Below, piece after piece: positions 1 through 64,000 of a stretch of 64,000 nucleotides of DNA (positions are counted from its first letter, which is position 1; each line of letters starts with the position of its first letter). The position numbers and the translations under genes are program-made. Source of the DNA: Aminivibrio pyruvatiphilus. GTDB lineage: Bacteria > Synergistota > Synergistia > Synergistales > Aminobacteriaceae. The notes beneath the pieces are model-generated. The model was not told the origin of the DNA and ran no database searches. It was given only the letters and a program-made list of their open reading frames with translations. The DNA is taken from positions 1 to 64,000 of the forward strand of contig NZ_SORI01000009.1 in the NCBI RefSeq assembly GCF_004366815.1, given 5' to 3'.

Positions 1-285
1 GCGGCTCTCGATCTCCGCGAGAAGATTGCGTTTCTCCGTTTCGTCGGTAGTCAGCATCATCTCGAAGAGATTGGCCCTGATATAGTTCATATTTGCCCTG
101 GAGTCGTTCATCCACTGGACGGGCAATACACCGCTCCGGAACATGTCCGTCATGTCCCTTTCCGCGGTGACAAGGCGCTGATAGCCCACAAACGAGGCGC
201 CTGCGGTAAAAAGGCACAGTATGGCAGTCAAGGCGACAAGGCGGACACGGATGGAAACATTTCTGAGAAACTGTAGCTTCAACAT
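1..285 (-). CDS. Chemoreceptor (methyl-accepting chemotaxis protein), amino-terminal fragment
   Basis: The first 95 codons of a membrane receptor; the rest runs off the left edge. A short basic start is followed by one transmembrane helix at about residues 15-37, then a helical extracytoplasmic stretch (about 40-95) of the four-helix-bundle ligand-binding type seen in many chemoreceptors. The signalling domain lies outside the window, so a histidine kinase or diguanylate cyclase with the same sensor domain is not excluded. The ATG at 285 follows a GGGGAG ribosome-binding site 9 nt upstream. A terminator hairpin lies between the likely promoter and this start, so expression may be attenuated. 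Confidence 0.6.
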   Translation of the reverse strand, partial: MLKLQFLRNVSIRVRLVALTAILCLFTAGASFVGYQRLVTAERDMTDMFRSGVLPVQWMNDSRANMNYIRANLFEMMLTTDETEKRNLLAEIESR

Positions 286-300
286 AAATGGTCACTCCCC

Positions 301-332
301 ACAAAAAATTAGGCAGCCCGGAGGGGCTGCCT
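301..332 (-). terminator. Intrinsic terminator inside the chemoreceptor leader
   Basis: Perfect 9-bp stem (arms 311-319 and 324-332, 4-nt loop). On the minus strand it is followed by AA and then six T. It ends only about 16 nt before the chemoreceptor start codon. No convincing gene ends here on that strand, so it reads as an attenuator in the 5' leader. A terminator for an unrecognised small RNA is the alternative. Confidence 0.6.
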
Positions 333-971
333 GCATCAGATCCAGTGTCCCCACGCACCACTGGTATGAGCCTGAAAGGTAGTTGAAAAATGCATATCAA
401 GAAAAAATGCTGTTGCCTGAAATCTGCAGGAGGAAAATCCGGAAATCTTCAGGATGCCTCGCAGGTGTTGAATGAAATCTTTTCGAGGATGGTGAAAATT
501 TCTTCGAAAAAAGTTTTCAGTCATCATCCCATGTGCCATGAATGCTGTCAAAAGAAATAAGGGGGAAATAAGCGGGGAAAAGAAGCCTTTTGCTCGAAAA
601 AACATTCAAATGTGTCCCGTTTTAAATAGTTCTCAGGAAGGATATGTTTTTGGTAAGTTTTGCTGTTTAGTTAGGGCAAGAAGCAATATGAAGCATGGTT
701 ATAAAGTCCCGGTTCAATCCGGGATAAAGGAATTCTTCATGGTCTGGAAGAGGATGAACTTGGGTGTGAACTAAGGTGATCAGCAGATAATGGTTTGGGG
801 CGGGGAGGAATGAAAACTTCGTTGAAGGATCTTGAATCAGCCTGCGGGAAGGAAAAGCTCCGTGGCGGGTGGACCTCCGGCAGAGTTTCCCGGAGAGAAC
901 CAGCGGCAGAGGAGTGATACCCCTGCCGCCCCATGCCTGTCGAACTGACGGTCTGTCCGAACGAAAAATCT
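333..971. other. Non-coding gap, no recognised gene
   Basis: About 640 bases between the chemoreceptor leader and the end of the TrkA gene. It is noticeably more AT-rich than the surrounding genes. Short open frames exist on both strands but lack ribosome-binding sites and recognisable protein character. The only supported elements are the promoter at 523-551 and possible leader hairpins between 340 and 515. Confidence 0.5.
523..551 (-). promoter_or_regulatory. Predicted sigma-70 promoter for the chemoreceptor leader
   Basis: Minus strand: TTGACA (546-551), 17-nt spacer, GATGAT (523-528, 4 of 6 match to TATAAT). Transcription from here would give a leader of about 230 nt that includes the terminator hairpin at 301-332. 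Confidence 0.4.
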
Positions 972-1631
972 TTATTCCTCAACCCACTTCGTCAGGTCTT
1001 CCCTTTGACCGGCGACGAGGATCATGTCCCCGGCCTCGATGGTGGTCTCCGCCCTGGGGATGAACCGTTTCCCGCCGCGGTTTATGGTGAGGACCACCGC
1101 ATTGTACCTGATCCGAAAATCGAGCTCTGCGAGGGTCTTGCCTACCATTTCGGGGATGGGGCGGATTTCGCCCACGTAGAAGAGCGATCCAGGCACCTGG
1201 GCGAAATGGGACATCCACGGATGGACAAGCAGCTGTGCCAGCCGTTCGCCCATGTCCCGCTCGGGAAAGATGACCCGATTGGCTCCCACCCTGGCAAGAA
1301 CCCGGGCGTGAATGTCGTTTTCCGCCCGGGCGATGACATAGGGAACGCCAAGGTCTTTCAGGATGGTGGTGGCAAGAATGCTGGCCTCGACGCTTTCACC
1401 AATGGCGACCACTGCGATGTCGGCTTCTTTTGCGCCGCATTTGGCAAGAGCCTCGGCGTCGGTGGCGTCCGCCTGAACGCAGAAATCAACGAGTCCGGCG
1501 GTTTCCTCGACGCACTCACTGTCATTGTCTACCGCGATGACCTGGTTATGAAACTCGGAGAGAGTTTTGCACAGAGACTGACCGAACCGGCCCAAACCGA
1601 CGACCAGCACCACTTTTTCTTCTTTTTTCAC
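972..1631 (-). CDS. trkA: TrkA/KtrA-type potassium channel regulatory subunit
   Basis: Cytosolic RCK protein of 219 residues that gates a TrkH/KtrB-type K+ channel in response to nucleotide binding. The amino-terminal Rossmann domain (about 6-130) has the dinucleotide motif G12-x-G14-x-x-G17 and an acidic residue (D34) at the end of the second strand. The carboxy-terminal RCK_C ligand domain covers about 135-217. The length fits KtrA better than the duplicated E. coli TrkA. It starts with GTG at 1631, with GGAGGAA just upstream. The membrane channel subunit is not next to it. It lies downstream of the KdpED genes on the same strand, so the block looks dedicated to potassium or osmotic control. 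Confidence 0.85.
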   Translation of the reverse strand: MKKEEKVVLVVGLGRFGQSLCKTLSEFHNQVIAVDNDSECVEETAGLVDFCVQADATDAEALAKCGAKEADIAVVAIGESVEASILATTILKDLGVPYVIARAENDIHARVLARVGANRVIFPERDMGERLAQLLVHPWMSHFAQVPGSLFYVGEIRPIPEMVGKTLAELDFRIRYNAVVLTINRGGKRFIPRAETTIEAGDMILVAGQREDLTKWVEE

Positions 1632-1660
1632 GTTCGTTCCTCCAATGGGGGTGAGTCAGG

Positions 1661-1700
1661 GAATTCCGGCGCACCCGTCCTGCGGATGATACCGGAATTC
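1661..1700. repeat. Inverted repeat between trkA and the small upstream ORF
   Basis: Nine-base arms (1661-1669 and 1692-1700, GAATTCCGG) are perfectly complementary around a 22-nt loop. No T tract follows on either strand, so it is not a standard terminator. It could be an operator or an mRNA-processing hairpin. Confidence 0.35.
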
Positions 1701-1724
1701 AGGCGCCGCTGCGGCCGTTCGGCT

Positions 1725-1907
1725 TCAGTGGGTCTTGACCCAGCGCTCGGCCTCGCTCGGATACGAGTCCCCGTCTCCGGCGAAGACCACCACATCGTCA
1801 TCTTTATACAGAACGATGGAATGATCCGAAAAAAACAGGCGAAGGCAGCCGTTTTCGTCGAAGGAGAAAGAGCAGTGTTTTTCGGCGAGATCACCAAGAC
1901 ACAGCAT
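1725..1907 (-). CDS. Small hypothetical protein (60 aa)
   Basis: Unrecognised 60-residue protein with mixed hydrophobic and acidic strands, including a run of three Asp near residues 37-39, and no transmembrane segment. ATG at 1907 is chosen because AAGGAAGGAG ends 9 nt upstream; in-frame ATGs further upstream have no ribosome-binding site. It lies between kdpE and trkA on the same strand, so it may be co-expressed with the potassium-control genes. It could also be a chance ORF; the evidence is the ribosome-binding site and position only. Confidence 0.4.
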   Translation of the reverse strand: MLCLGDLAEKHCSFSFDENGCLRLFFSDHSIVLYKDDDVVVFAGDGDSYPSEAERWVKTH

Positions 1908-2048
1908 CCTTTCCATCTCCTTCCTTTCCCGATTTCCCGCCGTCATTTCCGGCATGGCGGGTTTCACCTGGTACAGACTACCAGAGGGCGAATTAAGGCA
2001 CCGTCAAGAAAGGAGCCGTCGGCGTAAATTTTTAATAAAGAAAGGGGA

Positions 2049-2747
2049 TTACTGGGCGGAGAAGCGGAATCCTACCCCGGGTTCCGTATGGATGTACCGG
2101 GGAAGGGAGGGGTCCGGTTCGATCTTTTTCCTCAGGTTGCTCACGTGGACGCGAAGAAGGGCAGGGTCCCGTTCTTCCCTGTCGTCCCAGATTCTTTCAC
2201 TCAGCATGCGGTAGGTTACCACGCAGTCGATATTCTGCGCGAGAAGGGAAAGAATCTCGAATTCCGTTCTGGTGAGGGCAATTTCCTGCCCCTGCCGCAG
2301 AAGCTGCCGTTTTGCCAGGCTGATGATCAGGTCGCCGGCAACGATCTCCGGAGGCTGGATAATCCTCGATTCCGCCCGCCGGAGAATGGCCCGTATTCTG
2401 GCGAGCAGTTCCCCTGCCTGGAAGGGTTTGGTGAGATAGTCATCCGCCCCCAGGTCAAGGGCCTGCACCTTGTCGCTTTCGTTGCCCCTGACCGAGAGGA
2501 TCAGGATTGGCGAGTTCATCCAGGTGCGCAGTTCCCGGCAGACGTCCTTGCCGTCCATATCCGGAAGGGAAAGGTCGAGGACGACAAGTTCCGGGTTGGT
2601 CTCTATGGCCTTTTCGATACCTTCAGCGCCGCCTGAGGCAAGGGTCACGTCGTATTTCCTCAGGGAGAGAATGGACTGGAGGGCCCTCCTGATGGATTCC
2701 TCGTCGTCGATGACCAGTATTCTGACGCTTCTTTCCGGGGAGCTCAT
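2049..2747 (-). CDS. kdpE: KdpE-like response regulator
   Basis: OmpR/PhoB-family transcription factor of 232 residues. The receiver domain (about 8-120) has the acidic pocket D14-D15, the phospho-acceptor D58 and the TKPF lysine near 107. The carboxy-terminal winged helix (about 130-230) binds DNA. Its start overlaps the stop of the upstream kdpD by the four bases ATGA, so the two are translationally coupled and form a cognate pair. Classical KdpE activates kdpFABC under K+ limitation, but no kdpFABC is in the window. The target may be elsewhere or may be the adjacent trkA. Confidence 0.85.
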   Translation of the reverse strand: MSSPERSVRILVIDDEESIRRALQSILSLRKYDVTLASGGAEGIEKAIETNPELVVLDLSLPDMDGKDVCRELRTWMNSPILILSVRGNESDKVQALDLGADDYLTKPFQAGELLARIRAILRRAESRIIQPPEIVAGDLIISLAKRQLLRQGQEIALTRTEFEILSLLAQNIDCVVTYRMLSERIWDDREERDPALLRVHVSNLRKKIEPDPSLPRYIHTEPGVGFRFSAQ

Positions 2748-4366
2748 GGCAGGTCAGCCTCCGTTTCTTCCCTGACGTGGCCGGCAGGCAGGGAGATGAT
2801 GAAAACCGTTCCTGAAGGCGCATTATCCTCCACCCGTATTGTCCCTTCGTGTACCCGGGCGATTTCCAGGGCGATGGGCAGGCCGAGCCCCGTTCCGCCG
2901 GGAAGCAGCCCCGAGTGGATTCCCCGGAAGAACTTGGTAAAGATCATGCGTTTTTCGCCATCAGGTATCCCCGGGCCATTGTCGCCGATGCGGATGTCAA
3001 GGCCGGAGGCGGTGCGTTCCGCTCCGACGGTGACGGGGCTGTCTGGGGGACTGTAGGAGAGGGCGTTTTCCAGTATGTGCATCAGCAGTCTGCCCCATTG
3101 CTGAAAGTCCACCAGGATGAGAGGGAGATTCTCAGGCAGTTCCGCCTTTACCCGCTCGCGGGCGTGCCGCTCCAGCCGGAAGAGAACCCAGCCGAGGACT
3201 TCTCCGGGCTCCACCCACTGAAGGTCGGGCTTCCACGCTTCGGCGGCGAGCCTCGAAAGGTCCAGCAGCGATCCGATGGAGTGGGAGAGTCTGTCCAGAT
3301 CCTTTTTGACCGATCCGAGTTCCTTTTTTACGTGGCCTGAATTCCACGTCCTGTCCCCCTCGAGAATATCGGAGATCGTTGCCGTCAGTGATGAAAGGGG
3401 AGTCTTCAGCTCGTGGGAAACCGAGGAAAAGATGGCCGACTTGAGTTTGTCCCCTTCCATGAGGGTTTCCGCCCGGCGGGCCGATTCGTCCAGCCGGTTT
3501 CTCTCCAGGAAGGTTCCGGCCATGTGGGCCGCCGCTGACAGAAGCTGGATTTCGTTCCAGCTGTAGCCCTTTTTGCTCCTCCGTTCGCCGATGTGCAGAA
3601 TCCCTTCAAGCCCGCTGGAGGAGAGGACGGGAAGAAAAACATCGTTCCGTGAGACGGAGGGGAAGAGAGCGGTGTGAGGGAGGAATCCGGTCTCCTCTCC
3701 CGGCGTCGGGCCCCGGGAGGGGGCGATGACAGGTGAGGCGATTCCTGCGGACCGTTCCGCCGTTTCCCGGAGGAAATCCTCTTCAAGGGGATCGATGTCG
3801 AGGTCGTTTTTCAGGCCGAAGAGCAAAGACCTGCTCCCGCCTTTGTCCGCCAAGTGAAAACGGATGAACCTGGGGGAGAAGACGGCCTCGATCTCGTTGC
3901 AAAGAGCTTCCGCCATATCCAGGGGTTTCTGAAGGGCCAGGAGGCGCCCGGTGAGCCTGTTGAGGAGGGCCATTTCCCGCTCCTGGGCGACGGCAAGGGC
4001 TTCCCTTTCCCTCAGCCTGCCGGATGTGAGTCCGATGAGGAGTCCCACCACGAGGAAGACGCCGAGGGAGATCCAGTCCTTGGGGTCGTCCACTCTGAAG
4101 GTGTTGTATGGGGGGAGAAAAAACACGTCCCAGGCGAGGAAGGCCGACAGGGCAGCCGCGAAGGAGGGACGAGATCCTGCCACCGAGGCGACCACGGAAA
4201 TCACCAGAAGGTAGAGAAGGGCCCAGTGTCCCTTTCCCAGGAGTTCCCGCCCCGGAAGAAAAAGCAGGGTCGCTGCTCCGACGATGCCGGGGGCAAAGAT
4301 AAAGGGGTGGTTTTCAGCCCAGTGCCTTACACTTGTGAAAAACATTCTTCTTCCCGTCGCTTTCAT
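2744..4366 (-). CDS. kdpD: KdpD-type sensor histidine kinase lacking the amino-terminal KdpD/Usp region
   Basis: Membrane histidine kinase of 540 residues. It begins directly with the four-helix DUF4118 membrane domain (about 20-120), then a GAF-like domain (about 135-290), the HisKA helix with phospho-acceptor H318 (SVSHELKTP), and the HATPase domain with an N box (about 430), DNGPGIP and GTGLGLPI. Full-length KdpD is near 900 residues and carries a cytoplasmic KdpD plus Usp module before the membrane domain; that half is absent here. The start overlaps the upstream cyclase stop (ATGA). It is coupled to kdpE downstream. Confidence 0.85.
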   Translation of the reverse strand: MKATGRRMFFTSVRHWAENHPFIFAPGIVGAATLLFLPGRELLGKGHWALLYLLVISVVASVAGSRPSFAAALSAFLAWDVFFLPPYNTFRVDDPKDWISLGVFLVVGLLIGLTSGRLREREALAVAQEREMALLNRLTGRLLALQKPLDMAEALCNEIEAVFSPRFIRFHLADKGGSRSLLFGLKNDLDIDPLEEDFLRETAERSAGIASPVIAPSRGPTPGEETGFLPHTALFPSVSRNDVFLPVLSSSGLEGILHIGERRSKKGYSWNEIQLLSAAAHMAGTFLERNRLDESARRAETLMEGDKLKSAIFSSVSHELKTPLSSLTATISDILEGDRTWNSGHVKKELGSVKKDLDRLSHSIGSLLDLSRLAAEAWKPDLQWVEPGEVLGWVLFRLERHARERVKAELPENLPLILVDFQQWGRLLMHILENALSYSPPDSPVTVGAERTASGLDIRIGDNGPGIPDGEKRMIFTKFFRGIHSGLLPGGTGLGLPIALEIARVHEGTIRVEDNAPSGTVFIISLPAGHVREETEADLP

Positions 4367-4971
4367 GAGGTTTCCGGCGTATCCGCATCCGGGCTGAACA
4401 GCACGGCCCGGCAGGGCGCGCCTTCCGCTCCCCTGATCTTGATTGGGGCCGCCGAAAGGAAATATTCCCCGTCGGGAACTTCATCCAGCCACAGGGATTC
4501 GATGAGGGCCACGCCTCCCGAGAGGAGGGGGATATGAATGCCTGCCTCGTCCTCGGGAGGGGCGACGGAAGAGGCGTCCGTCCCGAGGGTCAGGATTCCC
4601 CGGCGGAGCAGAAAGGCTGCCCCCGACGGGGCGAGGAAGGATGTGCCGCCGGATTTCAGCAGCAGCCGCCTGGTCCCTTCGGGGATGCGGTCCCTGAGGT
4701 CGTCTTCGGTGACGAGGCTGTGTCCGGGCACGGAAAGAAGAAGGCATGGCCCGATAAAATGATCGAGGGGCATGGAGGCGATGTCCTGCCCGTCCCGGCA
4801 GAAGTGAAGGAAGGCGTCGCAGTGGGTGCCGGCATGAAGACTGCAGGAAAGGGAGCAGAGGTTGAAGTCCGCTCCCTTCCGCATGTCGAAGACTTTTTCC
4901 AGCTCCGGTTCCCGGTCTCCGGGGTAGACCGGCGACGAAAGGAGTTCCCGGGTGATGTCGTAGTATTTCAT
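4363..4971 (-). CDS. Cyclase/kynurenine-formamidase family metal hydrolase
   Basis: Predicted metal-dependent amidohydrolase of the cyclase family (202 residues; the family includes arylformamidase). The signature HxGTHxDxxxH is present as H46-A-G-T-H50-C-D52-A-F-L-H56, which would bind the metal. It has no signal peptide, so it should act in the cytoplasm. The ATG at 4971 overlaps the stop of the DUF4236 gene, and its own stop overlaps the kdpD start, so it is locked into this operon. The substrate is unknown; no tryptophan-catabolic neighbours support kynurenine formamidase itself. Confidence 0.75.
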   Translation of the reverse strand: MKYYDITRELLSSPVYPGDREPELEKVFDMRKGADFNLCSLSCSLHAGTHCDAFLHFCRDGQDIASMPLDHFIGPCLLLSVPGHSLVTEDDLRDRIPEGTRRLLLKSGGTSFLAPSGAAFLLRRGILTLGTDASSVAPPEDEAGIHIPLLSGGVALIESLWLDEVPDGEYFLSAAPIKIRGAEGAPCRAVLFSPDADTPETS

Positions 4972-6092
4972 GAAAAGGGCTCGATCGTTTTAAAAATGCC
5001 CGTTTTCGTCATGTTCCGGCGGATTTCAAAGCCGCCGATGGCTTCCACGGGATCAATATCCGCCAGGGCGAAGAAGTTGATGTCGTTCCACTGGTCCCTG
5101 TGCACCCGCAGGCTGAAAAGATACTGGTCCTCTTCCCTTCCCGTGGAGGACTGTACTTTCTGGGTATACCCCGAGAGAACGATTTCTGTGACCATGGGAA
5201 CCGCCCTGAAGACTTCTCCCAGAAGCAGGAAGGCCACGCCGTGGACGTGTCGGGCATAGTCCTTCCGGACCTGGGTTTCGCTTTTCGGCGACTCCGTGAG
5301 GCCTGAGCGTTTCGAGAACCCGTAGACCACAGGGGGCATGTCCTCGATCTCGGGAAGGTCCACGTCGAGAAAGGCTATGGTGCCGTCCACCTGGTAGGAG
5401 ACGTGGGTTTCCCGGGGCCACTCGATGGAGGATATCACCGCTTCGAGGGCGGCTTCGGGCTTCTCTCCGGCGAGCTTCAGCGCTTCTTCGAAGCGGACGG
5501 CCCGTTTGTCTTCCTCCCGCTCAAAGGCTTTTTTCCGTTCCTCCCATTCGGCGAGGAGCAGACCGTGGTTTTTCTTCCTCGCGTAGTAGATGTAGCCTTC
5601 CCAGAGAGCCCAGGGGATGAAGGAGAGGCCCCATGTGAAGTAGGTGAGGGCGAGTGCCGCCGCCAGCACCGCTCCCCGCAGCCAGAGAGGGAAAGGGGAC
5701 GGAGGCAGTTCCGGTGCCGGTTCGCCGTATTCCGAAGGGGTGTAGGCAAGGGGCGCCGTGGGCGGAAGGGTCCGGAGATGGATGTCGATGATCTCCTGGA
5801 CGGCGCTGTTCAGCTCGTCCGCGGCGTTCCTGCCCTCCGGAGCCCCGCCCGCGCCGGAAGAAGGAGCTCCCGCGGCGGAGCCGGACTTCTTTGCCCCGCC
5901 GGGCCAGGGAATGGGAAGCTTCTTGCGGTAGAAGATGCCCGATCCGGGAATGCCCACATTCGCGTGGACGCCCCCCCTGCCGATTCCCAGGGTGGCTCCC
6001 CTCGGGCCCACCGTGGCGCTGACGCCGCTCTTGCTCAGGTTGATCCTGACTCCGGGGGCGATGGTGATGGTTTTTCGAAAGCGGATGCCCAT
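4968..6092 (-). CDS. DUF4236 domain membrane-associated protein
   Basis: 374 residues. The first 55 or so form the glycine-rich DUF4236 domain (R-x-R-K at the start, repeated SG and GIGRGG patterns). A flexible Gly/Ala/Ser linker follows near 70-95, one or two hydrophobic helices lie around 135-175, and the soluble carboxy-terminal half is charged. The function of DUF4236 is not known. First gene of a tightly overlapping operon with the cyclase, kdpD and kdpE. AAGGAGGA precedes the ATG at 6092, with a second purine-rich site closer in. Confidence 0.7.
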   Translation of the reverse strand: MGIRFRKTITIAPGVRINLSKSGVSATVGPRGATLGIGRGGVHANVGIPGSGIFYRKKLPIPWPGGAKKSGSAAGAPSSGAGGAPEGRNAADELNSAVQEIIDIHLRTLPPTAPLAYTPSEYGEPAPELPPSPFPLWLRGAVLAAALALTYFTWGLSFIPWALWEGYIYYARKKNHGLLLAEWEERKKAFEREEDKRAVRFEEALKLAGEKPEAALEAVISSIEWPRETHVSYQVDGTIAFLDVDLPEIEDMPPVVYGFSKRSGLTESPKSETQVRKDYARHVHGVAFLLLGEVFRAVPMVTEIVLSGYTQKVQSSTGREEDQYLFSLRVHRDQWNDINFFALADIDPVEAIGGFEIRRNMTKTGIFKTIEPFS

Positions 6093-6176
6093 GGTGCCCT
6101 TCTCATCCTCCTTTCGTTGAAGGAAAGGGGTTTCCGTTCCTGATAAGCGGGGTGAAAGAGCCGCCCCTTTGCAAGC

Positions 6177-7118
6177 CTAGGCTTCCTCTTCCTCCGGGTC
6201 GAAGAGCAGGTAGTCCCAGCGTTCTTCTGTGATTTCTCTCCCCCAGATTTCATGCTTCACTTCCTCCGTGGGGGAGAAGCCGTACAGTTCGTAGAGGTGA
6301 CGGGCTTCCCTGAGTTCCGAAAAGGTCCAGAGGTAGATGCGTCGGTAGAGGTTCAGCCTGCAGAACTCCATGACTTCGTCCATGAGGCGTCTGCCGAGTC
6401 CCATGCCCCGGAATTCCGGATGGACCAGGAGCCACCGGAGCTTGGCCGTCCCGTCGTCCTCGTGGTCGATGGCGATGGATCCGACCACGGTGCCGTTGTG
6501 ATCGGCAACCCAGGCTCCGCCCTTTCCGGCCTCCCTGTTTTTGAGGAAGCGGGCCATACCCTCGAAGAGATAGTACTCGAAGGTACTGTCGAGGCCGTAC
6601 TCCTTCATGTAGAAGTCCATGTGCTGGGAGGCCATTATCCCCAGATCTCCGGGCTTCGCCGGCCTGATGATCACTTCCCTGGGCTCGCTGGTCAGAATGT
6701 TCCGGATGTTCTCCATGGACCGGAGGAGGGTGTCCACATCCACTTTCGGCAATGGGGCCAGAAGGTCTGAAGTCTTTTGTTCCGCCGCTTTTTCGAGGGC
6801 TTTGAGGACGTGTTCGCCACGGGGGGTGAGTCGGAGGATGTAGGCCCTGCCGTCCAGGGGGGACCGTTCTTTTTCGAGGAGTTCGTCATGCTCGAACCGC
6901 CGGATTATCCTGCTGAGGTAGCCCGGGTCCAGTCCAAGCTGGACGTTGATCTCGCTTGCGGTGGGGGAGTTGTTGTGCTTGATCTCATAGAGAACCCGTG
7001 CCTCGGCGAGGGAGAAGGGACTGTTGAGCACCGACTGGTTGACTGCTCCTATGATCCCGGTATAAAATCTGTTGAAACTCCGTATTTGTTTCGTAAACTG
7101 TTCGGGAATGTCCTTCAC
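6177..7118 (-). CDS. MarR-type regulator fused to a GNAT acetyltransferase
   Basis: A two-domain protein of about 313 residues. The amino-terminal MarR winged-helix domain (about 10-135) binds DNA. The carboxy-terminal GNAT domain (about 150-305) has the acetyl-CoA loop near 'RGMGLGRRLMDE'. This fusion architecture is a known family. I prefer GTG at 7118 because AAAGGAGG lies 9 nt upstream; an in-frame ATG at 7148 has no ribosome-binding site. It is transcribed from a strong promoter (7154-7182) and is probably autoregulated. It sits just before the DUF4236-kdpDE operon, but the 84-nt gap leaves co-transcription open. Confidence 0.8.
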   Translation of the reverse strand: MKDIPEQFTKQIRSFNRFYTGIIGAVNQSVLNSPFSLAEARVLYEIKHNNSPTASEINVQLGLDPGYLSRIIRRFEHDELLEKERSPLDGRAYILRLTPRGEHVLKALEKAAEQKTSDLLAPLPKVDVDTLLRSMENIRNILTSEPREVIIRPAKPGDLGIMASQHMDFYMKEYGLDSTFEYYLFEGMARFLKNREAGKGGAWVADHNGTVVGSIAIDHEDDGTAKLRWLLVHPEFRGMGLGRRLMDEVMEFCRLNLYRRIYLWTFSELREARHLYELYGFSPTEEVKHEIWGREITEERWDYLLFDPEEEEA

Positions 7119-7153
7119 TTGTTTTACCCTCCTTTCAGATACTCTCATCTCTT

Positions 7154-7182
7154 ATAGTATTCCAGTTTATTGCTGATGTCAA
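7154..7182 (-). promoter_or_regulatory. Sigma-70 promoter of the MarR-GNAT gene
   Basis: Minus strand: perfect TTGACA (7177-7182), 17-nt spacer, TACTAT (7154-7159). It lies about 36 nt upstream of the preferred GTG start. Confidence 0.65.
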
Positions 7183-7232
7183 GCAAAATATACAATTCGT
7201 TCTGTTAATTGATGCTTTTCCTGCGGGGTTTC

Positions 7233-8516
7233 CTAGCGTGCCGTTCCCGCCTTCGCCATGTCCTTGAGGGCCTGGAGCTCCCGGGGGGACATGGCGCCGG
7301 CAAGATAGGCGGAATAGGCCGTCTTGTTTGAGAGCAGGGGTTCGTCCCTGAGTGCGGGGAGCGTCGCGGCAGCCTCTTCAAAGGACGGGGTTCCCGGAAC
7401 GGGGGAAAACTCCGCAATTCTCGGATTGCCGCCGTGTTCCAGGACGAAGCGGATGGAACGCTCCACCGATTCAACCGACTGGCCCGGCACTCCGGCGAGG
7501 ATGTAGGTCTCCATCTGCCGGTCCGAAAAGCCGGCTTTCCTGAGGGAAGCCAGGGCGGACAGGTATTCTTCGTCTGATGTCTTGTCCGATCCTCTGTGCT
7601 GCATGCCCGGGTCAGAGCTTTCAAAACTGAGCCGCAGGGTCTGGAATCCGCTTTTCTTGAGCACCGAAGCGCATTCGCCGTCGATCTCCCGGACGTGGAG
7701 GCCGTTGGGGGTGTGGAGTCCGAGGCCGGGGTACCGTTCGTTCAACGTTTCGAGAAGGGGGTACAGATGCCGTTCCTTTCCTGTCAGGAGGGCGTCGTCG
7801 TAGAAGGCAAGATCTCTGACTTCACCGCTCGAGAGCTGCCGTGCCGCGTCTTCCAGCACGAGAGCGGGATCCCTTCTCCTGCAGGACGGCTCGAGGAGGC
7901 GGGAGGCGCAGTATTCGCACCGGAAGGGGCAGCCGAAGGTCGTGGCCAGGACGCCGTACCGCAGTCCCAGGTACAGGTCGGTGGCCGGCAGGGAAAAATC
8001 GAGGTCCAGAGGTTCCGTCTGGATCATGTCGGCTCCCGAGAGTTTTGCGTGGTCCGGGCAGAGCCGGGCATACACCCCGCCGAGGATCACCGGGATGCCG
8101 GGGAACACCTCCCGGAGGGTCTGGATGCAGCTGAAGACTCCGCCGTACCAGTAGGTCATCATGGAGGTCACGAGAATGTAGTCGGGGGCAGGGCAGCTTT
8201 CAAGGAGGACGCGGAAATCTTCTTCGCCGAGACCGAAACGGTGATATCTCCTCGGTATTCCGGCGAGGCAGGCCGGCTTGGGTATCTCCGTCTTCCTGAC
8301 GGCGTTTCTTCCGAAGGAGAGATCTCCCGTCCGTCCCTCAAAGATGCAGTCCGCCAGGAAGACCGTGTTTCCCTGGCGGCGGAGGAGGTCCAGCAGGAAG
8401 AGGAGCCCCAGGGGCTTGGCCCACAGGTCGAAAAAGGTGAAATCATGGACTGGGGGGTTGACCCCCAGGACCACGGCTCCCGTCATTTTGCGAAAGAAGG
8501 ACGACAGATCGGACAC
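7233..8516 (-). CDS. B12-binding radical-SAM protein, function unknown
   Basis: 427 residues. The amino-terminal half (about 15-170) resembles a cobalamin-binding fold with an ILGG motif near 145. The radical-SAM core has the [4Fe-4S] motif C196-x3-C200-x2-C203 (GCPFRCEYC). Similar to uncharacterised radical-SAM proteins with a B12-like domain, which modify carbon centres; the substrate here is unknown. It is not obviously related to the RiPP enzymes at 36-45 kb, lacking their DFDN and YEGAN motifs. The start is GTG at 8516 with AAGGAG 8 nt upstream. Divergent from the ferritin-like/VIT1 gene. Confidence 0.75.
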   Translation of the reverse strand: MSDLSSFFRKMTGAVVLGVNPPVHDFTFFDLWAKPLGLLFLLDLLRRQGNTVFLADCIFEGRTGDLSFGRNAVRKTEIPKPACLAGIPRRYHRFGLGEEDFRVLLESCPAPDYILVTSMMTYWYGGVFSCIQTLREVFPGIPVILGGVYARLCPDHAKLSGADMIQTEPLDLDFSLPATDLYLGLRYGVLATTFGCPFRCEYCASRLLEPSCRRRDPALVLEDAARQLSSGEVRDLAFYDDALLTGKERHLYPLLETLNERYPGLGLHTPNGLHVREIDGECASVLKKSGFQTLRLSFESSDPGMQHRGSDKTSDEEYLSALASLRKAGFSDRQMETYILAGVPGQSVESVERSIRFVLEHGGNPRIAEFSPVPGTPSFEEAAATLPALRDEPLLSNKTAYSAYLAGAMSPRELQALKDMAKAGTAR

Positions 8517-8571
8517 GGCGGCATCTCCTTCCCGAAATCCCCTCCCGAGGCGGAAGGGGAGAGATCATGCC

Positions 8572-8583
8572 GTGGAGTATAAT
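8572..8583 (+). promoter_or_regulatory. Possible -10 element upstream of the ferritin-like/VIT1 gene
   Basis: A perfect TATAAT at 8578-8583 lies within GTGGAGTATAATAG, which closely matches the sequence over the -10 of the TPP riboswitch promoter at 11129. No recognisable -35 lies 16-18 nt upstream, so activator dependence is possible. Confidence 0.3.
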
Positions 8584-8677
8584 AGCAAAAACGTGCCGGT
8601 ACGGAGCGGCGACGGGCAGGAATAGATCCCGTCCATTTTTTTACCGGAGCGGAAATCTGTCCACCGGGAGAATTCTG

Positions 8678-9550
8678 ATGAAGTCTGTAACCGAAGAAAC
8701 ACGGTCGATCCTTCTTGAGTTTCAGCGGACGGAGATCACGGAGCATGCCATTTACTCGGCACTGGCGGGGCGGCTGAAGGGCCCCAACAGGGACCTGTTC
8801 CGGAGAATCGCCGAAGATGAAAAGCGGCACGCTTCCGTCTGGGAGCGGTACACCGGTGTTTCCCTTTCTCCGGACAGGTGGAAGGTGGTCCTTTTCGTCC
8901 TGCTTGCCATGGTGATGGGCATCACCTTCGCCATCAAGCTCATGGAAAAGGGTGAGGAACGGGCGGAGAAGAACTACGGCGCGGTGAAGGAGGCCATTCC
9001 CGAAGCCGCCGAAATTCTCAGGGAGGAGACGGAGCACGAGGCAGCCCTTGCCGACCTCATCGACGAAGAGCGCCTCCGGTACATGAGCTCCATGATCCTC
9101 GGGCTGAACGACGCCCTGGTGGAGCTGACGGGAGCTCTGGCGGGCTTCACCTTCGCCCTGGGCAGCGGCAAGGTGGTGGCCATGGCGGGAAGCATCACCG
9201 GCATCGCTGCTGCCCTTTCCATGTCGGCGTCCGAGTACCTCTCCCAGAAGTCCGAGGAGGGAGACCGGAAGCCCCTCAAGGCGGCGGTGTACACGGGCAT
9301 TGCCTACCTGGGCACCGTGGTGGTGCTGGTCTTCCCCTATATGGTTTTTGACAGTCCCTTTGCGGCCCTGGCGCTGACCCTGCTGAACGGCGTTGGCATC
9401 ATTCTGTTCTTCACCTTTTTCATGTCGGTGGTCCGGGATGCGCCCTTCCGGAAGAGCTTTCTCGAGATGCTTTCCATCAGCCTCGGCGTGGCGGGCATCT
9501 CCTTCCTCATCGGATACCTCGCCAGGCTTTTTCTCGGCGTGGAGCTCTGA
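8678..9550 (+). CDS. Ferritin-like domain fused to VIT1/CCC1 metal transporter (MbfA-like)
   Basis: 290 residues. The amino-terminal ferritin-like domain (about 1-85) carries E/H ligands (EFQRTEITEHAIY and EDEKRHASVWE) typical of di-iron rubrerythrin-like proteins. The carboxy-terminal VIT1/CCC1 domain (about 130-290) has roughly five transmembrane helices and the family pattern GLNDALVELTGALAGF. This architecture matches membrane-bound ferritin A, which exports iron or manganese. The ATG at 8678 follows CGGGAG by 7 nt and aligns with the start of the ferritin helix. Confidence 0.75.
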   Translation: MKSVTEETRSILLEFQRTEITEHAIYSALAGRLKGPNRDLFRRIAEDEKRHASVWERYTGVSLSPDRWKVVLFVLLAMVMGITFAIKLMEKGEERAEKNYGAVKEAIPEAAEILREETEHEAALADLIDEERLRYMSSMILGLNDALVELTGALAGFTFALGSGKVVAMAGSITGIAAALSMSASEYLSQKSEEGDRKPLKAAVYTGIAYLGTVVVLVFPYMVFDSPFAALALTLLNGVGIILFFTFFMSVVRDAPFRKSFLEMLSISLGVAGISFLIGYLARLFLGVEL

Positions 9551-9600
9551 CGATATCGGTCCGGTCAGGGACAGACCTTGAGTGAACCGAAGGAGACATC

Positions 9601-10107
9601 ATGCAGACCTTTCTTCCCTACCCCGATTTTTTCCGGTCCGCAGAGGTGCTGGATGTCCGGAGGCTCGGAAAGCAGAGGGTGGAGGCCTTCCAGCTTCTGA
9701 ACGCTCTGTCGCCGGAGTACGCTCTCCGGGGGTGGCGGAATCACCCGGCCCGGATCATGTGGAGCGCCCATCCGTCGGCCCTTGCCTTCTACGGGGTGGT
9801 GGTGTGCCGACGATGGACCGGGCTGGGCTACCGGGACACCTGCAGGGACAAGATCCTGGGCGCACTGAATATCATGGGCGGCGACGGCGACGAGGAACGG
9901 CTCGAAGGGCGGTACCGGGACGCCCTCGCCGGGAAGGGACGGGAGTTTCTGCCTCCCTGGTTCGGCGACGAAACCTTCCACCGGTCCCACCGCTCGAACC
10001 TCCTGCGAAAGGATCCCGAGTGGTACGGCCGGTTCGGTTGGAGCGAAGGACCAGATCTTCCCTACGCCTGGCCTGTCCCGGCGGCTGAAGAAATGAAAAG
10101 GAGCTGA
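9601..10107 (+). CDS. MSMEG_6728-family protein (possible pyrimidine-dimer DNA glycosylase)
   Basis: 168 residues, rich in Arg and Trp, with the family start MQTFLPYPDFFRSAEVLD followed by LGKQRVEAFQLL and NHPARIMW. The family is annotated as conserved hypothetical or as pyrimidine-dimer DNA glycosylase/endonuclease V-like. The basic face and conserved Arg/Glu fit a DNA-repair role, but activity is not shown by the sequence. GAAGGAG precedes the ATG. It is followed after 6 nt by the agmatinase-family gene, so they are probably co-transcribed. Confidence 0.65.
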   Translation: MQTFLPYPDFFRSAEVLDVRRLGKQRVEAFQLLNALSPEYALRGWRNHPARIMWSAHPSALAFYGVVVCRRWTGLGYRDTCRDKILGALNIMGGDGDEERLEGRYRDALAGKGREFLPPWFGDETFHRSHRSNLLRKDPEWYGRFGWSEGPDLPYAWPVPAAEEMKRS

Positions 10108-10113
10108 CAGAAA

Positions 10114-11109
10114 GTGAAACCCTTTACCGACCCGGCCTATGCCGGCATTGCCACGTTCCTGAGAGCCCCCGCAAGTGCCCCGGACGACCTTCGGGAGGGG
10201 GATATCGCCATTGCGGGCATTCCCTTCGACACCACCTGCGGCTCCCGGCAGGGGGCCCGTTTCGGGCCGAGGGGCATCCGCGAGGGAAGCCTGCATTTCG
10301 TCTACCAGATGGACGCCCTGAACAAGGGGGACAAGACCATGATCAACGCCGTCACGGGAGAGACGGTCCGGTTTCCCTTCCGGGACGCGGTCCGTGACCT
10401 TGGGGACTTCACCGTGTATCCCGCCGACGTGGAGCGCACCTCCGCTTCCGTGAGGGACGGGGTGGAGGAGATAGTCCTGAAGGGTGCCTTTCCCGTGCTG
10501 CTCGGCGGCGACCATTACGTCACCTTTCCGGCCGTGGAGGGGTTCGAGCGGGCGTGGAAGAAGAAAAAAGCCGCTCCGAAACTGGGCTATATTCACATCG
10601 ACTCCCACCTCGACCTGTCCGATGACACGGAGGCCTGGGGCAGGCTCTACCACGGCTCCACGGCGAGACGGGTGAGCGAGCTTGAATGCTTCTCGCCCTC
10701 AAACATGGTCTGGATCGGTGCGAGCGGAGGGTTCGTCAGCAGGGACAGGTGGGATTTCCTGCAGAATTCGGGGACCGTCCAGTTCTCCATGGCCGATATC
10801 GAATCCCTGGGCGTCGGCGAAGTGGTCCGCCGGGCGGCGGCCATCGCTTCCGCCGGCTGCGATTCAGTGTACGTCACCATCGATATCGACGTGGTGGACC
10901 ATGCTTTTGCCCCGGGGACGGGGTCCTATGTCTACGGAGGCATTACGTCCTTCCAGTTCCTTCAGCTTATGGACGCTCTCCGCACGGTGCCCGCCGGGGC
11001 CGTGGACCTGGTGGAAGTCGCCCCACCCCTGGACCCGACGGGAACCACGTCCCGCCTTGCGGCCACGGGTCTCATCCGGTTTCTTCTTCCCCGGCTCTCG
11101 GGGCGGTGA
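10114..11109 (+). CDS. speB: Agmatinase/ureohydrolase family protein
   Basis: 331-residue binuclear manganese hydrolase of the arginase/agmatinase superfamily, which splits guanidino compounds to urea and an amine. All metal ligands are visible: GGDH134, D163-S-H165-L-D167, and D257-I-D259. SRQGARFGP near 44-52 fits the agmatinase/guanidinobutyrase/formiminoglutamase side of the family; the exact substrate cannot be fixed. It starts with GTG at 10114, with GGAG about 10 nt upstream. A role in putrescine synthesis or guanidino-compound breakdown fits an amino-acid-using organism. Confidence 0.8.
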   Translation: MKPFTDPAYAGIATFLRAPASAPDDLREGDIAIAGIPFDTTCGSRQGARFGPRGIREGSLHFVYQMDALNKGDKTMINAVTGETVRFPFRDAVRDLGDFTVYPADVERTSASVRDGVEEIVLKGAFPVLLGGDHYVTFPAVEGFERAWKKKKAAPKLGYIHIDSHLDLSDDTEAWGRLYHGSTARRVSELECFSPSNMVWIGASGGFVSRDRWDFLQNSGTVQFSMADIESLGVGEVVRRAAAIASAGCDSVYVTIDIDVVDHAFAPGTGSYVYGGITSFQFLQLMDALRTVPAGAVDLVEVAPPLDPTGTTSRLAATGLIRFLLPRLSGR

Positions 11110-11134
11110 CCGGAAAGGAAGAGTGGAGTATAAT
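11106..11134 (+). promoter_or_regulatory. Sigma-70 promoter of the TPP riboswitch/thiT transcript
   Basis: GTGACC (11106-11111), 17-nt spacer, perfect TATAAT (11129-11134). It overlaps the stop of the upstream agmatinase-family gene and begins transcription just before the riboswitch. Confidence 0.6.
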
Positions 11135-11142
11135 AGGCTCAT

Positions 11143-11241
11143 TCGCATCGGGGGAGTCCGAAAAGGACTGAGAGGGGGCATCGCCGCCCCGACCCCTGGA
11201 ACCTGATCCGGGTCATGCCGGCGAAGGGAAGGTGCCCGCTT
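11143..11241 (+). promoter_or_regulatory. TPP riboswitch (Thi-box)
   Basis: Canonical thiamine-pyrophosphate aptamer: GGGGAGTCC, GACTGAGAGGG, then ACCCCTGGAACCTGATCCGG and GCGAAGGGA. These are the conserved pyrimidine- and pyrophosphate-binding halves. No terminator follows. Instead TCCTCC (11251-11256) can pair with GGAGGA (11273-11278) of the thiT ribosome-binding site, so control is probably translational. Confidence 0.93.
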
Positions 11242-11285
11242 CAAGGACATTCCTCCGATGCATATCTGCAAAGGAGGATTTTTTT

Positions 11286-11801
11286 ATGGCCGGTGATAAA
11301 AACAGGATTCTTGTGGAAGGCGCCCTCGCTGTGGCCCTTTCGGTTGTCTTTTCTGCGCTGAGACTCTGGACCATGCCCCAGGGAGGCTCCATCACCCTGG
11401 AGATGGTGCCTCTCTTCCTCTTCGCCCTGCGGAGGGGAGGAAAGGCCGGATGTTTCGCCGGCGCTGTCTCAGGTCTCATGCAGCTCATGACGGGGGGCTA
11501 CGTGGTGCATCCCCTTCAGGCTGTGCTGGACTATCCGGCGGCCTTCGGCGTTCTCGGCCTGGCCGGGTTTTTCGCAGGCAGGCCCCTGGCCGGAATGGCC
11601 CTTTCGGGGCTGCTGCGGTTCGGATGCCATGTTCTCTCCGGCGTGATCTTCTTCGGCAGCTTCGCCCCCGAGGGGACCAACGTCTGGCTCTATTCCTCGG
11701 TCTACAACGGCTCGTTCCTTCTTCCCACCCTGATTGTGTCCGCCGTGCTGGTGCACCTCATTCTGCCCCGGCTTTCGGTGTTCGGGACAGGCAGGCGATA
11801 A
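11286..11801 (+). CDS. thiT: ThiT, thiamine-binding S component of an ECF transporter
   Basis: 171-residue membrane protein with about six helices that captures thiamine for an energy-coupling-factor transporter; the shared EcfA/T module is not in the window. The ThiT pattern is clear: LRLWTMPQGGSITLEMVPLF (about 26-45), FALRRGGKAG, and HPLQAVLDYPAAFGVLGLAG (about 74-93). A TPP riboswitch directly upstream confirms thiamine as substrate. The ATG at 11286 follows AAAGGAGGA. Its last 44 nt overlap the 3' end of the convergent mutY. Confidence 0.9.
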   Translation: MAGDKNRILVEGALAVALSVVFSALRLWTMPQGGSITLEMVPLFLFALRRGGKAGCFAGAVSGLMQLMTGGYVVHPLQAVLDYPAAFGVLGLAGFFAGRPLAGMALSGLLRFGCHVLSGVIFFGSFAPEGTNVWLYSSVYNGSFLLPTLIVSAVLVHLILPRLSVFGTGRR

Positions 11802-12861
11802 GCCCCGCCCGGAAGAGCATCTTCCGTACCCTGGCGCTCCCGGCGGGGAGGGGAAGGGAGGCGAGTTCGTCACCTCCGGCCCATCTCCCGCCGGGAGCGT
11901 TCTCTTCCAGGCCGTCCGGAACCGGAACGATCACCACCCGGAGGGTGATGCGCCACCGGGTGAAGGAGCACCGGATCAGGCCGAAATCAGCCCCTTCGGT
12001 CCGAGAAAGCGCATGGGGCAGGAGAGGCTCCGCCGGGGGAGCTTCCCAGGGGAACTCTTCGAAGCCGGCCCAGAGTCCCCGGGAAGGGCGCTTCCGGAGA
12101 TAGACTTTTCCATCCCTGAGAAGGACGAGCATGCGCCCCTCCGCCGTCTCCCCCTTTTCCCGCCTGGAAAAGACGGGCCGGAGCAGGGCGGTTCCCCGTT
12201 CGCGGGCGCGGCAGACGCCTGATAGGGGGCATTCACCGCACTTGGGCGACCGGGGGACGCAGAGGGTAGCCCCCAGCTCCATCACCGCCTGGTTGAAGTC
12301 CCCGGGGCGGTCCCGGGGAAGCATGAGGGAAAAGGCCTCCCGGACGGCTCCCTCGCCGGCGGAACGGTCCACGGGGCAGCCGAGGTCAAGAAGGCGGGAG
12401 AAGACCCGTTTCCCGTTGGCGTCTACCGCCGGAACGGGAAGGCCGAAGGCGATGCTCGCCACCGCTCCGGCTGTGTAGGGGCCTACTCCCGGAAGAGCCA
12501 GGAGTTCCTCGTAGGACTCCGGAAGCTTTCTGCCCAGGGTATCGGCGATCACCTTCGCCGCTGCCCGGAGGTTCCGTGCCCTGCCGTAATAGCCCAGTCC
12601 CTCCCATGCCTTGAGGACGTCCTCCTCGGGGGCGCGGGCAAGGGCTTCCGCCGTGGGGAAGAGGCCGGTCCACCGGAGGTAGTAGTCCGCTGCCCGGGAT
12701 GTCTGGGTCTGCTGCAGCATCACCTCGGAAATCCAGATTTTGTACGGGTCAGTGGTCTCCCTCCAGGGAAAGGGACGCCGGACCCTGTCATACCAGTCCA
12801 GAAGGGCTGATGCCGCCTGCTCCGCTCCCTGCCGGGAGGTGAAGAGTTCCTTTTTCGTCAT
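11758..12861 (-). CDS. mutY: A/G-specific adenine DNA glycosylase MutY
   Basis: 367-residue base-excision enzyme that removes A opposite 8-oxoG. The catalytic Glu46 is in SEVMLQQTQT. The helix-hairpin-helix LPGVGPYTAG is at about 123-132. The catalytic Asp147 is in VDANGKRV. The [4Fe-4S] loop is C201-x6-C208-x2-C211-x5-C217. A Nudix-like domain that reads 8-oxoG fills about 230-360. The ATG at 12861 has AAGGAG upstream; upstream in-frame codons run into the divergent glgB and lack MutY homology. The 3' end overlaps thiT by 44 nt on the opposite strand. Confidence 0.93.
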   Translation of the reverse strand: MTKKELFTSRQGAEQAASALLDWYDRVRRPFPWRETTDPYKIWISEVMLQQTQTSRAADYYLRWTGLFPTAEALARAPEEDVLKAWEGLGYYGRARNLRAAAKVIADTLGRKLPESYEELLALPGVGPYTAGAVASIAFGLPVPAVDANGKRVFSRLLDLGCPVDRSAGEGAVREAFSLMLPRDRPGDFNQAVMELGATLCVPRSPKCGECPLSGVCRARERGTALLRPVFSRREKGETAEGRMLVLLRDGKVYLRKRPSRGLWAGFEEFPWEAPPAEPLLPHALSRTEGADFGLIRCSFTRWRITLRVVIVPVPDGLEENAPGGRWAGGDELASLPLPAGSARVRKMLFRAGLIACLSRTPKAGAE

Positions 12862-12961
12862 GAAATAACTCCTTCCGTGTTTCAGTGAAAAACGGTTCTC
12901 TCTGCCGTCATAGGGTACAATAACTTTCAGATCGATGCACCACCTGGGGGAGGAGAGAACC

Positions 12962-14881
12962 ATGGCCGGAGCAGAAAAAACGGAGTATGATTTTTCCCTT
13001 TTCGGGGAGATGGACTCGTATCTCTTCCGGGAGGGGAACCATTGCCGCCTGTACGAAAAGCTCGGTGCCCACGTCGCGGAACACGGCGGGAAGCGGGGAA
13101 CATATTTCGCCGTCTGGGCCCCGAACGCCGAGGAAGTGAGCGTGACAGGCACCTTCAACGGGTGGAACAGGACCGCCAACTATCTCTCTCCCCGGAAGGA
13201 CAGCTCCGGCGTCTGGGAGGGCTTCATCCCGGGCGTGGAAAAAGGGGCGCTCTACAAGTACTCCCTCCGCACACGCCGGGGGAGAGTCATCGAGAAAGGG
13301 GATCCCTTCGCCAGTTTCTGGGAAGTGTCCCCCAAGACGGCCTCCATCGTCTGGCCCCATGAATACGAATGGGGCGACGGGGAGTGGATGGCCTCCAGAA
13401 GTGAGAAAAACGCCCTCGGCGCCCCCATGTCGGTGTACGAGGTCCATATCGGCTCATGGAGGAGGAATCCCGTGGAGGGGTTCCGGTCCCTCTCCTACCG
13501 GGAGCTCGGCCATGAGCTGGGGGACTACGCCCTGTCCATGGGGTTCACCCACGTGGAGCTGCTCCCGGTGATGGAGCACCCCTTCTATGGCTCGTGGGGA
13601 TACCAGACCCTGGGGTACTTCGCCCCCTCGAGCCGGTACGGCACCCCGGAGGATTTCATGTACATGGTGGACGTGCTGCACCAGAAGGGCATCGGGGTGA
13701 TCCTCGACTGGGTGCCCTCCCACTTCCCGGCCGACGCCTACGGACTGGCGAAGTTTGACGGCACGTGCCTTTTCGAGCACGAGGATCCCCGCAAAGGCTA
13801 CCACCCCGACTGGGGAAGCTGGATTTTCAACTACGGCCGGAACGAGGTGCGGGGGTTTCTTCTGAGCAGCGCCTTCTTCTGGCTCGACCGGTTCCACGCC
13901 GACGGCCTGAGGGTGGATGCCGTGGCCTCCATGCTCTACCTGGACTATTCCCGGAAGGCGGGGGAGTGGATTCCCAACCGGTTCGGCGGCAGGGAGAATC
14001 TCGAGGCCATCAGCTTCCTGAAGAAGCTGAACGAGGCCGTATACAGCGATTTCCCCGACGTGCAGACCATCGCCGAGGAGTCCACCGCCTGGCCCATGGT
14101 CACCCGCCCCGTGTTCGTGGGGGGGCTGGGATTCGGCATGAAATGGAACATGGGGTGGATGCACGACACTCTCGCCTTCATGTCGAAAGACCCGGTGTAC
14201 CGGAAATACAGCCACGACAAGATCACCTTCAGCATAATGTACGCCTTCACGGAGAACTTCCTTCTCCCCTTTTCCCATGACGAGGTGGTCCACGGAAAGG
14301 GTTCCATGCTGGGCAAGATGCCGGGGGACGCCTGGCAGAAGTTTGCCTGTCTCCGCCTGCTCTACGGCTATATGTTCGCCCACCCCGGGAAGAAGCTCCT
14401 GTTCATGGGGTGCGAATTCGGCCAGGGGAAGGAGTGGAACCATGACGACAGCCTCCAGTGGGACCAGCTTTCCATCCCGGAGCACAGGGGGATTTCCCTT
14501 CTCGTTGCGGAGCTGAACAGGGTATACCGGCAGGAGACTGCCCTCCACGAGCTGGATTTCACTCCTGACGGCTTCGAGTGGTGTGATTTCTCCGACTGGG
14601 AAAAGAGCGTGGTCTCCTTCGTCCGGAAGAATTCCTCCGGCGGCATGGTCCTGGCAGTGTTCAACTTCACCCCGGTACCCAGGCTCCATTACCGCATCCC
14701 CGTCCCCTGCGGGGGCTACTGGCGGGAGATAGTGAACAGCGACGCCGGGGAATACGGCGGTTCGGGGTTCGGCAACTATGGGGGCCTTCATTCGGAGGAG
14801 CTTCGGTGGAAACAGAGCGAACACTCCCTCTGCCTCACCCTTCCTCCCCTGGGGATGCTGCTGCTGAAACTGGAACGGTAA
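12962..14881 (+). CDS. glgB: 1,4-alpha-glucan branching enzyme
   Basis: 639-residue GH13 enzyme that makes alpha-1,6 branches in glycogen. A CBM48 domain covers about 45-120. The catalytic barrel includes EVHIGSW (160-166), GLRVDAVASM with nucleophile D319, and the acid/base E372 in IAEES, then FSHDE near 441. A carboxy-terminal all-beta domain completes it. The ATG at 12962 is preceded by GGAGGAG; an ATG 27 nt earlier has no ribosome-binding site. It stands alone, without glgA/glgC/glgP neighbours. Confidence 0.93.
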   Translation: MAGAEKTEYDFSLFGEMDSYLFREGNHCRLYEKLGAHVAEHGGKRGTYFAVWAPNAEEVSVTGTFNGWNRTANYLSPRKDSSGVWEGFIPGVEKGALYKYSLRTRRGRVIEKGDPFASFWEVSPKTASIVWPHEYEWGDGEWMASRSEKNALGAPMSVYEVHIGSWRRNPVEGFRSLSYRELGHELGDYALSMGFTHVELLPVMEHPFYGSWGYQTLGYFAPSSRYGTPEDFMYMVDVLHQKGIGVILDWVPSHFPADAYGLAKFDGTCLFEHEDPRKGYHPDWGSWIFNYGRNEVRGFLLSSAFFWLDRFHADGLRVDAVASMLYLDYSRKAGEWIPNRFGGRENLEAISFLKKLNEAVYSDFPDVQTIAEESTAWPMVTRPVFVGGLGFGMKWNMGWMHDTLAFMSKDPVYRKYSHDKITFSIMYAFTENFLLPFSHDEVVHGKGSMLGKMPGDAWQKFACLRLLYGYMFAHPGKKLLFMGCEFGQGKEWNHDDSLQWDQLSIPEHRGISLLVAELNRVYRQETALHELDFTPDGFEWCDFSDWEKSVVSFVRKNSSGGMVLAVFNFTPVPRLHYRIPVPCGGYWREIVNSDAGEYGGSGFGNYGGLHSEELRWKQSEHSLCLTLPPLGMLLLKLER

Positions 14882-14885
14882 AGAA

Positions 14886-14915
14886 GGGGCGGACCCGGAC
14901 AGGTCCGCCCCTTTC
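14886..14915. terminator. Bidirectional intrinsic terminator between glgB and the amino-acid hydrolase gene
   Basis: Perfect 10-bp GC-rich stem (14886-14895 and 14902-14911) with a 6-nt loop. It is followed by TTTC on the plus strand and TTCTTT on the minus strand. It lies between two convergent genes and can serve both. Confidence 0.7.
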
Positions 14916-14933
14916 CCATTGTGACGGTGTGTT

Positions 14934-16178
14934 TCAGACCGCGGTCTTCGCCAGGGAGAGCACCGCGCCGAGGACCACGTCCACGCCCTTCTTGATCTGG
15001 CCGTAGTCGGTCCACTCCTCAGGGCAGTGGCTCCGCCCTCCCTTGCTGGGAACGAAGACCAGGCCCACGTCCGCGGCCGATGCCATGATCATGGCGTCGT
15101 GCCCCGCACCGCTCTGCATGACCTTCGACGTGTAGCTCCGCTTCGCCGCCTCGGCTTCGAAAAGGCCGAGGATCTCCGCCGACATCTCCACGGGCCGGAC
15201 GGTCAGCTTGTCTGTGACGGATATGGTGACGCCGTGCTTCTTCTCCAGTTCCTTCAGGAAGGCGGCGAAGGACCCGGTCACCTGTTCGAGCTTCTCCATG
15301 TACACCGAGCGGACGTCGATGGTGAAGAACACCCTTCCCGGAACGATGTTCGCCCCGCCGGGGAAGACTTCCATCCTGCCCACGGTCCCCACCGTTCCAC
15401 CGGCGGCTTCCTTCGCTGCCCGGTCGAGGAAGAGGACCGCCTCTGCGGCCGCGGTCAGGGCGTTGCACCGCATGTCCATGGGGGTTGTCCCGGCGTGGTC
15501 CGGCCTGCCGAGGATCTCCACTTCCCTCTGGCTGATTCCCACGATGGTCTTGACCAGGCCCAGATCCGTCCCGCCGCTCTCGAGGATGGGGCCCTGTTCG
15601 ATGTGCATCTCGATGAAGGCCTTCAGGCTGCCCTTTGGCCGGACTGCCTCGCCGATTTTGTCGGGATCGAAGCCGAAGGCTTTCATGGCCTCTGCGGCGG
15701 ACACGCCGTCCCGGTCTTTGAAGGTGTCCAGGGCCTCCCTGGTGACTTTGCCGGTCATGGCCCTGCTGCCGTAGAGCCCTCCGCCGAACCGGGCTCCTTC
15801 TTCTTCCACTAGGGCGGCGAACTCCAGGGGGTGCTCCGCGGCGATGCCGTTCTCTTGGAGAACCCTGGCGATTTCCAGGCCCATGACCACCCCCGCCGGG
15901 CCGTCGAAGGCCCCGCCGTTCTTCACCGAGTCGAAATGGGATCCGATCATGACAGCCGGCGCCCCGGGAACGGTTCCCTCCCGCCGTCCGAACAGGTTTC
16001 CTGCCGCGTCCTCGAAGACCGTAAGCCCTGCCCCTTTCATTTCCGAGGCGATGTAGTCCCTGGTCATCCGGTCCTCCTTCGAGAAGGAGAACCTCGTCAT
16101 GCCCTTCCCGGGCGTTGCCGTGAACCCGGCCATGGTTTCGATGTCCTTTCTGATCCTCTCTGTTTTTGCCTCCAGCAT
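14934..16178 (-). CDS. M20-family N-carbamoyl-L-amino-acid hydrolase/allantoate amidohydrolase
   Basis: 414-residue zinc-dependent amidohydrolase. Metal-site residues are visible: H81 (IGSHFDS), D92 (GGAFDGPAG), the EEE triplet 125-127, and later EMHIEQG and SGAGHDAM. The mid-protein dimerisation domain around 215-330 fits the AmaB/HyuC class, which hydrolyses N-carbamoyl amino acids, allantoate or ureidoglycine. The ATG at 16178 follows AAGGAAGGA and starts 2 nt after the stop of the EamA gene. The operon suggests release of an amino acid in the cytoplasm. The exact substrate is uncertain. Confidence 0.8.
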   Translation of the reverse strand: MLEAKTERIRKDIETMAGFTATPGKGMTRFSFSKEDRMTRDYIASEMKGAGLTVFEDAAGNLFGRREGTVPGAPAVMIGSHFDSVKNGGAFDGPAGVVMGLEIARVLQENGIAAEHPLEFAALVEEEGARFGGGLYGSRAMTGKVTREALDTFKDRDGVSAAEAMKAFGFDPDKIGEAVRPKGSLKAFIEMHIEQGPILESGGTDLGLVKTIVGISQREVEILGRPDHAGTTPMDMRCNALTAAAEAVLFLDRAAKEAAGGTVGTVGRMEVFPGGANIVPGRVFFTIDVRSVYMEKLEQVTGSFAAFLKELEKKHGVTISVTDKLTVRPVEMSAEILGLFEAEAAKRSYTSKVMQSGAGHDAMIMASAADVGLVFVPSKGGRSHCPEEWTDYGQIKKGVDVVLGAVLSLAKTAV

Positions 16179-16180
16179 GT

Positions 16181-17083
16181 CTATCCTTCCTTTCTTCTCT
16201 TGTGCGGTTCGTTCTTTTCCTCTTGTGACGCGATGAAAATCCCCGCCAGGATGAGGGCCCCTCCCGCCGCCTTGCCCAGGGTCACGGGCTCGGAGAGGAA
16301 GAGGGCCGCGAGGATGGTGCTGCCGATGGGCTCCCCCAGAAGGCAGAGCGCCACGGTTCCCCCCGAGAGCCAGCGGAGGGCCCAGTTGTAGCTTGAATGG
16401 CCCAGGATCTGGGGCACCAGGGCCATGAGAAAGAAGGCAGCCCAGGTTGTCCCGGAATACCCCGAGGGCGGGAGGCCCATGGCGGCCACGATGGCCCACA
16501 AGACAAGGGCCGAAGTGCCGTAGTTCAGGGTCACGTAGCCCGTCAGGGACATCCTCGGTCGGACTCTTCTGCCGAAGAGGATGTACAGGGCGGCGAAGAA
16601 GCTTCCCAGCAGGGCGAGAAAATCCCCCCAGAGAGCTGTCCCGCCCAGGGCGAAATCCCCCCACCCTATGATGACCCCTCCGGGAAGGGCGAGCAGCAGG
16701 CCCTTCTTCAGCCGGGAGGAAAAAGGATCCCCCGTCAGCATGGGAGAGAGCAGCCCCGTCCACAGGGGGATGGCGTTCACGATAACCACGCTGCTCGCCA
16801 CGGTGGTGTAGAAGAGGGAGGAGATCCACGCGGCGAAGTGCAGGGCGAGGAAGCCCCCCGAGAGAACCACCGTCAGGAGGTCCTTTCTTGAGAGGCCCCG
16901 GGCCTCCCGAAGAGTACCCGCGCCGGTGAAGGGCAGGAGGAAGAGGGAGGCGAGCCCCGTTCTGTAGGCGGCGATCACCAGGGCCGGGGCGTCCGCCATG
17001 CGGGCGAAGATGGCCCCGGTGGAGATGGCGAACACCCCCACGGAAAGGACGAGCCAGGGCGATACCGGGGGCTTCTCCGCCAT
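16181..17083 (-). CDS. EamA-family (DMT superfamily) membrane transporter
   Basis: 300 residues, about ten transmembrane helices in two EamA repeats (about 8-140 and 150-290). DMT-superfamily proteins commonly export amino acids or related metabolites. The middle gene of a three-gene operon with 6-nt and 2-nt gaps, between an aldo/keto reductase and an amidohydrolase, which points to transport of an amino-acid derivative. Direction and substrate are not determined by the sequence. Confidence 0.8.
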   Translation of the reverse strand: MAEKPPVSPWLVLSVGVFAISTGAIFARMADAPALVIAAYRTGLASLFLLPFTGAGTLREARGLSRKDLLTVVLSGGFLALHFAAWISSLFYTTVASSVVIVNAIPLWTGLLSPMLTGDPFSSRLKKGLLLALPGGVIIGWGDFALGGTALWGDFLALLGSFFAALYILFGRRVRPRMSLTGYVTLNYGTSALVLWAIVAAMGLPPSGYSGTTWAAFFLMALVPQILGHSSYNWALRWLSGGTVALCLLGEPIGSTILAALFLSEPVTLGKAAGGALILAGIFIASQEEKNEPHKRRKEG

Positions 17084-17089
17084 GACAGT

Positions 17090-18115
17090 CTAGGCCTTCG
17101 CCTTCCTGTGGCCGAGGTACAGATCGTAGTGCTTTTTCAGCATGGACGGAATGGGGAGGGTGTAGGGGCACTTTTTCACGCAGGCCCCGCACTCCGTGCA
17201 TTTGGGCAGGGTGTCCATGCCCGCGGAGGCGAATTCGGACGCAACCTCCGGGGACATGCGGCTCGCCAAGAGGGGATAGATCATTCCCTGGGTGATGGAG
17301 ACTCCCTGGGGACAGGGCTGGCAGTACTCGCACCGTCGGCAGAACTGGCCTCCCAGCTCGCTCCTTACCGCCTCCATGGCGGCAAGGTCATTGCCTGTGA
17401 CTTCGTTCGGTTTCTCGTAGAACGCGACGATCTGCTCCACCGACTCTACCGAGTCGTACCCGGGAATGGGAAAGAGATTTTCGTGGGAGCGGAGGTACTT
17501 GAAGGCCAGGGCAGCGTCGGTGATGGCCCCGCCCGCGAAGGGTTTCATGGCGAGGATGGCCACGCCCTTTTCCCGCGCGAGGGGGTGGAGTTCCTTCGCC
17601 GCGTCGGTCTCGATGAAGTTGAAGGGGAACTGGATGGAGACGAACAGGCCCGACTCCACGTACTTCTTCGCCATGGAGAGGCTGTGGGAGGTGATGCCGA
17701 TAAAGCGGATCTTCCCCGCCTTTTGTGCCTCCAGGACCGCCTCCATGGCGCCTCCGGGAGCCATGATCTTCTCCCAGTCCTTTTCAAGGGCCACCTGGTG
17801 GAACTGGAAGAGGTCGATATAGTCGGTATTCAGCCGCCTCAGGCTCAGGTCGATGTGCTCCGCGGCGGAGGCGGCGTCCCGCTTCATGGTCTTTGTGGCG
17901 AGGAAGATTGTGTCTCTCACCGGGGCAAGGGCCCTGCCGATTTTCTCCTCGCTGTCGTGGTAGGCGTTCGCCGTGTCGAAGAGGGTGATGCCCAGGTCGC
18001 AGGCCCGGCGGAGGGTCCGCTCGGCCTCGGCGAAGGACAGCCGGATGATGGGTATGGCCCCGAATCCGAGTTCGGAGACGGAGACTCCTGTGGTGCCGAA
18101 GGGAAAATATTGCAT
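17090..18115 (-). CDS. Aldo/keto reductase with carboxy-terminal ferredoxin domain
   Basis: 341 residues. The AKR barrel has the catalytic tetrad D47, Y52, K75 and H106. The carboxy-terminal part carries two cysteine clusters: CRRCEYCQPCP (about 263-273) and CTECGACVKKCP (about 308-319), typical of [4Fe-4S] ferredoxin-type AKRs of anaerobes. It probably couples carbonyl/alcohol chemistry to iron-sulphur electron transfer. ATG at 18115 is preferred (GGAG 9 nt upstream) over one 45 nt upstream. First gene of the operon leading to the EamA and amidohydrolase genes; divergent from the SorC regulator. Confidence 0.85.
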   Translation of the reverse strand: MQYFPFGTTGVSVSELGFGAIPIIRLSFAEAERTLRRACDLGITLFDTANAYHDSEEKIGRALAPVRDTIFLATKTMKRDAASAAEHIDLSLRRLNTDYIDLFQFHQVALEKDWEKIMAPGGAMEAVLEAQKAGKIRFIGITSHSLSMAKKYVESGLFVSIQFPFNFIETDAAKELHPLAREKGVAILAMKPFAGGAITDAALAFKYLRSHENLFPIPGYDSVESVEQIVAFYEKPNEVTGNDLAAMEAVRSELGGQFCRRCEYCQPCPQGVSITQGMIYPLLASRMSPEVASEFASAGMDTLPKCTECGACVKKCPYTLPIPSMLKKHYDLYLGHRKAKA

Positions 18116-18198
18116 GGTCGTCAGCTCCTTCTCGCCGGACGGTTTCCGGCATTTCACCACAGGATAGCAGACAAGTCCCCGGACCGGAAGAGAGGGGC

Positions 18199-18227
18199 TT
18201 GCATTCCCGCCGCCCTTTGCCTATACT
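18199..18227 (+). promoter_or_regulatory. Sigma-70 promoter of the sorC-btpA-ABC operon
   Basis: TTGCAT (18199-18204), 17-nt spacer, TATACT (18222-18227), about 50 nt before the regulator start. The SorC protein probably represses or activates at this site. Confidence 0.65.
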
Positions 18228-18278
18228 GTGCCTGATGAGAAAATTATTTCAGGAATATATTTCAAACGGAGGATCCCC

Positions 18279-19241
18279 ATGTATTCGGACGCCCTGCTGG
18301 TAAAAACCTCGGAGCTCTACTACTACTCCCGGATGTCCCAGGCCGAGATCGGCCGCGTGCTGGGCGTCTCCGTCCCCACGGTCTCCCGCATCCTCCAGGA
18401 AGCCATGGAACGGGGCATCATCGAGGTCCGCATCCGGGACACCCTTACCCGGACGGCAGACGCCGAGGAGGCGCTGAAAAAAAAGTTCGGCCTGCTGGAC
18501 GCCGTGGTGGTGGAGATTCCCCAGGACACCGACGGCAATTTTCTCCGCAAGCTTCTCGGAAAGAAGGCCAGCGAGCTGCTGCCCCGATTCTGCGACCGGG
18601 GAGGGACCATAGGCATCGGCTGCGGGGTGACCATCCGGGAGATGATCGAATCCCTGGACCGGTCGCGCCGTTTCCCCGACCTGAGGATCGTCCCCCTCCT
18701 GGGGGGATGGGGCAAAGAGGAGCCCGAGCGGGAAACGAACCGCCTCGCCAGCGACATGGGCAACATCCTGGGGTGCGCTTTCTCCTACCTGCTGGCCCCC
18801 GCCATCGTCAGCTCCGCGGAAGTGCGTGACCTGCTGCTGCAGGAGCCCCAGATCCAGCTGACCACCCGCCTGTGGGATTCTGTGAAGACGGCCTTTTTCT
18901 CCATCGGGCCGGAGCTGGACAGAATGTTCTTTCCCTACATCCCGGCGGAATACCTCGACATGGAAAAGGCCCGCAAAGCAGGGGGCGTGGGCGATGTGCT
19001 CGGCAGGATCATCGACGGAAAGGGAAGGGAAGTGCCCATCCCCTACAACGGCAGGCTGGTGAGCATCCCCTTCGAAACCCTGAAGAACATTCCCCGCCGC
19101 GTGGGCATCGGCGGCGGGCCCCAGAAGTACAGGGGAATCTACGCCGCCCTGGCGGGAAAACTGGTGAACGTGCTCATCACGGATTTCGAGACGAGCGAAT
19201 ATCTCTTGCATCTGGAGGCGATGGAACATGACGGTATTTGA
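18279..19241 (+). CDS. SorC/DeoR-type sugar-responsive transcription regulator
   Basis: 320 residues. An amino-terminal helix-turn-helix (about 15-50; YYSRMSQAEIGRVLGVSVPTVSRIL pattern) is followed by a sugar-phosphate-binding domain (about 55-315) of the SorC class, with GIGCG near 110 and GIGGG near 294. These proteins sense a phosphorylated sugar. It is the first gene of the operon with the BtpA protein, an ABC transporter and an FGGY kinase, so it should control their uptake and phosphorylation pathway. ATG at 18279 has CGGAGGA upstream; an earlier start codon lies on the promoter itself. Confidence 0.85.
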   Translation: MYSDALLVKTSELYYYSRMSQAEIGRVLGVSVPTVSRILQEAMERGIIEVRIRDTLTRTADAEEALKKKFGLLDAVVVEIPQDTDGNFLRKLLGKKASELLPRFCDRGGTIGIGCGVTIREMIESLDRSRRFPDLRIVPLLGGWGKEEPERETNRLASDMGNILGCAFSYLLAPAIVSSAEVRDLLLQEPQIQLTTRLWDSVKTAFFSIGPELDRMFFPYIPAEYLDMEKARKAGGVGDVLGRIIDGKGREVPIPYNGRLVSIPFETLKNIPRRVGIGGGPQKYRGIYAALAGKLVNVLITDFETSEYLLHLEAMEHDGI

Positions 19242-20037
19242 AGAACTGTTCAAGGTAAAGAAACCCCTTCTCGGGATGGTGCACTTTCCTCCCCTTCCCG
19301 GGTCCCCTCTCTACGACGCCGGGGCGGGCATGCAAAAAATCCGCGACACGGCTCTGAGGGACGCGGAAGCCCTGGTGAAGGCGGGCTTCGACGGCATCGT
19401 CTTCAGCAACGAGGGAGACCGGCCCTACCTTTCGAAGGTTGACCACGCCACCGTGGCGGCCATGAGCAGAGTCATCTCCGAGACCTCGGCGACCTTCGAC
19501 GTGCCCTTCGGCCTTTCGGTCCTCGCCGACCCCGAGGCAGCCGTGGCCATCGGCGCGGCGGTGGAGGCCGACTTCGTGCGGATCTTCCTCTCCTGGGTCT
19601 TCGTGGGCGACTGGGGCATCGTGGACCCCGACGCGGGGAAGATCCAGAGACTTAAGTCCTCCCTGTCGGGAAAGATGAAGGTCTTTGCCAACATCTCGGG
19701 CCACACGGAACCCCTGGGGGGCCGGAAACTCGAAGACATCGCCCGGGGGGCCGTGAAGTTCGGCCTTGCCGATGCGGTCTGCCTGGCGGGCACCACCGCC
19801 GGGAGCGAGATCGCCGAGGACGATCTCCGTGCCGCCCGCCGGGGAGCGGGGGATGCCCCTGTGATCGCCGGCACCGGCGTGAGCGTGGAGAACGCGGAGC
19901 GGATGCTCTCCCTTGCCGACGGCGTGATCATGGGAACGAGCATCAAGTTCGGCAGGGACACCTTCAAACCCGTGGATCCGGAGAAGGCCGCCGAGTTCAT
20001 CCGCCGGGCGAAGGACATCAGGGACAGGCTGAAATGA
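19228..20037 (+). CDS. BtpA/SgcQ-family TIM-barrel protein
   Basis: 269 residues, fully matching the BtpA family (GMVHFPPLPGSP near 14-25, DGIVFSNEGDRP, and a carboxy-terminal GTSIKFGRDTFKPVD). BtpA is linked to photosystem assembly in cyanobacteria, but relatives such as SgcQ sit in sugar operons and are predicted phosphosugar or nucleoside-type enzymes. Here the start overlaps the regulator gene by 14 nt and the next gene is the ABC ATPase, so a role in metabolism of the imported sugar is more likely. The reaction is unknown. Confidence 0.8.
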   Translation: MTVFEELFKVKKPLLGMVHFPPLPGSPLYDAGAGMQKIRDTALRDAEALVKAGFDGIVFSNEGDRPYLSKVDHATVAAMSRVISETSATFDVPFGLSVLADPEAAVAIGAAVEADFVRIFLSWVFVGDWGIVDPDAGKIQRLKSSLSGKMKVFANISGHTEPLGGRKLEDIARGAVKFGLADAVCLAGTTAGSEIAEDDLRAARRGAGDAPVIAGTGVSVENAERMLSLADGVIMGTSIKFGRDTFKPVDPEKAAEFIRRAKDIRDRLK

Positions 20038-21515
20038 CCGTCCTCGAGACCCGGAACCTCACCAAGGAATTTCCCGGGGTACGGGCACTTTCTGACTTCT
20101 CCTTTACCCTGGAGAAGGGAGAGATTCATGGGCTCGTGGGCGAAAACGGGGCGGGGAAATCCACCCTGGTGAAGATCCTCGCGGGGGTTCACACCCCCTC
20201 CTCGGGGTCCTTCCTCCTGAACGGCAGGGAGATGCATTTCCGGTCTCCCAGGGACGCGGCGGACCGCATCGGCGTGGTGCACCAGGAGAGAGAGCTTGTT
20301 CCCCATTTTTCAGGGTGGGAGAACCTGTTCCTCGGCCTGGAATTCTCCTCGGCCGGTTTCCTCCTGAAGAGGAAAATGCGGGAAGATGCCCTCCGGTTCG
20401 CTGAAAAATACGGCATGGACGTGGATCTCGACGCCCCCGCGTCCGAGATGGGCAGCGGGAGGCAGGAAATGCTCTCCATCCTGAAGGTGCTTTTCCGGAA
20501 TCCGGAAGTGGTGATCTTCGACGAGCCCACCGCCCCGCTGAGCGTGAAGGAGTGCGAAAGCCTCTTCGCCCTCGTCCGGGACCTGAAGGCCCGGGGGCTG
20601 GCCATCCTCTACATATCGCACCACCTTTCCGAGGTGCTCGACCTGGCCGACCGGGTCACGGTCCTCAGGAACGGGAAAAAGGTGGATACATTGGACGCTT
20701 CCTCCGTGGACGAGCAGGGGCTCATCCGCCTGATGATCGACCGGGACCTCGCCGGGCAGTATCCCAAGCGCCCAGTCGCACTGGGGGAAGAGGTCTTTGC
20801 CATGGAAGGATGCTCTTCGGCGGCGGGCAGGTTCAAGGACGTGTCCTTTTCCGTCCGCCGGGGGGAGATCGTCGGCTTCGCCGGGCTTGTGGGCTCGGGC
20901 AGGACGGAACTTGCCCGGGCGGTCTTCTGCGGGCTCCCCTTCGAGGAAGGGACCATGCGCCTCGCCGGGAAACCCTTCACCTCAGGAAGTCCGGGGGAGA
21001 GCATCGCGAAAGGCATGGCCATGATACCGGAGAACCGCAGGGAAGAAGGGGTGGTTTCCGATCTGTCCGTGGGGGAGAACCTGGTGCTGCCCCTGCTGGG
21101 CAATTTCACCTCCCTCGGCTTCCTGCGGAAGAAGGATGCCGCCCGCCATGCAGTTTCAGTGTCTGAACGGCTGTCCATCAAGTCGGCGGGCCTGTCCCAG
21201 GACGTGCGGACCCTGAGCGGAGGCAACCAGCAGAAGGTCTCGGTGGGGAAGTGGTTCGGCACGCCGTCACTGCTGTGGATTTTCGACGAGCCTACCCAGG
21301 GGATCGATGTGGACGCCAAGCGGGAGGTCTACTCCATCATGGAGGACCTCGCCGAGGGCGGCGCGGGCGTGTGGTTCATAAGTTCCGACCTTCGGGAACT
21401 GCTCGCCATGGCCGACAGGATCATTGTCATGAAAAACAACCGCATCGCCGGGGAGTTCCGCCCTCCCTGCGACAGCGAAGAAATACTCGCTACCATGATG
21501 GGGGAGGAAGGCTGA
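20034..21515 (+). CDS. Sugar ABC transporter ATP-binding protein (RbsA type)
   Basis: 493 residues with two ABC domains in tandem, as in RbsA/MglA. The first domain has Walker A GENGAGKST (about 36-44), Walker B VIFDEPTAP and a degenerate signature (GSGRQEM). The second has an atypical P-loop region (GLVGSGRTEL) and a good signature LSGGNQQKV. That asymmetry is normal for the family. It overlaps the BtpA gene by four bases. It energises uptake with the permease and binding protein that follow. Confidence 0.9.
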   Translation: MTVLETRNLTKEFPGVRALSDFSFTLEKGEIHGLVGENGAGKSTLVKILAGVHTPSSGSFLLNGREMHFRSPRDAADRIGVVHQERELVPHFSGWENLFLGLEFSSAGFLLKRKMREDALRFAEKYGMDVDLDAPASEMGSGRQEMLSILKVLFRNPEVVIFDEPTAPLSVKECESLFALVRDLKARGLAILYISHHLSEVLDLADRVTVLRNGKKVDTLDASSVDEQGLIRLMIDRDLAGQYPKRPVALGEEVFAMEGCSSAAGRFKDVSFSVRRGEIVGFAGLVGSGRTELARAVFCGLPFEEGTMRLAGKPFTSGSPGESIAKGMAMIPENRREEGVVSDLSVGENLVLPLLGNFTSLGFLRKKDAARHAVSVSERLSIKSAGLSQDVRTLSGGNQQKVSVGKWFGTPSLLWIFDEPTQGIDVDAKREVYSIMEDLAEGGAGVWFISSDLRELLAMADRIIVMKNNRIAGEFRPPCDSEEILATMMGEEG

Positions 21516-21516
21516 C

Positions 21517-22476
21517 ATGTCCCAGGATAAACTGAATTTCCAGCAGTCGCTGACGAGGTTCGGCACCATACTCGCCCTGATCGTCATCTCGGCGGGTTTT
21601 GCCGTCGCCGTCCCCGGCTTTGCGGGCGGGGAGAACATCATGAACATCCTCCGGCAGATCGCCCTGCTTGCCGTCATTTCTGAAGGGTTCACCATGTGCC
21701 TCATCGTGGGCGAACTGGACCTGGCCTTTCCCCATATCGCCAGCCTGTCCGGGGCACTCGTGGCGGGGCTTATCTTCGGGGGGATGCACCCCCTGGCGGC
21801 GGTGCTCATCTCCCTGGCCGTGGGGATCGCCTTCGGCCTGGCGGCGGGACTGCTGGTGACCAAGATCGGCATCCCGTCCCTCATCACCACCCTCGCCACG
21901 GGCATCATCGCAGGCGGCATGGTCTACATGTACACCAAGGGTGTCTCCTTCTACGGCCAGATGCCCCCGTCCTTCCTCGCCCTCGGCAGGGGGAGCGTGG
22001 GGCCGGTGCCGTCCCTCATCTTCATCATGTTCGCCGTGGTCGCGGCGGCCCAGGTGATGATTTCCTCCACCCGCACGGGCAAGTACATGCAGGCCACGGG
22101 GGCCAACCCTGCAGCCTCCCGCCTCGCGGGCATCAACATCGACCGGTGCAAAATATTCGCCCTTAGCCTCTCCGGCCTGGCTGCGGCCTTCACGGGCATC
22201 CTGCTCACGTCCCGCCTCGGCTCGGCCAACCCCGAAGGTGCGTCGGGGTTCATGATGGACGCCTTCGCGGCGGCCCTCCTCGGCATGACGGTGCTCAGCG
22301 TCGGCCGGGCAAATCCCTTCGGTACCTTCGTCGGTGCCCTTATGATCGGGGTCATCAACAACGGCATGACCCTCGCCGGGGCGCCCTACTACACCCAGGA
22401 CATCGTGAAGGGGCTCATTATCCTGCTGTCCGTCACCATAACGTCCCTTCAGGCGAAAAAGATGGCGCGGCACTGA
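21517..22476 (+). CDS. Sugar ABC transporter permease (RbsC type)
   Basis: 319-residue inner-membrane permease with about ten helices and the RbsC-like pattern GELDLAFPHIASLSG (about 67-81) and the cytoplasmic loop ATGANPAASRLAGINID (about 192-208), which docks the ATPase. It starts 1 nt after the ATPase stop. Confidence 0.9.
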   Translation: MSQDKLNFQQSLTRFGTILALIVISAGFAVAVPGFAGGENIMNILRQIALLAVISEGFTMCLIVGELDLAFPHIASLSGALVAGLIFGGMHPLAAVLISLAVGIAFGLAAGLLVTKIGIPSLITTLATGIIAGGMVYMYTKGVSFYGQMPPSFLALGRGSVGPVPSLIFIMFAVVAAAQVMISSTRTGKYMQATGANPAASRLAGINIDRCKIFALSLSGLAAAFTGILLTSRLGSANPEGASGFMMDAFAAALLGMTVLSVGRANPFGTFVGALMIGVINNGMTLAGAPYYTQDIVKGLIILLSVTITSLQAKKMARH

Positions 22477-22532
22477 CCGTGCCCGGGAAGCACTTTTTCT
22501 GGAACGAAACACACATCAGGGAGGGAAGAACG

Positions 22533-23462
22533 ATGAAAAGAACGGCGGTACTGTTGGCGGCAATAGCGGTTGTCCTCGCGGCGGCGGGGTACGGAGCGGC
22601 GAAGGAGATCTCGGTGGGCTTCATCGCCACGAACTTCTCGGCGGAAGCCCAGGCGCGGGTGGCCAATTCCTTCGAGAAGCTGGCGAAGGACAAGGGCTGG
22701 GACGTGAAGATGCTCAACTCGGCCGGATCCATCGAGACCCAGTCCAACCAGCTCGAGAACCTGTACCAGATGAAGGTCGACGCCGTGGTCATGGCCATGG
22801 CCCATCCCCAGGAGATCCGCCCCGCCCTGGACAAGCTCGTGGAGGCGAAGATCCCCGTGATTACCATCGACTCCGGGTACGTGGACGGCGTTGTGGCGGA
22901 CATCACGGCCGATAACTTCGCCATGGGTGCGAAGGCGTCCACCTTCCTGATGGACACCATCGGTGGCCAGGGCAACATCATCGTCATCAAGTTCGAGAAG
23001 CACTACGGCACCCGCCGGAGGGGCAAGGTCCTCGACGTGGTGCTCACCGAGTATCCCGGCGTGAAGATTCTGGCCGAGTACAGCGTGGTGGCCACCAAGC
23101 GCTTCATGGACGACACAAGGGCCGCCATGGAGACCTACGCGACCCGTTTCGGCGACCAGATCGACGGTGTGTGGTGCGCCTTCGACCAGCTTGCTTATGT
23201 GGCCGGCGACGTGCTCCAGGAGCGGGGCAACAAGAAGGCAGTGATCGTGGGCGTTGACGGCAACCAGGAGACCTTCCGCCGGATCGGCGCCGGACAGATG
23301 GCAGCCACGGTGGCCCAGCCCTTCGAAGCCATGGCGGGGAAGGCCATAGAGCTGGTGAACGCCCTCGCCGTGGAAGGAAAGACCGTTGAGGAAGCCACGG
23401 GCGGCCGGAAGATCTTCTACATGGACGCTCCTCTCATTGACAGAACCAGCCTGCCGGAATAA
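22533..23462 (+). CDS. Sugar ABC transporter periplasmic substrate-binding protein
   Basis: 309 residues, Periplas_BP_4 type (ribose/xylose-binding class). The signal peptide is residues 1-22 (KR, hydrophobic core, AAAGYGAA). The mature part begins KEISVGFIATNF. Conserved contacts include MAHPQ near 88 and IDSGYVDGV near 114. GGGAGGG precedes the ATG at 22533. The ligand cannot be read from the sequence: the usual D-ribose contacts are not all present. A terminator follows, which would keep this product more abundant than the downstream kinase. Confidence 0.88.
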   Translation: MKRTAVLLAAIAVVLAAAGYGAAKEISVGFIATNFSAEAQARVANSFEKLAKDKGWDVKMLNSAGSIETQSNQLENLYQMKVDAVVMAMAHPQEIRPALDKLVEAKIPVITIDSGYVDGVVADITADNFAMGAKASTFLMDTIGGQGNIIVIKFEKHYGTRRRGKVLDVVLTEYPGVKILAEYSVVATKRFMDDTRAAMETYATRFGDQIDGVWCAFDQLAYVAGDVLQERGNKKAVIVGVDGNQETFRRIGAGQMAATVAQPFEAMAGKAIELVNALAVEGKTVEEATGGRKIFYMDAPLIDRTSLPE

Positions 23463-23495
23463 CATCCGACCAGGTAAAAACAAGCGGAACGCCGC

Positions 23496-23530
23496 GGGCC
23501 GCCGGAAGCTTTTTTCCGCGCGGCCCTTTT
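23496..23530 (+). terminator. Terminator between the binding-protein gene and the kinase gene
   Basis: Stem of GGGCCGC plus CGGAA (23496-23507) with TTCCG and GCGGCCC (23514-23518, 23520-23526), one bulged C, then TTTT. Placed inside an operon, it probably causes partial termination so that the binding protein is made in excess. Confidence 0.6.
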
Positions 23531-23547
23531 CAAAGGAGATGAAGTGT

Positions 23548-24981
23548 ATGCCCCTGTTTCTGGGTGTGGACATGGGAACATCCTCCCTCAAAGCCTGCGT
23601 CATCGACGGTGAAGGCCATGGGGCCGCCGGGGCCAAGGTTCCGTCGGAGACCCTTTCTCCGGGGCCGGGCATGTACGAGGTGGACGGAGAAACATGCTGG
23701 TGGCGGGGGTTCCTTTCTCTCTGCGGGGAGATTTCCCATTCCGTTCCGCTGTCGGACATCGCCGGGATCTGCGTCAGCTCCGTGTGCGGATCCTTCATCC
23801 CGGTGGACGGGCAGGGGCGGCAGACCCACAATGCCATCCTTTACGGTATCGACCGGCGGGCGGCCAAACAGGCGGAGGAACTGAATGAAAAATACGGTCC
23901 CCAGCTCGCTGCAAGGCTCGGAGGCCCTTTCACCACCCATTCCGTCTTCCCCAAGATCCTCTGGCTGAAGGAGCGCTGCCCGGATGTATTCCACAGGACA
24001 GCCTTCTTCCTGGAGCCCAACAACTTCGTCACCTTCCGCCTTACCGGAGAACGGGCCTGGGATTTTCCTTCCGCCGCCGGGACGACCCTGGTGGATCGTC
24101 CGGCTCTGGAGTGGCCCGGGGAGCTCTTTGCCGCGGAAGGGGTCGATCCTGCCCGGTTTCCCCCTCTCCGCTGGCCTCTCTCCGTCCTCGGGCGGGTGAC
24201 GGCCGGCGCTGCCCGTGAAACGGGACTCCCCGAGGGCATTCCCGTCGCCGTCGGAGCCTGCGACATCAACGCCGAGGCGGCCGCGGCCAGGGCCTTTTTC
24301 CCGGGGGACTGCGTGGTGGTCTTCGGCTCCACGGTAAGCCTGCTCCTGACCACGGAGAGACCTGCCGAGGTTCCGGGCTTCGTCTCAGGCATGTCCCTCC
24401 TCGAAGGGACCTTCCGCGTCGGCGCGGCCACGGCGTCGGGCTCCCGGTTCCTCCAGTGGATGAACCGGACGTTTCGTTCGGGGGATCCGGAGCGGGAGCA
24501 GTCTCCCACGGGCATTCTCATCCTTCCCTGGCTCGACGGGGCACGGACGCCCTTCCACAACCCGGAGGCAAGGATGACCTTCAACGGCATGGACGGGTCA
24601 GCCACCCCCGGAAGAATGATCCGGGCAGGAAGGGAAGCCCTGGGCTACGAGCTTTCCTTCCTGCTTTCCAGGATAGGGGAGGTCCGAGCCGTTCCGGACG
24701 TGCTCGACGTTTCCGGGGGGCTCTGCAACGACAGGACCCTCATGGGGATCATCAGCTCCATTACGGGGAAAAAGCTCAGGCTTCACCGGGATGTTGACGC
24801 GTCCTACGGAGATGCCCTCATTGCGGCCTCCGCGTCGGGCTTCCTTCCGCCGGATGAGCTGAAAGCCATGGGCGGAGGAGGGACCATGGTCTTTCCCGAC
24901 CGGGCCCTCCACGAGAAATTCCTGCCCTGGAGCCGCTGCTTCAGGAATCTGGCCGAAAACGGGGGAATGACCCGGCCCTAG
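23548..24981 (+). CDS. FGGY-family carbohydrate kinase
   Basis: 477 residues with the two-lobed FGGY fold: DMGTSSLKA (about 8-16) for ATP-metal contact, GACDIN near 230, VVVFGSTVSLLL (about 256-267), and DVSGGLCNDRTLMGIIS (about 388-404). Phosphorylates the sugar brought in by the adjacent ABC transporter; the product may be the inducer of the SorC regulator. Closest in style to xylulokinase-type members, but the substrate is not certain. AAAGGAG lies 9 nt before ATG 23548. The stop shares the bases CTAG with the convergent AbrB gene. Confidence 0.85.
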   Translation: MPLFLGVDMGTSSLKACVIDGEGHGAAGAKVPSETLSPGPGMYEVDGETCWWRGFLSLCGEISHSVPLSDIAGICVSSVCGSFIPVDGQGRQTHNAILYGIDRRAAKQAEELNEKYGPQLAARLGGPFTTHSVFPKILWLKERCPDVFHRTAFFLEPNNFVTFRLTGERAWDFPSAAGTTLVDRPALEWPGELFAAEGVDPARFPPLRWPLSVLGRVTAGAARETGLPEGIPVAVGACDINAEAAAARAFFPGDCVVVFGSTVSLLLTTERPAEVPGFVSGMSLLEGTFRVGAATASGSRFLQWMNRTFRSGDPEREQSPTGILILPWLDGARTPFHNPEARMTFNGMDGSATPGRMIRAGREALGYELSFLLSRIGEVRAVPDVLDVSGGLCNDRTLMGIISSITGKKLRLHRDVDASYGDALIAASASGFLPPDELKAMGGGGTMVFPDRALHEKFLPWSRCFRNLAENGGMTRP

Positions 24982-26069
24982 CCGAACAGAAAGGTCATGA
25001 GAAGGGGAAATACCATCAGAATCGTTACGAGGCGGACCGTCTGGAGAATGCTCACCTTCAGGGGGTCCGCCCCCATTTCTTCGGAGATGATGGACATCTG
25101 GGAGAGTCCTCCCAGGGAAGTGGAGAGCAGGCAGGTGGGGTAGTTCCACCCCGTCATCCTGTGGAGCAGAAAGCCGAGGGAAAGGCTTGCCGCCAGCATG
25201 GCGAAGGTGATGAGGATGACCGGACCGGCCATGGTGGTGAACTGCCTCAGGGTGTCCAGGGTGATGTTGGCGGCGATGATGATACCGATGCCGATTTGAG
25301 CGGAGGTTCTCAGGCCTCCGGGCAGGGGAGGCTGTTCTTTCCCCGCCAGGTTCATGGCGGATACGGCAAACATGGCCCCGGTCAGAATGCCCACGGGAAG
25401 ATGGAGCCGGTACCCCGTGAATCCTCCGGCGAGGGCCGCGGCCGCAAGGACGGCAAATCCACGGGCCGAAGGCCTGTTTTCCCCCCGCGGGGGAGGAAGG
25501 TCATCGTCGGCGCCCATATCACGGATTTCCCGGGGCAGGGGGCAGGGGCATGAAACGGCGCCCTGTGTTCTGCCTTCGCACCAGGCGGTCCACCTCCTGC
25601 AAAAGACGGGCGTGGCCAGAATGGCGGCGAGAAGCCGGAACACCTGCAGAAGGGTAACGCTTGCCACGTCCGCGCCGAGGGACATGGAAAGCAGGGCCAT
25701 CTCTGAAATCCCTCCTGCGGTGGAACCCAGGAGGGCCGTGACGGGGGAGAGGTCACTCATGAGATAGAGCAGTCCGCCTCCCGCAAGGGAGATGACCAGC
25801 ATACCCGCCGAAATCGTGAGGGCGGGGACCGGGAGGTCCCGCAGAAAGCGGACGGAGGTGCGGGTCACCTTCTGCCCCACGTAGGTGCCGATGACGATGT
25901 TGCTGAACCACACCACGTACCGGAGAGGAAACTCGGGATAGAAGCCTGCCAGGTTCAGGGCCGCGGCGAAAGAAAGAGAGCCCAGCACCCCCGGAACGGG
26001 CAGCCTGAGGCGCCGGAAAACGAAATAGCCGGTGATTCCTGCGGCGAAAACGAGGAGAAGACCTGTCAT
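24978..26069 (-). CDS. AbrB-family membrane protein (putative ammonia monooxygenase-type permease)
   Basis: 363 residues with about ten transmembrane helices in two repeats separated by a hydrophilic linker (about 165-205, Cys- and Pro-rich). Each repeat carries the family pattern G-G-x-S-E/Q-M (STAGGISEMALLSMSLGAD near 116-134; TSLGGLSQMSIISEEMGADP near 318-337). AbrB relatives are putative regulators or transporters; the historical name ammonia monooxygenase is not a function. The linker cysteines are unusual. Convergent with the kinase gene. Confidence 0.75.
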   Translation of the reverse strand: MTGLLLVFAAGITGYFVFRRLRLPVPGVLGSLSFAAALNLAGFYPEFPLRYVVWFSNIVIGTYVGQKVTRTSVRFLRDLPVPALTISAGMLVISLAGGGLLYLMSDLSPVTALLGSTAGGISEMALLSMSLGADVASVTLLQVFRLLAAILATPVFCRRWTAWCEGRTQGAVSCPCPLPREIRDMGADDDLPPPRGENRPSARGFAVLAAAALAGGFTGYRLHLPVGILTGAMFAVSAMNLAGKEQPPLPGGLRTSAQIGIGIIIAANITLDTLRQFTTMAGPVILITFAMLAASLSLGFLLHRMTGWNYPTCLLSTSLGGLSQMSIISEEMGADPLKVSILQTVRLVTILMVFPLLMTFLFG

Positions 26070-26093
26070 GGAAGAAAACCTCCGGATAAAATG

Positions 26094-26369
26094 TCAGAAA
26101 TGGCGTATGACGAACGAGTCCTCCCCGTTTTCAGGGGGCTTTTCAATGATCGTCAATCGTGTGACCCTGGCGGAAGACGGTCCCCGCCGCAGCCAGTCCG
26201 CCATTCTCTCAAGGGATTCCCTTTCCCCCTGGGCCTGGACTTCGACCGACCCGTCGGGGAGGTTCCGGACCCATCCCGTGAGCCCGAGGGAGAGGGCCGT
26301 CCTGGCCGTCCAGTGGCGGAATCCCACTCCCTGTACCCTTCCCTCCACGAGAAAGTGATGCCGTTCCAC
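26094..26369 (-). CDS. acyP: Acylphosphatase
   Basis: 91-residue acylphosphatase with the catalytic phosphate-binding loop GRVQGVGFR18 and the catalytic N36 in GWVRNLPDGSVE. It hydrolyses acyl phosphates such as 1,3-bisphosphoglycerate or acetyl phosphate. Two nt separate it from the htpX gene upstream, so it is probably the last gene of the lemA-htpX-acyP unit. Confidence 0.92.
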   Translation of the reverse strand: MERHHFLVEGRVQGVGFRHWTARTALSLGLTGWVRNLPDGSVEVQAQGERESLERMADWLRRGPSSARVTRLTIIEKPPENGEDSFVIRHF

Positions 26370-26371
26370 CG

Positions 26372-27301
26372 TCAGGCGGACGCTCCCATGAGTCCCTCCA
26401 GGCGCTCGATCCGGGACGAAAGGGCCGGATGGGTGCTGAAGAGGCTGTCCTTCCCCTTCTTTTTCTTCAGGAGGGGGTTCACGATGTAGAGGTGCTGCAT
26501 CCCCTGGCTCGCACCCTTCAGCTCCGCGGTGTCGGCGGTGAGCTTCTTCAGGGCCGAGATGAGCCCGGCCGGGTTCCGTGTCAGCTCCACGGCGGATGCA
26601 TCGGCCAGGTATTCCCTCTGGCGGCTCACCGCAAGCTGGATGATGGATGCCAGAAGGGGGGCGATAATGGAAAGGATCACGGCCACGATGGCCAGGACGG
26701 CCTGGGCCTGTCCGCCTCCCCGGGAATCGCGGCTCCGCCGTCTGCCGCCCAGGGAGCTGTAGAATATGCTTCGCCGCACCACGTCGGCCAGGAGGACGAT
26801 GGACCCCACCATCACCGCCATGAGCATGGCGAACCGGATGTCATAGTTCCGCACGTGGGACATCTCGTGGGCCATGACTCCCTGGAGCTCTTCCCTGTTC
26901 AGCTTTTCCAGAAGCCCCCTGGTGATGGCCACGCTGGCGTGCTGGGGGTCCCTCCCGGTGGCGAAGGCGTTCATGGCCTCGTCCTCGATGAGGTACACCT
27001 TCGGCATGGGCATCCCTCCCGCGATGGAAAGCTCCTCCACCACGTTCCAGAGCTGGGGGGCCTCTTCGTGGGAGATCTCCTTCGCGCCGCTCGACGCCAG
27101 GATCATGGAAGCGCCGAACCGCCAGGAGATGAAGAAGTAGAGTCCCGCCACGGCCACGGCGATGATCACGCCCGTGAGCCAGTCACCGCCCCAGTAGGCA
27201 CCGAGAGAGGCTCCGAAAAAGGCGAAGAGGACGGCCATGACCCCGAAGAGCAGGATGCTCATGTGCTTGTTGTGGTCGATCAGTTTGTTGAAGCTCGCCA
27301 T
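26372..27301 (-). CDS. htpX: HtpX-family membrane zinc metalloprotease
   Basis: 309-residue M48 protease. Two amino-terminal transmembrane helices (about 14-33 and 42-60), the zinc site H145-E-M-S-H149, a Glu ligand further on, and another hydrophobic segment (about 185-215). The carboxy-terminal FSTHPALSSRIERL is typical. It degrades misfolded membrane proteins. Follows lemA by 12 nt, a widely conserved pair. Confidence 0.93.
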   Translation of the reverse strand: MASFNKLIDHNKHMSILLFGVMAVLFAFFGASLGAYWGGDWLTGVIIAVAVAGLYFFISWRFGASMILASSGAKEISHEEAPQLWNVVEELSIAGGMPMPKVYLIEDEAMNAFATGRDPQHASVAITRGLLEKLNREELQGVMAHEMSHVRNYDIRFAMLMAVMVGSIVLLADVVRRSIFYSSLGGRRRSRDSRGGGQAQAVLAIVAVILSIIAPLLASIIQLAVSRQREYLADASAVELTRNPAGLISALKKLTADTAELKGASQGMQHLYIVNPLLKKKKGKDSLFSTHPALSSRIERLEGLMGASA

Positions 27302-27313
27302 GGAAATCGCCCC

Positions 27314-27874
27314 CTACCTGAAGGAAACGTCGACGGCGTTCCGCTCGGAAGCGTCGTCCACGGCCCAGAGAGTCCGAGGGGCGTAGCCCAGTTTTCCGGA
27401 GATAAGGTTGTTGGGGAAAACGGCGATGGCGATGTTGTACTCCTTCACCGCATCGTTGTAGTACTGTCGGGCGAAGGCTATCTTGTTCTCCGTGGAGGCG
27501 AGCTCTTCCTGGAGGGCGAGGAAATTCCGGTTCGCCTTCAGGTCAGGGTAGTTCTCCGACACGGCCAGCAAGGATTTCAGCGCACCGGTGAGCTGGTTCT
27601 GCAGCGGGGCCGTCTCTTCTACCGTGGTCGCGGCGAGGGAAGCGCTCCGCAGGGCGGCGATCCGCTCGAAAATCTCCCGTTCATGGGTTGCGTAGGCCTT
27701 CACCGTCTCCACCAGGTTGGGGATGAGGTCGTACCGCCTCTTGAGCTGCACGTCTATCTGGCTCCAGCCGTTGTCGGCGTGGGCCTTCTTCCGGACAAGA
27801 GAATTGTAGATGTACACGACGTAGAGGACTGCCGCCGCAAGAAGAGCGAGCAGAATATAGAGAATGTTCTCCAA
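27314..27874 (-). CDS. lemA: LemA-family protein
   Basis: 186 residues: one amino-terminal transmembrane helix (about 4-22) followed by a long alpha-helical cytoplasmic or periplasmic domain with the LemA hallmark R-R-Y-D-L-I-P-N-L-V-E-T. The function is unclear, but it is commonly paired with htpX. I choose TTG at 27874 because AAGGAGGGG lies 6 nt upstream; an earlier TTG at 27898 has no ribosome-binding site. Confidence 0.88.
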   Translation of the reverse strand: MENILYILLALLAAAVLYVVYIYNSLVRKKAHADNGWSQIDVQLKRRYDLIPNLVETVKAYATHEREIFERIAALRSASLAATTVEETAPLQNQLTGALKSLLAVSENYPDLKANRNFLALQEELASTENKIAFARQYYNDAVKEYNIAIAVFPNNLISGKLGYAPRTLWAVDDASERNAVDVSFR

Positions 27875-27930
27875 AGAAACCCCTCCTTCACTGGCCAATG
27901 GTTGATGTATGTAAGCATTATACCTTTTCT

Positions 27931-28749
27931 TCAGTCGAGATACAGCGGTATCTGCTCCCTGAACAGCCCGATCAGATTCCGGGTCACGGGTCCCGGCGTT
28001 CCGCCGCCCATCACCCTTTCACCGATCTTCACCACAGGCGCCACTTCCTTCACGCTGCCGGTGATGAACGCCTCCGTGACGCACTCCAGCTCGTCGAGGT
28101 GGAGACAGCGCATTTCCACGTTCAGGCCGTTCTCCCGGGCGATCTCCATGACGATCTCCCTCGTGATGCCCCGAAGGACCCTGTGGTCCGGCGCCGTGAT
28201 CAGATTGTCCCCTGCGATGGAGAAAAAACTGCTCGTAGCGGACTCGGTGATCTCGCCCCCGGGACAGTAGAGGGGCTCGAACGTGCCTGCCTCGCGATGG
28301 CAGAAAGGGGTCATGTAGTTGATGCTCTTGATGCGGGGCAGTTCTCTCTCCTCGGGAAGAAGGGAAAGGGCCAGCCCCTTTGAATAGACCTCCTCCGGAA
28401 CGGGAGAGAGGGGAGAGAAGAGGACGAAAAACCTGGGGTGGGGAAATGTCCCGTTTTCTTCCGAGTCGCCGGCGGTCAGAAAAGGTTTGGCAAGGCTGTC
28501 GCCCGGAATGCGGGACGCCCCCTCCCGAATGACGGCGGCCATGTCCTCCGGGGGCAGGGGAAGGCGGATCCCGGACAGCCGGGCCGATTCGGCAAGCCGC
28601 TCCAGGTGACGCCCCATGGCGAAGGGGCGGCTGCCGTAGGTCCGAACTGTGTCGAATACGGCGATCCCCCTCTGGAGCGCCAGGTCCGAAAGAGGAAGCG
28701 CAGCGCAGGAACCCTCCACGAATTCACCGTTGAAATAGCAGAATGACAT
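27931..28749 (-). CDS. Class IV pyridoxal-phosphate aminotransferase
   Basis: 272-residue fold-type IV aminotransferase related to branched-chain and D-amino-acid aminotransferases and aminodeoxychorismate lyase. PLP would bind K141 in RIKSINYM. Other family signatures are DLALQRGIAVFDTVRTY (about 22-38) and E-x-A-T-S-S-F-F. The choice between D-alanine and branched-chain activity cannot be made here. ATG 28749 is preferred over codons further upstream; GAGGTG lies about 11 nt upstream, a weak site. Confidence 0.8.
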   Translation of the reverse strand: MSFCYFNGEFVEGSCAALPLSDLALQRGIAVFDTVRTYGSRPFAMGRHLERLAESARLSGIRLPLPPEDMAAVIREGASRIPGDSLAKPFLTAGDSEENGTFPHPRFFVLFSPLSPVPEEVYSKGLALSLLPEERELPRIKSINYMTPFCHREAGTFEPLYCPGGEITESATSSFFSIAGDNLITAPDHRVLRGITREIVMEIARENGLNVEMRCLHLDELECVTEAFITGSVKEVAPVVKIGERVMGGGTPGPVTRNLIGLFREQIPLYLD

Positions 28750-28858
28750 TTTGAAGAAAGCACCTCGATCCGTTTTTCGATGGCTAATCCTAGCACTTTG
28801 AAGGCGGGGGCTCAATGAAAAAATTGCGTCCGGACGAAACTTTTTCTCCGAGAAGGCG

Positions 28859-28894
28859 CAAAAAAGAGGCTGCCTCCGAAGAGACAGCCTCTTT
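28859..28894 (-). terminator. Intrinsic terminator after tRNA-Glu
   Basis: Ten-base arms (28863-28872 and 28885-28894) with a 12-nt loop. On the minus strand the stem ends in a run of T. It lies about 10 nt past the tRNA-Glu 3' end. Confidence 0.7.
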
Positions 28895-28903
28895 CTTATA
28901 TTA

Positions 28904-28979
28904 TGGTAGCCCCAACGGGATTCGAACCCGTGTTTTAACCTTGAGAGGGTTACGACCTAGGCCGCTAGTCGATGGGGCC
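28904..28979 (-). tRNA. tRNA-Glu (anticodon CTC)
   Basis: 76 nt including an encoded CCA (28904-28906). The cloverleaf is complete: acceptor GGCCCCA, D arm, anticodon loop CTCTCAA closed by TAACC/GGTTA, and T arm with GGTTCGAATCC. The read anticodon CTC gives Glu. Co-transcribed with tRNA-Gln, 8 nt away. Confidence 0.95.
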
Positions 28980-28987
28980 TTGCTTGC

Positions 28988-29061
28988 TGGCTGGGGAACC
29001 TGGATTCGAACCAAGATTACCTGATCCAGAGTCAGGCGTCCTGCCATTGGACGATTCCCCA
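28988..29061 (-). tRNA. tRNA-Gln (anticodon CTG)
   Basis: 74 nt including an encoded CCA (28988-28990). Acceptor TGGGGAA/TTCCCCA, anticodon loop CTCTGGA between CCTGA and TCAGG, T arm GGTTCGAATCC. Anticodon CTG gives Gln. First tRNA of the pair. Confidence 0.95.
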
Positions 29062-29100
29062 ACTTCAGTGCTTCTCGTTGCTATTGGTTGTGCGGGGAGT

Positions 29101-29128
29101 ATATTACCACAAATCAAGCATTTGACAA
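29101..29128 (-). promoter_or_regulatory. Promoter of the tRNA-Gln/tRNA-Glu transcript
   Basis: Minus strand: TTGTCA (29123-29128), 16-nt spacer, TAATAT (29101-29106), 40 nt before tRNA-Gln. Confidence 0.6.
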
Positions 29129-29219
29129 GGGGCGGGCGTGGTAATTTTTTCGATGAAAAAACTCCGAAAATTTAGTCTTTGAGTGTTTTTAAGGAGCTTT
29201 TGCTTTCCGCTGCCCCCTC

Positions 29220-29241
29220 CATATACTCTTATGGGTATATG
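29220..29241. promoter_or_regulatory. Perfect inverted repeat upstream of the signalling operon
   Basis: CATATAC (29220-29226) and GTATATG (29235-29241) around an 8-nt spacer, about 35 nt upstream of the predicted -35 of the STAS operon. It has the look of a dimeric regulator operator; the regulator is unknown. Confidence 0.35.
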
Positions 29242-29276
29242 CTTTGTTCACAGGCAGAATATATTTCTATGTTTTC

Positions 29277-29305
29277 TTGACACGTCCGGCGAAAGCACTC
29301 ACAAT
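29277..29305 (+). promoter_or_regulatory. Sigma-70 promoter of the partner-switching operon
   Basis: Perfect TTGACA (29277-29282), 17-nt spacer, CACAAT (29300-29305). It lies 65 nt before the STAS start. Confidence 0.55.
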
Positions 29306-29370
29306 GACCGCATACGGATTTTCAGCGCGAAAATTTGCGGCCTCGGCCGCTCTCCCTGGGGGAATGAACG

Positions 29371-29721
29371 ATGTTCGAAATGAAAATTACGGCCGAGACC
29401 TGGGGGCGAAATGTCTCGCTCACCGGACGGCTGGACGCCAGATCAGCGCCCGATTTCGAGAAGGAGGCCATAGCTGCTGTCGATGCGGCCGGGGGGAGTA
29501 TCCACCTGATCCTCGACTTCACGAATCTCGAATATATCAGCAGTGCAGGACTGCGGTCGATCCTTGTGCTCGCCAAGCGCATCGCCCCCTCGGGCGGCAA
29601 GGTGGTGCTCTGCGGCATGTCCGGCGTCGTTGAGGAAGTCATCGGCGTCTCAGGCTTCGACAGCTTCCTTCCCGTGGCAGGGAGCCGCGAGGAAGCCCTC
29701 CGGATCGTCGGAGCGGCGTAG
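29371..29721 (+). CDS. STAS-domain anti-sigma factor antagonist
   Basis: 116-residue single STAS domain of the SpoIIAA/RsbV class. The phosphorylatable serine is S57 or S58 in LEYISSAGLRSIL. It would be phosphorylated and inactivated by the adjacent HATPase protein and reactivated by the SpoIIE phosphatase three genes down. First gene of the operon. Confidence 0.88.
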   Translation: MFEMKITAETWGRNVSLTGRLDARSAPDFEKEAIAAVDAAGGSIHLILDFTNLEYISSAGLRSILVLAKRIAPSGGKVVLCGMSGVVEEVIGVSGFDSFLPVAGSREEALRIVGAA

Positions 29722-29736
29722 AGGGGGACGAGAAGA

Positions 29737-30165
29737 ATGGAATCCACCGTCAGGGAGCGGACTTTTCCCGCCTCTCTCGATTGCCTGGGCGACTTCCGGG
29801 CTTTCATTCTGGAGGAAGACGGAGCAGAGGAGCGCTTGCCCCCGAAGCGCGTGGCTCATCTGGATGTGGCCATCGAGGAGATTGTGGTGAATATATGTTC
29901 CTACGCCTACGAGACTCCTCCGGGAGAACTCAATATCAGGGTTGAAGAGTCCCCCGAGGCTTTCGCCGTCGAATTTCTGGACAACGGCGTGGCGTTCGAC
30001 CCTCTCGCGGTGGACGAGCCGGATGTCACCCGCCCGCTTGAGGAACGTGATCCCGGCGGATTGGGCATTCTTCTGGTCCGGAGGATGATGGACGAGGTCC
30101 ACTATTCCCGGAAGGGGGCTTTGAACAGCCTCCGTATCGTGGTGAAGACGCCCCGGGAGAGGTAG
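29737..30165 (+). CDS. RsbW/SpoIIAB-like serine kinase (anti-sigma type)
   Basis: 142-residue GHKL ATPase. The N box is IEEIVVNICSYAY (about 47-59), the G1 box is DNGVAFDPL, and GGLGILLVRRMMDEV forms the ATP lid and helix. Binds and phosphorylates the STAS protein and holds a partner, classically a sigma factor. No sigma factor is adjacent, so the final target is unknown and may not be transcriptional. 15 nt after the STAS gene. Confidence 0.85.
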   Translation: MESTVRERTFPASLDCLGDFRAFILEEDGAEERLPPKRVAHLDVAIEEIVVNICSYAYETPPGELNIRVEESPEAFAVEFLDNGVAFDPLAVDEPDVTRPLEERDPGGLGILLVRRMMDEVHYSRKGALNSLRIVVKTPRER

Positions 30166-30178
30166 GGAGGCGACTCAG

Positions 30179-31186
30179 ATGTTTCCCGGTTCTTGGGCCG
30201 TCCGTCGTCTGCCGCTTCTCATGGTTCTTTTTCTCCTGTTCGCCGGCTGCGCGCAGGGGCAGGAGAACGCTGCCGCAATGACCAGGGCGACTCTGACCCT
30301 TCAATGGTACCCCCAGACACAGTTCGCGGGGTACTATATGGCGCTGGAGAAGGGCTTCTATGCTGCCCGGGGCATCGACCTGGAAATCCGGCGCGGGGGC
30401 TCCGACGTGGATGCCATAGGGGATTTGCGCTCCGGCAGGACCGACTTCGCGACGCTCTTCCTCACCGCGGGCATACGCTATCGCTCGAAGGATCTGCCCC
30501 TGGTGAACGTGGGGCAGATAGTCAACAGGGGGAACCTGCTCATTGTGGCGTACAAAAACCGCGGCATCAGCTCGGTCAGGGACCTGAACGGGCGCAAGAT
30601 GAGCCTGTGGGGAGACCATTTTTCCGGCGGATACAAGAAGCTCTTCAGTGACAACGGTATCTGGCCGGTTATCATTCCCCAGTTCATATCGGTGGAGGTC
30701 TTCCTGCGGGGAGGAGTGGACGCCTGCTCCGCCATGAGCTACAACGAGTATATCCGAATTCTGCATGCCGGACGCCGCCCCGAGGATCTCGTGGTGATCT
30801 CTCTCCGGGATGAGGGGTACGATTTCCCGGAGGACGGTATTTACTGCACGGAAGAAACGTGGCGAAGGAATCCCCGTCTTGCCCGGGATCTGCGGGAGGC
30901 CTCGCTGGAGGGGTGGCGCTACGCCGCCGAACACCCCGACGAGGCCGTCGAGCTGATTCTCCGCAAGGCCGACGAGGCAGGGTACATCGTGAACCGTCTT
31001 CTTCTGCGCCGGATGCTCGACACGATCCTTCCGTCGATCCTTCCGGAAGACGCCCCGGGATGGACTCCGGGGGTGCTCTCCAAAGCAGACTACGAGCGCA
31101 CCTTTGACATGATGGAGACTGTCTTCGTCGAGATGACGGAGCGGGTTCCCTATGACGTTTTCTTTCCGGGGGCCGGCGGGCGATGA
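30179..31186 (+). CDS. NMT1/THI5-like solute-binding lipoprotein
   Basis: 335 residues. Lipoprotein signal peptide with lipobox LFAGC (Cys near 25). The mature domain is the SBP fold used for thiamine precursors, taurine and nitrate-type ligands (LQWYPQTQFAGYYMALEKGFY near 39-59). No ABC permease or ATPase lies beside it. It is wedged between the kinase and the SpoIIE phosphatase gene, whose start it overlaps (ATGA), which suggests a sensing role for that signalling pathway rather than a plain transport role. Confidence 0.8.
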   Translation: MFPGSWAVRRLPLLMVLFLLFAGCAQGQENAAAMTRATLTLQWYPQTQFAGYYMALEKGFYAARGIDLEIRRGGSDVDAIGDLRSGRTDFATLFLTAGIRYRSKDLPLVNVGQIVNRGNLLIVAYKNRGISSVRDLNGRKMSLWGDHFSGGYKKLFSDNGIWPVIIPQFISVEVFLRGGVDACSAMSYNEYIRILHAGRRPEDLVVISLRDEGYDFPEDGIYCTEETWRRNPRLARDLREASLEGWRYAAEHPDEAVELILRKADEAGYIVNRLLLRRMLDTILPSILPEDAPGWTPGVLSKADYERTFDMMETVFVEMTERVPYDVFFPGAGGR

Positions 31187-33159
31187 AGGAGCATCTCTTC
31201 CCCCTCTTTCCCGACGGCCGCAGGGGAATTTCCATCGCGGCCAAGCTTTCCCTGATGATTATCGCGGGGGTCGGCGCAATTTTTCTTGCCATCGTTTTTT
31301 ACGGCTACTCCACGTCGAGGGCTGTCCTGCAGGAGGAATTCGCCGCCCGGATGGAGAATCTCGGCAACGCCGCTGAGAGCAAGTTCCGCCAGATACCTCG
31401 CGTGGCCGAGGCAGTGACCCGTGATCTCGTCTCCATGCTCACCTTTTTCAATCCTTCTCCCGGGAAGATTCCCGAAATGATGAGAGTGCTTCTGGAGTCT
31501 CATTCCGAAGTCTCCGGGCTCTCGATCGGCTTCTCGAAGCAGGCGGCGGACCCGCTGCTGCGGAACTTCTGCCCTATCGTCTTCCGGAGAGGGGGTTCGA
31601 TTCTCTACCAGGATCTCGCGCAGGAACTTGACTGGACGGTGCAGGACTGGTACCAGCTCCCGCTCCAGATGGGGAAGCCCCTCTGGACGGAGCCCTTCTT
31701 CGGCGACGACGGATCGGGAGCGATGATGGTCAACTACTCAGTTCCGGTCTACGATTCTTCCTGGCGCTACCTGGCCTCGGTCGGCGCTTCACTGGAGCTG
31801 AACTGGCTGGCCGGCATCATCTCGGCCATGGAGGTGGGCGGCAAAGGGTACGTCTTCCTGGTGACTTCGAACGGCGCCTTCGTCTCCCACCCGCGCCGGG
31901 AGCTGCTCATGAGGGAGACGCTCTTCACCGTCGCCGAGATGGAGAACCGCCCTGACCTGATCCCCCTGGGGTACAGCATGATACGCGGGGAGACCGGAGT
32001 GCACTCGCTCTACGATCCTCTCCGCGGAAGGCTTCTGGTCTTCTTTCGCCCCGTGGGGGATATGGGATGGTCGCTCGGCATCGTCTTTCCCGAGGAGGAG
32101 GTGCTGGACGACATCATCCGCCTTCGGCGGGTGCAGACGTTCCTCGGCCTGGGCGGATTGATGGCCCTGCTCCTCATGGTCTTCTTCATCTCCGGAAGGA
32201 TCAGCGGACCCATACGCAGGCTCAAGGACGCCACGCAGCGGCTCTCCTCGGGCGACCTGAACGCGCCTCTCCCGCCGGCCTCCGGACGGGACGAGGTGGC
32301 CCTTCTGACCGTCTCATTTGCCTCCATGAGGGAAAACCTGCTTCTTCACCTGGACCGGCTCAAGGCCGAGACGGCGGCGCGTGAGCGAATCTCCAGCGAA
32401 CTGGACATCGCGCGGTCGATCCAGATGAGCCTCGTTCCGCGAACCTTCCCGCCCTTTCCCCAGGATGGCCGGATCGACCTCTACGCCCGCCTTGAACCGG
32501 CCCGGGAGGTGGGGGGAGACTTCTACGACTTCTTCCAGACTGACGAAGACCACCTGATGCTCGTCGTGGGCGATGTCTCCGGAAAGGGGATCCCCGCCGC
32601 CCTTTTCATGGCAGTGACGCGAAGCTTCGTTAAGGCCCTGGCGGCGGCTTCAGGCGGATGCCCTTCGCCGGCGGAACTGATGGCGGCGGTGAACGACCGG
32701 ATCGTCGAGGGGAACGAGGCCTGCATGTTCGTCACCCTTTCCTTCGTCCTGGTGGATCTCCGGGACGGATCATTCCGGTACGCCGGCGGAGGACACCCTT
32801 TCCCTAGACTTTTCGGCAGCGAAGGCGCCGCGGCGCTTCCTCCGGTAAAAGGTCCTCTCGTGGGGGCGATGCAGGGAATGCGGTTCGAGGAAGGTTCGGG
32901 AAGACTGAAGCCGGGGGAGGGACTCTTCCTCTTCACCGACGGAGTGACCGAAGCGTTCAATGCTGACGAAGCCCTGCTGAGCGAGGATGTCATGGACGGG
33001 TGGATTTCGGAGACGCGCTCCCTTGGAAGCGAGGCGCTTGTCCTTGAGATGCGCCTGCGCATCTCGGCCTTCGCAGGCGAAGCGGAGCAGTCGGACGACA
33101 TCACGATGCTCTGCTTCCGCTATGAGGGACCGAAACCCCGGACGCGGCAGCCGGAGTGA
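31183..33159 (+). CDS. Membrane SpoIIE-type serine phosphatase with Cache sensor
   Basis: 658 residues. Transmembrane helix at about 22-42, extracytoplasmic double-Cache-type domain (about 45-300), a second helix (about 320-340), a HAMP linker (about 342-395) and a PP2C/SpoIIE phosphatase domain (about 425-655) with the metal motifs VGGDFYDFF (about 444-452) and VGDVSGKGIPAALFM (about 463-477). It should dephosphorylate the STAS protein when the Cache domain (or the neighbouring lipoprotein) binds a ligand. Confidence 0.9.
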   Translation: MKEHLFPLFPDGRRGISIAAKLSLMIIAGVGAIFLAIVFYGYSTSRAVLQEEFAARMENLGNAAESKFRQIPRVAEAVTRDLVSMLTFFNPSPGKIPEMMRVLLESHSEVSGLSIGFSKQAADPLLRNFCPIVFRRGGSILYQDLAQELDWTVQDWYQLPLQMGKPLWTEPFFGDDGSGAMMVNYSVPVYDSSWRYLASVGASLELNWLAGIISAMEVGGKGYVFLVTSNGAFVSHPRRELLMRETLFTVAEMENRPDLIPLGYSMIRGETGVHSLYDPLRGRLLVFFRPVGDMGWSLGIVFPEEEVLDDIIRLRRVQTFLGLGGLMALLLMVFFISGRISGPIRRLKDATQRLSSGDLNAPLPPASGRDEVALLTVSFASMRENLLLHLDRLKAETAARERISSELDIARSIQMSLVPRTFPPFPQDGRIDLYARLEPAREVGGDFYDFFQTDEDHLMLVVGDVSGKGIPAALFMAVTRSFVKALAAASGGCPSPAELMAAVNDRIVEGNEACMFVTLSFVLVDLRDGSFRYAGGGHPFPRLFGSEGAAALPPVKGPLVGAMQGMRFEEGSGRLKPGEGLFLFTDGVTEAFNADEALLSEDVMDGWISETRSLGSEALVLEMRLRISAFAGEAEQSDDITMLCFRYEGPKPRTRQPE

Positions 33160-33217
33160 GTTCATGGGGACGCTGAAATGACGGGGCATAGTATGTGATC
33201 TTGAGGGAGTGACCATA

Positions 33218-34039
33218 ATGAACGAAGTGTTTTCCATGTGGAAGAAGATGAAGATGGTTGTGCTTGCGGTGCTCTGCGCAGCTGTGTACGCGGCTCTGCT
33301 GATCCCTTTCAAGGGATTCGTGCTGATTCAGGGTATCACGGAGTTTCGCCCTGCGAGTGCCCTTCCTGTGGCGATGGGACTGCTTTTCGGCCCGGCAGGG
33401 GCCTGGGGGGCAGCCATAGGAAATCTCGCCGGCGACTTTTTCGGCTCGCTGAGTGCCGGCAGTCTCTTCGGTTTCGTGGGGAACTTCATGTTCGCCTACG
33501 TGCCGTACAAGCTCTGGATCAACCTGGGGCTGGTCGCGAAGCCTGACAGGGAGCCCGATCTGAAGTCAAAACGGAAGATCGCCGCGTTTGTTATCGTCGC
33601 CGTTCTCGGCTCGCTCGCATGCGCCCTGGTGATCGCGTGGGGGCTGGATGTACTGAGAATGGTGCCCTTCGCCGCCCTCGGCAGCATTATCTTTCTGAAC
33701 AACTCGATCCCTGCGATCGTTCTGGGCATTCCCATGATGATTGTCCTCTACCCGAGGATCAAGGGATGGAATCTTCTCTGGACCGATATTATGAATGAGG
33801 AGGACATACCGGCGGCAGGGGGTATGTCCGGAATCGGAGGCATTTTAATGACGGTCAGTATTCTCGTCGGCATGATCGGCGGTTTCATAATGGCTTCCGC
33901 GGCCGGGCAGGCGTTCTTATACAGGGGATTCGGCGCGGGCGGTGAAGTCGGCTCTTTCGGTGTGCTTCTGGTCGCCGGAATGGGGACGGCGGGGCTGGTG
34001 CTCTCGTGCTTTATTCAGTCCATGCCGGTAAAAAAGTAG
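33218..34039 (+). CDS. ECF-type membrane transport protein (S-component-like), substrate unknown
   Basis: 273 residues, about seven hydrophobic helices. The stretch ITEFRPASALPVAMGLLFGPAG followed by GNLAGDFFGSLSAGSLFGFVGNFMFAY (about 36-85) matches S components or QueT-like vitamin-uptake proteins. Start ATG 33218 has GGGAG 8 nt upstream; a GTG 9 nt earlier is also possible. It follows the phosphatase by 58 nt and may be the transport partner or a target of the signalling module. The call is by pattern and helix count only. Confidence 0.55.
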   Translation: MNEVFSMWKKMKMVVLAVLCAAVYAALLIPFKGFVLIQGITEFRPASALPVAMGLLFGPAGAWGAAIGNLAGDFFGSLSAGSLFGFVGNFMFAYVPYKLWINLGLVAKPDREPDLKSKRKIAAFVIVAVLGSLACALVIAWGLDVLRMVPFAALGSIIFLNNSIPAIVLGIPMMIVLYPRIKGWNLLWTDIMNEEDIPAAGGMSGIGGILMTVSILVGMIGGFIMASAAGQAFLYRGFGAGGEVGSFGVLLVAGMGTAGLVLSCFIQSMPVKK

Positions 34040-34076
34040 GGGAAAGATGTTTTCTGGACGTGGTGGTGACGCCTTA

Positions 34077-35327
34077 TTATAAGGCCTGCCGGACCCATCG
34101 CCCCATTACTCTGTCGGCTTCCGCGAGGACGAGCCATAATTCCTGGATTGCGTTTATCAGCTCCGTCCTGCTTTTCTGGTCAGCTTCCTGCGCGGTGATC
34201 AGGTCAAGCTGGGATCCCAGCCCTTCGCGGTACATCATCTCGGCGATCTCCAGCTCCTTGTCGGCCCGTTCGGCCTGACGGCGGCGGATGGCGACGATTT
34301 CGAGCGCCCGCCCCCATCGTTCGCGGACAAGATCAGCTTCCCGCTTCAGGCTGTCGCGCCTCGCCTCCAGTTCGTACCCGGCCTTTTTGAGCAGCGACTC
34401 AGCCGCCCCGGTTTTGTTGGCCGTCTTCCCCCCGTCCGTCAGGGGAACTGTCAGCACGGCGCGGACGAAGACCTCACCGCCCCGCTCCATGGAGGAATTG
34501 AGGTCTTCCAGAACCCGCAGCCCCAAGGAGAGATCCACGAAGGGAGACAGCCCCTTCGCGGCGAGGGAGCGCTGCACCGAGGCCCGTTCCCTGGAGAGCA
34601 TCAGCGAGGCGACGTCGGGGCGGCTCTCCCATGCCTTCGTCTCGTCCACGGCGGGACTCAGCTTCTCGAGTTGGGGGAACATGGTCTCCGGCGTTACCGG
34701 AACTCCCCCTGCGAGAGCGCTCATCTCGACGAGCTGCTGTTCGTACTTCTGGCGGGCCTGGAGGAGGAACGCCTCGCCGTCGTCAACCTGCGACTGAGCC
34801 CGCAGCAGCTCCAGAAGGGAGACAAGCTCCTTGTCGAATTTCTCGCGGGTGATGAGCAGCGATTCGCGGCGTTTCGCCACGATCTGTTCCATGGCCTCCC
34901 GGTTCAGCGCCGCCATCACCGCCCTGCGGTAGGCGGACGCTGCGAGGGCGAGCCGTTCATTGACCGCGTCGGCGTACTGGTTCCGGAGAATCTCGACTCC
35001 GAGGAGAAGCTCCCGCTCCTGGAGTCCGTAGCTTCCCGAGAGGTTAACGCGGTGCGAGAGGGAGAGGTCGATCTGCTGATCGCCCCGCTCCTGGTCGAGC
35101 CACTTGCTTGCCTCGGCGGAGAGCCCGAGCGAGGGGCGCTGAACGGAAAGTTCCGCCCGGGCGGAGAAAAGCCTCGCATCGATCTCCTGCCTTACGGCGG
35201 CGAGGTCGTTGTTTCGCTCCATCACGAGGGCCAGGTACTGAGCCTCCGAAAGCGGCGCGGAGAAGGCCGTCAAGGGAAAGAGAAAAAGAAAAGCAGGCAG
35301 TGCGGCGAAGAACATGCTAAATTTCAT
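34077..35327 (-). CDS. TolC-family outer-membrane efflux protein
   Basis: 416 residues with a signal peptide (residues 1-23, ending TAFSA) and the TolC/OEP architecture: two copies of an alpha-helical plus beta-strand repeat (coiled coils near 95-190 and 300-410). It would form the outer-membrane channel of a tripartite exporter. It is separated by about 15 kb of RiPP genes from the HlyD/ABC exporter genes but is the nearest outer-membrane component. Starts at ATG 35327 after AAGGAGG. Confidence 0.85.
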   Translation of the reverse strand: MKFSMFFAALPAFLFLFPLTAFSAPLSEAQYLALVMERNNDLAAVRQEIDARLFSARAELSVQRPSLGLSAEASKWLDQERGDQQIDLSLSHRVNLSGSYGLQERELLLGVEILRNQYADAVNERLALAASAYRRAVMAALNREAMEQIVAKRRESLLITREKFDKELVSLLELLRAQSQVDDGEAFLLQARQKYEQQLVEMSALAGGVPVTPETMFPQLEKLSPAVDETKAWESRPDVASLMLSRERASVQRSLAAKGLSPFVDLSLGLRVLEDLNSSMERGGEVFVRAVLTVPLTDGGKTANKTGAAESLLKKAGYELEARRDSLKREADLVRERWGRALEIVAIRRRQAERADKELEIAEMMYREGLGSQLDLITAQEADQKSRTELINAIQELWLVLAEADRVMGRWVRQAL

Positions 35328-35387
35328 GGGGCCTCCTTGTCGTCACTTTCGCAGGGTATGGATTTCGGTCCCTCGGGATCATTCTAC

Positions 35388-35471
35388 TCTTTGTGGGAGC
35401 ACTGAATCCATAGGGTTCACAAAAACATCTCTTTGTGTGAGCACTGAATCCATAGGGGTCACAAAAACATC
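35388..35471. repeat. Tandem 42-nt direct repeat upstream of tolC
   Basis: Two head-to-tail copies, 35388-35429 and 35430-35471, each including GCACTGAATCCATAGGG and TCACAAAAACATC, with only a few mismatches. It lies upstream of the minus-strand tolC gene and on the plus-strand side facing the RiPP operon. No similar repeat is seen elsewhere in the window. Confidence 0.7.
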
Positions 35472-35856
35472 GAAAGCATCTCCTGAGCCTGCTGCATACG
35501 TTACGATGCCTGAAAAATCATCCACAGGCAAAGTGGCGGTGCAAAAAAGAGATCAAATCGCTGACGGAGACGCCGTATTCTGCTCAAAAAGCGGAGTTTT
35601 TTAAAACGCGGTTCTTCAGCGATTCAGAGACCTAAATCCGCAGGCAGCGGGGAGCGTCACCGGTGCTCGCTTGTGCCGCCGGTGCAGATTGTCGTCCTTG
35701 ACAACTGCACCTGAAACCGACATCCTTGTCGGTTTCTCGGCCCGGGCGCTGTCCCCCAGGGGATGATCTCTTCGCCCCTGGCGGGGCGAATTCACCTTAT
35801 GCCCGGCGACACTCCCTCTGCCAGGAAAACCTGCGGATTTGGGAGAGAGCCGCTGA
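35472..35856. other. Hairpin-rich intergenic stretch, no gene supported
   Basis: Between the 42-nt repeats and the nif11 promoter. Perfect hairpins lie at 35713-35736 (10-bp arms, GAAACCGACA, 4-nt loop) and 35771-35790 (8-bp arms, TTCGCCCC, loop TGGC), without T tracts. An open frame on the minus strand (35616-35882) has no ribosome-binding site and biased basic content. This may be a dispersed repeat element or the remains of an inserted element; only a genome search can tell. Confidence 0.4.
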
Positions 35857-35885
35857 TTGACAATGTTCCCCAGGCTTGACATACT
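35857..35885 (+). promoter_or_regulatory. Predicted sigma-70 promoter of the RiPP operon
   Basis: Perfect TTGACA (35857-35862), 17-nt spacer, CATACT (35880-35885). It would give a leader of about 290 nt covering the radical-SAM remnant before the nif11 gene. Confidence 0.5.
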
Positions 35886-36072
35886 GTTTCAGTATATTCA
35901 ATCGATTGGGGGGACCATTTGGCAGTAGATGTTTTGCCCTCACAGGACTCGATGGAAGCTGTTTTTCCGGTACGGGAACCCCCCTGTTCCGAGGTCAAAA
36001 ACGGACAGTGTATATGGCCGCAGGGAAAAGAAGCCAGGCGGCAAATGAATGGCTGTTACCTGTTTTTTGTGA

Positions 36073-36150
36073 AAGCCGGACGCTCTTTCATTAATTGATC
36101 GGTTGGTATTGTATCAACCTGATTCCAAGTATTGGCTGACGCATTCCATG
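36073..36150 (+). pseudogene. Remnant of the 3' end of a RiPP radical-SAM gene
   Basis: A 26-codon open stretch ends with the reading DSKYWLTHSM (from 36121). The last gene of the cluster ends with DSRYWLTHFVV. At the DNA level 36121-36150 matches 45383-45412 at 26 of 30 positions. A stop codon bounds the frame upstream (36070-36072) and no start precedes it, so this is a vestigial carboxy-terminal fragment of a paralogue, now part of the nif11 leader. Confidence 0.6.
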
Positions 36151-36184
36151 CTTCAGCCAAAATACCCAGCAAAGGAGAATAGAT

Positions 36185-36457
36185 ATGACGATTGACGGGG
36201 CAAAAGCATTGGCTGCAAAGGTTTTAACCGATGAAGGCCTGGCGAAGCAACTGGGGGAAGCGAAAACCGAAGCGGAATTTAATGCGGTTGTTGCAAAGTT
36301 GGGGTACACCTGCACAGCGGCGGAGTTCGAGGCTGCCTTCAAGGAGGCGCAGGAAAACACACCGCTCAGCGACGAGCAGCTGGATCAGGCTTCCGGGGGC
36401 CTGAGCATCGTCGGCGTGGATTACGCCTTTACTGCGGTACAGACATCCAAATTGTAG
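36185..36457 (+). CDS. Nif11-type RiPP precursor peptide
   Basis: 90 residues: a Nif11-like leader (about 1-72; helical, Ala/Glu/Lys-rich, with AEFNAVVAKLGYTCTAAEFEAAF typical of the family) ends in LDQASGG, a double-glycine cleavage site for a C39 peptidase. The predicted core is the 18 residues LSIVGVDYAFTAVQTSKL. It has no Cys, His, Trp or Pro, so lanthionine or thiazole chemistry is unlikely, and rich aliphatic and aromatic side chains are available for carbon methylation or cross-linking. AAAGGAG lies 9 nt before ATG 36185. A hairpin follows before the enzyme genes. Confidence 0.9.
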   Translation: MTIDGAKALAAKVLTDEGLAKQLGEAKTEAEFNAVVAKLGYTCTAAEFEAAFKEAQENTPLSDEQLDQASGGLSIVGVDYAFTAVQTSKL

Positions 36458-36485
36458 CGAAGGGGTTTTCTCCTTCCAGGTTAAT

Positions 36486-36523
36486 GAAAACGGAGACTGG
36501 ATAACCATCCAGCCTCCGTTTTC
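36486..36523 (+). terminator. Long hairpin after the precursor gene (partial terminator)
   Basis: Arms of 10 and 6 bp (36486-36495, 36497-36502 with 36507-36512, 36514-36523) interrupted by one A/C mismatch, loop AACC. The 3' arm ends GTTTTC, a short T tract. Only 17 nt before the start of the first radical-SAM gene. It could stabilise or partly terminate the message so that more precursor than enzyme is made. Confidence 0.55.
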
Positions 36524-36539
36524 AGGTGGAGGCGAACAC

Positions 36540-38291
36540 GTGGATCTGCTGCTGATTAAAACACACCGCTACGTCAGCGGGTACATTCCCGGAAGCAACC
36601 TGGGAATGAATATATTGATACAGCTGCTGACACGACAAGGGTATACGGCACGGATGTATCAGGGCTATGCAAAAGAAGCCCTGAACTACGTGAGAGCGAT
36701 CATGGACAGCGAGGACCGGCCGAAAGTCATCGGCTTTTACTGTGATTTTGACAATGTTCACTGGGTGAAGATCCTTGCACGGGAAGTGAAAAACGGGTAC
36801 CCCGGTGTAATTCTGCTGGCAGGCGGCCCTCAGGCCGTCGACATGGACGCCTGGTTTTTGAAGGACACGGGCATTGCTGCCGCCTGCATCGGCGAAGGGG
36901 AAGAAACGGTTCCGGAACTCATGGAGTATTTCATTCATAACCGCGGTGCCCTGGAGGCGATTCAGGGAATAGTGTTTCTGGATGCCTCCTCGAACTTTGT
37001 TGCCACATCCCCGAGAACCCCGCCGGAGGCGCTGGATGATATCCCATGGCCTGACATCACCCTGACCAGCGATTATAAACACTACGCCCTTCTCCCCATT
37101 TTAACCGGACGGGGCTGCCCTTTCGGATGTACTTTCTGTTATGAAGGGGCCAATGCCAAACGGGTCCGCCGTCACTCGGTTTCCTCGCTGATGAAGGAAA
37201 TCAGGGCGAATTTTCAACGCAATCCGGACATAAAATATATTAATTTTCTCGATGACACCTTTACGCTGGATTCTCAACGGGTCGACCGGATTTGCGAAGA
37301 GATCAGGGAAATCAGGAAAGAGTATGATTTCGTCTGGTTTGCCAGCGCCCATATTTCTCTTATCGACAGGCACCGGGCCATGGCCCGGAATCTTGCGGAG
37401 TCCGGGCTCAAAAAAATCTTTTTCGGCCTGGAATCCGGCAGTGATGCTGTTTTAAAAAGCTACAACAAGAAAATAACGCGGAAGATGGCAGTGGACGTCA
37501 TTGAACATTGCGTTGAATCGGGGATTCACGCAATTTCCGGCAACATTATCCTGGGGGGACCCCACGAAACCCGGGAAACCGTCCAGGAGTCCGAAGATCT
37601 GATCATGGAACTGCTGTATAAGGCCCCCGGTCAGTTCGAAACCGCCTACTTCTCATTTCTCCCCTTTCCCCAGACCCCGATCACGCTGAATCCCCAAAAA
37701 TTCGGAATGGAAATTTATGAGGACCTCATCGACTGCTGCAATGAAGATATTCCCCTTTCCGGAACCGCTGCACTGGATTTTCTGGAGCTGACACAGATTC
37801 GGCTTGAGGCCAACAGGCGGCTCCAGTATGAAATGCGGAAGATCTATCTCGAAGGAAGAATTCCCGAAGCGGTGATTCTGGATGCGTACCGTTACGGCGG
37901 TCAATACGGAGTGTTCACCCGCTGGAACGATTATGTGTACAAGAATCTGCCCATTGATGACGCCTACTGGAAAATGCGCGTTTTCGGCGGGTATGTGCCC
38001 GGCAGCCAACTGGGATCACGCGGGGAAGACGCCATTCCGCACCGGACCTTCGAGTTGTGGCTCCATACAGACGTCAGCGGAGAAAAACCGCAGATTGCCG
38101 ATATCCCCCTGGAGACAATGGATTTCACCCTTCTCACGTTGTGCAGCGGAAAACTTTCAAAACGGGAAGTGCTTCAGCAGGGAAAAACGGCGCTGGATCC
38201 TTCGGGGTGCCGGCCTGATTTCTACAGACAGGCAGAAGAATCGCTGAATGCCATGGAAAAAAACAAGTGGATACTCTACCAGAAGCCATGA
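36540..38291 (+). CDS. Cobalamin-binding radical-SAM RiPP maturation enzyme, module 1
   Basis: 583 residues, matching the family of ribosomal-peptide-maturation radical-SAM proteins with an amino-terminal B12-like domain. B12-type domain at about 1-150 with CDFDN (68-72), AGGPQ (94-98) and GEGEE (118-122). Radical-SAM domain at about 185-400 with [4Fe-4S] ligands C193-x3-C197-x2-C200 and YEGANAKRVRR following. A carboxy-terminal part (about 470-583) contains FELW and an alpha/beta segment like a small winged helix. Starts with GTG 36540 after GGAGG. The first enzyme gene after the precursor. Confidence 0.88.
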   Translation: MDLLLIKTHRYVSGYIPGSNLGMNILIQLLTRQGYTARMYQGYAKEALNYVRAIMDSEDRPKVIGFYCDFDNVHWVKILAREVKNGYPGVILLAGGPQAVDMDAWFLKDTGIAAACIGEGEETVPELMEYFIHNRGALEAIQGIVFLDASSNFVATSPRTPPEALDDIPWPDITLTSDYKHYALLPILTGRGCPFGCTFCYEGANAKRVRRHSVSSLMKEIRANFQRNPDIKYINFLDDTFTLDSQRVDRICEEIREIRKEYDFVWFASAHISLIDRHRAMARNLAESGLKKIFFGLESGSDAVLKSYNKKITRKMAVDVIEHCVESGIHAISGNIILGGPHETRETVQESEDLIMELLYKAPGQFETAYFSFLPFPQTPITLNPQKFGMEIYEDLIDCCNEDIPLSGTAALDFLELTQIRLEANRRLQYEMRKIYLEGRIPEAVILDAYRYGGQYGVFTRWNDYVYKNLPIDDAYWKMRVFGGYVPGSQLGSRGEDAIPHRTFELWLHTDVSGEKPQIADIPLETMDFTLLTLCSGKLSKREVLQQGKTALDPSGCRPDFYRQAEESLNAMEKNKWILYQKP

Positions 38292-39976
38292 GAGAAAACC
38301 CAATCGTTTTGCTGGTGTACACCCAACGGATGGTCATTGGGCGAACCTTTGAAATGATCGGGAATCTGGGGATATTGACACTGGCGGCCCAGCTCAACGC
38401 CAACGGCTTCGACGCAAAAGCCTGTACCGGCATCACCACCGATGTGGCAAAAACCATCGGACGAAGAAAAGACCAACTGTTTGCAGTCTGTTTTTACTGT
38501 GACTTCGATAATCAGACGGCTGTTGCGGCCATCATCAAGGATCTGAAAAAAGACGCCGGGAATGCTTTTTATGTGGTCCTGGGCGGACCGCAAACCCTGC
38601 ATATGACGGAAAGGGATCTGGAAACCTACGGCGCCGATGCCATCATCAAGGGGGAGGGAGAAGAATCCCTGCTCGCCTGGCTTAAAGCGAGGAGCGGGGG
38701 AGAAGAAATCTCCGTGCCGGGGGAAATCCTTCCCCATGAGAATCCGGAGTACATATACCTGGACGATTTCTCACAGTACCCTCTGCCTCAGGATGAAGCG
38801 GTGCTGGAGTATGCCGAAAGGCCCCTGATGTCCGTGATTACCGCCAGGGGGTGTCCGTACAGATGCGCGTTCTGCTTCGAAGGGGGCAATTCAAAAAATT
38901 TGCGAATGCGCTCCGCGGAGCATGTGCTGTTCGAAATCGAAACACGGCTGCAGAAAAGCCGGAGACCCCGCTACCTTTTTTTTTGCGACGATACTTTTAC
39001 CGCCAATCCCCGGAGGCTGAAAGAGCTGCTTGAAGGATTGAGGCGCCTTCGGAAAAGCCATGATTTTGTCTGGTTCTGCGAAGGGCATCCGGGATTTCTT
39101 TCAAAACGCCCGGAGTTGATCAGGGAAATGATGGAGAGCGGCATGGTCCGGATGCAGATCGGTCTGGAGTCCGGAGCTGATTCCGTCCTTCAGGCCTACG
39201 GGAAACAGGCCGGCCCGGAAGACGTGAGGAACGTGGTGGATATCTGCTGCCGGGAGGGACTGCCCCAGCTCGCCGGAAATTTCATTATCGGCGGAGCCTT
39301 TGAAACCCCGGAAACGCTCGAGGAAACCACCCGCTTCGCCCTTGACCTGCTCGAGGCTGCCCCGGGGATGCTGGATCTATCCACCACCTTTCTGACGCCG
39401 CTGCCGGGTACCCGGATCTGCAATGATCCCGGGCAATTCGGTATTGCCATGGAAGACCGGGACTGCCTCACCTCCCTGGAGGACTTTCCGGTGAACCGCA
39501 CGGGGGAGTTATCCCTGCCGGAAATCTGCAGGGCGCGCTCCGTCTTTCTCACCCGCATTTCGAACGCCATGAAAGAGCAGTACGCGAGCGGGCGGATTCC
39601 GGCGGGGCGGATCCGGCGCGACTTCGAGCTGGCCTTTCGATACGGCATTGCGGCAGGATACCTGAAGTTTCTTTACGGCCGGAACCCGGTCACGGTGAGC
39701 TACTATCGAAACCTCACCGGGTACCGGGGGCTTCTGAAGGAATGGCATGAGCTTGAAGCGTCCGAAAAGGAAAGGTTTGTCATCCAGCGCGTTCCGGATT
39801 TTTCACTGGTGGATTTCACAGCCTTGAGCGATATGGAAACGGATATTCTTCTGGATGCCGGTGTGTATTCGGTGAAGGAGACGGCGGAGAAGCTGGCCGT
39901 TTCGGCGGAGAAACTGGCTGTCTGTCTTGAAGGAATGAGCCGGCGTCACCTGGTGTTATTCTCACCCTGCCCCTGA
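38288..39976 (+). CDS. Cobalamin-binding radical-SAM RiPP maturation enzyme, module 2
   Basis: 562 residues, same architecture: CDFDN (71-75), GGPQ (99-102), KGEGEE near 121-126, then C189-x3-C193-x2-C196 and FEGGNSKNLR. The carboxy-terminal region is divergent; instead of FELW it has a Leu/Ala-rich repeat (KLAVSAEKLAV near 533-543). The ATG at 38288 overlaps the stop of module 1 (ATGA), so the two are translationally coupled; a GTG 21 nt earlier is less likely. Confidence 0.85.
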   Translation: MRENPIVLLVYTQRMVIGRTFEMIGNLGILTLAAQLNANGFDAKACTGITTDVAKTIGRRKDQLFAVCFYCDFDNQTAVAAIIKDLKKDAGNAFYVVLGGPQTLHMTERDLETYGADAIIKGEGEESLLAWLKARSGGEEISVPGEILPHENPEYIYLDDFSQYPLPQDEAVLEYAERPLMSVITARGCPYRCAFCFEGGNSKNLRMRSAEHVLFEIETRLQKSRRPRYLFFCDDTFTANPRRLKELLEGLRRLRKSHDFVWFCEGHPGFLSKRPELIREMMESGMVRMQIGLESGADSVLQAYGKQAGPEDVRNVVDICCREGLPQLAGNFIIGGAFETPETLEETTRFALDLLEAAPGMLDLSTTFLTPLPGTRICNDPGQFGIAMEDRDCLTSLEDFPVNRTGELSLPEICRARSVFLTRISNAMKEQYASGRIPAGRIRRDFELAFRYGIAAGYLKFLYGRNPVTVSYYRNLTGYRGLLKEWHELEASEKERFVIQRVPDFSLVDFTALSDMETDILLDAGVYSVKETAEKLAVSAEKLAVCLEGMSRRHLVLFSPCP

Positions 39977-40101
39977 GGCACCGCAAACAGGGGGTTATTG
40001 CAGACAATATCTGAAGATGCGGGTGATCCTGTTGATCGCCGGGGTGATTTCGTGAAGCCACGGCAGCAGGTATGCATAAAAATAAAACGTGGAGGCGCGG
40101 T

Positions 40102-43100
40102 GTGAAAACGTTCAACCTGAGACTGATGCTGATCCATCGCGGAACGAGAACCCATTCGATCACACAGATCGAGCCTATCGGTCTTATGTCGCTGGCGGAG
40201 ATGATGACCGGCCAGGGGATTGAAACGGCCGTTTTTTCAGGAGAGCTGCTGAAAGGGCTGGAATTCCTGAACGCAGCGGGCTGCAGCCGGGATACGGTAG
40301 TGGGATTATACTGTGATTACGAGAATCAGTCGGCGGTCGAGAGTTTTTCCAGGGTGATCAAGGAGCGCTTCGGTGCCGTCGTTCTCGTCGGCGGCCCTCA
40401 GACCGTGGGGCAGGGAGAAGAATTTCTGCGGGCAAGCCGGGCTGACGGGATCATGCGGGGCGAAGGGGAGTACTCACTGCACGCCGCCCTCCGCGCACTG
40501 GAAGAAGACCGGAGGGACCTGTGGGAGACCATCCCCGGGATGTGTTCGTTCACCAAGGACGGAGCATACTTCGACAACGGGATCTACCCGGTCATCGAGG
40601 ACCTGGACGCCATCCCCGGCATTTCGGGAACCATCAGATCGGCCCAGCACCGGGGCATCAATCATATGGCGGTGATGACAGGGCGTGGCTGTCCTTTCCA
40701 CTGCTCTTTCTGTTATGAGGGGGCCAACAGCAAAAACGTCCGGCAGCGCAGCGTGGCGGGTGTCATGAAGGAGATCCGGTGCCGCCTGCGGGAGAATCCC
40801 AACGTGAAGTATCTCTTTTTTTGCGACGACACCTTCACCCTGAACAGGGAACGGGTGCGCGCCTTTTGCGAAGAGCTGAAAGAGCTGCGGAAGGAGCACG
40901 ATTTCGTCTGGTTCGCCGACGCCCATGTCAACGTCGTCATCAACCACCCCGATATCGTGAAGATGATGGTGGACGCCGGCCTGGTCCGGATGCAGATCGG
41001 CATTGAAAGCTGCAGCCAGCCCATCATCGACATCTACAACAAGAACGTGAAACGGGAAGGCTTTTTTGAAGTCATCGAGATCTGCAAAGCGGCCGGACTT
41101 CCCCAGCTTGTGGGCAACATCATCATCGGCGGCGCCCTGGAAACCCGGGAAACGCTCACATATACGTTCGACACCGTCTATGAAATGATACGCGCAGGCA
41201 GGGGGATGGTGGAAGTGGTCAGCACCTTCTACATGCCCTTCCCGGAAACGGCGATGTCGAGGGACCCCGAAAGATTCGGCGTTATCGTGAAAGACGGGAA
41301 GGCGCTCACCTCGGTGGGAGATTTCCCTGTGATAGAGACGAAGTCCCTGGGCATCGAAGAAATCTGCGCGGCCCGGAACGAATTTTTTGAAGGGACGACC
41401 GGAGTTATGCGGAAAATGTTCCGCGACGGCGAAATCCCCGACGAGACCGTCCTGCAAAGTTACGCGCTGAGTGAACGCTACGGTCTCAGCGGTATGTGGC
41501 AGAGCCTGGCGTACGCCCGATACCCCTATTTCGACGCCCAGTACAAGGCCCGGATTCGGGGAGACAAGCTCACCAGGGACTATGACGACACCGCCGTGTT
41601 CGATACCCACCCGCAGCGGCTCTTTCTGCTTTCGCTGACGCCCGCCCTCTCGGCGGAAATTCCGGCCCTCAATGGATTTGTCTTTTCTCCCTTTGAATTT
41701 GAAGTCCTGACATACACGTCCGGCAAGCTGACCATGCTTGAAATGGCGGAAGCGCTTTACCCCGGATATCAAATGAACTTCGGGAGTTTTGAAGCGTTCT
41801 CTCTGCACCTGCTGGAAACCGTCAAAAAACTGGAAGCGGCGGGAATGTGCGTGCTGTCCGGCCCGTTGAAGCCGAAAGCAGCCGATCGGGAATGGAAAAA
41901 TCAAAAACACTCAGAGGAGCCCCCCGTGAAAAATAAGGTCATACTGTTCAAACTATCGACCATGGGCATGCAGATAGCCGGTTACAGCCGGAGCGGAGCA
42001 TTCCTGGGGATCTACGGGCTGGCAGGCTATCTGGAGGAAAAAGGGTATGATGCCGTGGCCTGCGAATGCCGGCCTGATGAGGTCATGGAGTACCTCCGGC
42101 GCATTCCCTTCGGGGAAATCTGCTGCGTCGGCTTCTCGGCGGACTTCGAGAACAGGCATGCAGTCAAAAAGGCCTGCGCCGCCATTGCGGAGTCCTGCGG
42201 GATTCCGGTGCTGATCGGCGGCCCCGAATCCATCGCCCTGGATGAAGAGTACCTTCGCCGGTCAAAGGCAACCGCCATTGTTCGGGGCGAAGGCGAACTG
42301 GCCATGGCGGCGGTGCTGGATGCCCTGCAGGAGAACAGGAGCCTGGACGGTATTCCCGGGATTTTCTATATCGGCGAAAAAGGGGAGTGCATCGACAGGG
42401 GCGAAGGACCGGCGGTGGAAAACCTGGATGAGCTGCCCTTCCCCGCCTATGACAAAAGCATGACCCCCATAGACTGCTCCAACCTGTACATCATGACCAG
42501 CCGGGGGTGCCCCTTCCACTGCGCTTTCTGTCATGAAGGCGCCCTCAAACGCCCCATGCGGCAGCGAAGCGTAGCGAATGTCATTGCGGAAATGCGCCAT
42601 TTCCTTTTGAAATATCCTGAACTCACGTACTTCAGTTTCTGCGACGATACGCTGGTCACCAATCCCGCGTGGCTGGACGAATTTTGCCGGGAGGTAAAGG
42701 CCCTTCAGGTCCTCAGACCCTTCCGGTTCTACTGCGAGGCCGATGTGGCCTCCCTGAGCAGGCGTCCGGAGGTCATAAAGGATATGGTGGACGCTGGTCT
42801 CAACCGGCTGCAAATCGGCATTGAAACTGTCGACCGGGAGATGCTGAAGATTTACCGCAAAAACATCACGCCGGAAATGGTGGAAATTGTGGTGAAAGCC
42901 GCTTACGATGCCGGAGTGCAGCAGGTTTTCGGGGCCCTTCTGGTGGGCGGCCCCTTTGAAAACCGTGAGCATATCGAGAAGAACAAAGCCTTCGGCGCAA
43001 AGCTGCTGCGGCTCGGACCGGGGATGATGGAAATATCCCCCAGTATCGTGATGCCCTACCCGATGACCGACATCGGACAGCACCCCGAAAAATACGGCCT

Positions 43101-43692
43101 GAAGATCACTGACAGGCAGGGGTTGGCCTGCAACTCCGATTACCCGCTCCTGGAGAGCGAAACCATGAACAGGCGGGAGATCATGGCGGCGTACCAGGAG
43201 TACCTTCAGAGCTTTGTGGACGAAGTGAAGAAAATGCTCGATACAGGCGAACTGGGTCATGAGGACATCCTGGGCTGTTTCCGCTCATCCCTGAATTCCA
43301 GGGGGCCCAAATACTGGAGCAACATCATAGCCCATCATAAACCCGCTCTGACCCCCTATTACACCATGCTGGCCAGGGACGCCGCCAGCCGCATAGTGGA
43401 CGTGAAGCCGGAGGAGCTGCCCGAGTGGCGCCCGCAGCGGCTCCTCGAAATGTGGCGCGATGTGGACTTCTCCAGGGGCTATCCCCTTGTGAGGGGCGAG
43501 GCGCTGTCGCCTTTTGAGTACGAGGTGCTGAAATACTCCACAGGAAAGAGCACCATCGCCGCCATAACCCGGATCCTCCATGACCGGTTCGGAAAACCGT
43601 TCGGGGAAACGGAGGAAGAGCTGATGGCGCGAATCATTGAAACCCTGAAGGCCCTTGATGCAAAATACTGGCTGCTCGTGGTTCCGTACTAG
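40102..43692 (+). CDS. Fusion of two cobalamin-binding radical-SAM RiPP enzymes (modules 3 and 4)
   Basis: A 1,196-codon ORF containing two full copies of the enzyme. The first half has CDYEN near 71-75 and C197-x3-C201-x2-C204; the second half has SADFEN and C803-x3-C807-x2-C810. Each half ends in a region like the carboxy-terminal part of its relatives. An internal GTG at 41926 with AGAGGAG 6 nt upstream begins the second copy in the same frame, where a separate gene would start. I place the main start at GTG 40102 (GGAGG 6 nt upstream); an ATG at 40072 with a poor site is also possible. Either a natural fusion or recent loss of a stop codon. Confidence 0.82.
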   Translation: MKTFNLRLMLIHRGTRTHSITQIEPIGLMSLAEMMTGQGIETAVFSGELLKGLEFLNAAGCSRDTVVGLYCDYENQSAVESFSRVIKERFGAVVLVGGPQTVGQGEEFLRASRADGIMRGEGEYSLHAALRALEEDRRDLWETIPGMCSFTKDGAYFDNGIYPVIEDLDAIPGISGTIRSAQHRGINHMAVMTGRGCPFHCSFCYEGANSKNVRQRSVAGVMKEIRCRLRENPNVKYLFFCDDTFTLNRERVRAFCEELKELRKEHDFVWFADAHVNVVINHPDIVKMMVDAGLVRMQIGIESCSQPIIDIYNKNVKREGFFEVIEICKAAGLPQLVGNIIIGGALETRETLTYTFDTVYEMIRAGRGMVEVVSTFYMPFPETAMSRDPERFGVIVKDGKALTSVGDFPVIETKSLGIEEICAARNEFFEGTTGVMRKMFRDGEIPDETVLQSYALSERYGLSGMWQSLAYARYPYFDAQYKARIRGDKLTRDYDDTAVFDTHPQRLFLLSLTPALSAEIPALNGFVFSPFEFEVLTYTSGKLTMLEMAEALYPGYQMNFGSFEAFSLHLLETVKKLEAAGMCVLSGPLKPKAADREWKNQKHSEEPPVKNKVILFKLSTMGMQIAGYSRSGAFLGIYGLAGYLEEKGYDAVACECRPDEVMEYLRRIPFGEICCVGFSADFENRHAVKKACAAIAESCGIPVLIGGPESIALDEEYLRRSKATAIVRGEGELAMAAVLDALQENRSLDGIPGIFYIGEKGECIDRGEGPAVENLDELPFPAYDKSMTPIDCSNLYIMTSRGCPFHCAFCHEGALKRPMRQRSVANVIAEMRHFLLKYPELTYFSFCDDTLVTNPAWLDEFCREVKALQVLRPFRFYCEADVASLSRRPEVIKDMVDAGLNRLQIGIETVDREMLKIYRKNITPEMVEIVVKAAYDAGVQQVFGALLVGGPFENREHIEKNKAFGAKLLRLGPGMMEISPSIVMPYPMTDIGQHPEKYGLKITDRQGLACNSDYPLLESETMNRREIMAAYQEYLQSFVDEVKKMLDTGELGHEDILGCFRSSLNSRGPKYWSNIIAHHKPALTPYYTMLARDAASRIVDVKPEELPEWRPQRLLEMWRDVDFSRGYPLVRGEALSPFEYEVLKYSTGKSTIAAITRILHDRFGKPFGETEEELMARIIETLKALDAKYWLLVVPY
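41913..41928 (+). promoter_or_regulatory. Internal ribosome-binding site and GTG start within the fused radical-SAM gene
   Basis: AGAGGAG (41913-41919), 6-nt spacer, GTG (41926-41928), in frame with the long ORF. The residues that follow (VKNKVILFKL) align with the amino termini of the stand-alone paralogues. Could allow separate production of a 588-residue second enzyme. Confidence 0.6.
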
Positions 43693-43705
43693 AAAAGGTG
43701 ACGGG

Positions 43706-45418
43706 ATGAAGATTCTTCTCTGCAACGTATCGAAAAAGTACGATACCAGCACCCATGATTATGTGGGGCTCTTTTACCTGGCGGGCGCCCTGGAAGAGGC
43801 CGGTTTTGAACCTGTGGTCTTTCATGGAAAACCGGAGCATCTCCTGGACGAGATAGAAAAGAACGGGCCCCGGGCAGTGGGTTTTTCCTGTGATTTCGAC
43901 AATGTCCGGATCATCGAAGACCTGTCCCTGAAGATAAAGGAACGCTGGAATATCCCCATTATTGTGGGGGGCCCCCAGGGCATTGCCCTGGGGAGGGAGT
44001 TTCTTGAAAGCAGCGGTGCGGATTTTATCCTGCGGGGCGAAGGAGAGGTCTCGCTGCCCAGGCTTCTCAATGCGGTCCTGAAGGATGAAGGCGATGTCGG
44101 CGAGGTGAAGGGACTGGCGGGAATCAGAGACGGGGTCTTTATGGAAACCCCTCCTGAGATCATCGCCGATCTGGATACCCTGCCGCTGCCGGCCTACCAT
44201 ACGTCGCTGCACAAAGACCGCGCCTACGGAAATTTGATTTTTACCGGCCGGGGCTGCCCCTACCGGTGTGCCTACTGCGCCCCCAGCCCCGGAAAGCAGA
44301 AGGTCCGGCTGAGAAGCATCCCCCTTGTGCTGAAGGAAATCAAAACCAACCTGCACAACAACCCCGGACTGCGCTGCCTGATTATCATGGACGACACCTT
44401 TACCCTCAGCCGGGAGCGGATACAAGCCTTCTGCGAAGGGATGAGGGAGCTGCGGAAAGAACGGGATCTGGTCTGGTACTGTGAATGTCATGTGGGGCAC
44501 ATCAAAACCTTTATGGATATCCTGCCGGAGATGATCGATGCCGGCCTGATCCGTCTGCAGATCGGGATAGAATCCGGGGACCAGAATGTCATCGACCAGT
44601 ACAACAAGCACGTCAGAATCGACGACATCGTTGAATTTGTAACCTATGCCGCCGGCTGCGGCCTTGCCCAGATCGCCACGAACTTCATTGTGGGGGGGCC
44701 GGCGGAAAAAGACGGGGCGACCGCCTCGCTGATCCGGACCCTGATCGACCGGGCCCCCGGAGTCATCGATATCATTACCGGTTTTTTGCGGGCCTACCCG
44801 GGAACTGACATCTCGGAGCATCCGGAGAAATTCGGCTTGCAGCTCCATGACGCCTCCGGCCGCCGGACCGGGGACGACTACCCCTTCGTAACGCCGGTCG
44901 GATGCAGCCAGGTTGAGGTGATGCACCATCGCCAGGCACTCAACAAAGAGATCCGCCGCAGCATGCAGCAGAAAATCAAAAAACGCGAACTGAAGCAGGA
45001 AGCGGTGAGAAAGCAGTTCGAAGCCGCATTCAAATACGGAATCCGAAGCCGGTGGTTCGCGGAGATTTCAGCCAATCCCAGAGCCTATGAATATTACTAT
45101 GTGCTGTTTTTGAACGAGGGACAGCCCTTCGAGGAATCCCTGGATTTTTCCCGGGATTATCCCCAGCGGACTTTTGAATTATGGCGTGCCATGACGTTTT
45201 CGGAAGGATTTCCCCAGCTGGACGGCACGGCGCTCTCGCCGCTGGAGTATGAGCTGTTGTTGCGGTGCGCAGGTAAAAGAAGCCTCGGGACCATTGAGAA
45301 TGAACTGTATGGATTGTTTGGTGCCCCGTACGAGGACCAACGGGAATTTCACGCAATGCTGCTCGGCATGCTCGGTACATTCGATTCCAGGTATTGGCTG
45401 ACTCATTTCGTGGTGTAG
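43706..45418 (+). CDS. Cobalamin-binding radical-SAM RiPP maturation enzyme, module 5
   Basis: 570 residues: CDFDN (62-66), VGGPQ (87-91), GEGEV near 111-115, then C184-x3-C188-x2-C191. The residues after the cluster motif are APSPGKQKVR instead of the YEGANAK type, marking it as the most divergent active site. The carboxy-terminal third has QRTFELWRAMTF and then LSPLEYELLLRCAGKRS..., a small winged-helix-like region ending DSRYWLTHFVV. AAGGTG lies 6 nt before ATG 43706, which is 13 nt after the fused gene. Confidence 0.86.
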   Translation: MKILLCNVSKKYDTSTHDYVGLFYLAGALEEAGFEPVVFHGKPEHLLDEIEKNGPRAVGFSCDFDNVRIIEDLSLKIKERWNIPIIVGGPQGIALGREFLESSGADFILRGEGEVSLPRLLNAVLKDEGDVGEVKGLAGIRDGVFMETPPEIIADLDTLPLPAYHTSLHKDRAYGNLIFTGRGCPYRCAYCAPSPGKQKVRLRSIPLVLKEIKTNLHNNPGLRCLIIMDDTFTLSRERIQAFCEGMRELRKERDLVWYCECHVGHIKTFMDILPEMIDAGLIRLQIGIESGDQNVIDQYNKHVRIDDIVEFVTYAAGCGLAQIATNFIVGGPAEKDGATASLIRTLIDRAPGVIDIITGFLRAYPGTDISEHPEKFGLQLHDASGRRTGDDYPFVTPVGCSQVEVMHHRQALNKEIRRSMQQKIKKRELKQEAVRKQFEAAFKYGIRSRWFAEISANPRAYEYYYVLFLNEGQPFEESLDFSRDYPQRTFELWRAMTFSEGFPQLDGTALSPLEYELLLRCAGKRSLGTIENELYGLFGAPYEDQREFHAMLLGMLGTFDSRYWLTHFVV

Positions 45419-45555
45419 CCGGAAAAACGGGGAGCCGGAGGGGCCCCCGCTCCGGCCGCGGAAGAGGTATGCCCGGGCATAGGGGTAGAAGCATATCCAG
45501 CATTCAGTAACAGCCGGGCACGCCCCTGTTCTCCGGGAGGCAGCGAACGGGGGCT
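45419..45555. repeat. Convergent intergenic region with hairpin and palindrome
   Basis: Between the converging RiPP enzyme and exporter operons. A hairpin with 7-bp arms at 45434-45440 and 45450-45456 (9-nt loop) and a perfect 14-base palindrome TATGCCCGGGCATA at 45468-45481. Probably the shared transcription-end region, though no T tract is clear. Confidence 0.45.
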
Positions 45556-48420
45556 CTACACCGTCTGCCTGCGGACCAGCTCTGCGAAGAGGCCGTTTTT
45601 CGCCATCAGCTCGCCGTACTTCCCCTCTTCGACAAGCCGCCCGTCCTCCAGAACGCAGATCCTGTCCGCTCCGATGATCGTTGAGAGGCGGTGGGCCACC
45701 ACGATGCGCGTCGCCTGGATACCCTCCAGGCTGCGGCTGATCATCGCCTGCGTCCTGTTGTCGAGGGCGCTCGTGGCCTCGTCGAAGATCAGCACCCGCG
45801 GCTTTCCGGCAATGGCCCGTGCCACGAGAAGGCGCTGCTTCTGCCCTCCGGAGACCGTGTTCGCCCCGTCGGTGATGACGGTGTGGATCCCCATGGGCAT
45901 CGCGGCGATGTCCTCCTCCATTCCGGCCATCCGGAGCGCCTCGTCTATCTGCTCCACCGACAGGCTGCGCGAACAGCGGATGTTGGATGCGATATCGCCC
46001 GAAAGCAGCCCTCCGCCCTGGAGGACCACGCCGATCTGCCGGCGGAGTTTCCCCAGGTCCAGCTCGGTGATGTCCCTGCTGTCGTAGAATACTCCTCCCG
46101 ATTCCGGCTGGTCGAAGCCCAGAAGAAGCCGGATGAGCGTGGACTTCCCGGCCCCCGACGGCCCCACGATCGCCACGAACTCCCCCGGCTCGATGTGGAG
46201 GTCCAGCCCCTTCAACACCGGGGGGCCGTCCTTGAGGTACCGGAAAACGACCTGTTCCAGGTCGATCTTCCCCGAAATCTCCCCGGGATCGGTCTTGAGG
46301 TCGCCCGCCTCCGGTTCTGCCCGGAGAATGGGCGCGAGGTTCTCGACGAGGGGAAGCATGTTCATCGTGGCGGTAAAGGAGCTCACGATCTGGAAGAAAG
46401 CCGCCTGGAGCGCTCCGAAAGCCGACCAGAAGGCCATGAATTGTCCCGTGTTGTAGATGCCGTCCGCGGCGCTCCAGCGGACGAGGGCGTAGAGGACCGC
46501 GATGGCGACGGAGAGCGGGAAGAGCGCCAGTACGGTATTCAGAAAAACCTCGAGCTTTCTTGCTTTCGTCCCGAGCATCCGCTGTGCACCGAAAAGCTCG
46601 GCCCACCGGGCGAAGGACCGCTCCTCGGCCCCCGCTACCCGTATCTTCGAGATGCCGGTCATGATCTGGAAGGTGAGTGCCAGCAGGCGGTTCTGCAGGC
46701 CGGTCATCCTGCGCTGGAAGCGGAGCTGAACGAGATTCACCGCCACCATGAGCACCGCGGGGACGAGAAGGCACCCAAGGCCGGCGAGGGCCAGCTTCCA
46801 GTCGTACCAGAACGACTGCCCCAGGAAGAATACCAGGAAGACGCTCTGCACGAGGAATGTCTTCACCGTCCTCGACGCCGTCTCCCGGAGAGCGAAGAGG
46901 CCGAGCGCCCGGTTGGCGAGGTCGCCGGAGGTCGTCTTCCGGAAGAAGCCCACCGGCAGGCGCAGGATGCGGTCCCAGAGCCCGGTTGCGACGTCGTGGT
47001 CCAGCACTGTCTCCGAACGGAGAAAGGCGATGCCGTTGGCGTAGTGCAGCAGCCCCGAGGAAACCGCCACCGAAACCAGAATTGCGAAGAGCTGGAGCAT
47101 GCGTCCCCGCTCGGCATGGGGAATCACCTCGCCGAATATCTGGCGGTTGACTTCGGGGGAGACCAGCCCGAGAAGGGCGAGGGCGACCGAGACGACGAAG
47201 ACGAAGCCGAGGTCCTTCTTTGTTCCCTCAAGGCCGAAGCGGAGCAGGTCCATCCCTCCCAGCGGGGAGCCGGGAAGAGGACGATAGATCTGCACCGCGC
47301 CCGGTGCGAGAGTTCCGGCGATTGCCTCGTCGACTGCCCGCTCTCCGTCGTCGTCCGCGATGCGGTATCCGCGGCTCGTGGGCAACAGGGCAACCGGCGT
47401 ACCGTCCCGGTACGCGATCAGGGGCGCTCCGTCGGAGAGCCACCACGGACCGGCGAGCGTCACCGTTCGATATTTGAGGTTCGAAGCCTGGGCGAGGTCG
47501 CGCAGCGATTCGTCTCCTCCCCCCTCTCCTCCCGGGGCGATTTTCCGGCCGAGGTATCCCGCCACGGTGGAAAAGGCCCTCCGGAGCGGAGAGTCCTCCC
47601 GCCGCGCAGCCCCATCCTCGCGGAGTTTTCCCGAGAGGGCGGACGCAAGGGTCGAGAGGGCCGTGGAAATGGCCCGCCTGCTCGACATCTGCATCTGCCG
47701 GAGTGCGCCGAGGTCGTCCGCGGCCCGAAGCCTGGCGTTCATGGCGAGGGAGGAGAAAACCATCTCGCAGAAGGCGTCGAAGACGGACGGGAATTCGCCC
47801 CCGCGAATCAGGTCCTCCGTGGATCGCCCATGCACGGTGCAGGATTCCAGCGGAACGATCCAGCAGTTCGGCGGAAGGGCGAAGGGCGTTCCTCCCGGCG
47901 AGAGGTCTTCGGTACCGACGAAGAGGGCTCTCCCCTCGACGATCTCTCCCCAGAGAAGCTCGTCCGTTCCCGCCGGCTTGTTGGCTTCGAGGGCCCCTCT
48001 CTCTCCGCCTATCTTCTGCCGCACCTTCGGCAGAGGCACGATGTCCTTGACGATGCCCCGGCCCAGCCCCTCGAGAAATTTGTCGACCAGGGAGGCCGTG
48101 AAGGCGATTCCCTGCCCTTCAGTCCCTTCGAGCAGCTTCGACCGGGCGATTCGAAGGACCTTCGTTCCCGGAATTCCTCCGGCGAGAAGCCCCATGGTAT
48201 CGCCGAAAAATCCCCTTTCAACGCCGAAGAGGGCCTCTCCTGCCTCCATGGTGAAGAGGTAATCCCGCCCGCCGGTCTGAAGGGCGCCGTCCCGGGCGGT
48301 GACGTAGACGTCTACCTGGCCGGCGAGGACGCACCAGACGGTCTCCGGATCGTCGAGGAAGAACGGCGTTTTTCCGGTGATCTCAAGTTCTGTGCCATGG
48401 AGGGCAAGCTCTTCGAACAT
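45556..48420 (-). CDS. NHLM-type bacteriocin ABC transporter, permease/ATPase with amino-terminal sensor-like domain
   Basis: 954 residues. The amino-terminal 400 or so are soluble, with a cyclic-nucleotide-binding-like fold near 1-110 (the class of the second NHLM transporter, without a peptidase). Membrane domain of about six helices (about 415-700), then an ABC domain with Walker A GPSGAGKST, signature VSGGQKQR and Walker B LIFDEATSAL. It forms an exporter with the C39 ABC protein and the HlyD protein. ATG 48420 has AAGGA 8 nt upstream; an upstream in-frame ATG at 48429 lacks spacing. Confidence 0.88.
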   Translation of the reverse strand: MFEELALHGTELEITGKTPFFLDDPETVWCVLAGQVDVYVTARDGALQTGGRDYLFTMEAGEALFGVERGFFGDTMGLLAGGIPGTKVLRIARSKLLEGTEGQGIAFTASLVDKFLEGLGRGIVKDIVPLPKVRQKIGGERGALEANKPAGTDELLWGEIVEGRALFVGTEDLSPGGTPFALPPNCWIVPLESCTVHGRSTEDLIRGGEFPSVFDAFCEMVFSSLAMNARLRAADDLGALRQMQMSSRRAISTALSTLASALSGKLREDGAARREDSPLRRAFSTVAGYLGRKIAPGGEGGGDESLRDLAQASNLKYRTVTLAGPWWLSDGAPLIAYRDGTPVALLPTSRGYRIADDDGERAVDEAIAGTLAPGAVQIYRPLPGSPLGGMDLLRFGLEGTKKDLGFVFVVSVALALLGLVSPEVNRQIFGEVIPHAERGRMLQLFAILVSVAVSSGLLHYANGIAFLRSETVLDHDVATGLWDRILRLPVGFFRKTTSGDLANRALGLFALRETASRTVKTFLVQSVFLVFFLGQSFWYDWKLALAGLGCLLVPAVLMVAVNLVQLRFQRRMTGLQNRLLALTFQIMTGISKIRVAGAEERSFARWAELFGAQRMLGTKARKLEVFLNTVLALFPLSVAIAVLYALVRWSAADGIYNTGQFMAFWSAFGALQAAFFQIVSSFTATMNMLPLVENLAPILRAEPEAGDLKTDPGEISGKIDLEQVVFRYLKDGPPVLKGLDLHIEPGEFVAIVGPSGAGKSTLIRLLLGFDQPESGGVFYDSRDITELDLGKLRRQIGVVLQGGGLLSGDIASNIRCSRSLSVEQIDEALRMAGMEEDIAAMPMGIHTVITDGANTVSGGQKQRLLVARAIAGKPRVLIFDEATSALDNRTQAMISRSLEGIQATRIVVAHRLSTIIGADRICVLEDGRLVEEGKYGELMAKNGLFAELVRRQTV

Positions 48421-48534
48421 GGGGTTCATCCTTCCCTGGCGATCCGAAGCATTCCGCGGCAGGAACCGGAACAGCCCGCCGTGCCCGCCGGCTGTCGGCA
48501 TGCACTGCTTCCTCCGGTACCGGCGGCAGAAATC

Positions 48535-50763
48535 TCAGTTCTCGATAAGACCGGCATAGCGTCCTCCAAGCCGCATCAGTTCCTCGTGAGTTCCCCGCTC
48601 CGCAACCTTTCCCTGGTGGAGCACGATGATCTCGTCGCAGTCGCGGATGGTCGAAAGGCGGTGAGCCACGATGAGGCAGGTGCACCCCCGGCGGCGGAGC
48701 GCACGGTCGATAGCCTCCTCGGTGGGCGCGTCCAGGGCGCTTGTGGCTTCATCGAGCACTATCAGCGACGGGGAGCGGACGAGCGCCCTGGCGATCTCCA
48801 GGCGCTGGCGCTGTCCGCCGCTGAAGTTGCGTCCGTTTTCCTCCACGATGGCGTCGTATCCTCCCTGGCGCGCGACCACGTCGCGGTGGATGCAGGCGTC
48901 ACGGCAGGCCGCCACGAGCTGCTCCGTCGGTATCGACGGGTCCCAGAGGGAGAGGTTGTCGCGGATCGTTCCCTCGTAAAGGGATATCTCCTGGTCCACG
49001 AAGGAGAAGGATGTGGCCATCTCCTCCCGGGAAATTGACCCCAGGGGACGGCCGTCCAGCAGAATCTCACCCGTCCACGGCTCGAAGAGGCCGCAGGCGA
49101 TGCGGGCCAGAGTGGACTTGCCCGAGCCGGATCCTCCCACAAGGGCCACCCGGGAGCCGGGAACGAGCGTCAGCGAAAAGTCACCGATCAGCGGATCGGA
49201 AAGCCGCGAATAGCCGAAGGAGATGTTCTTCATCTCCAGGCGCCCCGAGAGACGGACCTTGCGCCCTCCGGACATGGCGCCGTCTTCAAGTGCGGGGCGC
49301 TCGGCCATCCGCGGGTAGCGAAGCACGTCGTCGAGACGGTTCAGGTTCCCCTGCGCGGTCTGGAAGGAGTCCCAGAGGGTCACCAGCTCGGTTACCGGAT
49401 TGATCGTCTGCTGCATCAGTGTCTGCAGCGCGAGCAGCATGCCCATGGTGAGCACACCGTTCATTACGCGGAAGCCGCCGAAGCAGAGCACTCCTGCGGC
49501 AGCCAGCGAGGTAAGGGCGGGAAGCACCGACTGGGTGCGGACGGCCAGGCGGGAGAGTCCGGCGCGGCAGTCCGCTATCTTGCTGAGCGAGCCGGCCAGG
49601 CGGGCGAACTGCTCTTCCTCGCCCCCGAAGGACTTGATGGTCTCAATGACCGCGAGCCCGCCGATGGCGGCCCCTGCGAATTTCCCCACCTCGCCGGTGA
49701 AGCGCTCGTTCAGGTCCGTCCGCCTGCGGTTCACCGAGACGATCAGCAGAGCGCACGTCACCGCCGTCAAAAGGGCGATCACCGAAACGGGCGGGTCGTA
49801 CAGGGTGATCATCACCGCGTAGAAGAGCACCATGACGCATTGGAGCATGGTCGTCGCAAGCTCCCGCGAGAGGAGCTGCGCGACGCGGTCGTTCAGCTGC
49901 ACGCGGTTGCCGATCTCCCCGGCGTAGCGCTGAAGAAAGAAGGTGTACGGAAGTTTCAGGAGGTGATGCACGAAGGATGCCGAGTCGCGGATGGCCATCG
50001 AGAGCTCCTGCCGGAGGAGCACCGACCCCTGCAGCCATGTCAGCGCGCCCTTGACGAGTGCGATGGCCGCCATAAGGGTGAGCATGGGGCGGAACCACTC
50101 GAACCGGCCCTCCACAAGAAGACGGTCGACGAAGATCTGCTGGAACGCGGGCTCCATCAACCCCGGAACGACCAGGGCCAGCCCCGCAAGAACGGCGAAG
50201 AAGAGGGCCGCTTTCGCCCCGGCCAGCCTTCTGCCGAGGGCCGCCCATGGACTCCGGCGGCGGCCTGCCGGGCGGAACTGCTCCCCCGGCACTATGGATA
50301 TGGCGATCCCCGTGAACGACCGGTCCAGCGTCTCCCGGTCCACGGTGCGGGGGCCGGATGCAGGATCGTTGAGATAGACCGTACCGCCCTTGATGCCCTC
50401 GAGCACCAGGAAATGGTTGAAGTTCCAGAAGAGAATGAGCGGCAGCGGCAGATCGAAAAGACCCTGAGGCTCCTTCCGGAAACCCGAAGCCTCCATTCCG
50501 TGGCTCCGCGCGGCCTTGAGCAGGTTCGTCGCTTTGCTGCCGTCCCGGCTGACGCCGCATTCCTCCCGAAGCGTCTCCAGGGGCAAAAAGAGGCCGTAGT
50601 ACCCAAGAACAATCCCCAGTGAGGCGGCACCGCACTCGGTGGCCTCCATCTGGATCATCGTCGGTGTCGAGACGCGGCGGTTCTTCCATAAGGGGAATTG
50701 TCCCGAAGGGGCAAGGGAAGACTCCCTGGGGGGCGGCGTCTTCATGACGGGGCGATCAGGCAT
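48535..50763 (-). CDS. NHLM-type bacteriocin ABC transporter with C39 leader peptidase
   Basis: 742 residues: C39 protease (about 30-165) with Q38, catalytic C44 in MEATECGAASL, H117 in NFNHFLVLEG and D133; a six-helix membrane domain (about 185-470); an ABC domain with GGSGSGKST and FSGGQRQRLE. It should cleave the Nif11 leader after Gly-Gly and export the core. The start overlaps the hlyD stop by 8 nt, with GGAGGGAAGG upstream of ATG 50763. Confidence 0.92.
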   Translation of the reverse strand: MPDRPVMKTPPPRESSLAPSGQFPLWKNRRVSTPTMIQMEATECGAASLGIVLGYYGLFLPLETLREECGVSRDGSKATNLLKAARSHGMEASGFRKEPQGLFDLPLPLILFWNFNHFLVLEGIKGGTVYLNDPASGPRTVDRETLDRSFTGIAISIVPGEQFRPAGRRRSPWAALGRRLAGAKAALFFAVLAGLALVVPGLMEPAFQQIFVDRLLVEGRFEWFRPMLTLMAAIALVKGALTWLQGSVLLRQELSMAIRDSASFVHHLLKLPYTFFLQRYAGEIGNRVQLNDRVAQLLSRELATTMLQCVMVLFYAVMITLYDPPVSVIALLTAVTCALLIVSVNRRRTDLNERFTGEVGKFAGAAIGGLAVIETIKSFGGEEEQFARLAGSLSKIADCRAGLSRLAVRTQSVLPALTSLAAAGVLCFGGFRVMNGVLTMGMLLALQTLMQQTINPVTELVTLWDSFQTAQGNLNRLDDVLRYPRMAERPALEDGAMSGGRKVRLSGRLEMKNISFGYSRLSDPLIGDFSLTLVPGSRVALVGGSGSGKSTLARIACGLFEPWTGEILLDGRPLGSISREEMATSFSFVDQEISLYEGTIRDNLSLWDPSIPTEQLVAACRDACIHRDVVARQGGYDAIVEENGRNFSGGQRQRLEIARALVRSPSLIVLDEATSALDAPTEEAIDRALRRRGCTCLIVAHRLSTIRDCDEIIVLHQGKVAERGTHEELMRLGGRYAGLIEN

Positions 50764-52051
50764 CGCCCTTCCCTCCGCCGATTTCTTCTCCGATCCCGAG
50801 GAAGAACTTCTTCAGAAAGGGAAGGACCAGTGTCACCGGGGCCTGCCGCCTGACCACGACAGTCACGCCGCAGAGGGTGCCGCTCTGCAGGACTACGGGG
50901 GGGCCGTCGCCCGACGACCACACGTATCCGCTCTCCGTCTCTTCAGAGGGATAGAGAGCCATCATCACGGTGATGGGGGAGCCTCCCCGGGAGAGGGTCT
51001 GCACAAGCTGTTCGTTGCCCAGGACACGGGTCATTCCTCTCGCCGAAGCCGGAAACGAGGAGACGTTCGTCACCTTTCCGCGCAGGACGCCGAACTCTTC
51101 CTGCTTCACCACGGAAGGGGAGATCTGCGCCTCCATCCCGGACAGGATTTTCTTTCCGTCCTGGGGCTGGACGAAGGCGTGCACGTAGAGAGGCGCCCCG
51201 TCGCCGAGCGATTTCTCCACGGAGAGAAGCGCCTCCCCTGCGGATATGACCTGGCCTTCCGACTTGAAGACCTCGAGCACCCGCCCTGCGGCAGGACTGC
51301 GAACGGCCGTCTCCAGGTCATATCGTTCTTCGAGAGCGGCGAGCTGCTTTTCTGCGGTCAGAAGGCGCATGTCCACGTCGATCCTCTGCCGTTCGATCTG
51401 CGAGGTCGAGTCGGCCGCCGTCATCGGAAGGCGGGCAAGCTCCTCGTTGAACGAGAGGATCTCCTGCAGCACGGCGTTGTAGCGGTCCTTCACCTCGAGA
51501 TACTGGGAACGGGTGATGTACTTTTTCGCGTAGAGGGCATCGTACTGCTCCAGCTGCTCACGCAGCGAGGATGCACGGTCCCGGGCGACCTTGATGGAGG
51601 AATTCAGCGCCTGCCTGCGCCGCGCGAGGTACTCCGACTCCAGGACTTTCTTGCTGTCTCCCATCTCCGTCCCCATGGTCCGTTCGGTCTTAAGGATCTC
51701 CACCCGGCCGCGCAGCTCGGTGATCTGGTGCCGCAACTCCATCTGGGCCAGCCGCGCAATGACCTGGTCCTTCTCGACGGGGTCGTCGATATCGACGTAG
51801 ATGGCTTCGAGACGGCCGTTCCCCGGTGAGGGAGCGTCCGCATGCGCACCGAGGCGCAGCAGAATGCCCTGCCCGGAAACCAGCGTGGTCACCGTACCGT
51901 AGAAGCCCCATGCCGCCAGTACCCCCAGCAGCAGCAGCAGTGCTGACAGCGCCGCCCACGTCGCGGGGCGGACGACCTGAAAGAGCATGTCGAGCTGTTC
52001 GGGCGAGGAGAGCCTGTCGAGTGCGGACTGGCGGAATATCTGTTTTTTCAC
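50756..52051 (-). CDS. NHLM-type HlyD family secretion protein
   Basis: 431 residues: short cytoplasmic start, one transmembrane helix (about 32-55), then a periplasmic adaptor with a long coiled coil (about 105-230) flanked by lipoyl and beta-barrel halves. It links the inner-membrane ABC transporters to an outer-membrane channel, probably the TolC-type protein at 34.1-35.3 kb. GTG start at 52051 with AAGGAG 11 nt upstream. First gene of the exporter operon. Confidence 0.88.
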   Translation of the reverse strand: MKKQIFRQSALDRLSSPEQLDMLFQVVRPATWAALSALLLLLGVLAAWGFYGTVTTLVSGQGILLRLGAHADAPSPGNGRLEAIYVDIDDPVEKDQVIARLAQMELRHQITELRGRVEILKTERTMGTEMGDSKKVLESEYLARRRQALNSSIKVARDRASSLREQLEQYDALYAKKYITRSQYLEVKDRYNAVLQEILSFNEELARLPMTAADSTSQIERQRIDVDMRLLTAEKQLAALEERYDLETAVRSPAAGRVLEVFKSEGQVISAGEALLSVEKSLGDGAPLYVHAFVQPQDGKKILSGMEAQISPSVVKQEEFGVLRGKVTNVSSFPASARGMTRVLGNEQLVQTLSRGGSPITVMMALYPSEETESGYVWSSGDGPPVVLQSGTLCGVTVVVRRQAPVTLVLPFLKKFFLGIGEEIGGGKGDA

Positions 52052-52608
52052 GGGCGAACACGCTCCTTCAGATACGGATCGACCTGCTGCTTTATCTCCA
52101 GGAAAAAAGCCGCCTTGGAGCCTGTTATAAAGGTTCTTTAAAAAGGGGCTGAATCCTGCGAGCCGTTTTCAGGAACAGGCCCGGCGAAAAAAAGCCTGCG
52201 CGGCAGGATGGGGCTGTCGGAACAATTGATTCACTGCTCAAACGGATGAAACAGAATCCCCGCCCCAAAAACATACCCTTCCAGGGGGAAGCATCACGCT
52301 GTCCGCTGATCGGAAAATTGATGCCAGGGCAAAATTATACACCGGATCTTTCAAGGAAAAAATCAGTCGCCCTGTGCGTTTTTTCGAGATGGACCGCAGG
52401 GAAAAATCTGAATGGCTCTATCTTGCCCGTCTGTGCAATAATTTGAACTGGGTAGCCTCACTACCCAGTTGATCTCTCAGACGTTCTTTTTCGGAGACGG
52501 CCTGTCAGGATCTAGCCGAAAGGGTCAAAAAGGCGGCGGAGGTGAACCGGAAAATCCGCGGCGGAGAAGAAGTGCTTTTTCCACAGAATCCATGAAGGAG
52601 GCTTTTCC
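52052..52608. other. Intergenic region upstream of the exporter operon
   Basis: 557 bases between the divergent hlyD and GNAT genes. No recognised gene or further precursor peptide. A perfect 10-bp hairpin with a 5-nt loop is at 52446-52470 (AACTGGGTAG arms) with no T tract. The exporter promoter should lie near 52070-52150, but no strong match was found. Confidence 0.45.
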
Positions 52609-53187
52609 ATGATCATCTATCGGAACGCGGTGCCGGACGATCTGGCCGGTGTCGCCGAGCTGCAGAAACGGTACCACATTTCGACCATCCTGGAAGAGGA
52701 CAAGGCGGACGGGTTCGTGACCACCCTGTTTTCCCCGGAACAGTTCCTGTCCCTGATGCGGGATGAAAACGGCCTGGCTGTGGCGTGCGACGGCGGCAAA
52801 ATCATTTCCTATGCCATGGCGGCATCCTGGGAATACTGGTCCGCATGGCCCCTGTTCCGGCACATGATCGCCGACCTGCCGAACATCGAATACCTCGGGA
52901 GGGTCCTTTCCACGGAGAACTCCTACCAATACGGGCCGGTCTGTATCGCCGGGGAATATCGGGGGCAGGGAGTGCTGGAGCATATTTTCGAATTCTCCCG
53001 CCGGCAGATGGCGTCCCGCTACCCGGTGATGGTCACCTTCATCAACAGGATCAACCCCCGGTCCTATGACGCCCATACCCGGAAGGTGGGCATGGACCTG
53101 ATCAAGACCTTCGACTTCAACGGCAACCACTATTACGAGCTGGGGTACGACATGAGCAGACCTGTCCCCGGGACGAGCCTTCTGTAG
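52609..53187 (+). CDS. GNAT-family N-acetyltransferase
   Basis: 192 residues; a GNAT fold with the acetyl-CoA-binding stretch CIAGEYRGQGVLEHIFEFSR (about 105-124). Strong ribosome-binding site GAAGGAGG before ATG 52609. The substrate is unknown. It lies just beyond the exporter end of the RiPP cluster but on the opposite strand; a role in peptide acetylation or self-protection is possible but not indicated by the sequence. Confidence 0.75.
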   Translation: MIIYRNAVPDDLAGVAELQKRYHISTILEEDKADGFVTTLFSPEQFLSLMRDENGLAVACDGGKIISYAMAASWEYWSAWPLFRHMIADLPNIEYLGRVLSTENSYQYGPVCIAGEYRGQGVLEHIFEFSRRQMASRYPVMVTFINRINPRSYDAHTRKVGMDLIKTFDFNGNHYYELGYDMSRPVPGTSLL

Positions 53188-53208
53188 TTGCTTCATGCGG
53201 ATGTTCTT

Positions 53209-53424
53209 ATGGGAACGATTGCGATTCATGTAACGCCGGAAGAAGAGGCAATGTTGAGAAAATGTGCTGAAGGAGCTGGTGTGAGCATCGAGGAGCTTTT
53301 AAGAAACTCTGTTCTTCAGTATGTCGCGGATGAGTCCGACAGGCAGGCGTACAGTGTGTATCTTGGGTACAAGGACCGTTGTACTATGCTGTCGTTTGAA
53401 GAGGCGAAAAAACTGTGGAAATGA
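53209..53424 (+). CDS. Ribbon-helix-helix antitoxin-like protein (DUF6290/RelB type)
   Basis: 71 residues starting MGTIAIHVTPEEEAMLRKCAEGAGVS, then a second helix region, typical of RelB/DinJ-like antitoxins that bind DNA as dimers. No RelE/ParE-type toxin gene follows or precedes it, so it is an orphan or has lost its partner. ATG 53209 has a weak GGATG site; other ATGs in frame are possible. Confidence 0.65.
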   Translation: MGTIAIHVTPEEEAMLRKCAEGAGVSIEELLRNSVLQYVADESDRQAYSVYLGYKDRCTMLSFEEAKKLWK

Positions 53425-53503
53425 GCTGCTTAAACCGGCTCAGAAGCAGATTTGATCATTCGAGAGAATGGAGCTTTTCTTCGATTCAAAAGGAGGCGAT
53501 TCT

Positions 53504-54064
53504 ATGATCGAAGCCGTCAGGACAAGGCGCAGCGTGCGCAAGTTTACCGGCAGGGACGTGGAGGACGAGGTTGTCCTTCAGCTTTTTGAGAGTGCCCGGC
53601 TGGCCCCGTCGGGGCACAACACCCAGCCGTGGCGGTTCATCGTGGTACGGTCTCCCGAGGCGAAACGGGCGCTGGCGAAGGCTGCCCACGGCCAGTCGTG
53701 GATGGATGCGGCCCCCGTGTTTATCGTCTGTGTGGCCGATGTCCGGTGCCGCATACAGGACGAACCCGGCCTCGAGGTAAACGAGACGAGTCCCCAGTTC
53801 GCCCTGAAGCAGGTGATCCGGGACACGGCCATCGCCGTGGAGCATGCGGTGCTGGAGGCGGAGGCCCTGGGCCTGGGTACGTGCTGGGTGGCGTGGTACG
53901 AGCAGGCGGACGTCCGTCCTATTCTTGGTATTCCGGCCGACAAATTTGTGGTGGCCATCCTGCCCCTGGGGTACCCCGCCGAGGCCCCCGGGGAACGTCC
54001 GCGGAAGAAGCTGGACGAGATTGTCATGTTCGAGAAATGGGAGGAAAAGGCTGGAAAAGCATAA
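53504..54064 (+). CDS. Nitroreductase-family flavoprotein
   Basis: 186-residue FMN-dependent nitroreductase family member. FMN-contact motifs RRSVRKFTGRDV (about 7-18) and NTQPWRF (about 39-45), then LGLGTCWVAWY (about 119-129) near the catalytic pocket. It would reduce nitro or quinone-like compounds using NAD(P)H; some family members act in dehalogenation or flavin degradation. GGAGG lies 7 nt before ATG 53504. Confidence 0.85.
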   Translation: MIEAVRTRRSVRKFTGRDVEDEVVLQLFESARLAPSGHNTQPWRFIVVRSPEAKRALAKAAHGQSWMDAAPVFIVCVADVRCRIQDEPGLEVNETSPQFALKQVIRDTAIAVEHAVLEAEALGLGTCWVAWYEQADVRPILGIPADKFVVAILPLGYPAEAPGERPRKKLDEIVMFEKWEEKAGKA

Positions 54065-54072
54065 AAAAGCGG

Positions 54073-54690
54073 GATCCTTCCCCTCCGGGGATGTTGCTCG
54101 GTTTTCCGCTCTCAGAACGATACTGTTCTGTTGTCATCCTGAGGAGCCGAAGGCGACGAAGGATCTCGTTTTTGGGGCAGGCTGAATCAAAAGCGAGATC
54201 CCTCGCTTTCGCTCGGGATGACAGGCAAGGACGGGATCCGCCGCTCCGCTCAGGATGACAAGCAGGGGCGAGATCCTTCCCCTCCGGGGATGCTCCCTCC
54301 GCTGCGCTCTGGATGCTGCGCGAGCGCGATCGTTTTGCTCAGGATGATACTGGTCTGTTGTCATCCTGAGGAGCCGCAGGCGACGAAGGATCTCGCTTTT
54401 GGGGCAGGTCGAATCAAAAGCGAGATCCTTCCTTTGCTCAGGATGACAAGCAGGGGCGAGATCCTTCCCCTCCGGGGATGTTGCTCGGTTTTCCGCTCTC
54501 AGAACGATACTGTTCTGTTGTCATCCTGAGGAGCCGCAGGCGACGAAGGATCTCGTTTTTGGGGCAGGCTGAATCAAAAGCGAGATCCCTCGCATTCGCT
54601 CAGGATGACAGGCAAGGGCGAGATCCCTCGCTTTCGCTCGGGATGACAGGCAAGGACGGGATCCCCCGCTCCGCTGGGGATGACAAGCAA
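54073..54690. repeat. Array of REP-like repeats
   Basis: About 600 bases made of copies of a unit that reads TCATCCTGAGGAGCCG, AGGCGACGAAGGATCTCG, and AAAGCGAGATCC, ending in CAGGATGACA. A 165-base block at 54073-54237 is nearly identical to 54460-54624 (offset 387). A shorter copy lies at 54350-54480. The outer arms TCATCCTGAG and CTCAGGATGA are inverted repeats, so each unit can fold. The type is a widely dispersed palindromic intergenic repeat. No coding region. Confidence 0.8.
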
Positions 54691-54698
54691 CGGCGAGG

Positions 54699-55040
54699 TT
54701 ATTTCTGCTCCTGCTGCAGTTTCTTGAAGTCCTCCCGCACGGGGCAGAACACGTCGATGACGAGGCAGTCCTCGTGGGCGAAGCCTCCGTGGGCCTCTCC
54801 TCCGGCGAAGACGATGCCCTGTCCCGGGGTGAGGGTGACCTTGTGTTCGGCCGTGCCGATCTCCATTTTTCCGGCAAGCAGCAGTGTGGTCTGCTCGTGG
54901 GGGTGGTCATGGAAGGTGAGTTCCGTTCCCTTCTTGATCTCCCACTGGGCGAAGGTGAACCCCTCGGAGTGGATGAATTTTCCGATGAAGCCCGGCCTCC
55001 CCGTGAATTTTTCGACGGTTTCCATGTCAAATGTCCTCAT
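54699..55040 (-). CDS. Cupin-domain protein
   Basis: 113 residues with the two cupin motifs: HDHPHEQTTLLLAGKMEIG (near 44-62) and PGQGIVFAGGEAHGGFAHED (near 72-91), giving His ligands for a metal. Function unknown; may bind a small organic acid or sugar-like ligand. ATG 55040 is preferred with AAGGA 11 nt upstream; ATG 55052 directly abuts that site. It faces the threonine operon and lies beside the repeats. Confidence 0.75.
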   Translation of the reverse strand: MRTFDMETVEKFTGRPGFIGKFIHSEGFTFAQWEIKKGTELTFHDHPHEQTTLLLAGKMEIGTAEHKVTLTPGQGIVFAGGEAHGGFAHEDCLVIDVFCPVREDFKKLQQEQK

Positions 55041-55107
55041 GTCTGCACGCATCCTTTCGATTGAATGTCGCGGCGCCTGCGGTGAGCCCGAGAATGGGGC
55101 GCCGCCC

Positions 55108-55136
55108 TTGACACAATCCGGTCTCGCGAGTATAAG
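55108..55136 (+). promoter_or_regulatory. Sigma-70 promoter of the thrC-thrB operon
   Basis: Perfect TTGACA (55108-55113), 17-nt spacer, TATAAG (55131-55136). It starts the T-box leader RNA. Confidence 0.75.
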
Positions 55137-55142
55137 TAGGAA

Positions 55143-55416
55143 TCAATTTCGTTTCCAATAATATGCCATTTACGCGATGAAGGGAAGAGTACCTTTTTCG
55201 GGCGGCGGACAGAGATGGGGGACCCTGGCTGAAAATCCTCCTCCGAAGCGGAAAAGGGAAGACCACCCCCGAGCGGGCGCCGAAGTCCTGAGGGAGGGAA
55301 GGCGCCGGGGTCCGCCCCCTACAGCGGGATTGAGCAGCCGATTTATTCGGAAGTGGAGTGGGACCGCGATGAGCCTGCATCGTCTCCAGCATGAGGACGA
55401 TGCAGGCTTTCTTTTT
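55143..55416 (+). promoter_or_regulatory. T-box leader, threonine-responsive, with terminator
   Basis: A leader of about 280 nt. The T-box antiterminator core GTGGGACCGCG is at about 55358-55368. A perfect 12-bp terminator stem (55373-55384 with 55396-55407) followed by TTTCTTTTT lies just before thrC. Stem I includes AGAGATGGGGG and a likely specifier region around 55258-55272, where ACC (55262-55264), a Thr codon followed by A, is the best candidate. Uncharged tRNA-Thr would promote antitermination. Specifier assignment is from context and the downstream gene; the T-box and terminator are clear. Confidence 0.85.
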
Positions 55417-55430
55417 CAGGAGGGAGATTT

Positions 55431-56480
55431 ATGAGAAAAGGCATTCTGCATTCCTACGAGCGTTTTTTTCCCCTTACGGAGCGGACTCCCCGTCTTTCCC
55501 TGTGCGAGGGCGACACTCCCCTCGTTCCGCTGCGGAATATGGGCAGGGAACTCGGGGTGGAACTGTACGGCAAGTATGACGGCCTGAACCCCACGGGGTC
55601 TTTCAAGGACCGGGGGATGGTGCTGGCCGTGTCGAAGGCCCTGGAGGAGGGGGCGAAGGCCCTCATCTGCGCGTCCACGGGAAACACGTCCGCCTCGGCG
55701 GCTGCCTACGGAGCCGCGGCGGGAATTCCCTGCTTCGTCCTGCTGCCGGCGGGGAAGGTCGCCGTGGGAAAGCTGGCCCAGGCCCTGATTTACGGCGCCC
55801 GGGTCATCGCCGTCAGGGGCAATTTTGACCGGGCCCTGGAAATGGCCCGGGAGGCCTCCAGGGAAAAGGGAAGCCTCGCCATCGTGAACTCGGTGAACCC
55901 GTACCGGCTGTTCGGCCAGAGGAGCGCTTCGTGGGAGATCTGCGACGAGCTGGGCGACGCGCCGGACTGGCTGGTTCTGCCCGTGGGCAATGCGGGAAAC
56001 ATCAGCGCCTACTGCGCCGGTTTCGAGTTTTACAGGGAGATCGGCCGCATCGAAAAACTGCCCCGCCTGATGGGCGTCCAGGCCGAGGGGGCGGCCCCCC
56101 TGGTGAAGGGAAGCCCCGTGGACGAGCCGGAAACGGTGGCCACGGCCATCAGGATCGGTCATCCCGTGAGCGCCGACAAGGCACGGCGGGCCGTGGAAAT
56201 TACCAGCGGCCAGTTCCTCTCCGTTTCCGACGACGAGATTCTGGATGCCCAGAAAATGCTGGCCTCCTCAGACGGGATTTTTGCCGAACCCGCTTCCTGC
56301 GCACCCCTGGCAGGCCTGGTGAAGCTCCGCAAAAACGGAAGGCTGCCCGGGGGGCTGCGGATCGTGCTGGTGCTTACCGGCAACGGTCTGAAGGATCCCG
56401 ATTCCGCCGTGAGCAGGGTGGATCTGCCGGTGGAAATCGACGGAACTCCCGAAGCCCTGGCGGAGGTGCTCGGACTGTGA
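55431..56480 (+). CDS. thrC: Threonine synthase
   Basis: 349-residue PLP enzyme that converts O-phosphohomoserine to threonine. PLP lysine is K59 in NPTGSFKDRG, with the phosphate loop GNAGN near 185-189. It follows a T-box leader and is followed by thrB, so the order is synthase then kinase. GGAGGGAG precedes ATG 55431. Confidence 0.93.
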   Translation: MRKGILHSYERFFPLTERTPRLSLCEGDTPLVPLRNMGRELGVELYGKYDGLNPTGSFKDRGMVLAVSKALEEGAKALICASTGNTSASAAAYGAAAGIPCFVLLPAGKVAVGKLAQALIYGARVIAVRGNFDRALEMAREASREKGSLAIVNSVNPYRLFGQRSASWEICDELGDAPDWLVLPVGNAGNISAYCAGFEFYREIGRIEKLPRLMGVQAEGAAPLVKGSPVDEPETVATAIRIGHPVSADKARRAVEITSGQFLSVSDDEILDAQKMLASSDGIFAEPASCAPLAGLVKLRKNGRLPGGLRIVLVLTGNGLKDPDSAVSRVDLPVEIDGTPEALAEVLGL

Positions 56481-57937
56481 GCCTGCTCCGGGTGAAGGTG
56501 CCCGCGTCGAGCGCAAACCTCGGCTCCGGTTTCGACACGGTGGGGCTGGCCCTTTCGCTCTATAATTTTTTCGATGTGCTGGAGATCCTGCCCCATGGTC
56601 AGTACGAGGTGGACGTGGTGGGGGAGGGTGGCGGCGAGGAGTCCCTCGTGGCACGCAACGGCGTGGTCCGGAGCTACGAGCGGGCCTGCAGGGAGTGGGG
56701 CATGGAGCCGCCCGGGCTCCGCCTCCGGACCCTGAACGCCATTCCCATGAAGCGGGGGCTGGGCAGTTCGTCCTCGGCCATCGTGGGCGGTGTGGCCATC
56801 GCCAACGAGCTTCGTGAGCGCCCCCTGCCCAAGGAGGATCTCCTCCCCATGATGGTGGCCATGGAAGGCCATCCTGACAACGTGGTGCCCTGCTGCCTCG
56901 GCGGCATGGCGGTGAGCTGCTGGGATGGCGGGAACCTCCGGTTAGTCCGGATGCCGCCCCTTCCGCCGGACATGGTGGCCGTGGTGGCCGTGCCGGCGGT
57001 GGAACTGAGCACGGAGGACGCCCGGAACGCCCTGCCGAAGGAAGTTTCCATGAAGGACGCCGTCTACAACCTGAGCCGCTCCGCCCTTCTGGCCGCTTCC
57101 TGGGCCACGGGGAACTGGGACAATCTCCCCTGGGCCATGGACGACCGGCTGCACCAGCCGTTCCGGGCGAGGCTTTTTCCCGGCGGCGAAGCAATTCTCG
57201 AGGAGGTCCGCAGAATCCCCCAGTGTTCCGGTGTGGCCATCAGCGGCTCGGGCCCGAGCGTGCTGGCCTTTGCCCGGGGCGAGGCCCACAGGGTTGCGGA
57301 GCTCATGTGTTCCATCTTCACCCGGTCCGGCGTACGGTCCCGGTTTTTCGTCCTCTCGGAGGATTCCGCCGGTGTGACGGTGGCAAAGAACGTCAGCAGT
57401 ACCGATATTTACCGCCCTCTCAGGAAAGGAAGTGTGTTCCCCATGGCTTTCGGTGTAGACGGTTCGGGCAGGTGCGTCGTGGAAGAAGTGATCAGCGACA
57501 TGGACGTGGCGAAGATCGCCGTTCTCGGCGTTCCCGACGTTCCGGGCGTGGCGGCGAGGCTGTTCTCGGATCTCGCCGGAGCCGGCGTGGGTGCGGAGAT
57601 GATCGTCCAGAGCGTCATGAGGGGGCAGATGAACGACATCGCCTTTATCGTGAAGCAGAGCCTTCTCGGGGATGCCATCGCCATCTGCAGGTCCTTCGCT
57701 TCCGGCGTGGGAGCCCAGGGGGTCACCTTCGACGCTGAGGTGGCGAAGGTGGCGCTGAAGGGGGATCTTCTCTCCGGGTGCCCGGAGATTCCGTCCCAGA
57801 TGTTTTCCGTCCTCGCGGGGTGCAGGATCAACATAGACATGATAGCGGCGGCCTCCACGATCATCGCCTGCATCGTTGCCTCCCCCGACATGGAGGGAGC
57901 CTCTTCCGCCCTGTCCCAGGCTTTTCTCCGCTCATAG
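56477..57937 (+). CDS. thrB: Homoserine kinase fused to aspartokinase-type ACT domains
   Basis: 486 residues. The homoserine kinase (GHMP family) occupies about 1-303 with the ATP loop PMKRGLGSSSSAIVGG (90-105) and SGVAISGSGPSVLAF. Residues about 340-486 form two ACT domains like those of aspartokinase: IAVLGVPDVPGVAARLFSDL, GAEMIVQSV and a second copy with INIDMIAAA. Homoserine kinase alone is near 300-310 residues. The extra region suggests feedback control by an amino acid such as threonine. GTG at 56477 overlaps the thrC stop; GGAGGTG lies 8 nt upstream. Confidence 0.88.
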   Translation: MSLLRVKVPASSANLGSGFDTVGLALSLYNFFDVLEILPHGQYEVDVVGEGGGEESLVARNGVVRSYERACREWGMEPPGLRLRTLNAIPMKRGLGSSSSAIVGGVAIANELRERPLPKEDLLPMMVAMEGHPDNVVPCCLGGMAVSCWDGGNLRLVRMPPLPPDMVAVVAVPAVELSTEDARNALPKEVSMKDAVYNLSRSALLAASWATGNWDNLPWAMDDRLHQPFRARLFPGGEAILEEVRRIPQCSGVAISGSGPSVLAFARGEAHRVAELMCSIFTRSGVRSRFFVLSEDSAGVTVAKNVSSTDIYRPLRKGSVFPMAFGVDGSGRCVVEEVISDMDVAKIAVLGVPDVPGVAARLFSDLAGAGVGAEMIVQSVMRGQMNDIAFIVKQSLLGDAIAICRSFASGVGAQGVTFDAEVAKVALKGDLLSGCPEIPSQMFSVLAGCRINIDMIAAASTIIACIVASPDMEGASSALSQAFLRS

Positions 57938-58000
57938 CCCCTATGGCGGAGAGTAAAATTCCTGTACAATAGGGGAAAATTCCGTATGGGAGGCTGTCCC

Positions 58001-58738
58001 ATGAGATATGTTCGTTTCTCCGCTTTTCTTGTTCTGCTTGCTCTCTTCGCCGTTTCGCCCCTTTTTGCCGAGGACCTGGAGCTCACCTCCGACAAGATGC
58101 GCTACGAGTCTGAATCGGGGGATTTCTGGGCCGACGGGAACGTGAAGGTTACCAGGGGCACCATTATGGCCACCTCCAAGACTGCGGACGGGAACATGAA
58201 CCGGCAGGTCTTCACCATGAAGGGGGGCGTCCACGTCTTCGGCGCCTGGCAGAACGACAAGGTGGACATGAAGGGCCAGACCCTGTCGGGAGTGTTCGCC
58301 GAGCCCCAGGAATACATCTTCGACGGGGGCGTGAAGGGCTTCTGGGGGTCCCGCCAGGTGGATGCAGACATGCTCCGAATGAAGGGCGACTACTTCTGGG
58401 GAACGAAGCTCCGCCGGTACGCCGACACGAAGGAAGGATACGTTCTCGTCTGCGACGCCCTGGAGGGAAAGCTGGAGAACGGTGCAATATCTGAATTTAC
58501 CGCTGCCGGGAACGTCTATTTTCTTTCCACCCCGAAGCAGGGTGACCCCACGGAGATCCGGGGCAGCAAGGCCGTCTATTCCAAGGCGAGGGGAACCCTG
58601 GTGGTGTCCGGCGGCGTGACTGCCGTCCAGGCTGCCAGATCCCTGAAATCGGAAACCCTGATATTCTTCCCCGACAGGAACCGGGTGGAGGCTACGGGCA
58701 AACCCCAGCTGATCTTCAAGACGGGCGGATCGAAATGA
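58001..58738 (+). CDS. OstA/LptA-like periplasmic protein
   Basis: 245 residues: signal peptide (about 1-23, ending SPLFA), then a repetitive beta-jellyroll of the OstA/LptA type (about 25-245; repeats with A-D-G-N-V-K-V and G-x-V patterns). Thought to bridge lipopolysaccharide across the periplasm. Its stop overlaps the start of lptB (ATGA), which supports LptA. ATG 58001 has GGGAGG 7 nt upstream; a start 15 nt earlier lacks it. Confidence 0.8.
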   Translation: MRYVRFSAFLVLLALFAVSPLFAEDLELTSDKMRYESESGDFWADGNVKVTRGTIMATSKTADGNMNRQVFTMKGGVHVFGAWQNDKVDMKGQTLSGVFAEPQEYIFDGGVKGFWGSRQVDADMLRMKGDYFWGTKLRRYADTKEGYVLVCDALEGKLENGAISEFTAAGNVYFLSTPKQGDPTEIRGSKAVYSKARGTLVVSGGVTAVQAARSLKSETLIFFPDRNRVEATGKPQLIFKTGGSK

Positions 58739-59460
58739 GCAAGGCAATAACCGCGCGGTCCCTCTGCAAAGCGTACAGGGGCCGCACGGTGGTTTCCGAG
58801 GTGGACCTGGACGTCCACATGGGCGAGATCGTGGGGCTGCTCGGTCCGAACGGTGCGGGGAAGACCACCACGTTTTACATGATCGTCGGCCTCGTCAAGC
58901 CCGATTCAGGGGCTGTCTCCATCAATTCCCGGGAACTGACGGCCCTGCCGGTCTACCGCAGGGCCCGTCTCGGCGTTGGATATCTTCCCCAGGAGGCGTC
59001 CATCTTCCGGAACCTCACGGTGAGGGAGAACCTCGAGCTGGTGCTCCAGGAGAACCCTCCCCCCGAGGAACCGGCAAGGAACGTGGTGGACAGGCTGATA
59101 GAGGATTTCGGCCTCCAGAAGATCACCAATATCCCCGGCTATTCCCTCAGCGGAGGGGAGCGCCGCCGTGTGGAGATCGCCCGGAGTCTTGCCATCCTGC
59201 CGGACTTTCTTCTTCTGGACGAGCCGTTCAGCGGCATAGACCCCATCGCCGTCTACGACATCCAGCAAATCATCCTCAGCCTGAGGAAGAAGGGATTCGG
59301 CATCCTGCTGACGGACCACAACGTCAGGGATACGCTGGCCATCACGGACAGGACCTACCTCATCCACCAGGGAAAAATCGTCATCGAGGGGCCTCCCCAG
59401 GATGTGGCGGAGAGCGAAGTGGCACGGAAGTTCTACCTGGGCGACAGGTTTTCCTGGTAG
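58735..59460 (+). CDS. lptB: LptB, lipopolysaccharide export ATPase
   Basis: 241-residue cytoplasmic ABC ATPase. Walker A GPNGAGKTTT (about 38-47), signature LSGGERRRVEI, Walker B LLLDEPF. The close match to LptB (GYLPQEASIFRNLTVRENL near 81-99) and coupling to the OstA gene give the function: powers lipopolysaccharide extraction to the outer membrane. Its 3' end overlaps the convergent protease gene by 28 nt. Confidence 0.92.
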   Translation: MSKAITARSLCKAYRGRTVVSEVDLDVHMGEIVGLLGPNGAGKTTTFYMIVGLVKPDSGAVSINSRELTALPVYRRARLGVGYLPQEASIFRNLTVRENLELVLQENPPPEEPARNVVDRLIEDFGLQKITNIPGYSLSGGERRRVEIARSLAILPDFLLLDEPFSGIDPIAVYDIQQIILSLRKKGFGILLTDHNVRDTLAITDRTYLIHQGKIVIEGPPQDVAESEVARKFYLGDRFSW

Positions 59461-59903
59461 CGCTCCAGTTCTTCCGTGCGCCCAGAACGGAGAACGCCCG
59501 CGACCCGTTTCACCGCATCCGCCGCTTCAGGTGAGAGCCTGTCGCCGAAACCCCTTCTCGCCGGCTGGATGCCGATGACGATTATCTCCATGGTGTCCCT
59601 GAACGGTTCCAGGAGCAGGGACAGGGGGATGCCGTGGCTGCTGAAGGAAATGCCCCCCGTGTCCTCCAGGTTCATTCGGCGGACGGATCCGCCCGGGAGT
59701 CCCATGTCGGCGGCGTCGGCCACGATGAGGACCCGGGGCGGATTTTTTCTGAGGGGGGCGAGCTGGTTTTCCGGCGTGGTTTCGCAGTTCACCGGGGTGA
59801 CCCCTTCGGCGGGGAAGGCCTCCAGTTCGGCGAAAAGGGCGGGGCCGGCGCCGTCGTCCAGAAGGATGGGGCTGCCGATGCACCACAGTATTGTCTGGTT
59901 CAT
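59433..59903 (-). CDS. Hydrogenase-maturation-type endopeptidase
   Basis: 156 residues, HycI/HyaD family. Acidic metal-site positions D17 (PILLDDGAG) and D63-region (VADAADMG), and H90 in SSHGIPLS fit the nickel-binding triad of maturation peptidases. These cut the carboxy-terminal tail of the [NiFe]-hydrogenase large subunit. No hydrogenase is in the window; the partner must be elsewhere. Convergent with lptB. Confidence 0.72.
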   Translation of the reverse strand: MNQTILWCIGSPILLDDGAGPALFAELEAFPAEGVTPVNCETTPENQLAPLRKNPPRVLIVADAADMGLPGGSVRRMNLEDTGGISFSSHGIPLSLLLEPFRDTMEIIVIGIQPARRGFGDRLSPEAADAVKRVAGVLRSGRTEELERYQENLSPR

Positions 59904-59969
59904 GGGTTTTCACGCTCCTTGCACGTCCGCGGGGCGGAGTGCGGATCAATTTCGGGGAGGCCGCTGACA

Positions 59970-61556
59970 GTGGCGAGATCGACTTCAACCATGGTGCGTC
60001 ACGCCCTCTTCATGATGGCGGGAACGCTGGCGAGCAGGGTTCTCGGCCTGGTCCGGGAGATCGTCACCGCCGCGTGGTTCGGCGCGTCGGGGGTGCTCGA
60101 TGCCTTCAACGTGGCCTTTACCCTAGCGAACCTCGCCCGGCAGCTTCTTGCCGAGGGAGCCCTTTCGGCTTCCTTCGTTCCCGTCTTTTCCAGGGTCCTG
60201 GCCGACAGGGGACGAAAAGCGGCGGAAGGACTTGCCCGCCAGGCCTTTACCGTGCTCCTGGCGGCCACGGGTCTGGCCGTTCTGGCCGGCATCGTTCTGT
60301 CGCCTCTCCTGGTGGGCATTATGGCCCCGGGATTCGATCCTGTCAAAACGTCCCTTGCGGTGTCCCTCACCCGGTGGATGTTCCCCTTCCTTCTGTTCGT
60401 CTCTCTGGCGGCCCTCGCCATGGGCGTGCTGAACAGCATGGGCTCCTTCCTGGTCCCGGCCCTGGCGCCCGCCCTGAGCAACCTTGTCTACATCGCCCTG
60501 GTGCTTCTGGTCGCTTCTCCCTGGGGAGTGTGGGGCCTCGCGGCGGCCGTCCTCGCCGGGGGAGCGTGCCAGTTCGCCCTGCAGTGGGGGTGGACGGGAA
60601 AGATGGGAGTCTCCCTTCTTCCCGCAAAGCCCGACCTCCGCGACCCGGACCTGCGGAGGATGCTCTCCCTGTTCCTTCCCTATGCCGCCGGACTCTCCCT
60701 CAACCAGGTCAACCCTGTGCTCAGCAGGATGCTCGCCTCTTTTCTGCAGGAGGGGGCCATCTCGGTGCTGAACTATGCGAACCGGGTCATCCAGCTTCCC
60801 CTGGGGCTGTTCGTCATCGCGGTCTCCCAGGCGGTGCTTCCCCAGCTTTCCCGGTGTTCCGCCGACAGCGTGGACGAATTCCGGGAGATCATGAGGGATT
60901 CTCTCCGGTTTGCCCTGTTCGTGGTGCTTCCGGTCACCCTCGGGATGACCCTGGTTTCCAGGGAAATCGTCCACCTTCTTTTCTTCCGGGGCGCTTTCGG
61001 GACGTGGGCATGGGAGGGAACGGCCCATTCCCTGGCCATGTATTCCGTCGGCCTCCCGGGCATGGCGTGTTCCACCGTGGTCATGAGGGGGCTCTATGCC
61101 CGCAGCCTTCCCAGGCAGGCACTGTGGGTCACCCTGACGAGCGTGGCCGCCACGGCCCTGTTCTCCCTGATCCTCATGAAGCCCATGTCTTTCGGAGGGC
61201 TTGCCCTGGCCACCTCCCTCTCCTTCACCCTTTCAGGGTGGGTGGGGGTGAGGCTGCTCTCCAGGAACCTGGGGACCGGCCTCGGTGTTTTTTCTCTTTC
61301 ATGGGCCGGAAAAATGGCTGCCTCTCTGGCGGTGACCGCGGGGGTAGTCTTCGTGTACACTATTGGAATGCCCTATCCGGCGGAGGGAAGTCTTTCTCTC
61401 CGGGGGGCGTGGCTCGGAGGCATCTTCCTGGCCTCCTGCGCCGCCTACGGGGTGAGCACCGGAGTGATGCGCTTCCAGGAATGGGGCTGGCTTCGGGGCG
61501 CCCTGGCCCGGAAAAAGGGCGGCAGAGAACCGAAACGATCTGACGGGGAGGAATGA
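59970..61556 (+). CDS. murJ: MurJ, lipid II flippase
   Basis: 528-residue MATE-like integral membrane protein (about 14 helices) of the MurJ/MviN family, with GTLASRVLGLVREIVTAAWFG (about 18-38) and GALSASFVPVF (about 61-71). Flips the peptidoglycan precursor lipid II. GTG at 59970 has GGGGAGG 9 nt upstream; ATG 59991 is an alternative. Divergent from the maturation peptidase gene. Confidence 0.9.
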   Translation: MARSTSTMVRHALFMMAGTLASRVLGLVREIVTAAWFGASGVLDAFNVAFTLANLARQLLAEGALSASFVPVFSRVLADRGRKAAEGLARQAFTVLLAATGLAVLAGIVLSPLLVGIMAPGFDPVKTSLAVSLTRWMFPFLLFVSLAALAMGVLNSMGSFLVPALAPALSNLVYIALVLLVASPWGVWGLAAAVLAGGACQFALQWGWTGKMGVSLLPAKPDLRDPDLRRMLSLFLPYAAGLSLNQVNPVLSRMLASFLQEGAISVLNYANRVIQLPLGLFVIAVSQAVLPQLSRCSADSVDEFREIMRDSLRFALFVVLPVTLGMTLVSREIVHLLFFRGAFGTWAWEGTAHSLAMYSVGLPGMACSTVVMRGLYARSLPRQALWVTLTSVAATALFSLILMKPMSFGGLALATSLSFTLSGWVGVRLLSRNLGTGLGVFSLSWAGKMAASLAVTAGVVFVYTIGMPYPAEGSLSLRGAWLGGIFLASCAAYGVSTGVMRFQEWGWLRGALARKKGGREPKRSDGEE

Positions 61557-61559
61557 ACC

Positions 61560-62087
61560 ATGAAATTGAGAAAAATCGCGGCTCTTCTGTTTCTGTTGAT
61601 TTTCGCCGTCGCCGGAGCCGCCGGCGCTCAGGATACGGAACGGCTTCTGGATCAGCGGACGGCAAACCTGTGGTTCGAAGGGGAGGCCCTTGGAGATCTC
61701 ATCATCGGCGCCAGGGCCCAGTTCGCCTTCATTTACGTGGACGGGAAGCTCGTCGAGTCGGCCTGGTCCGACCCCATGGCCCCCGAATGGCTGAAAAACA
61801 ACACCAGCTTCTACGGAGGCAAGGAAACCAGGAAGAAGGCCATGTTCATCATCCGGGTCCGGACGGTGAAGAACCTCACCCTCGACCATTCCATGATATC
61901 CATCGGCTCCCACGTGCTCACTCCGGCGGACGTGCTGACCAACCGGCACTTCGTCCCTGTGGGCGAGCTGCCCCCCGACCTGACGGCGGAGTTTGCCGTG
62001 GCCGTTCCCGCGGCGGCGGTGAAGGGGAAGACGGTGCGTTTCGCCGTGGGGGATTACGCCACGGAGCTGGAGCTGCCGAAGAGATGA
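61560..62087 (+). CDS. Secreted hypothetical protein (175 aa)
   Basis: Signal peptide at about 1-23 (basic KLRK, hydrophobic core, AGAQ), then a predicted beta-rich domain of about 150 residues with no recognised motif. It lies 3 nt after murJ and overlaps the tsaD start (ATGA), so it is co-translated with essential genes. GGGGAGGA precedes ATG 61560. Periplasmic or outer-membrane location is an inference; the function is unknown. Confidence 0.75.
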   Translation: MKLRKIAALLFLLIFAVAGAAGAQDTERLLDQRTANLWFEGEALGDLIIGARAQFAFIYVDGKLVESAWSDPMAPEWLKNNTSFYGGKETRKKAMFIIRVRTVKNLTLDHSMISIGSHVLTPADVLTNRHFVPVGELPPDLTAEFAVAVPAAAVKGKTVRFAVGDYATELELPKR

Positions 62088-63109
62088 GCTCACCGGAGCG
62101 GGAATTCCTCACCCTCGGAATCGAGAGCAGCTGCGACGACTCCGCCGTGGCCGTTCTTCGGGGCCAAAGGGACGTGGCCGCCGAGCTGCTCTCGAGCCAG
62201 GTGGAATCCCACGCCCCCTATGGAGGAGTCATTCCGGAATTTGCCGCGAGGATGCACCTCGAGGCTTTTCTCCCCCTCACGGAGGAAGTGCTCCGGAGGG
62301 CCGCCGTAAGGGAGCCGGCGAAGGAGATCGGTCTTATCGCCGTGACCGCCGGGCCTGGGCTCATGGGATCCCTCCTCGTGGGGGTCATGGCCGCCAAGGC
62401 CCTCTCCCTTGCGTGGAACGTGCCCCTCGTCGCAGTGAACCATCTCGAAGGGCACATGTTCGCCAACGTGGTTTCCTTCCCCGAACTGGCCCCTCCCTTT
62501 CTCTGCATGATCGTCTCCGGAGGCCACACGGAGATCGTCCTTGCTGAGGATTTCGGCAGGTATGTTTTCCTTGGCGGAACGAGGGACGACGCCGCCGGGG
62601 AAGCCTACGACAAGGTCGCCAAGGTCCTCGGCCTGCCCTATCCCGGAGGTCCCGCCGTGGATCGTCTCGCCGCTTCCGGCAATCCCGGGGCCTTCGATTT
62701 TCCCGTTCCCATGAGGGGAAGTTCGGCAGGGATCGTGTTCAGCTTCAGCGGCCTGAAGACCGCGGCGGTGACGGAAATCGGCCGCCTGCGGGCCGAAGGG
62801 AAAACGGTCCCGGTGGAGGACATCTGCGCTTCCTTCCAGAGAGCCGTGGTGGATTCCCTGGTGGGCAAGCTCGCCCTGGCGGTGAAGCGGACCGGTGTGA
62901 AAACCGTTGCCCTTTCCGGAGGGGTTGCCGCCAACAGCGCCCTGAGGGCGGCGCTGAAGGAGCAAAGAGGATGGAACGTCTTTCTGCCCCCCGTGAACCG
63001 CTGCACCGATAATGCCGTGATGATAGCCGCCGCAGGCTGCAGCGCCTATCTGCGGGGCGTCCGGACGCCCATCGACTTTGCTCCCGATCCTTCGTGGGAG
63101 CTCTGGTGA
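62084..63109 (+). CDS. tsaD: TsaD, tRNA threonylcarbamoyladenosine transferase
   Basis: 341-residue ASKHA-fold enzyme that transfers threonylcarbamoyl to A37 of ANN-decoding tRNAs with TsaB and TsaE. Metal-binding H120-L-E-G-H124 and the start GIESSCDDSAVAV are classic; SGGHTE and CTDNAVMIA follow. ATG 62084 overlaps the upstream stop. The other Tsa proteins are not in the window. Confidence 0.93.
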   Translation: MSSPEREFLTLGIESSCDDSAVAVLRGQRDVAAELLSSQVESHAPYGGVIPEFAARMHLEAFLPLTEEVLRRAAVREPAKEIGLIAVTAGPGLMGSLLVGVMAAKALSLAWNVPLVAVNHLEGHMFANVVSFPELAPPFLCMIVSGGHTEIVLAEDFGRYVFLGGTRDDAAGEAYDKVAKVLGLPYPGGPAVDRLAASGNPGAFDFPVPMRGSSAGIVFSFSGLKTAAVTEIGRLRAEGKTVPVEDICASFQRAVVDSLVGKLALAVKRTGVKTVALSGGVAANSALRAALKEQRGWNVFLPPVNRCTDNAVMIAAAGCSAYLRGVRTPIDFAPDPSWELW

Positions 63110-63204
63110 AGCATCTTTAAGCTAAAAAACTCGATAAATCGAAGAAAACAGGAGCAATAACGATATATTCGCCCATAATTCCCCATATTTCCCCTCTCCC
63201 GGTG

Positions 63205-63233
63205 TTGAGATTCCACCTCTTCATCCGTAATAT
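63205..63233 (+). promoter_or_regulatory. Sigma-70 promoter of groES-groEL
   Basis: TTGAGA (63205-63210), 17-nt spacer, TAATAT (63228-63233), immediately upstream of the CIRCE element. Confidence 0.7.
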
Positions 63234-63246
63234 CTATTCCGGTCAT

Positions 63247-63273
63247 TTAGCACTCGCTTCGAATGAGTGCTAG
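63247..63273 (+). promoter_or_regulatory. CIRCE operator for HrcA
   Basis: TTAGCACTC (63247-63255), 9-nt spacer, GAGTGCTAG (63265-63273): one base off the CIRCE consensus. Located between the promoter and groES, so HrcA would repress groESL outside heat shock. hrcA is not in the window. Confidence 0.95.
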
Positions 63274-63308
63274 CATTTTGTAAAACATTCTTAGGAGGGA
63301 TTTGTACC

Positions 63309-63599
63309 ATGAATCTGAAACCGCTTGGAGACAGGATCGTAGTCAAGGTCGTCAACCATGAGGAAAAGACCAGGGGCGGCATCGTTCTTCCCGACACCGC
63401 CAAGGAAAAGCCCACCGAGGGCGAAGTCATCGCCGTCGGCACCGGCAAGGTTCTCGAGAACGGCCAGAAGCTTCCCCTTGAGGTGAAAGTCGGCGACAGG
63501 ATCATCTTCAGCAAGTATGCCGGCACCGAAGTGAAGCTTGACGGCGATGAGTACGTCATTTTCAGCGAGCGGGACGTGCTCGCCATCATCGAGAAGTAG
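63309..63599 (+). CDS. groES: GroES co-chaperonin
   Basis: 96 residues, full-length 10-kDa chaperonin with the mobile-loop region ([18 protein letters not shown] near 19-36) and [11 protein letters not shown] near 71-81. Caps GroEL. ATG 63309 follows AGGAGGG; a start 42 nt upstream overlaps the CIRCE and is not used. Confidence 0.95.
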
Positions 63600-63621
63600 T
63601 TCCATCTTCCAGAGGAGGTAG

Positions 63622-64000
<379 letters not shown>

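Follow-up and report, generated by a model that had tools for sequence, protein, structure and literature searches.

A single short precursor gene directly followed by five radical-SAM modules raises the question of which peptide is made at this locus of Aminivibrio pyruvatiphilus, by which chemistry, and for which role. The window, that is, the whole stretch of 64,000 nucleotides that was analysed (GCF_004366815.1 NZ_SORI01000009.1:1-64000), carries the following features:

36185..36457, + strand: Nif11-leader precursor gene (TIGR03798 and PF07862 matches; orthologs)
36185-36400, + strand: precursor leader, 72 aa, with the C-terminal end ...LSDEQLDQASGG
36401-36454, + strand: predicted precursor core, 18 residues, LSIVGVDYAFTAVQTSKL
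36458..36539, + strand: two hairpins between the precursor and rS1, upstream of the rS1 ribosome-binding site (folding against shuffled sequence)
36540..38291, + strand: rS1, B12-binding, radical-SAM and C-terminal winged-helix-like domain (38007-38288)
38267..39976, + strand: rS2, B12-binding-like and radical-SAM domains with a short, divergent C-terminal domain (39749-39973)
40072..43692, + strand: rS3, two fused modules, each with a C-terminal domain
about 40072-41925, + strand: rS3N module of rS3 (C-terminal domain 41578-41880)
about 41926-43689, + strand: rS3C module of rS3 (C-terminal domain 43399-43689)
43706..45418, + strand: rS4, B12-binding, radical-SAM and RRE-like domain (45137-45415)
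45556..48501, - strand: NHLM exporter ABC2, permease/ATPase (TIGR03797, 795 bits, cut-off 709)
48535..50763, - strand: NHLM exporter ABC1 with a C39 peptidase predicted to cleave at Gly-Gly (TIGR03796, 983 bits, cut-off 853; PF03412)
50756..52051, - strand: NHLM HlyD adaptor (TIGR03794, 303 bits, cut-off 156)

Organization of the Locus

The precursor, whose start is preceded by a ribosome-binding site, is 90 aa long, carries a GG-type site, and belongs to the Nif11-like leader family TIGR03798 (43.2 bits, cut-off 32.3) as well as matching PF07862 (Nif11; 38.2 bits, cut-off 23.8); no second Nif11 match occurs in the genome. The first-pass annotation, made from the sequence, had described a Gly-Gly precursor with an 18-residue core, four genes with five radical-SAM modules behind it, the unusual ratio of five modules to one precursor, and an opposite-strand operon of HlyD, C39-ABC, and ABC genes read as an NHLM exporter. 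These parts of the cluster were all recovered, the exporter being complete with three of three subunits above the NCBIfam cut-offs, and with them the RiPP logic of leader, cleavage site, modifying modules, and exporter; the RRE-like domains, the spread across phyla, the conserved core, and the two-hairpin element described below were absent from that account. The enzyme and exporter operons are convergent and therefore do not form a single transcript. The G+C content is 52-57% in the enzyme and precursor genes, 63-65% in the exporter, and 61% in the window.

The intergenic element between the precursor and rS1 folds more stably than shuffled sequence, with a z score of -3.9 in the window and of -3.2 to -5.8 in five relatives; similar hairpins are found in Acetobacterium, Formimonas, and Sporomusa, and two-sided changes occur in 6 of 16 predicted pairs. 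The element has no Rfam match and probably sets the ratio between precursor and enzymes. A riboswitch ahead of the operon was also considered and rejected, as the window has no Rfam match close to the cluster and the eight related loci searched yielded no riboswitch.

The Radical-SAM Modules

The CxxxCxxC motif is intact in all five modules, which share 25-33% pairwise identity, and the Pfam Radical_SAM domain is above its cut-off in all four genes; the B12-binding domain passes in three of them and is just under the cut-off in rS2 (28.6 against 32.1). The reading frame of rS4 spans 43655-45418, and the ATG at 43706 is favoured by the orthologs. Assignment of the modules to the ribosomal-peptide-maturation radical-SAM family, as previously proposed, did not stand: against TIGR03975 (rSAM_ocin_1, cut-off 281.85 bits) the single-module genes score 83, 30, and 66 and the two-module protein 130. 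The ApyD model NF050148 (cut-off 750 bits) gives 62-205 bits for the four proteins and, at 106 bits, far under the cut-off, is the best NCBIfam match of rS4; HpnJ, PhpK, and the other NCBIfam families of B12-radical-SAM enzymes listed were rejected in the same way, with scores below cut-offs.

Class 1 of the cobalamin-dependent radical-SAM enzymes is defined by TokK, TsrM, and OxsB (PMC13331322). In the Pfam and motif searches and in the model of rS4, an N-terminal Rossmann B12-binding domain is followed by a CxxxCxxC radical-SAM domain, and on this domain order the modules are class-1-like cobalamin radical-SAM enzymes. The AlphaFold2 model of rS4, the sole module folded whole, has a mean pLDDT of 91, and its nearest PDB structures are MgmA (E 1.4e-20), AprD4, TokK, and CysS; TokK, CysS, TsrM, and OxsB are all within the top 20 PDB matches. 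MgmA is a Gln C-methylase, while OxsB and AprD4 are non-methylating radical-SAM enzymes, and the B12-radical-SAM enzymes as a whole also perform ring contraction, cyclisation, and other reactions.

At the C-terminus of every module lies a domain of about 75-100 residues. The domain of rS3C was modelled at pLDDT 96 from an alignment of 50 sequences, and in Foldseek its RRE matches have E values of 0.06-0.5 and probabilities up to 0.91, none reaching E < 0.001; the list has a methyltransferase entry at its top and contains many RREs, with PqqD, the lasso-peptide B1 proteins, TruD, and ThcOx. PqqD is also the best PDB sequence match (E 0.51, not significant alone). The PqqD fold, or RRE, consists of a small beta sheet and three helices and binds leader peptides. 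As far as the predicted structure goes, the C-terminal domains can be called RRE-like, as candidate members of this fold.

Distribution and Orthology

The fused rS3 protein was used to scan one genome per species over 84,980 species. The nearest relatives are in Synergistaceae MAGs (83-86% identity), followed at 72-78% by many Acetobacterium genomes and MAGs, Sporomusa malonica, Candidatus Formimonas warabiya, and a Thermoclostridium MAG, and at 32% by a Candidatus Wallbacteria contig. Every locus with a long enough surrounding stretch has the precursor together with all five modules. The Synergistaceae as nearest relatives support the Synergistota host implied in the first-pass annotation. 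The recurrence of the same set in other phyla shows that the cluster is not a chance assembly. The gene order is precursor-rS1-rS2-rS3-rS4 in Synergistaceae and rS3-rS4-precursor-rS1-rS2 in Bacillota.

In a tree of the modules, five one-to-one orthologous groups are each recovered with 100% SH-aLRT. A Wallbacteria module stands beside each of the five groups (support 87-99%) and one extra beside rS1, these exact placements being provisional because the tree is a quick one with long branches. In Wallbacteria the rS3 halves are separate genes, and a partial rS3N-like gene lies at the contig edge, bringing the set to at least seven modules for one precursor. Relatives with one module, from Selenomonadaceae and from other Synergistota, branch apart from these groups, and no Nif11 precursor of this type occurs in the surrounding stretches examined.

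The cluster is found in nearly all Acetobacterium: of 40 genomes from the family of this genus, 18 have a match, which in 17 is a double-module protein, and all stand among the first 19 in the list. Elsewhere it is sparse; a close full or nearly full fused rS3 occurs in 5 of 188 Synergistota genomes, with a 54% relative in one more, and the core pattern in 1 of 301 Negativicutes. Over the aligned stretches, RpoB of the window is 53-64% identical to that of the Bacillota carriers, lower than the identity of rS3, and for this reason horizontal transfer most likely spread the unit between phyla, as judged from sequence comparison. Carriage by a mobile element was rejected, since no match was found in plasmids or phages and the core pattern is absent from viral contigs.

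The NHLM exporter adjoins the cluster in the window, in a genus-mate, and in most Bacillota carriers. Several carriers have the enzymes without an adjacent NHLM exporter: at two Synergistaceae MAG loci an ABC-2 type transporter is present instead, and no exporter lies within the stretch examined around the Thermoclostridium cluster. An NHLM C39 transporter was found somewhere in the genome of 10 of 11 carriers tested, the exception being an incomplete genome. Different loci are flanked by an IclR regulator, by GGDEF proteins, or by a transposase. No family of regulators or immunity proteins common to the loci is found among the flanking gene families, and such a conserved neighbour was therefore rejected. 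In the Acetobacterium loci, a lipoprotein-like protein of the Peripla_BP_6 family is encoded between rS2 and HlyD and might bind the exported product.

Conservation of the Core Peptide

The pattern LS[I/L]VGVDY[A/T]F is present in 24 of 24 orthologous precursors. In particular, among 26 precursors LSIVGVDYAF occurs 20 times and LSIVGVDYTF and LSLVGVDYAF twice each, and the core segments of the two paralogous second precursors at Acetobacterium-type loci are TSMIGFDYPF and ITLVGIDYPF, so that G, D, Y, and F are invariant even there. Core residues 1-10 of the window are unchanged in six of the nine main orthologs compared; against most of the Bacillota orthologs compared, pN is 0 and pS about 1 in this segment, with silent sites near saturation in cross-phylum pairs, while the leader has pN of 0.09-0.14 in the same pairs. 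The last eight core residues are more variable than the leader. Without modification, the monoisotopic mass calculated for the 18-residue core is 1911.04 Da, and that for its first ten residues 1082.56 Da.

Among the 24 orthologs, 8 of 10 columns are invariant in core 1-10 against 21 of 71 in the leader (Fisher p 0.003); when Wallbacteria is left out, the leader count becomes 35 of 71 (Fisher p 0.09), and hence the statistical weight of the contrast rests on that divergent sequence. The Thermoclostridium and Wallbacteria precursors, a pair chosen post hoc, are identical at 18 of 18 positions of the core and at 33 of 72 positions of the leader (Fisher 8e-6). Further Nif11 precursors encoded by these genomes combine similar leaders with unrelated cores.

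Proposed Pathway and Role of the Product

Taken together, these features probably describe a RiPP pathway for one conserved, multiply C-modified, and probably C-methylated peptide that is cut at Gly-Gly and exported. The RRE-like domains at the C-termini of the modules would presumably recognise and bind the Nif11 leader, and the five paralogous cobalamin-dependent modules, each with its own task, would edit the carbon skeleton of the core stepwise, in an order and at sites that are likewise putative; the C39 domain of the exporter would then cut after Gly-Gly and the NHLM complex would release the peptide. The likeliest edit appears to be C-methylation of several residues in LSIVGVDYAF...QT, because the characterised RiPP enzymes compared (PoyB/PoyC, BotRMT1-3, and ApyD) are C-methyltransferases; methylation is a majority expectation only, given the other reactions of B12-radical-SAM enzymes. 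It is unlikely that the modules mainly perform non-methylating chemistry, such as C-C or C-O cross-links, rings, or rearrangement on the conserved DY-x-F and Val/Ile residues: the closeness of OxsB and AprD4 to the rS4 model and the invariance of G, D, Y, and F would suit such reactions, and the precedent of the methyltransferases speaks against them.

The role of the product can be approached from the conservation of the core. That anaerobes of three phyla carry this set of genes with hardly any change in the peptide suggests that the product probably serves one specific purpose, and the fixed core argues, at the level of sequence, for a fixed target or role (a signal, a metallophore, a cofactor-like molecule, or one specific antibiotic) over a diversified bacteriocin. 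An ordinary narrow-spectrum bacteriocin with immunity through the exporter is a possibility to be regarded with some doubt; it accords with the Nif11 leader and C39/NHLM exporter, with the antiSMASH label given to the Acetobacterium cluster (PMC6925170), and with another genome of the host genus in which other Nif11 precursors with hydrophobic cores lie near the same exporter, but the core decapeptide hardly varies between three phyla, in contrast to the other Nif11 families seen here, and no immunity gene family is conserved in the flanks. For these two reasons the earlier label "bacteriocin-like" is not favoured. That the acquired cluster is decaying or non-functional is very improbable: the patchy distribution in Synergistota and Negativicutes could be read in this way, but reading frames and motifs are intact, amino-acid change is strongly restrained with silent sites near saturation, and the cluster is nearly universal in Acetobacterium. 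Within the preferred pathway of a conserved, C-modified peptide, it may tentatively be proposed that the product is an exported non-antibiotic small molecule of anaerobes (a metallophore, a signal, or a cofactor like PQQ or mycofactocin), built by an exceptionally large group of different cobalamin radical-SAM modules working on a single peptide, and whose genes passed between phyla as one intact set.

If the proposed pathway is correct, a heavily edited peptide would have stayed almost the same in Synergistota, Bacillota, and Wallbacteria, and named carriers such as Acetobacterium and Sporomusa malonica allow a search for the product and its role. The five orthologous B12-radical-SAM enzymes with one short substrate would form a natural set for studying how sites are divided on a peptide.

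Comparison with Known Systems

A search of the open-licence literature found no characterised product or enzyme study for this cluster. An Acetobacterium Nif11 "bacteriocin" cluster was reported from antiSMASH in four species by Esposito et al. 2019 (PMC6925170), and its content, with a Nif11 precursor, two rSAM and two B12-rSAM genes, and HlyD, indicates the same cluster; the part of that paper concerned with it only lists the cluster, without core conservation, module orthology, or cross-phylum spread. ApyD, which beta-methylates Tyr in the RiPP aminopyruvatide (PMC10635010), is also a cobalamin radical-SAM enzyme; it carries an RRE and modifies a RiPP precursor, as is predicted for the modules here with their RRE-like domains, and it is the best NCBIfam match of rS4, although far below its cut-off. 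The Apy system differs in its precursor and in pairing a single enzyme of this kind with a P450 and an MNIO. Several radical-SAM C-methyltransferases also act on one RiPP precursor in bottromycin (BotRMT1-3) and polytheonamide (PoyB/PoyC) biosynthesis (PMC11285071), with three and two enzymes, respectively, in comparison to five modules here and at least seven in Wallbacteria; bottromycin biosynthesis relies on a C-terminal follower, polytheonamide belongs to the proteusins, and neither an epimerase nor a YcaO gene was seen in this cluster. The NHLP/Nif11 systems described by Haft, Basu and Mitchell in 2010 (PMC2887384) share with this cluster the TIGR03798 leader and the TIGR03794/03796/03797 exporter models, but their modification enzymes are TOMM cyclodehydratases or lanthionine synthetases instead of B12-radical-SAM enzymes. 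In comparison to these systems, the cluster is an uncharacterised type of Nif11 RiPP with unusually many B12-radical-SAM modules and an unusually fixed core.

Intergenic element and surroundings of the cluster

The gap between the Nif11-leader precursor and rS1, the first enzyme gene, is occupied by a two-hairpin element; this and further features of the window are:

36458-36539, two-hairpin intergenic element
35395-35470, on the upstream side of the cluster, imperfect direct repeat agcactgaatccataggg(t/g)tcacaaaaacatc
34077-35327, - strand, TolC-like outer membrane efflux protein, on the upstream side of the cluster and the opposite strand
11140-11247, + strand, TPP riboswitch
28907-29061, - strand, two tRNA genes

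In Acetobacterium, Sporomusa and Formimonas, hairpin 1 has a 3' arm reading CCCCTTC or similar, for which the ribosome-binding site AAGGGGG could serve as an alternative pairing partner; this exchange is a possible translational switch. The TolC-like protein is a possible outer-membrane partner for the NHLM exporter.

Variation among related loci

L041:5991-6260, second, paralogous precursor, core TSMIGFDYPFVMTPIVP
L042:15362-15631, second, paralogous precursor, core ITLVGIDYPFVMTPIVP
L075:5280-5588, L076:3758-4198 and L076:6935-7210, three other Nif11 precursors, same-genus genome
L036:19513-20658, lipoprotein-like Peripla_BP_6 substrate-binding protein
L055:7211-9880, 889-aa radical-SAM protein, Wallbacteria

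Both paralogues adjoin the main precursor. The three additional precursors of the same-genus genome, located close to the same exporter and all absent from the window genome, have hydrophobic, unrelated cores. In the Wallbacteria protein, a remnant module devoid of the radical-SAM motif is followed by a second C-terminal RRE-like domain. In Candidatus Formimonas (L047:1-25326) two rRNA operons flank the cluster and its exporter. The Peripla_BP_6 gene and its orthologues in seven Acetobacterium-type loci are located within the operon, between rS2 (the second enzyme gene) and the adaptor gene HlyD, and the exported peptide may be the ligand of this protein.

Follow-up and report, generated by a model that had tools for sequence, protein, structure and literature searches.

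The window analysed here, a 64,000-nucleotide stretch of the Aminivibrio pyruvatiphilus genome (contig NZ_SORI01000009.1, positions 1–64,000), contains on its forward strand one gene that encodes two B12-binding/radical-SAM enzymes in tandem. The listed open reading frame starts at an ATG at 40072 and runs to 43692 without a stop codon at the junction. In each half, a B12-binding domain (PF02310) is followed by a radical-SAM domain (PF04055), with two matched stretches per Pfam family. The N-terminal half (40102–41862), which also includes a C-terminal region, carries the CxxxCxxC [4Fe-4S] motif as CPFHCSFC (40690–40713, residue 207); the C-terminal half (41926–43692), 588 residues long if internally started, carries it as CPFHCAFC (42508–42531, residue 813). 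The original prediction of a single stop-free frame holding two complete enzyme copies is borne out by these two sets of domains and motifs, as is its remark that the halves (about 608 and 588 residues) match the stand-alone paralogues in size (583, 569 and 587 residues). The open frame itself stands, but its listed ATG does not. In the alignment, the position of the GTG at 40102 is occupied by GTG or TTG in every homologue that reaches so far, and the sequence upstream diverges. The strongest Shine-Dalgarno (SD) sequence of the gene, GGAGG at 40091–40095, also precedes this codon (duplex energy −9.3 kcal; mean of −9.2 kcal across homologues). Because conservation begins there and the ribosome-binding site is strongest, GTG 40102 is most likely the real start, giving a protein of 1196 residues (40102–43692).

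By domain and motif criteria, both halves are B12-binding-domain radical-SAM enzymes, and use of cobalamin, a [4Fe-4S] cluster and SAM is predicted. They resemble the enzymes described by TIGR03975 (rSAM_ocin_1, a RiPP maturation C-methyltransferase) and NF050148 (ApyD), B12-dependent radical-SAM enzymes of RiPP pathways with the same layout and setting; these models, however, describe single enzymes, and the present matches are significant but below the curated cut-offs (130 versus 281.85 bits and 204.5 versus 750 bits, respectively). Each enzyme scores below the cut-offs of named radical-SAM families, and an exact family assignment is therefore withheld. Relatives of solved structure found by sequence search include OxsB, TokK and CysS, all of them weak matches that cover single domains only. 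A structure model (mean pLDDT 68, pTM 0.45), in which residues 578–607 fall below a pLDDT of 50, supports a floppy linker between the halves and nothing further, as the relative placement of the halves is unreliable.

The gene lies among others indicative of peptide modification and export. Upstream on the same strand is a predicted Nif11-leader RiPP precursor of 90 residues (36185–36457; TIGR03798, 43.2 bits against a cut-off of 32.3), with the core LSIVGVDYAFTAVQTSKL after a GG motif. Domain matches and the tree identify two stand-alone B12/radical-SAM paralogues between precursor and fused gene, A (36540–38291, forward strand) and B (38267–39976, forward strand); a third, C (43655–45418, forward strand), follows the fused gene and probably starts at the ATG at 43706. 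On the opposite strand are an NHLM-type export ABC transporter (45556–48501; TIGR03797, 795 bits against 709), a peptidase C39 export ABC transporter (48535–50763; TIGR03796, 983 against 853) and an NHLM HlyD-type secretion protein (50756–52051; TIGR03794, 302.6 against 156), as well as a TolC/OEP outer-membrane efflux protein (34077–35327; PF02321). With the precursor and NHLM export profiles all above their cut-offs, the locus qualifies as a Nif11-leader RiPP cluster with NHLM-type export, and a modified peptide is its predicted product. A near-perfect direct repeat, CTCTTTGTGNGAGCACTGAATCCATAGGGNTCACAAAAACATC, lies upstream of the precursor at 35385–35475.

The precursor core was compared between the window (36185–36457) and loci L038, L041, L044, L045, L050, L052, L055, L057, L150, L152 and L153. 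It reads LS[IL]VG[VI]DYAF, followed in most copies by a tail containing QT or ET, and is nearly identical in Synergistaceae, Acetobacterium, Sporomusa, Thermoclostridium and Wallbacteria. Such near-constancy across Synergistota, Bacillota and Wallbacteria is odd for a bacteriocin and resembles the precursor of a signal or cofactor. Some Acetobacterium loci contain two or three precursor copies, and near a related Synergistaceae cluster a second Nif11-type precursor has a glycine-rich hydrophobic core, GGASNDMMWGITIGVGIGGGLGIIALAIAAAGA (L036, position 3549). Gene order also varies: precursor-A-B-fusion-C in Synergistaceae (window 36540–45418) and fusion-C-precursor-A-B in Bacillota (L041, L045, L055). 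Literature searches gave no report of this core peptide, nor of a RiPP family that has five B12-type radical enzymes.

Distribution of the fused frame

Within the window's family, 5 of the 83 genomes have the same frame of about 1200 residues: the window's own and those of four relatives, in one of which a contig end cuts it short. This patchy occurrence suggests horizontal transfer of the cluster. Outside this family the frame occurs in 17 genomes of Acetobacterium and relatives, all from one family (3 of the 17 frames are cut at contig ends), and in Sporomusa malonica, Ca. Formimonas and a Thermoclostridium metagenome-assembled genome. Removal of duplicates left 25 distinct homologues, 67–86% identical, from two phyla: five are from Synergistota and the others from Acetobacterium, Sporomusa, Ca. 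Formimonas and Thermoclostridium. Every homologue of complete sequence retains both CxxxCxxC motifs, and dN/dS values of 0.04–0.17 indicate purifying selection on both halves. Among the genomes sampled from the class, order or family of Sporomusa, Formimonas and Thermoclostridium, no intermediate between the fused and unfused states was found.

A run of six C residues sits in the junction, a context in which an assembly or sequencing error might have deleted a stop codon or frameshift between two genes. Comparison with relatives, as originally proposed, speaks decisively against this: in a codon alignment the junction is open in 25/25 homologues, which were assembled independently from many species; isolate genomes of Acetobacterium and Sporomusa are among them, and relatives lack the C run. 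A real stop or frameshift between the halves is thereby ruled out, and since all homologues are open at the junction we reject an error, whose probability is practically nil.

Ancestry of the two halves

The two halves are alike in domain layout and size, as expected of a tandem duplication that stayed joined. In a 60-row tree, however, each type of half falls in its own fully supported clade, and the two clades are not sister groups. The C half clusters with paralogue C together with its Wallbacteria orthologues; paralogue B and N-like genes of Wallbacteria cluster with the N half. Each half has its own Wallbacteria orthologue, placed outside the fused clade. The tree is unrooted by any outside group, and single Wallbacteria orthologue rows carry long-branch warnings. 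On this topology the halves have long been distinct lineages, and a tandem duplication is extremely improbable. Neither this ancestry nor the Nif11 RiPP setting featured in the original prediction.

The Wallbacteria genomes show the corresponding genes unfused. The N-like gene is followed directly by a separate C-half-like gene and this by a separate C-like gene, which is also the order in the fused cluster; two further Wallbacteria genomes likewise have unfused N-like and C-half-like genes in that order, and in one of them the C-like gene comes next. The junction is readable in two genomes, and in a third (L057) it is masked by Ns. At L151 the N gene ends in TGA and is separated by a 13-nt gap from the ATG of the next gene, which has a GGAG ribosome-binding site (TGA-TAATGGAGCGATC-ATG); at L150 the TGA is followed by about 150 nt and then by GGAG and ATG. 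Adjacent orthologues in the same order, split by a stop codon and a ribosome-binding site, fit the originally suggested joining of neighbouring genes by loss of a stop codon. The Wallbacteria clusters also contain a second A-like gene and an extra N-like radical-SAM frame of 888–906 residues from stop to stop (L150, 14973–17636; L152, 6969–9686; L057, 5172–7877), of which about 300 form an added stretch.

The reverse course, in which a fused ancestor first gained the internal start and then split to give the Wallbacteria genes, should also be considered. A gene with an internal start is easily split, and rooting is uncertain without an outside group. Yet the fused clade excludes the Wallbacteria rows, all other enzymes of the family in these clusters are single, and the Wallbacteria N genes stop right past the conserved C-terminal region, lacking the linker that follows it in fused proteins (21 residues in the window, 17–25 overall). 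Fission thus appears quite unlikely, and stop loss with read-through of a short gap is the simplest reading of the direction of change.

Conservation of the internal start signal

The linker of the window's protein (41863–41925) is variable and modelled with low confidence, and probably derives from former intergenic DNA. At its end lies AGAGGAG (41913–41919; duplex −8.3 kcal), followed by the spacer CCCCCC (41920–41925) and an in-frame GTG (41926–41928). As originally noted, this arrangement, spanning 41913–41928, stands exactly where the second copy begins; the GTG is also the point at which stand-alone homologues start. Its predicted strength is about equal to that of the ribosome-binding sites of the Nif11 precursor (−8.7 kcal) and of the fused gene itself, and mRNA structure at the junction is weaker than average (−4.4 versus −8.0 kcal). 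SD-like sequence is present in 25/25 homologues, and the aligned start codon is GTG in 22, ATG in 2, which belong to separate lineages, and GTA in 1. The GTA homologue (L086), which has lost the start codon at the aligned position, falls in a four-member clade that instead has GGAG-N6-TTG/GTG four codons upstream, and the internal start seems to have shifted by four codons in one lineage while staying start-like. Within a window of a few codons at the junction, all 25 homologues have an in-frame start with an SD duplex of −5.6 kcal or stronger.

A lone SD-like site before an NTG codon is weak evidence, because in these genes a duplex of −4 kcal or stronger precedes 28% of the NTG codons that are in frame. 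Chance cannot be judged from one sequence and was therefore assessed by conservation, by synonymous shuffles that keep the proteins and codon usage, and by the three paralogues as controls. The junction exceeds the shuffles by −4.1 kcal (z = −8.2) and ranks second of about 1200 columns, after the true start; as the shuffles ignore relatedness, z is inflated everywhere and the rank is the fairer measure. In the same scan of paralogues A, B and C, internal sites reach at most −3.2. The GTG/ATG fraction elsewhere averages 0.39 over 50 valine columns. One such column, at residue 382, equals the junction with a GTG fraction of 0.96; it is the sole one to do so and lies in a conserved protein context. 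Competing SD-like sites occur at residues 382 and 420, where the surrounding protein identity is 0.94 and 1.0; the former ranks close to the junction and was discounted on account of its strongly conserved protein stretch. Protein constraint does not account for the junction signal, because amino-acid identity in the six codons preceding the internal start is only 28%, versus 94–100% at the competing sites. The junction site thus exceeds chance by virtue of its conservation across 25 homologues, and SD sequence and start codon are conserved past what the protein sequence requires.

Predicted products of the fused gene and related systems

Conservation of the ribosome-binding site and start codon despite a fast-changing linker fits the originally proposed selected fusion that also makes a free second enzyme. 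With a probability of roughly 0.78, we propose that two enzymes were encoded by neighbouring ancestral genes, that the first gene lost its stop codon and a short gap came to be read through, joining the frames, and that selection retained the ribosome-binding site and start codon of the second gene within the fused frame. Two products would result: the fused enzyme of about 1196 residues, and a free second enzyme of 588 residues whose translation would begin internally at GTG 41926. Formation of both is probable on the sequence evidence. The five B12-type radical-SAM enzymes of the cluster would act on one short conserved peptide core. As fused and unfused clusters share nearly the same substrate, the chemistry can do without fusion; fusion may affect enzyme dosage or channelling, and the free copy may raise the dose of the second enzyme or act as a partner within a complex.

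The full-length fusion could also be the only product, the SD-like stretch being either a vestige or a site that slows elongation between the domains and aids folding of the first. The linker is indeed a domain boundary of low model confidence, and internal initiation is deduced from sequence. A vestige, however, should have decayed, given synonymous divergence of 0.14–1.0 per site in the pairs tested and a linker of such low identity, and a pause site has no need of a start codon, yet ATG, GTG or TTG is kept together with the SD sequence in 25/25 homologues. We regard production of the fusion alone as rather unlikely, though less so than fission.

Each element of the proposed two-product gene has precedent. 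FbiC (FO synthase) is a fusion of CofG and CofH, which some organisms have as two proteins and others as a single fused one (PMC8498797). It is likewise a fused radical-SAM pair whose halves exist separately elsewhere, although we claim no sequence membership and its product is a deazaflavin, in contrast to the RiPP setting here. We know of no B12 use or kept internal start in FbiC. Cas11 is a free C-terminal protein made from an in-frame internal start inside cas8 or cas10d (PMC11899642); it is, however, a small structural subunit, whereas the product here would be a second full enzyme, and the proteins are unrelated. For SctQ/HrcQ/SpaO, a single gene is reported to yield full-length and C-terminal products through an internal start (PMC8553256, PMC13059759); this is a structural secretion component rather than a two-enzyme fusion. 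A literature search on starts retained after gene fusion found nothing direct. By analogy, the present case would join an FbiC-like fusion and a Cas11- or SctQ-like internal start in B12-type RiPP enzymes.

Much as Cas11 serves in Cascade, the free second enzyme might be a partner that the fused enzyme cannot do without; this we offer as a tentative possibility. If it is true, a single gene fixes the ratio between two radical enzymes that act in sequence on a peptide core near-unchanged across three phyla. The locus is a clear-cut natural example of a gene fusion that left the second gene's start signal in place, and both the fused and unfused states can be read. It opens to testing the question why internal starts persist in fused genes of bacteria, with enzyme stoichiometry as a possible reason. 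It also draws attention to a family of RiPPs whose core peptide is conserved between phyla and whose clusters encode five B12-type radical enzymes.
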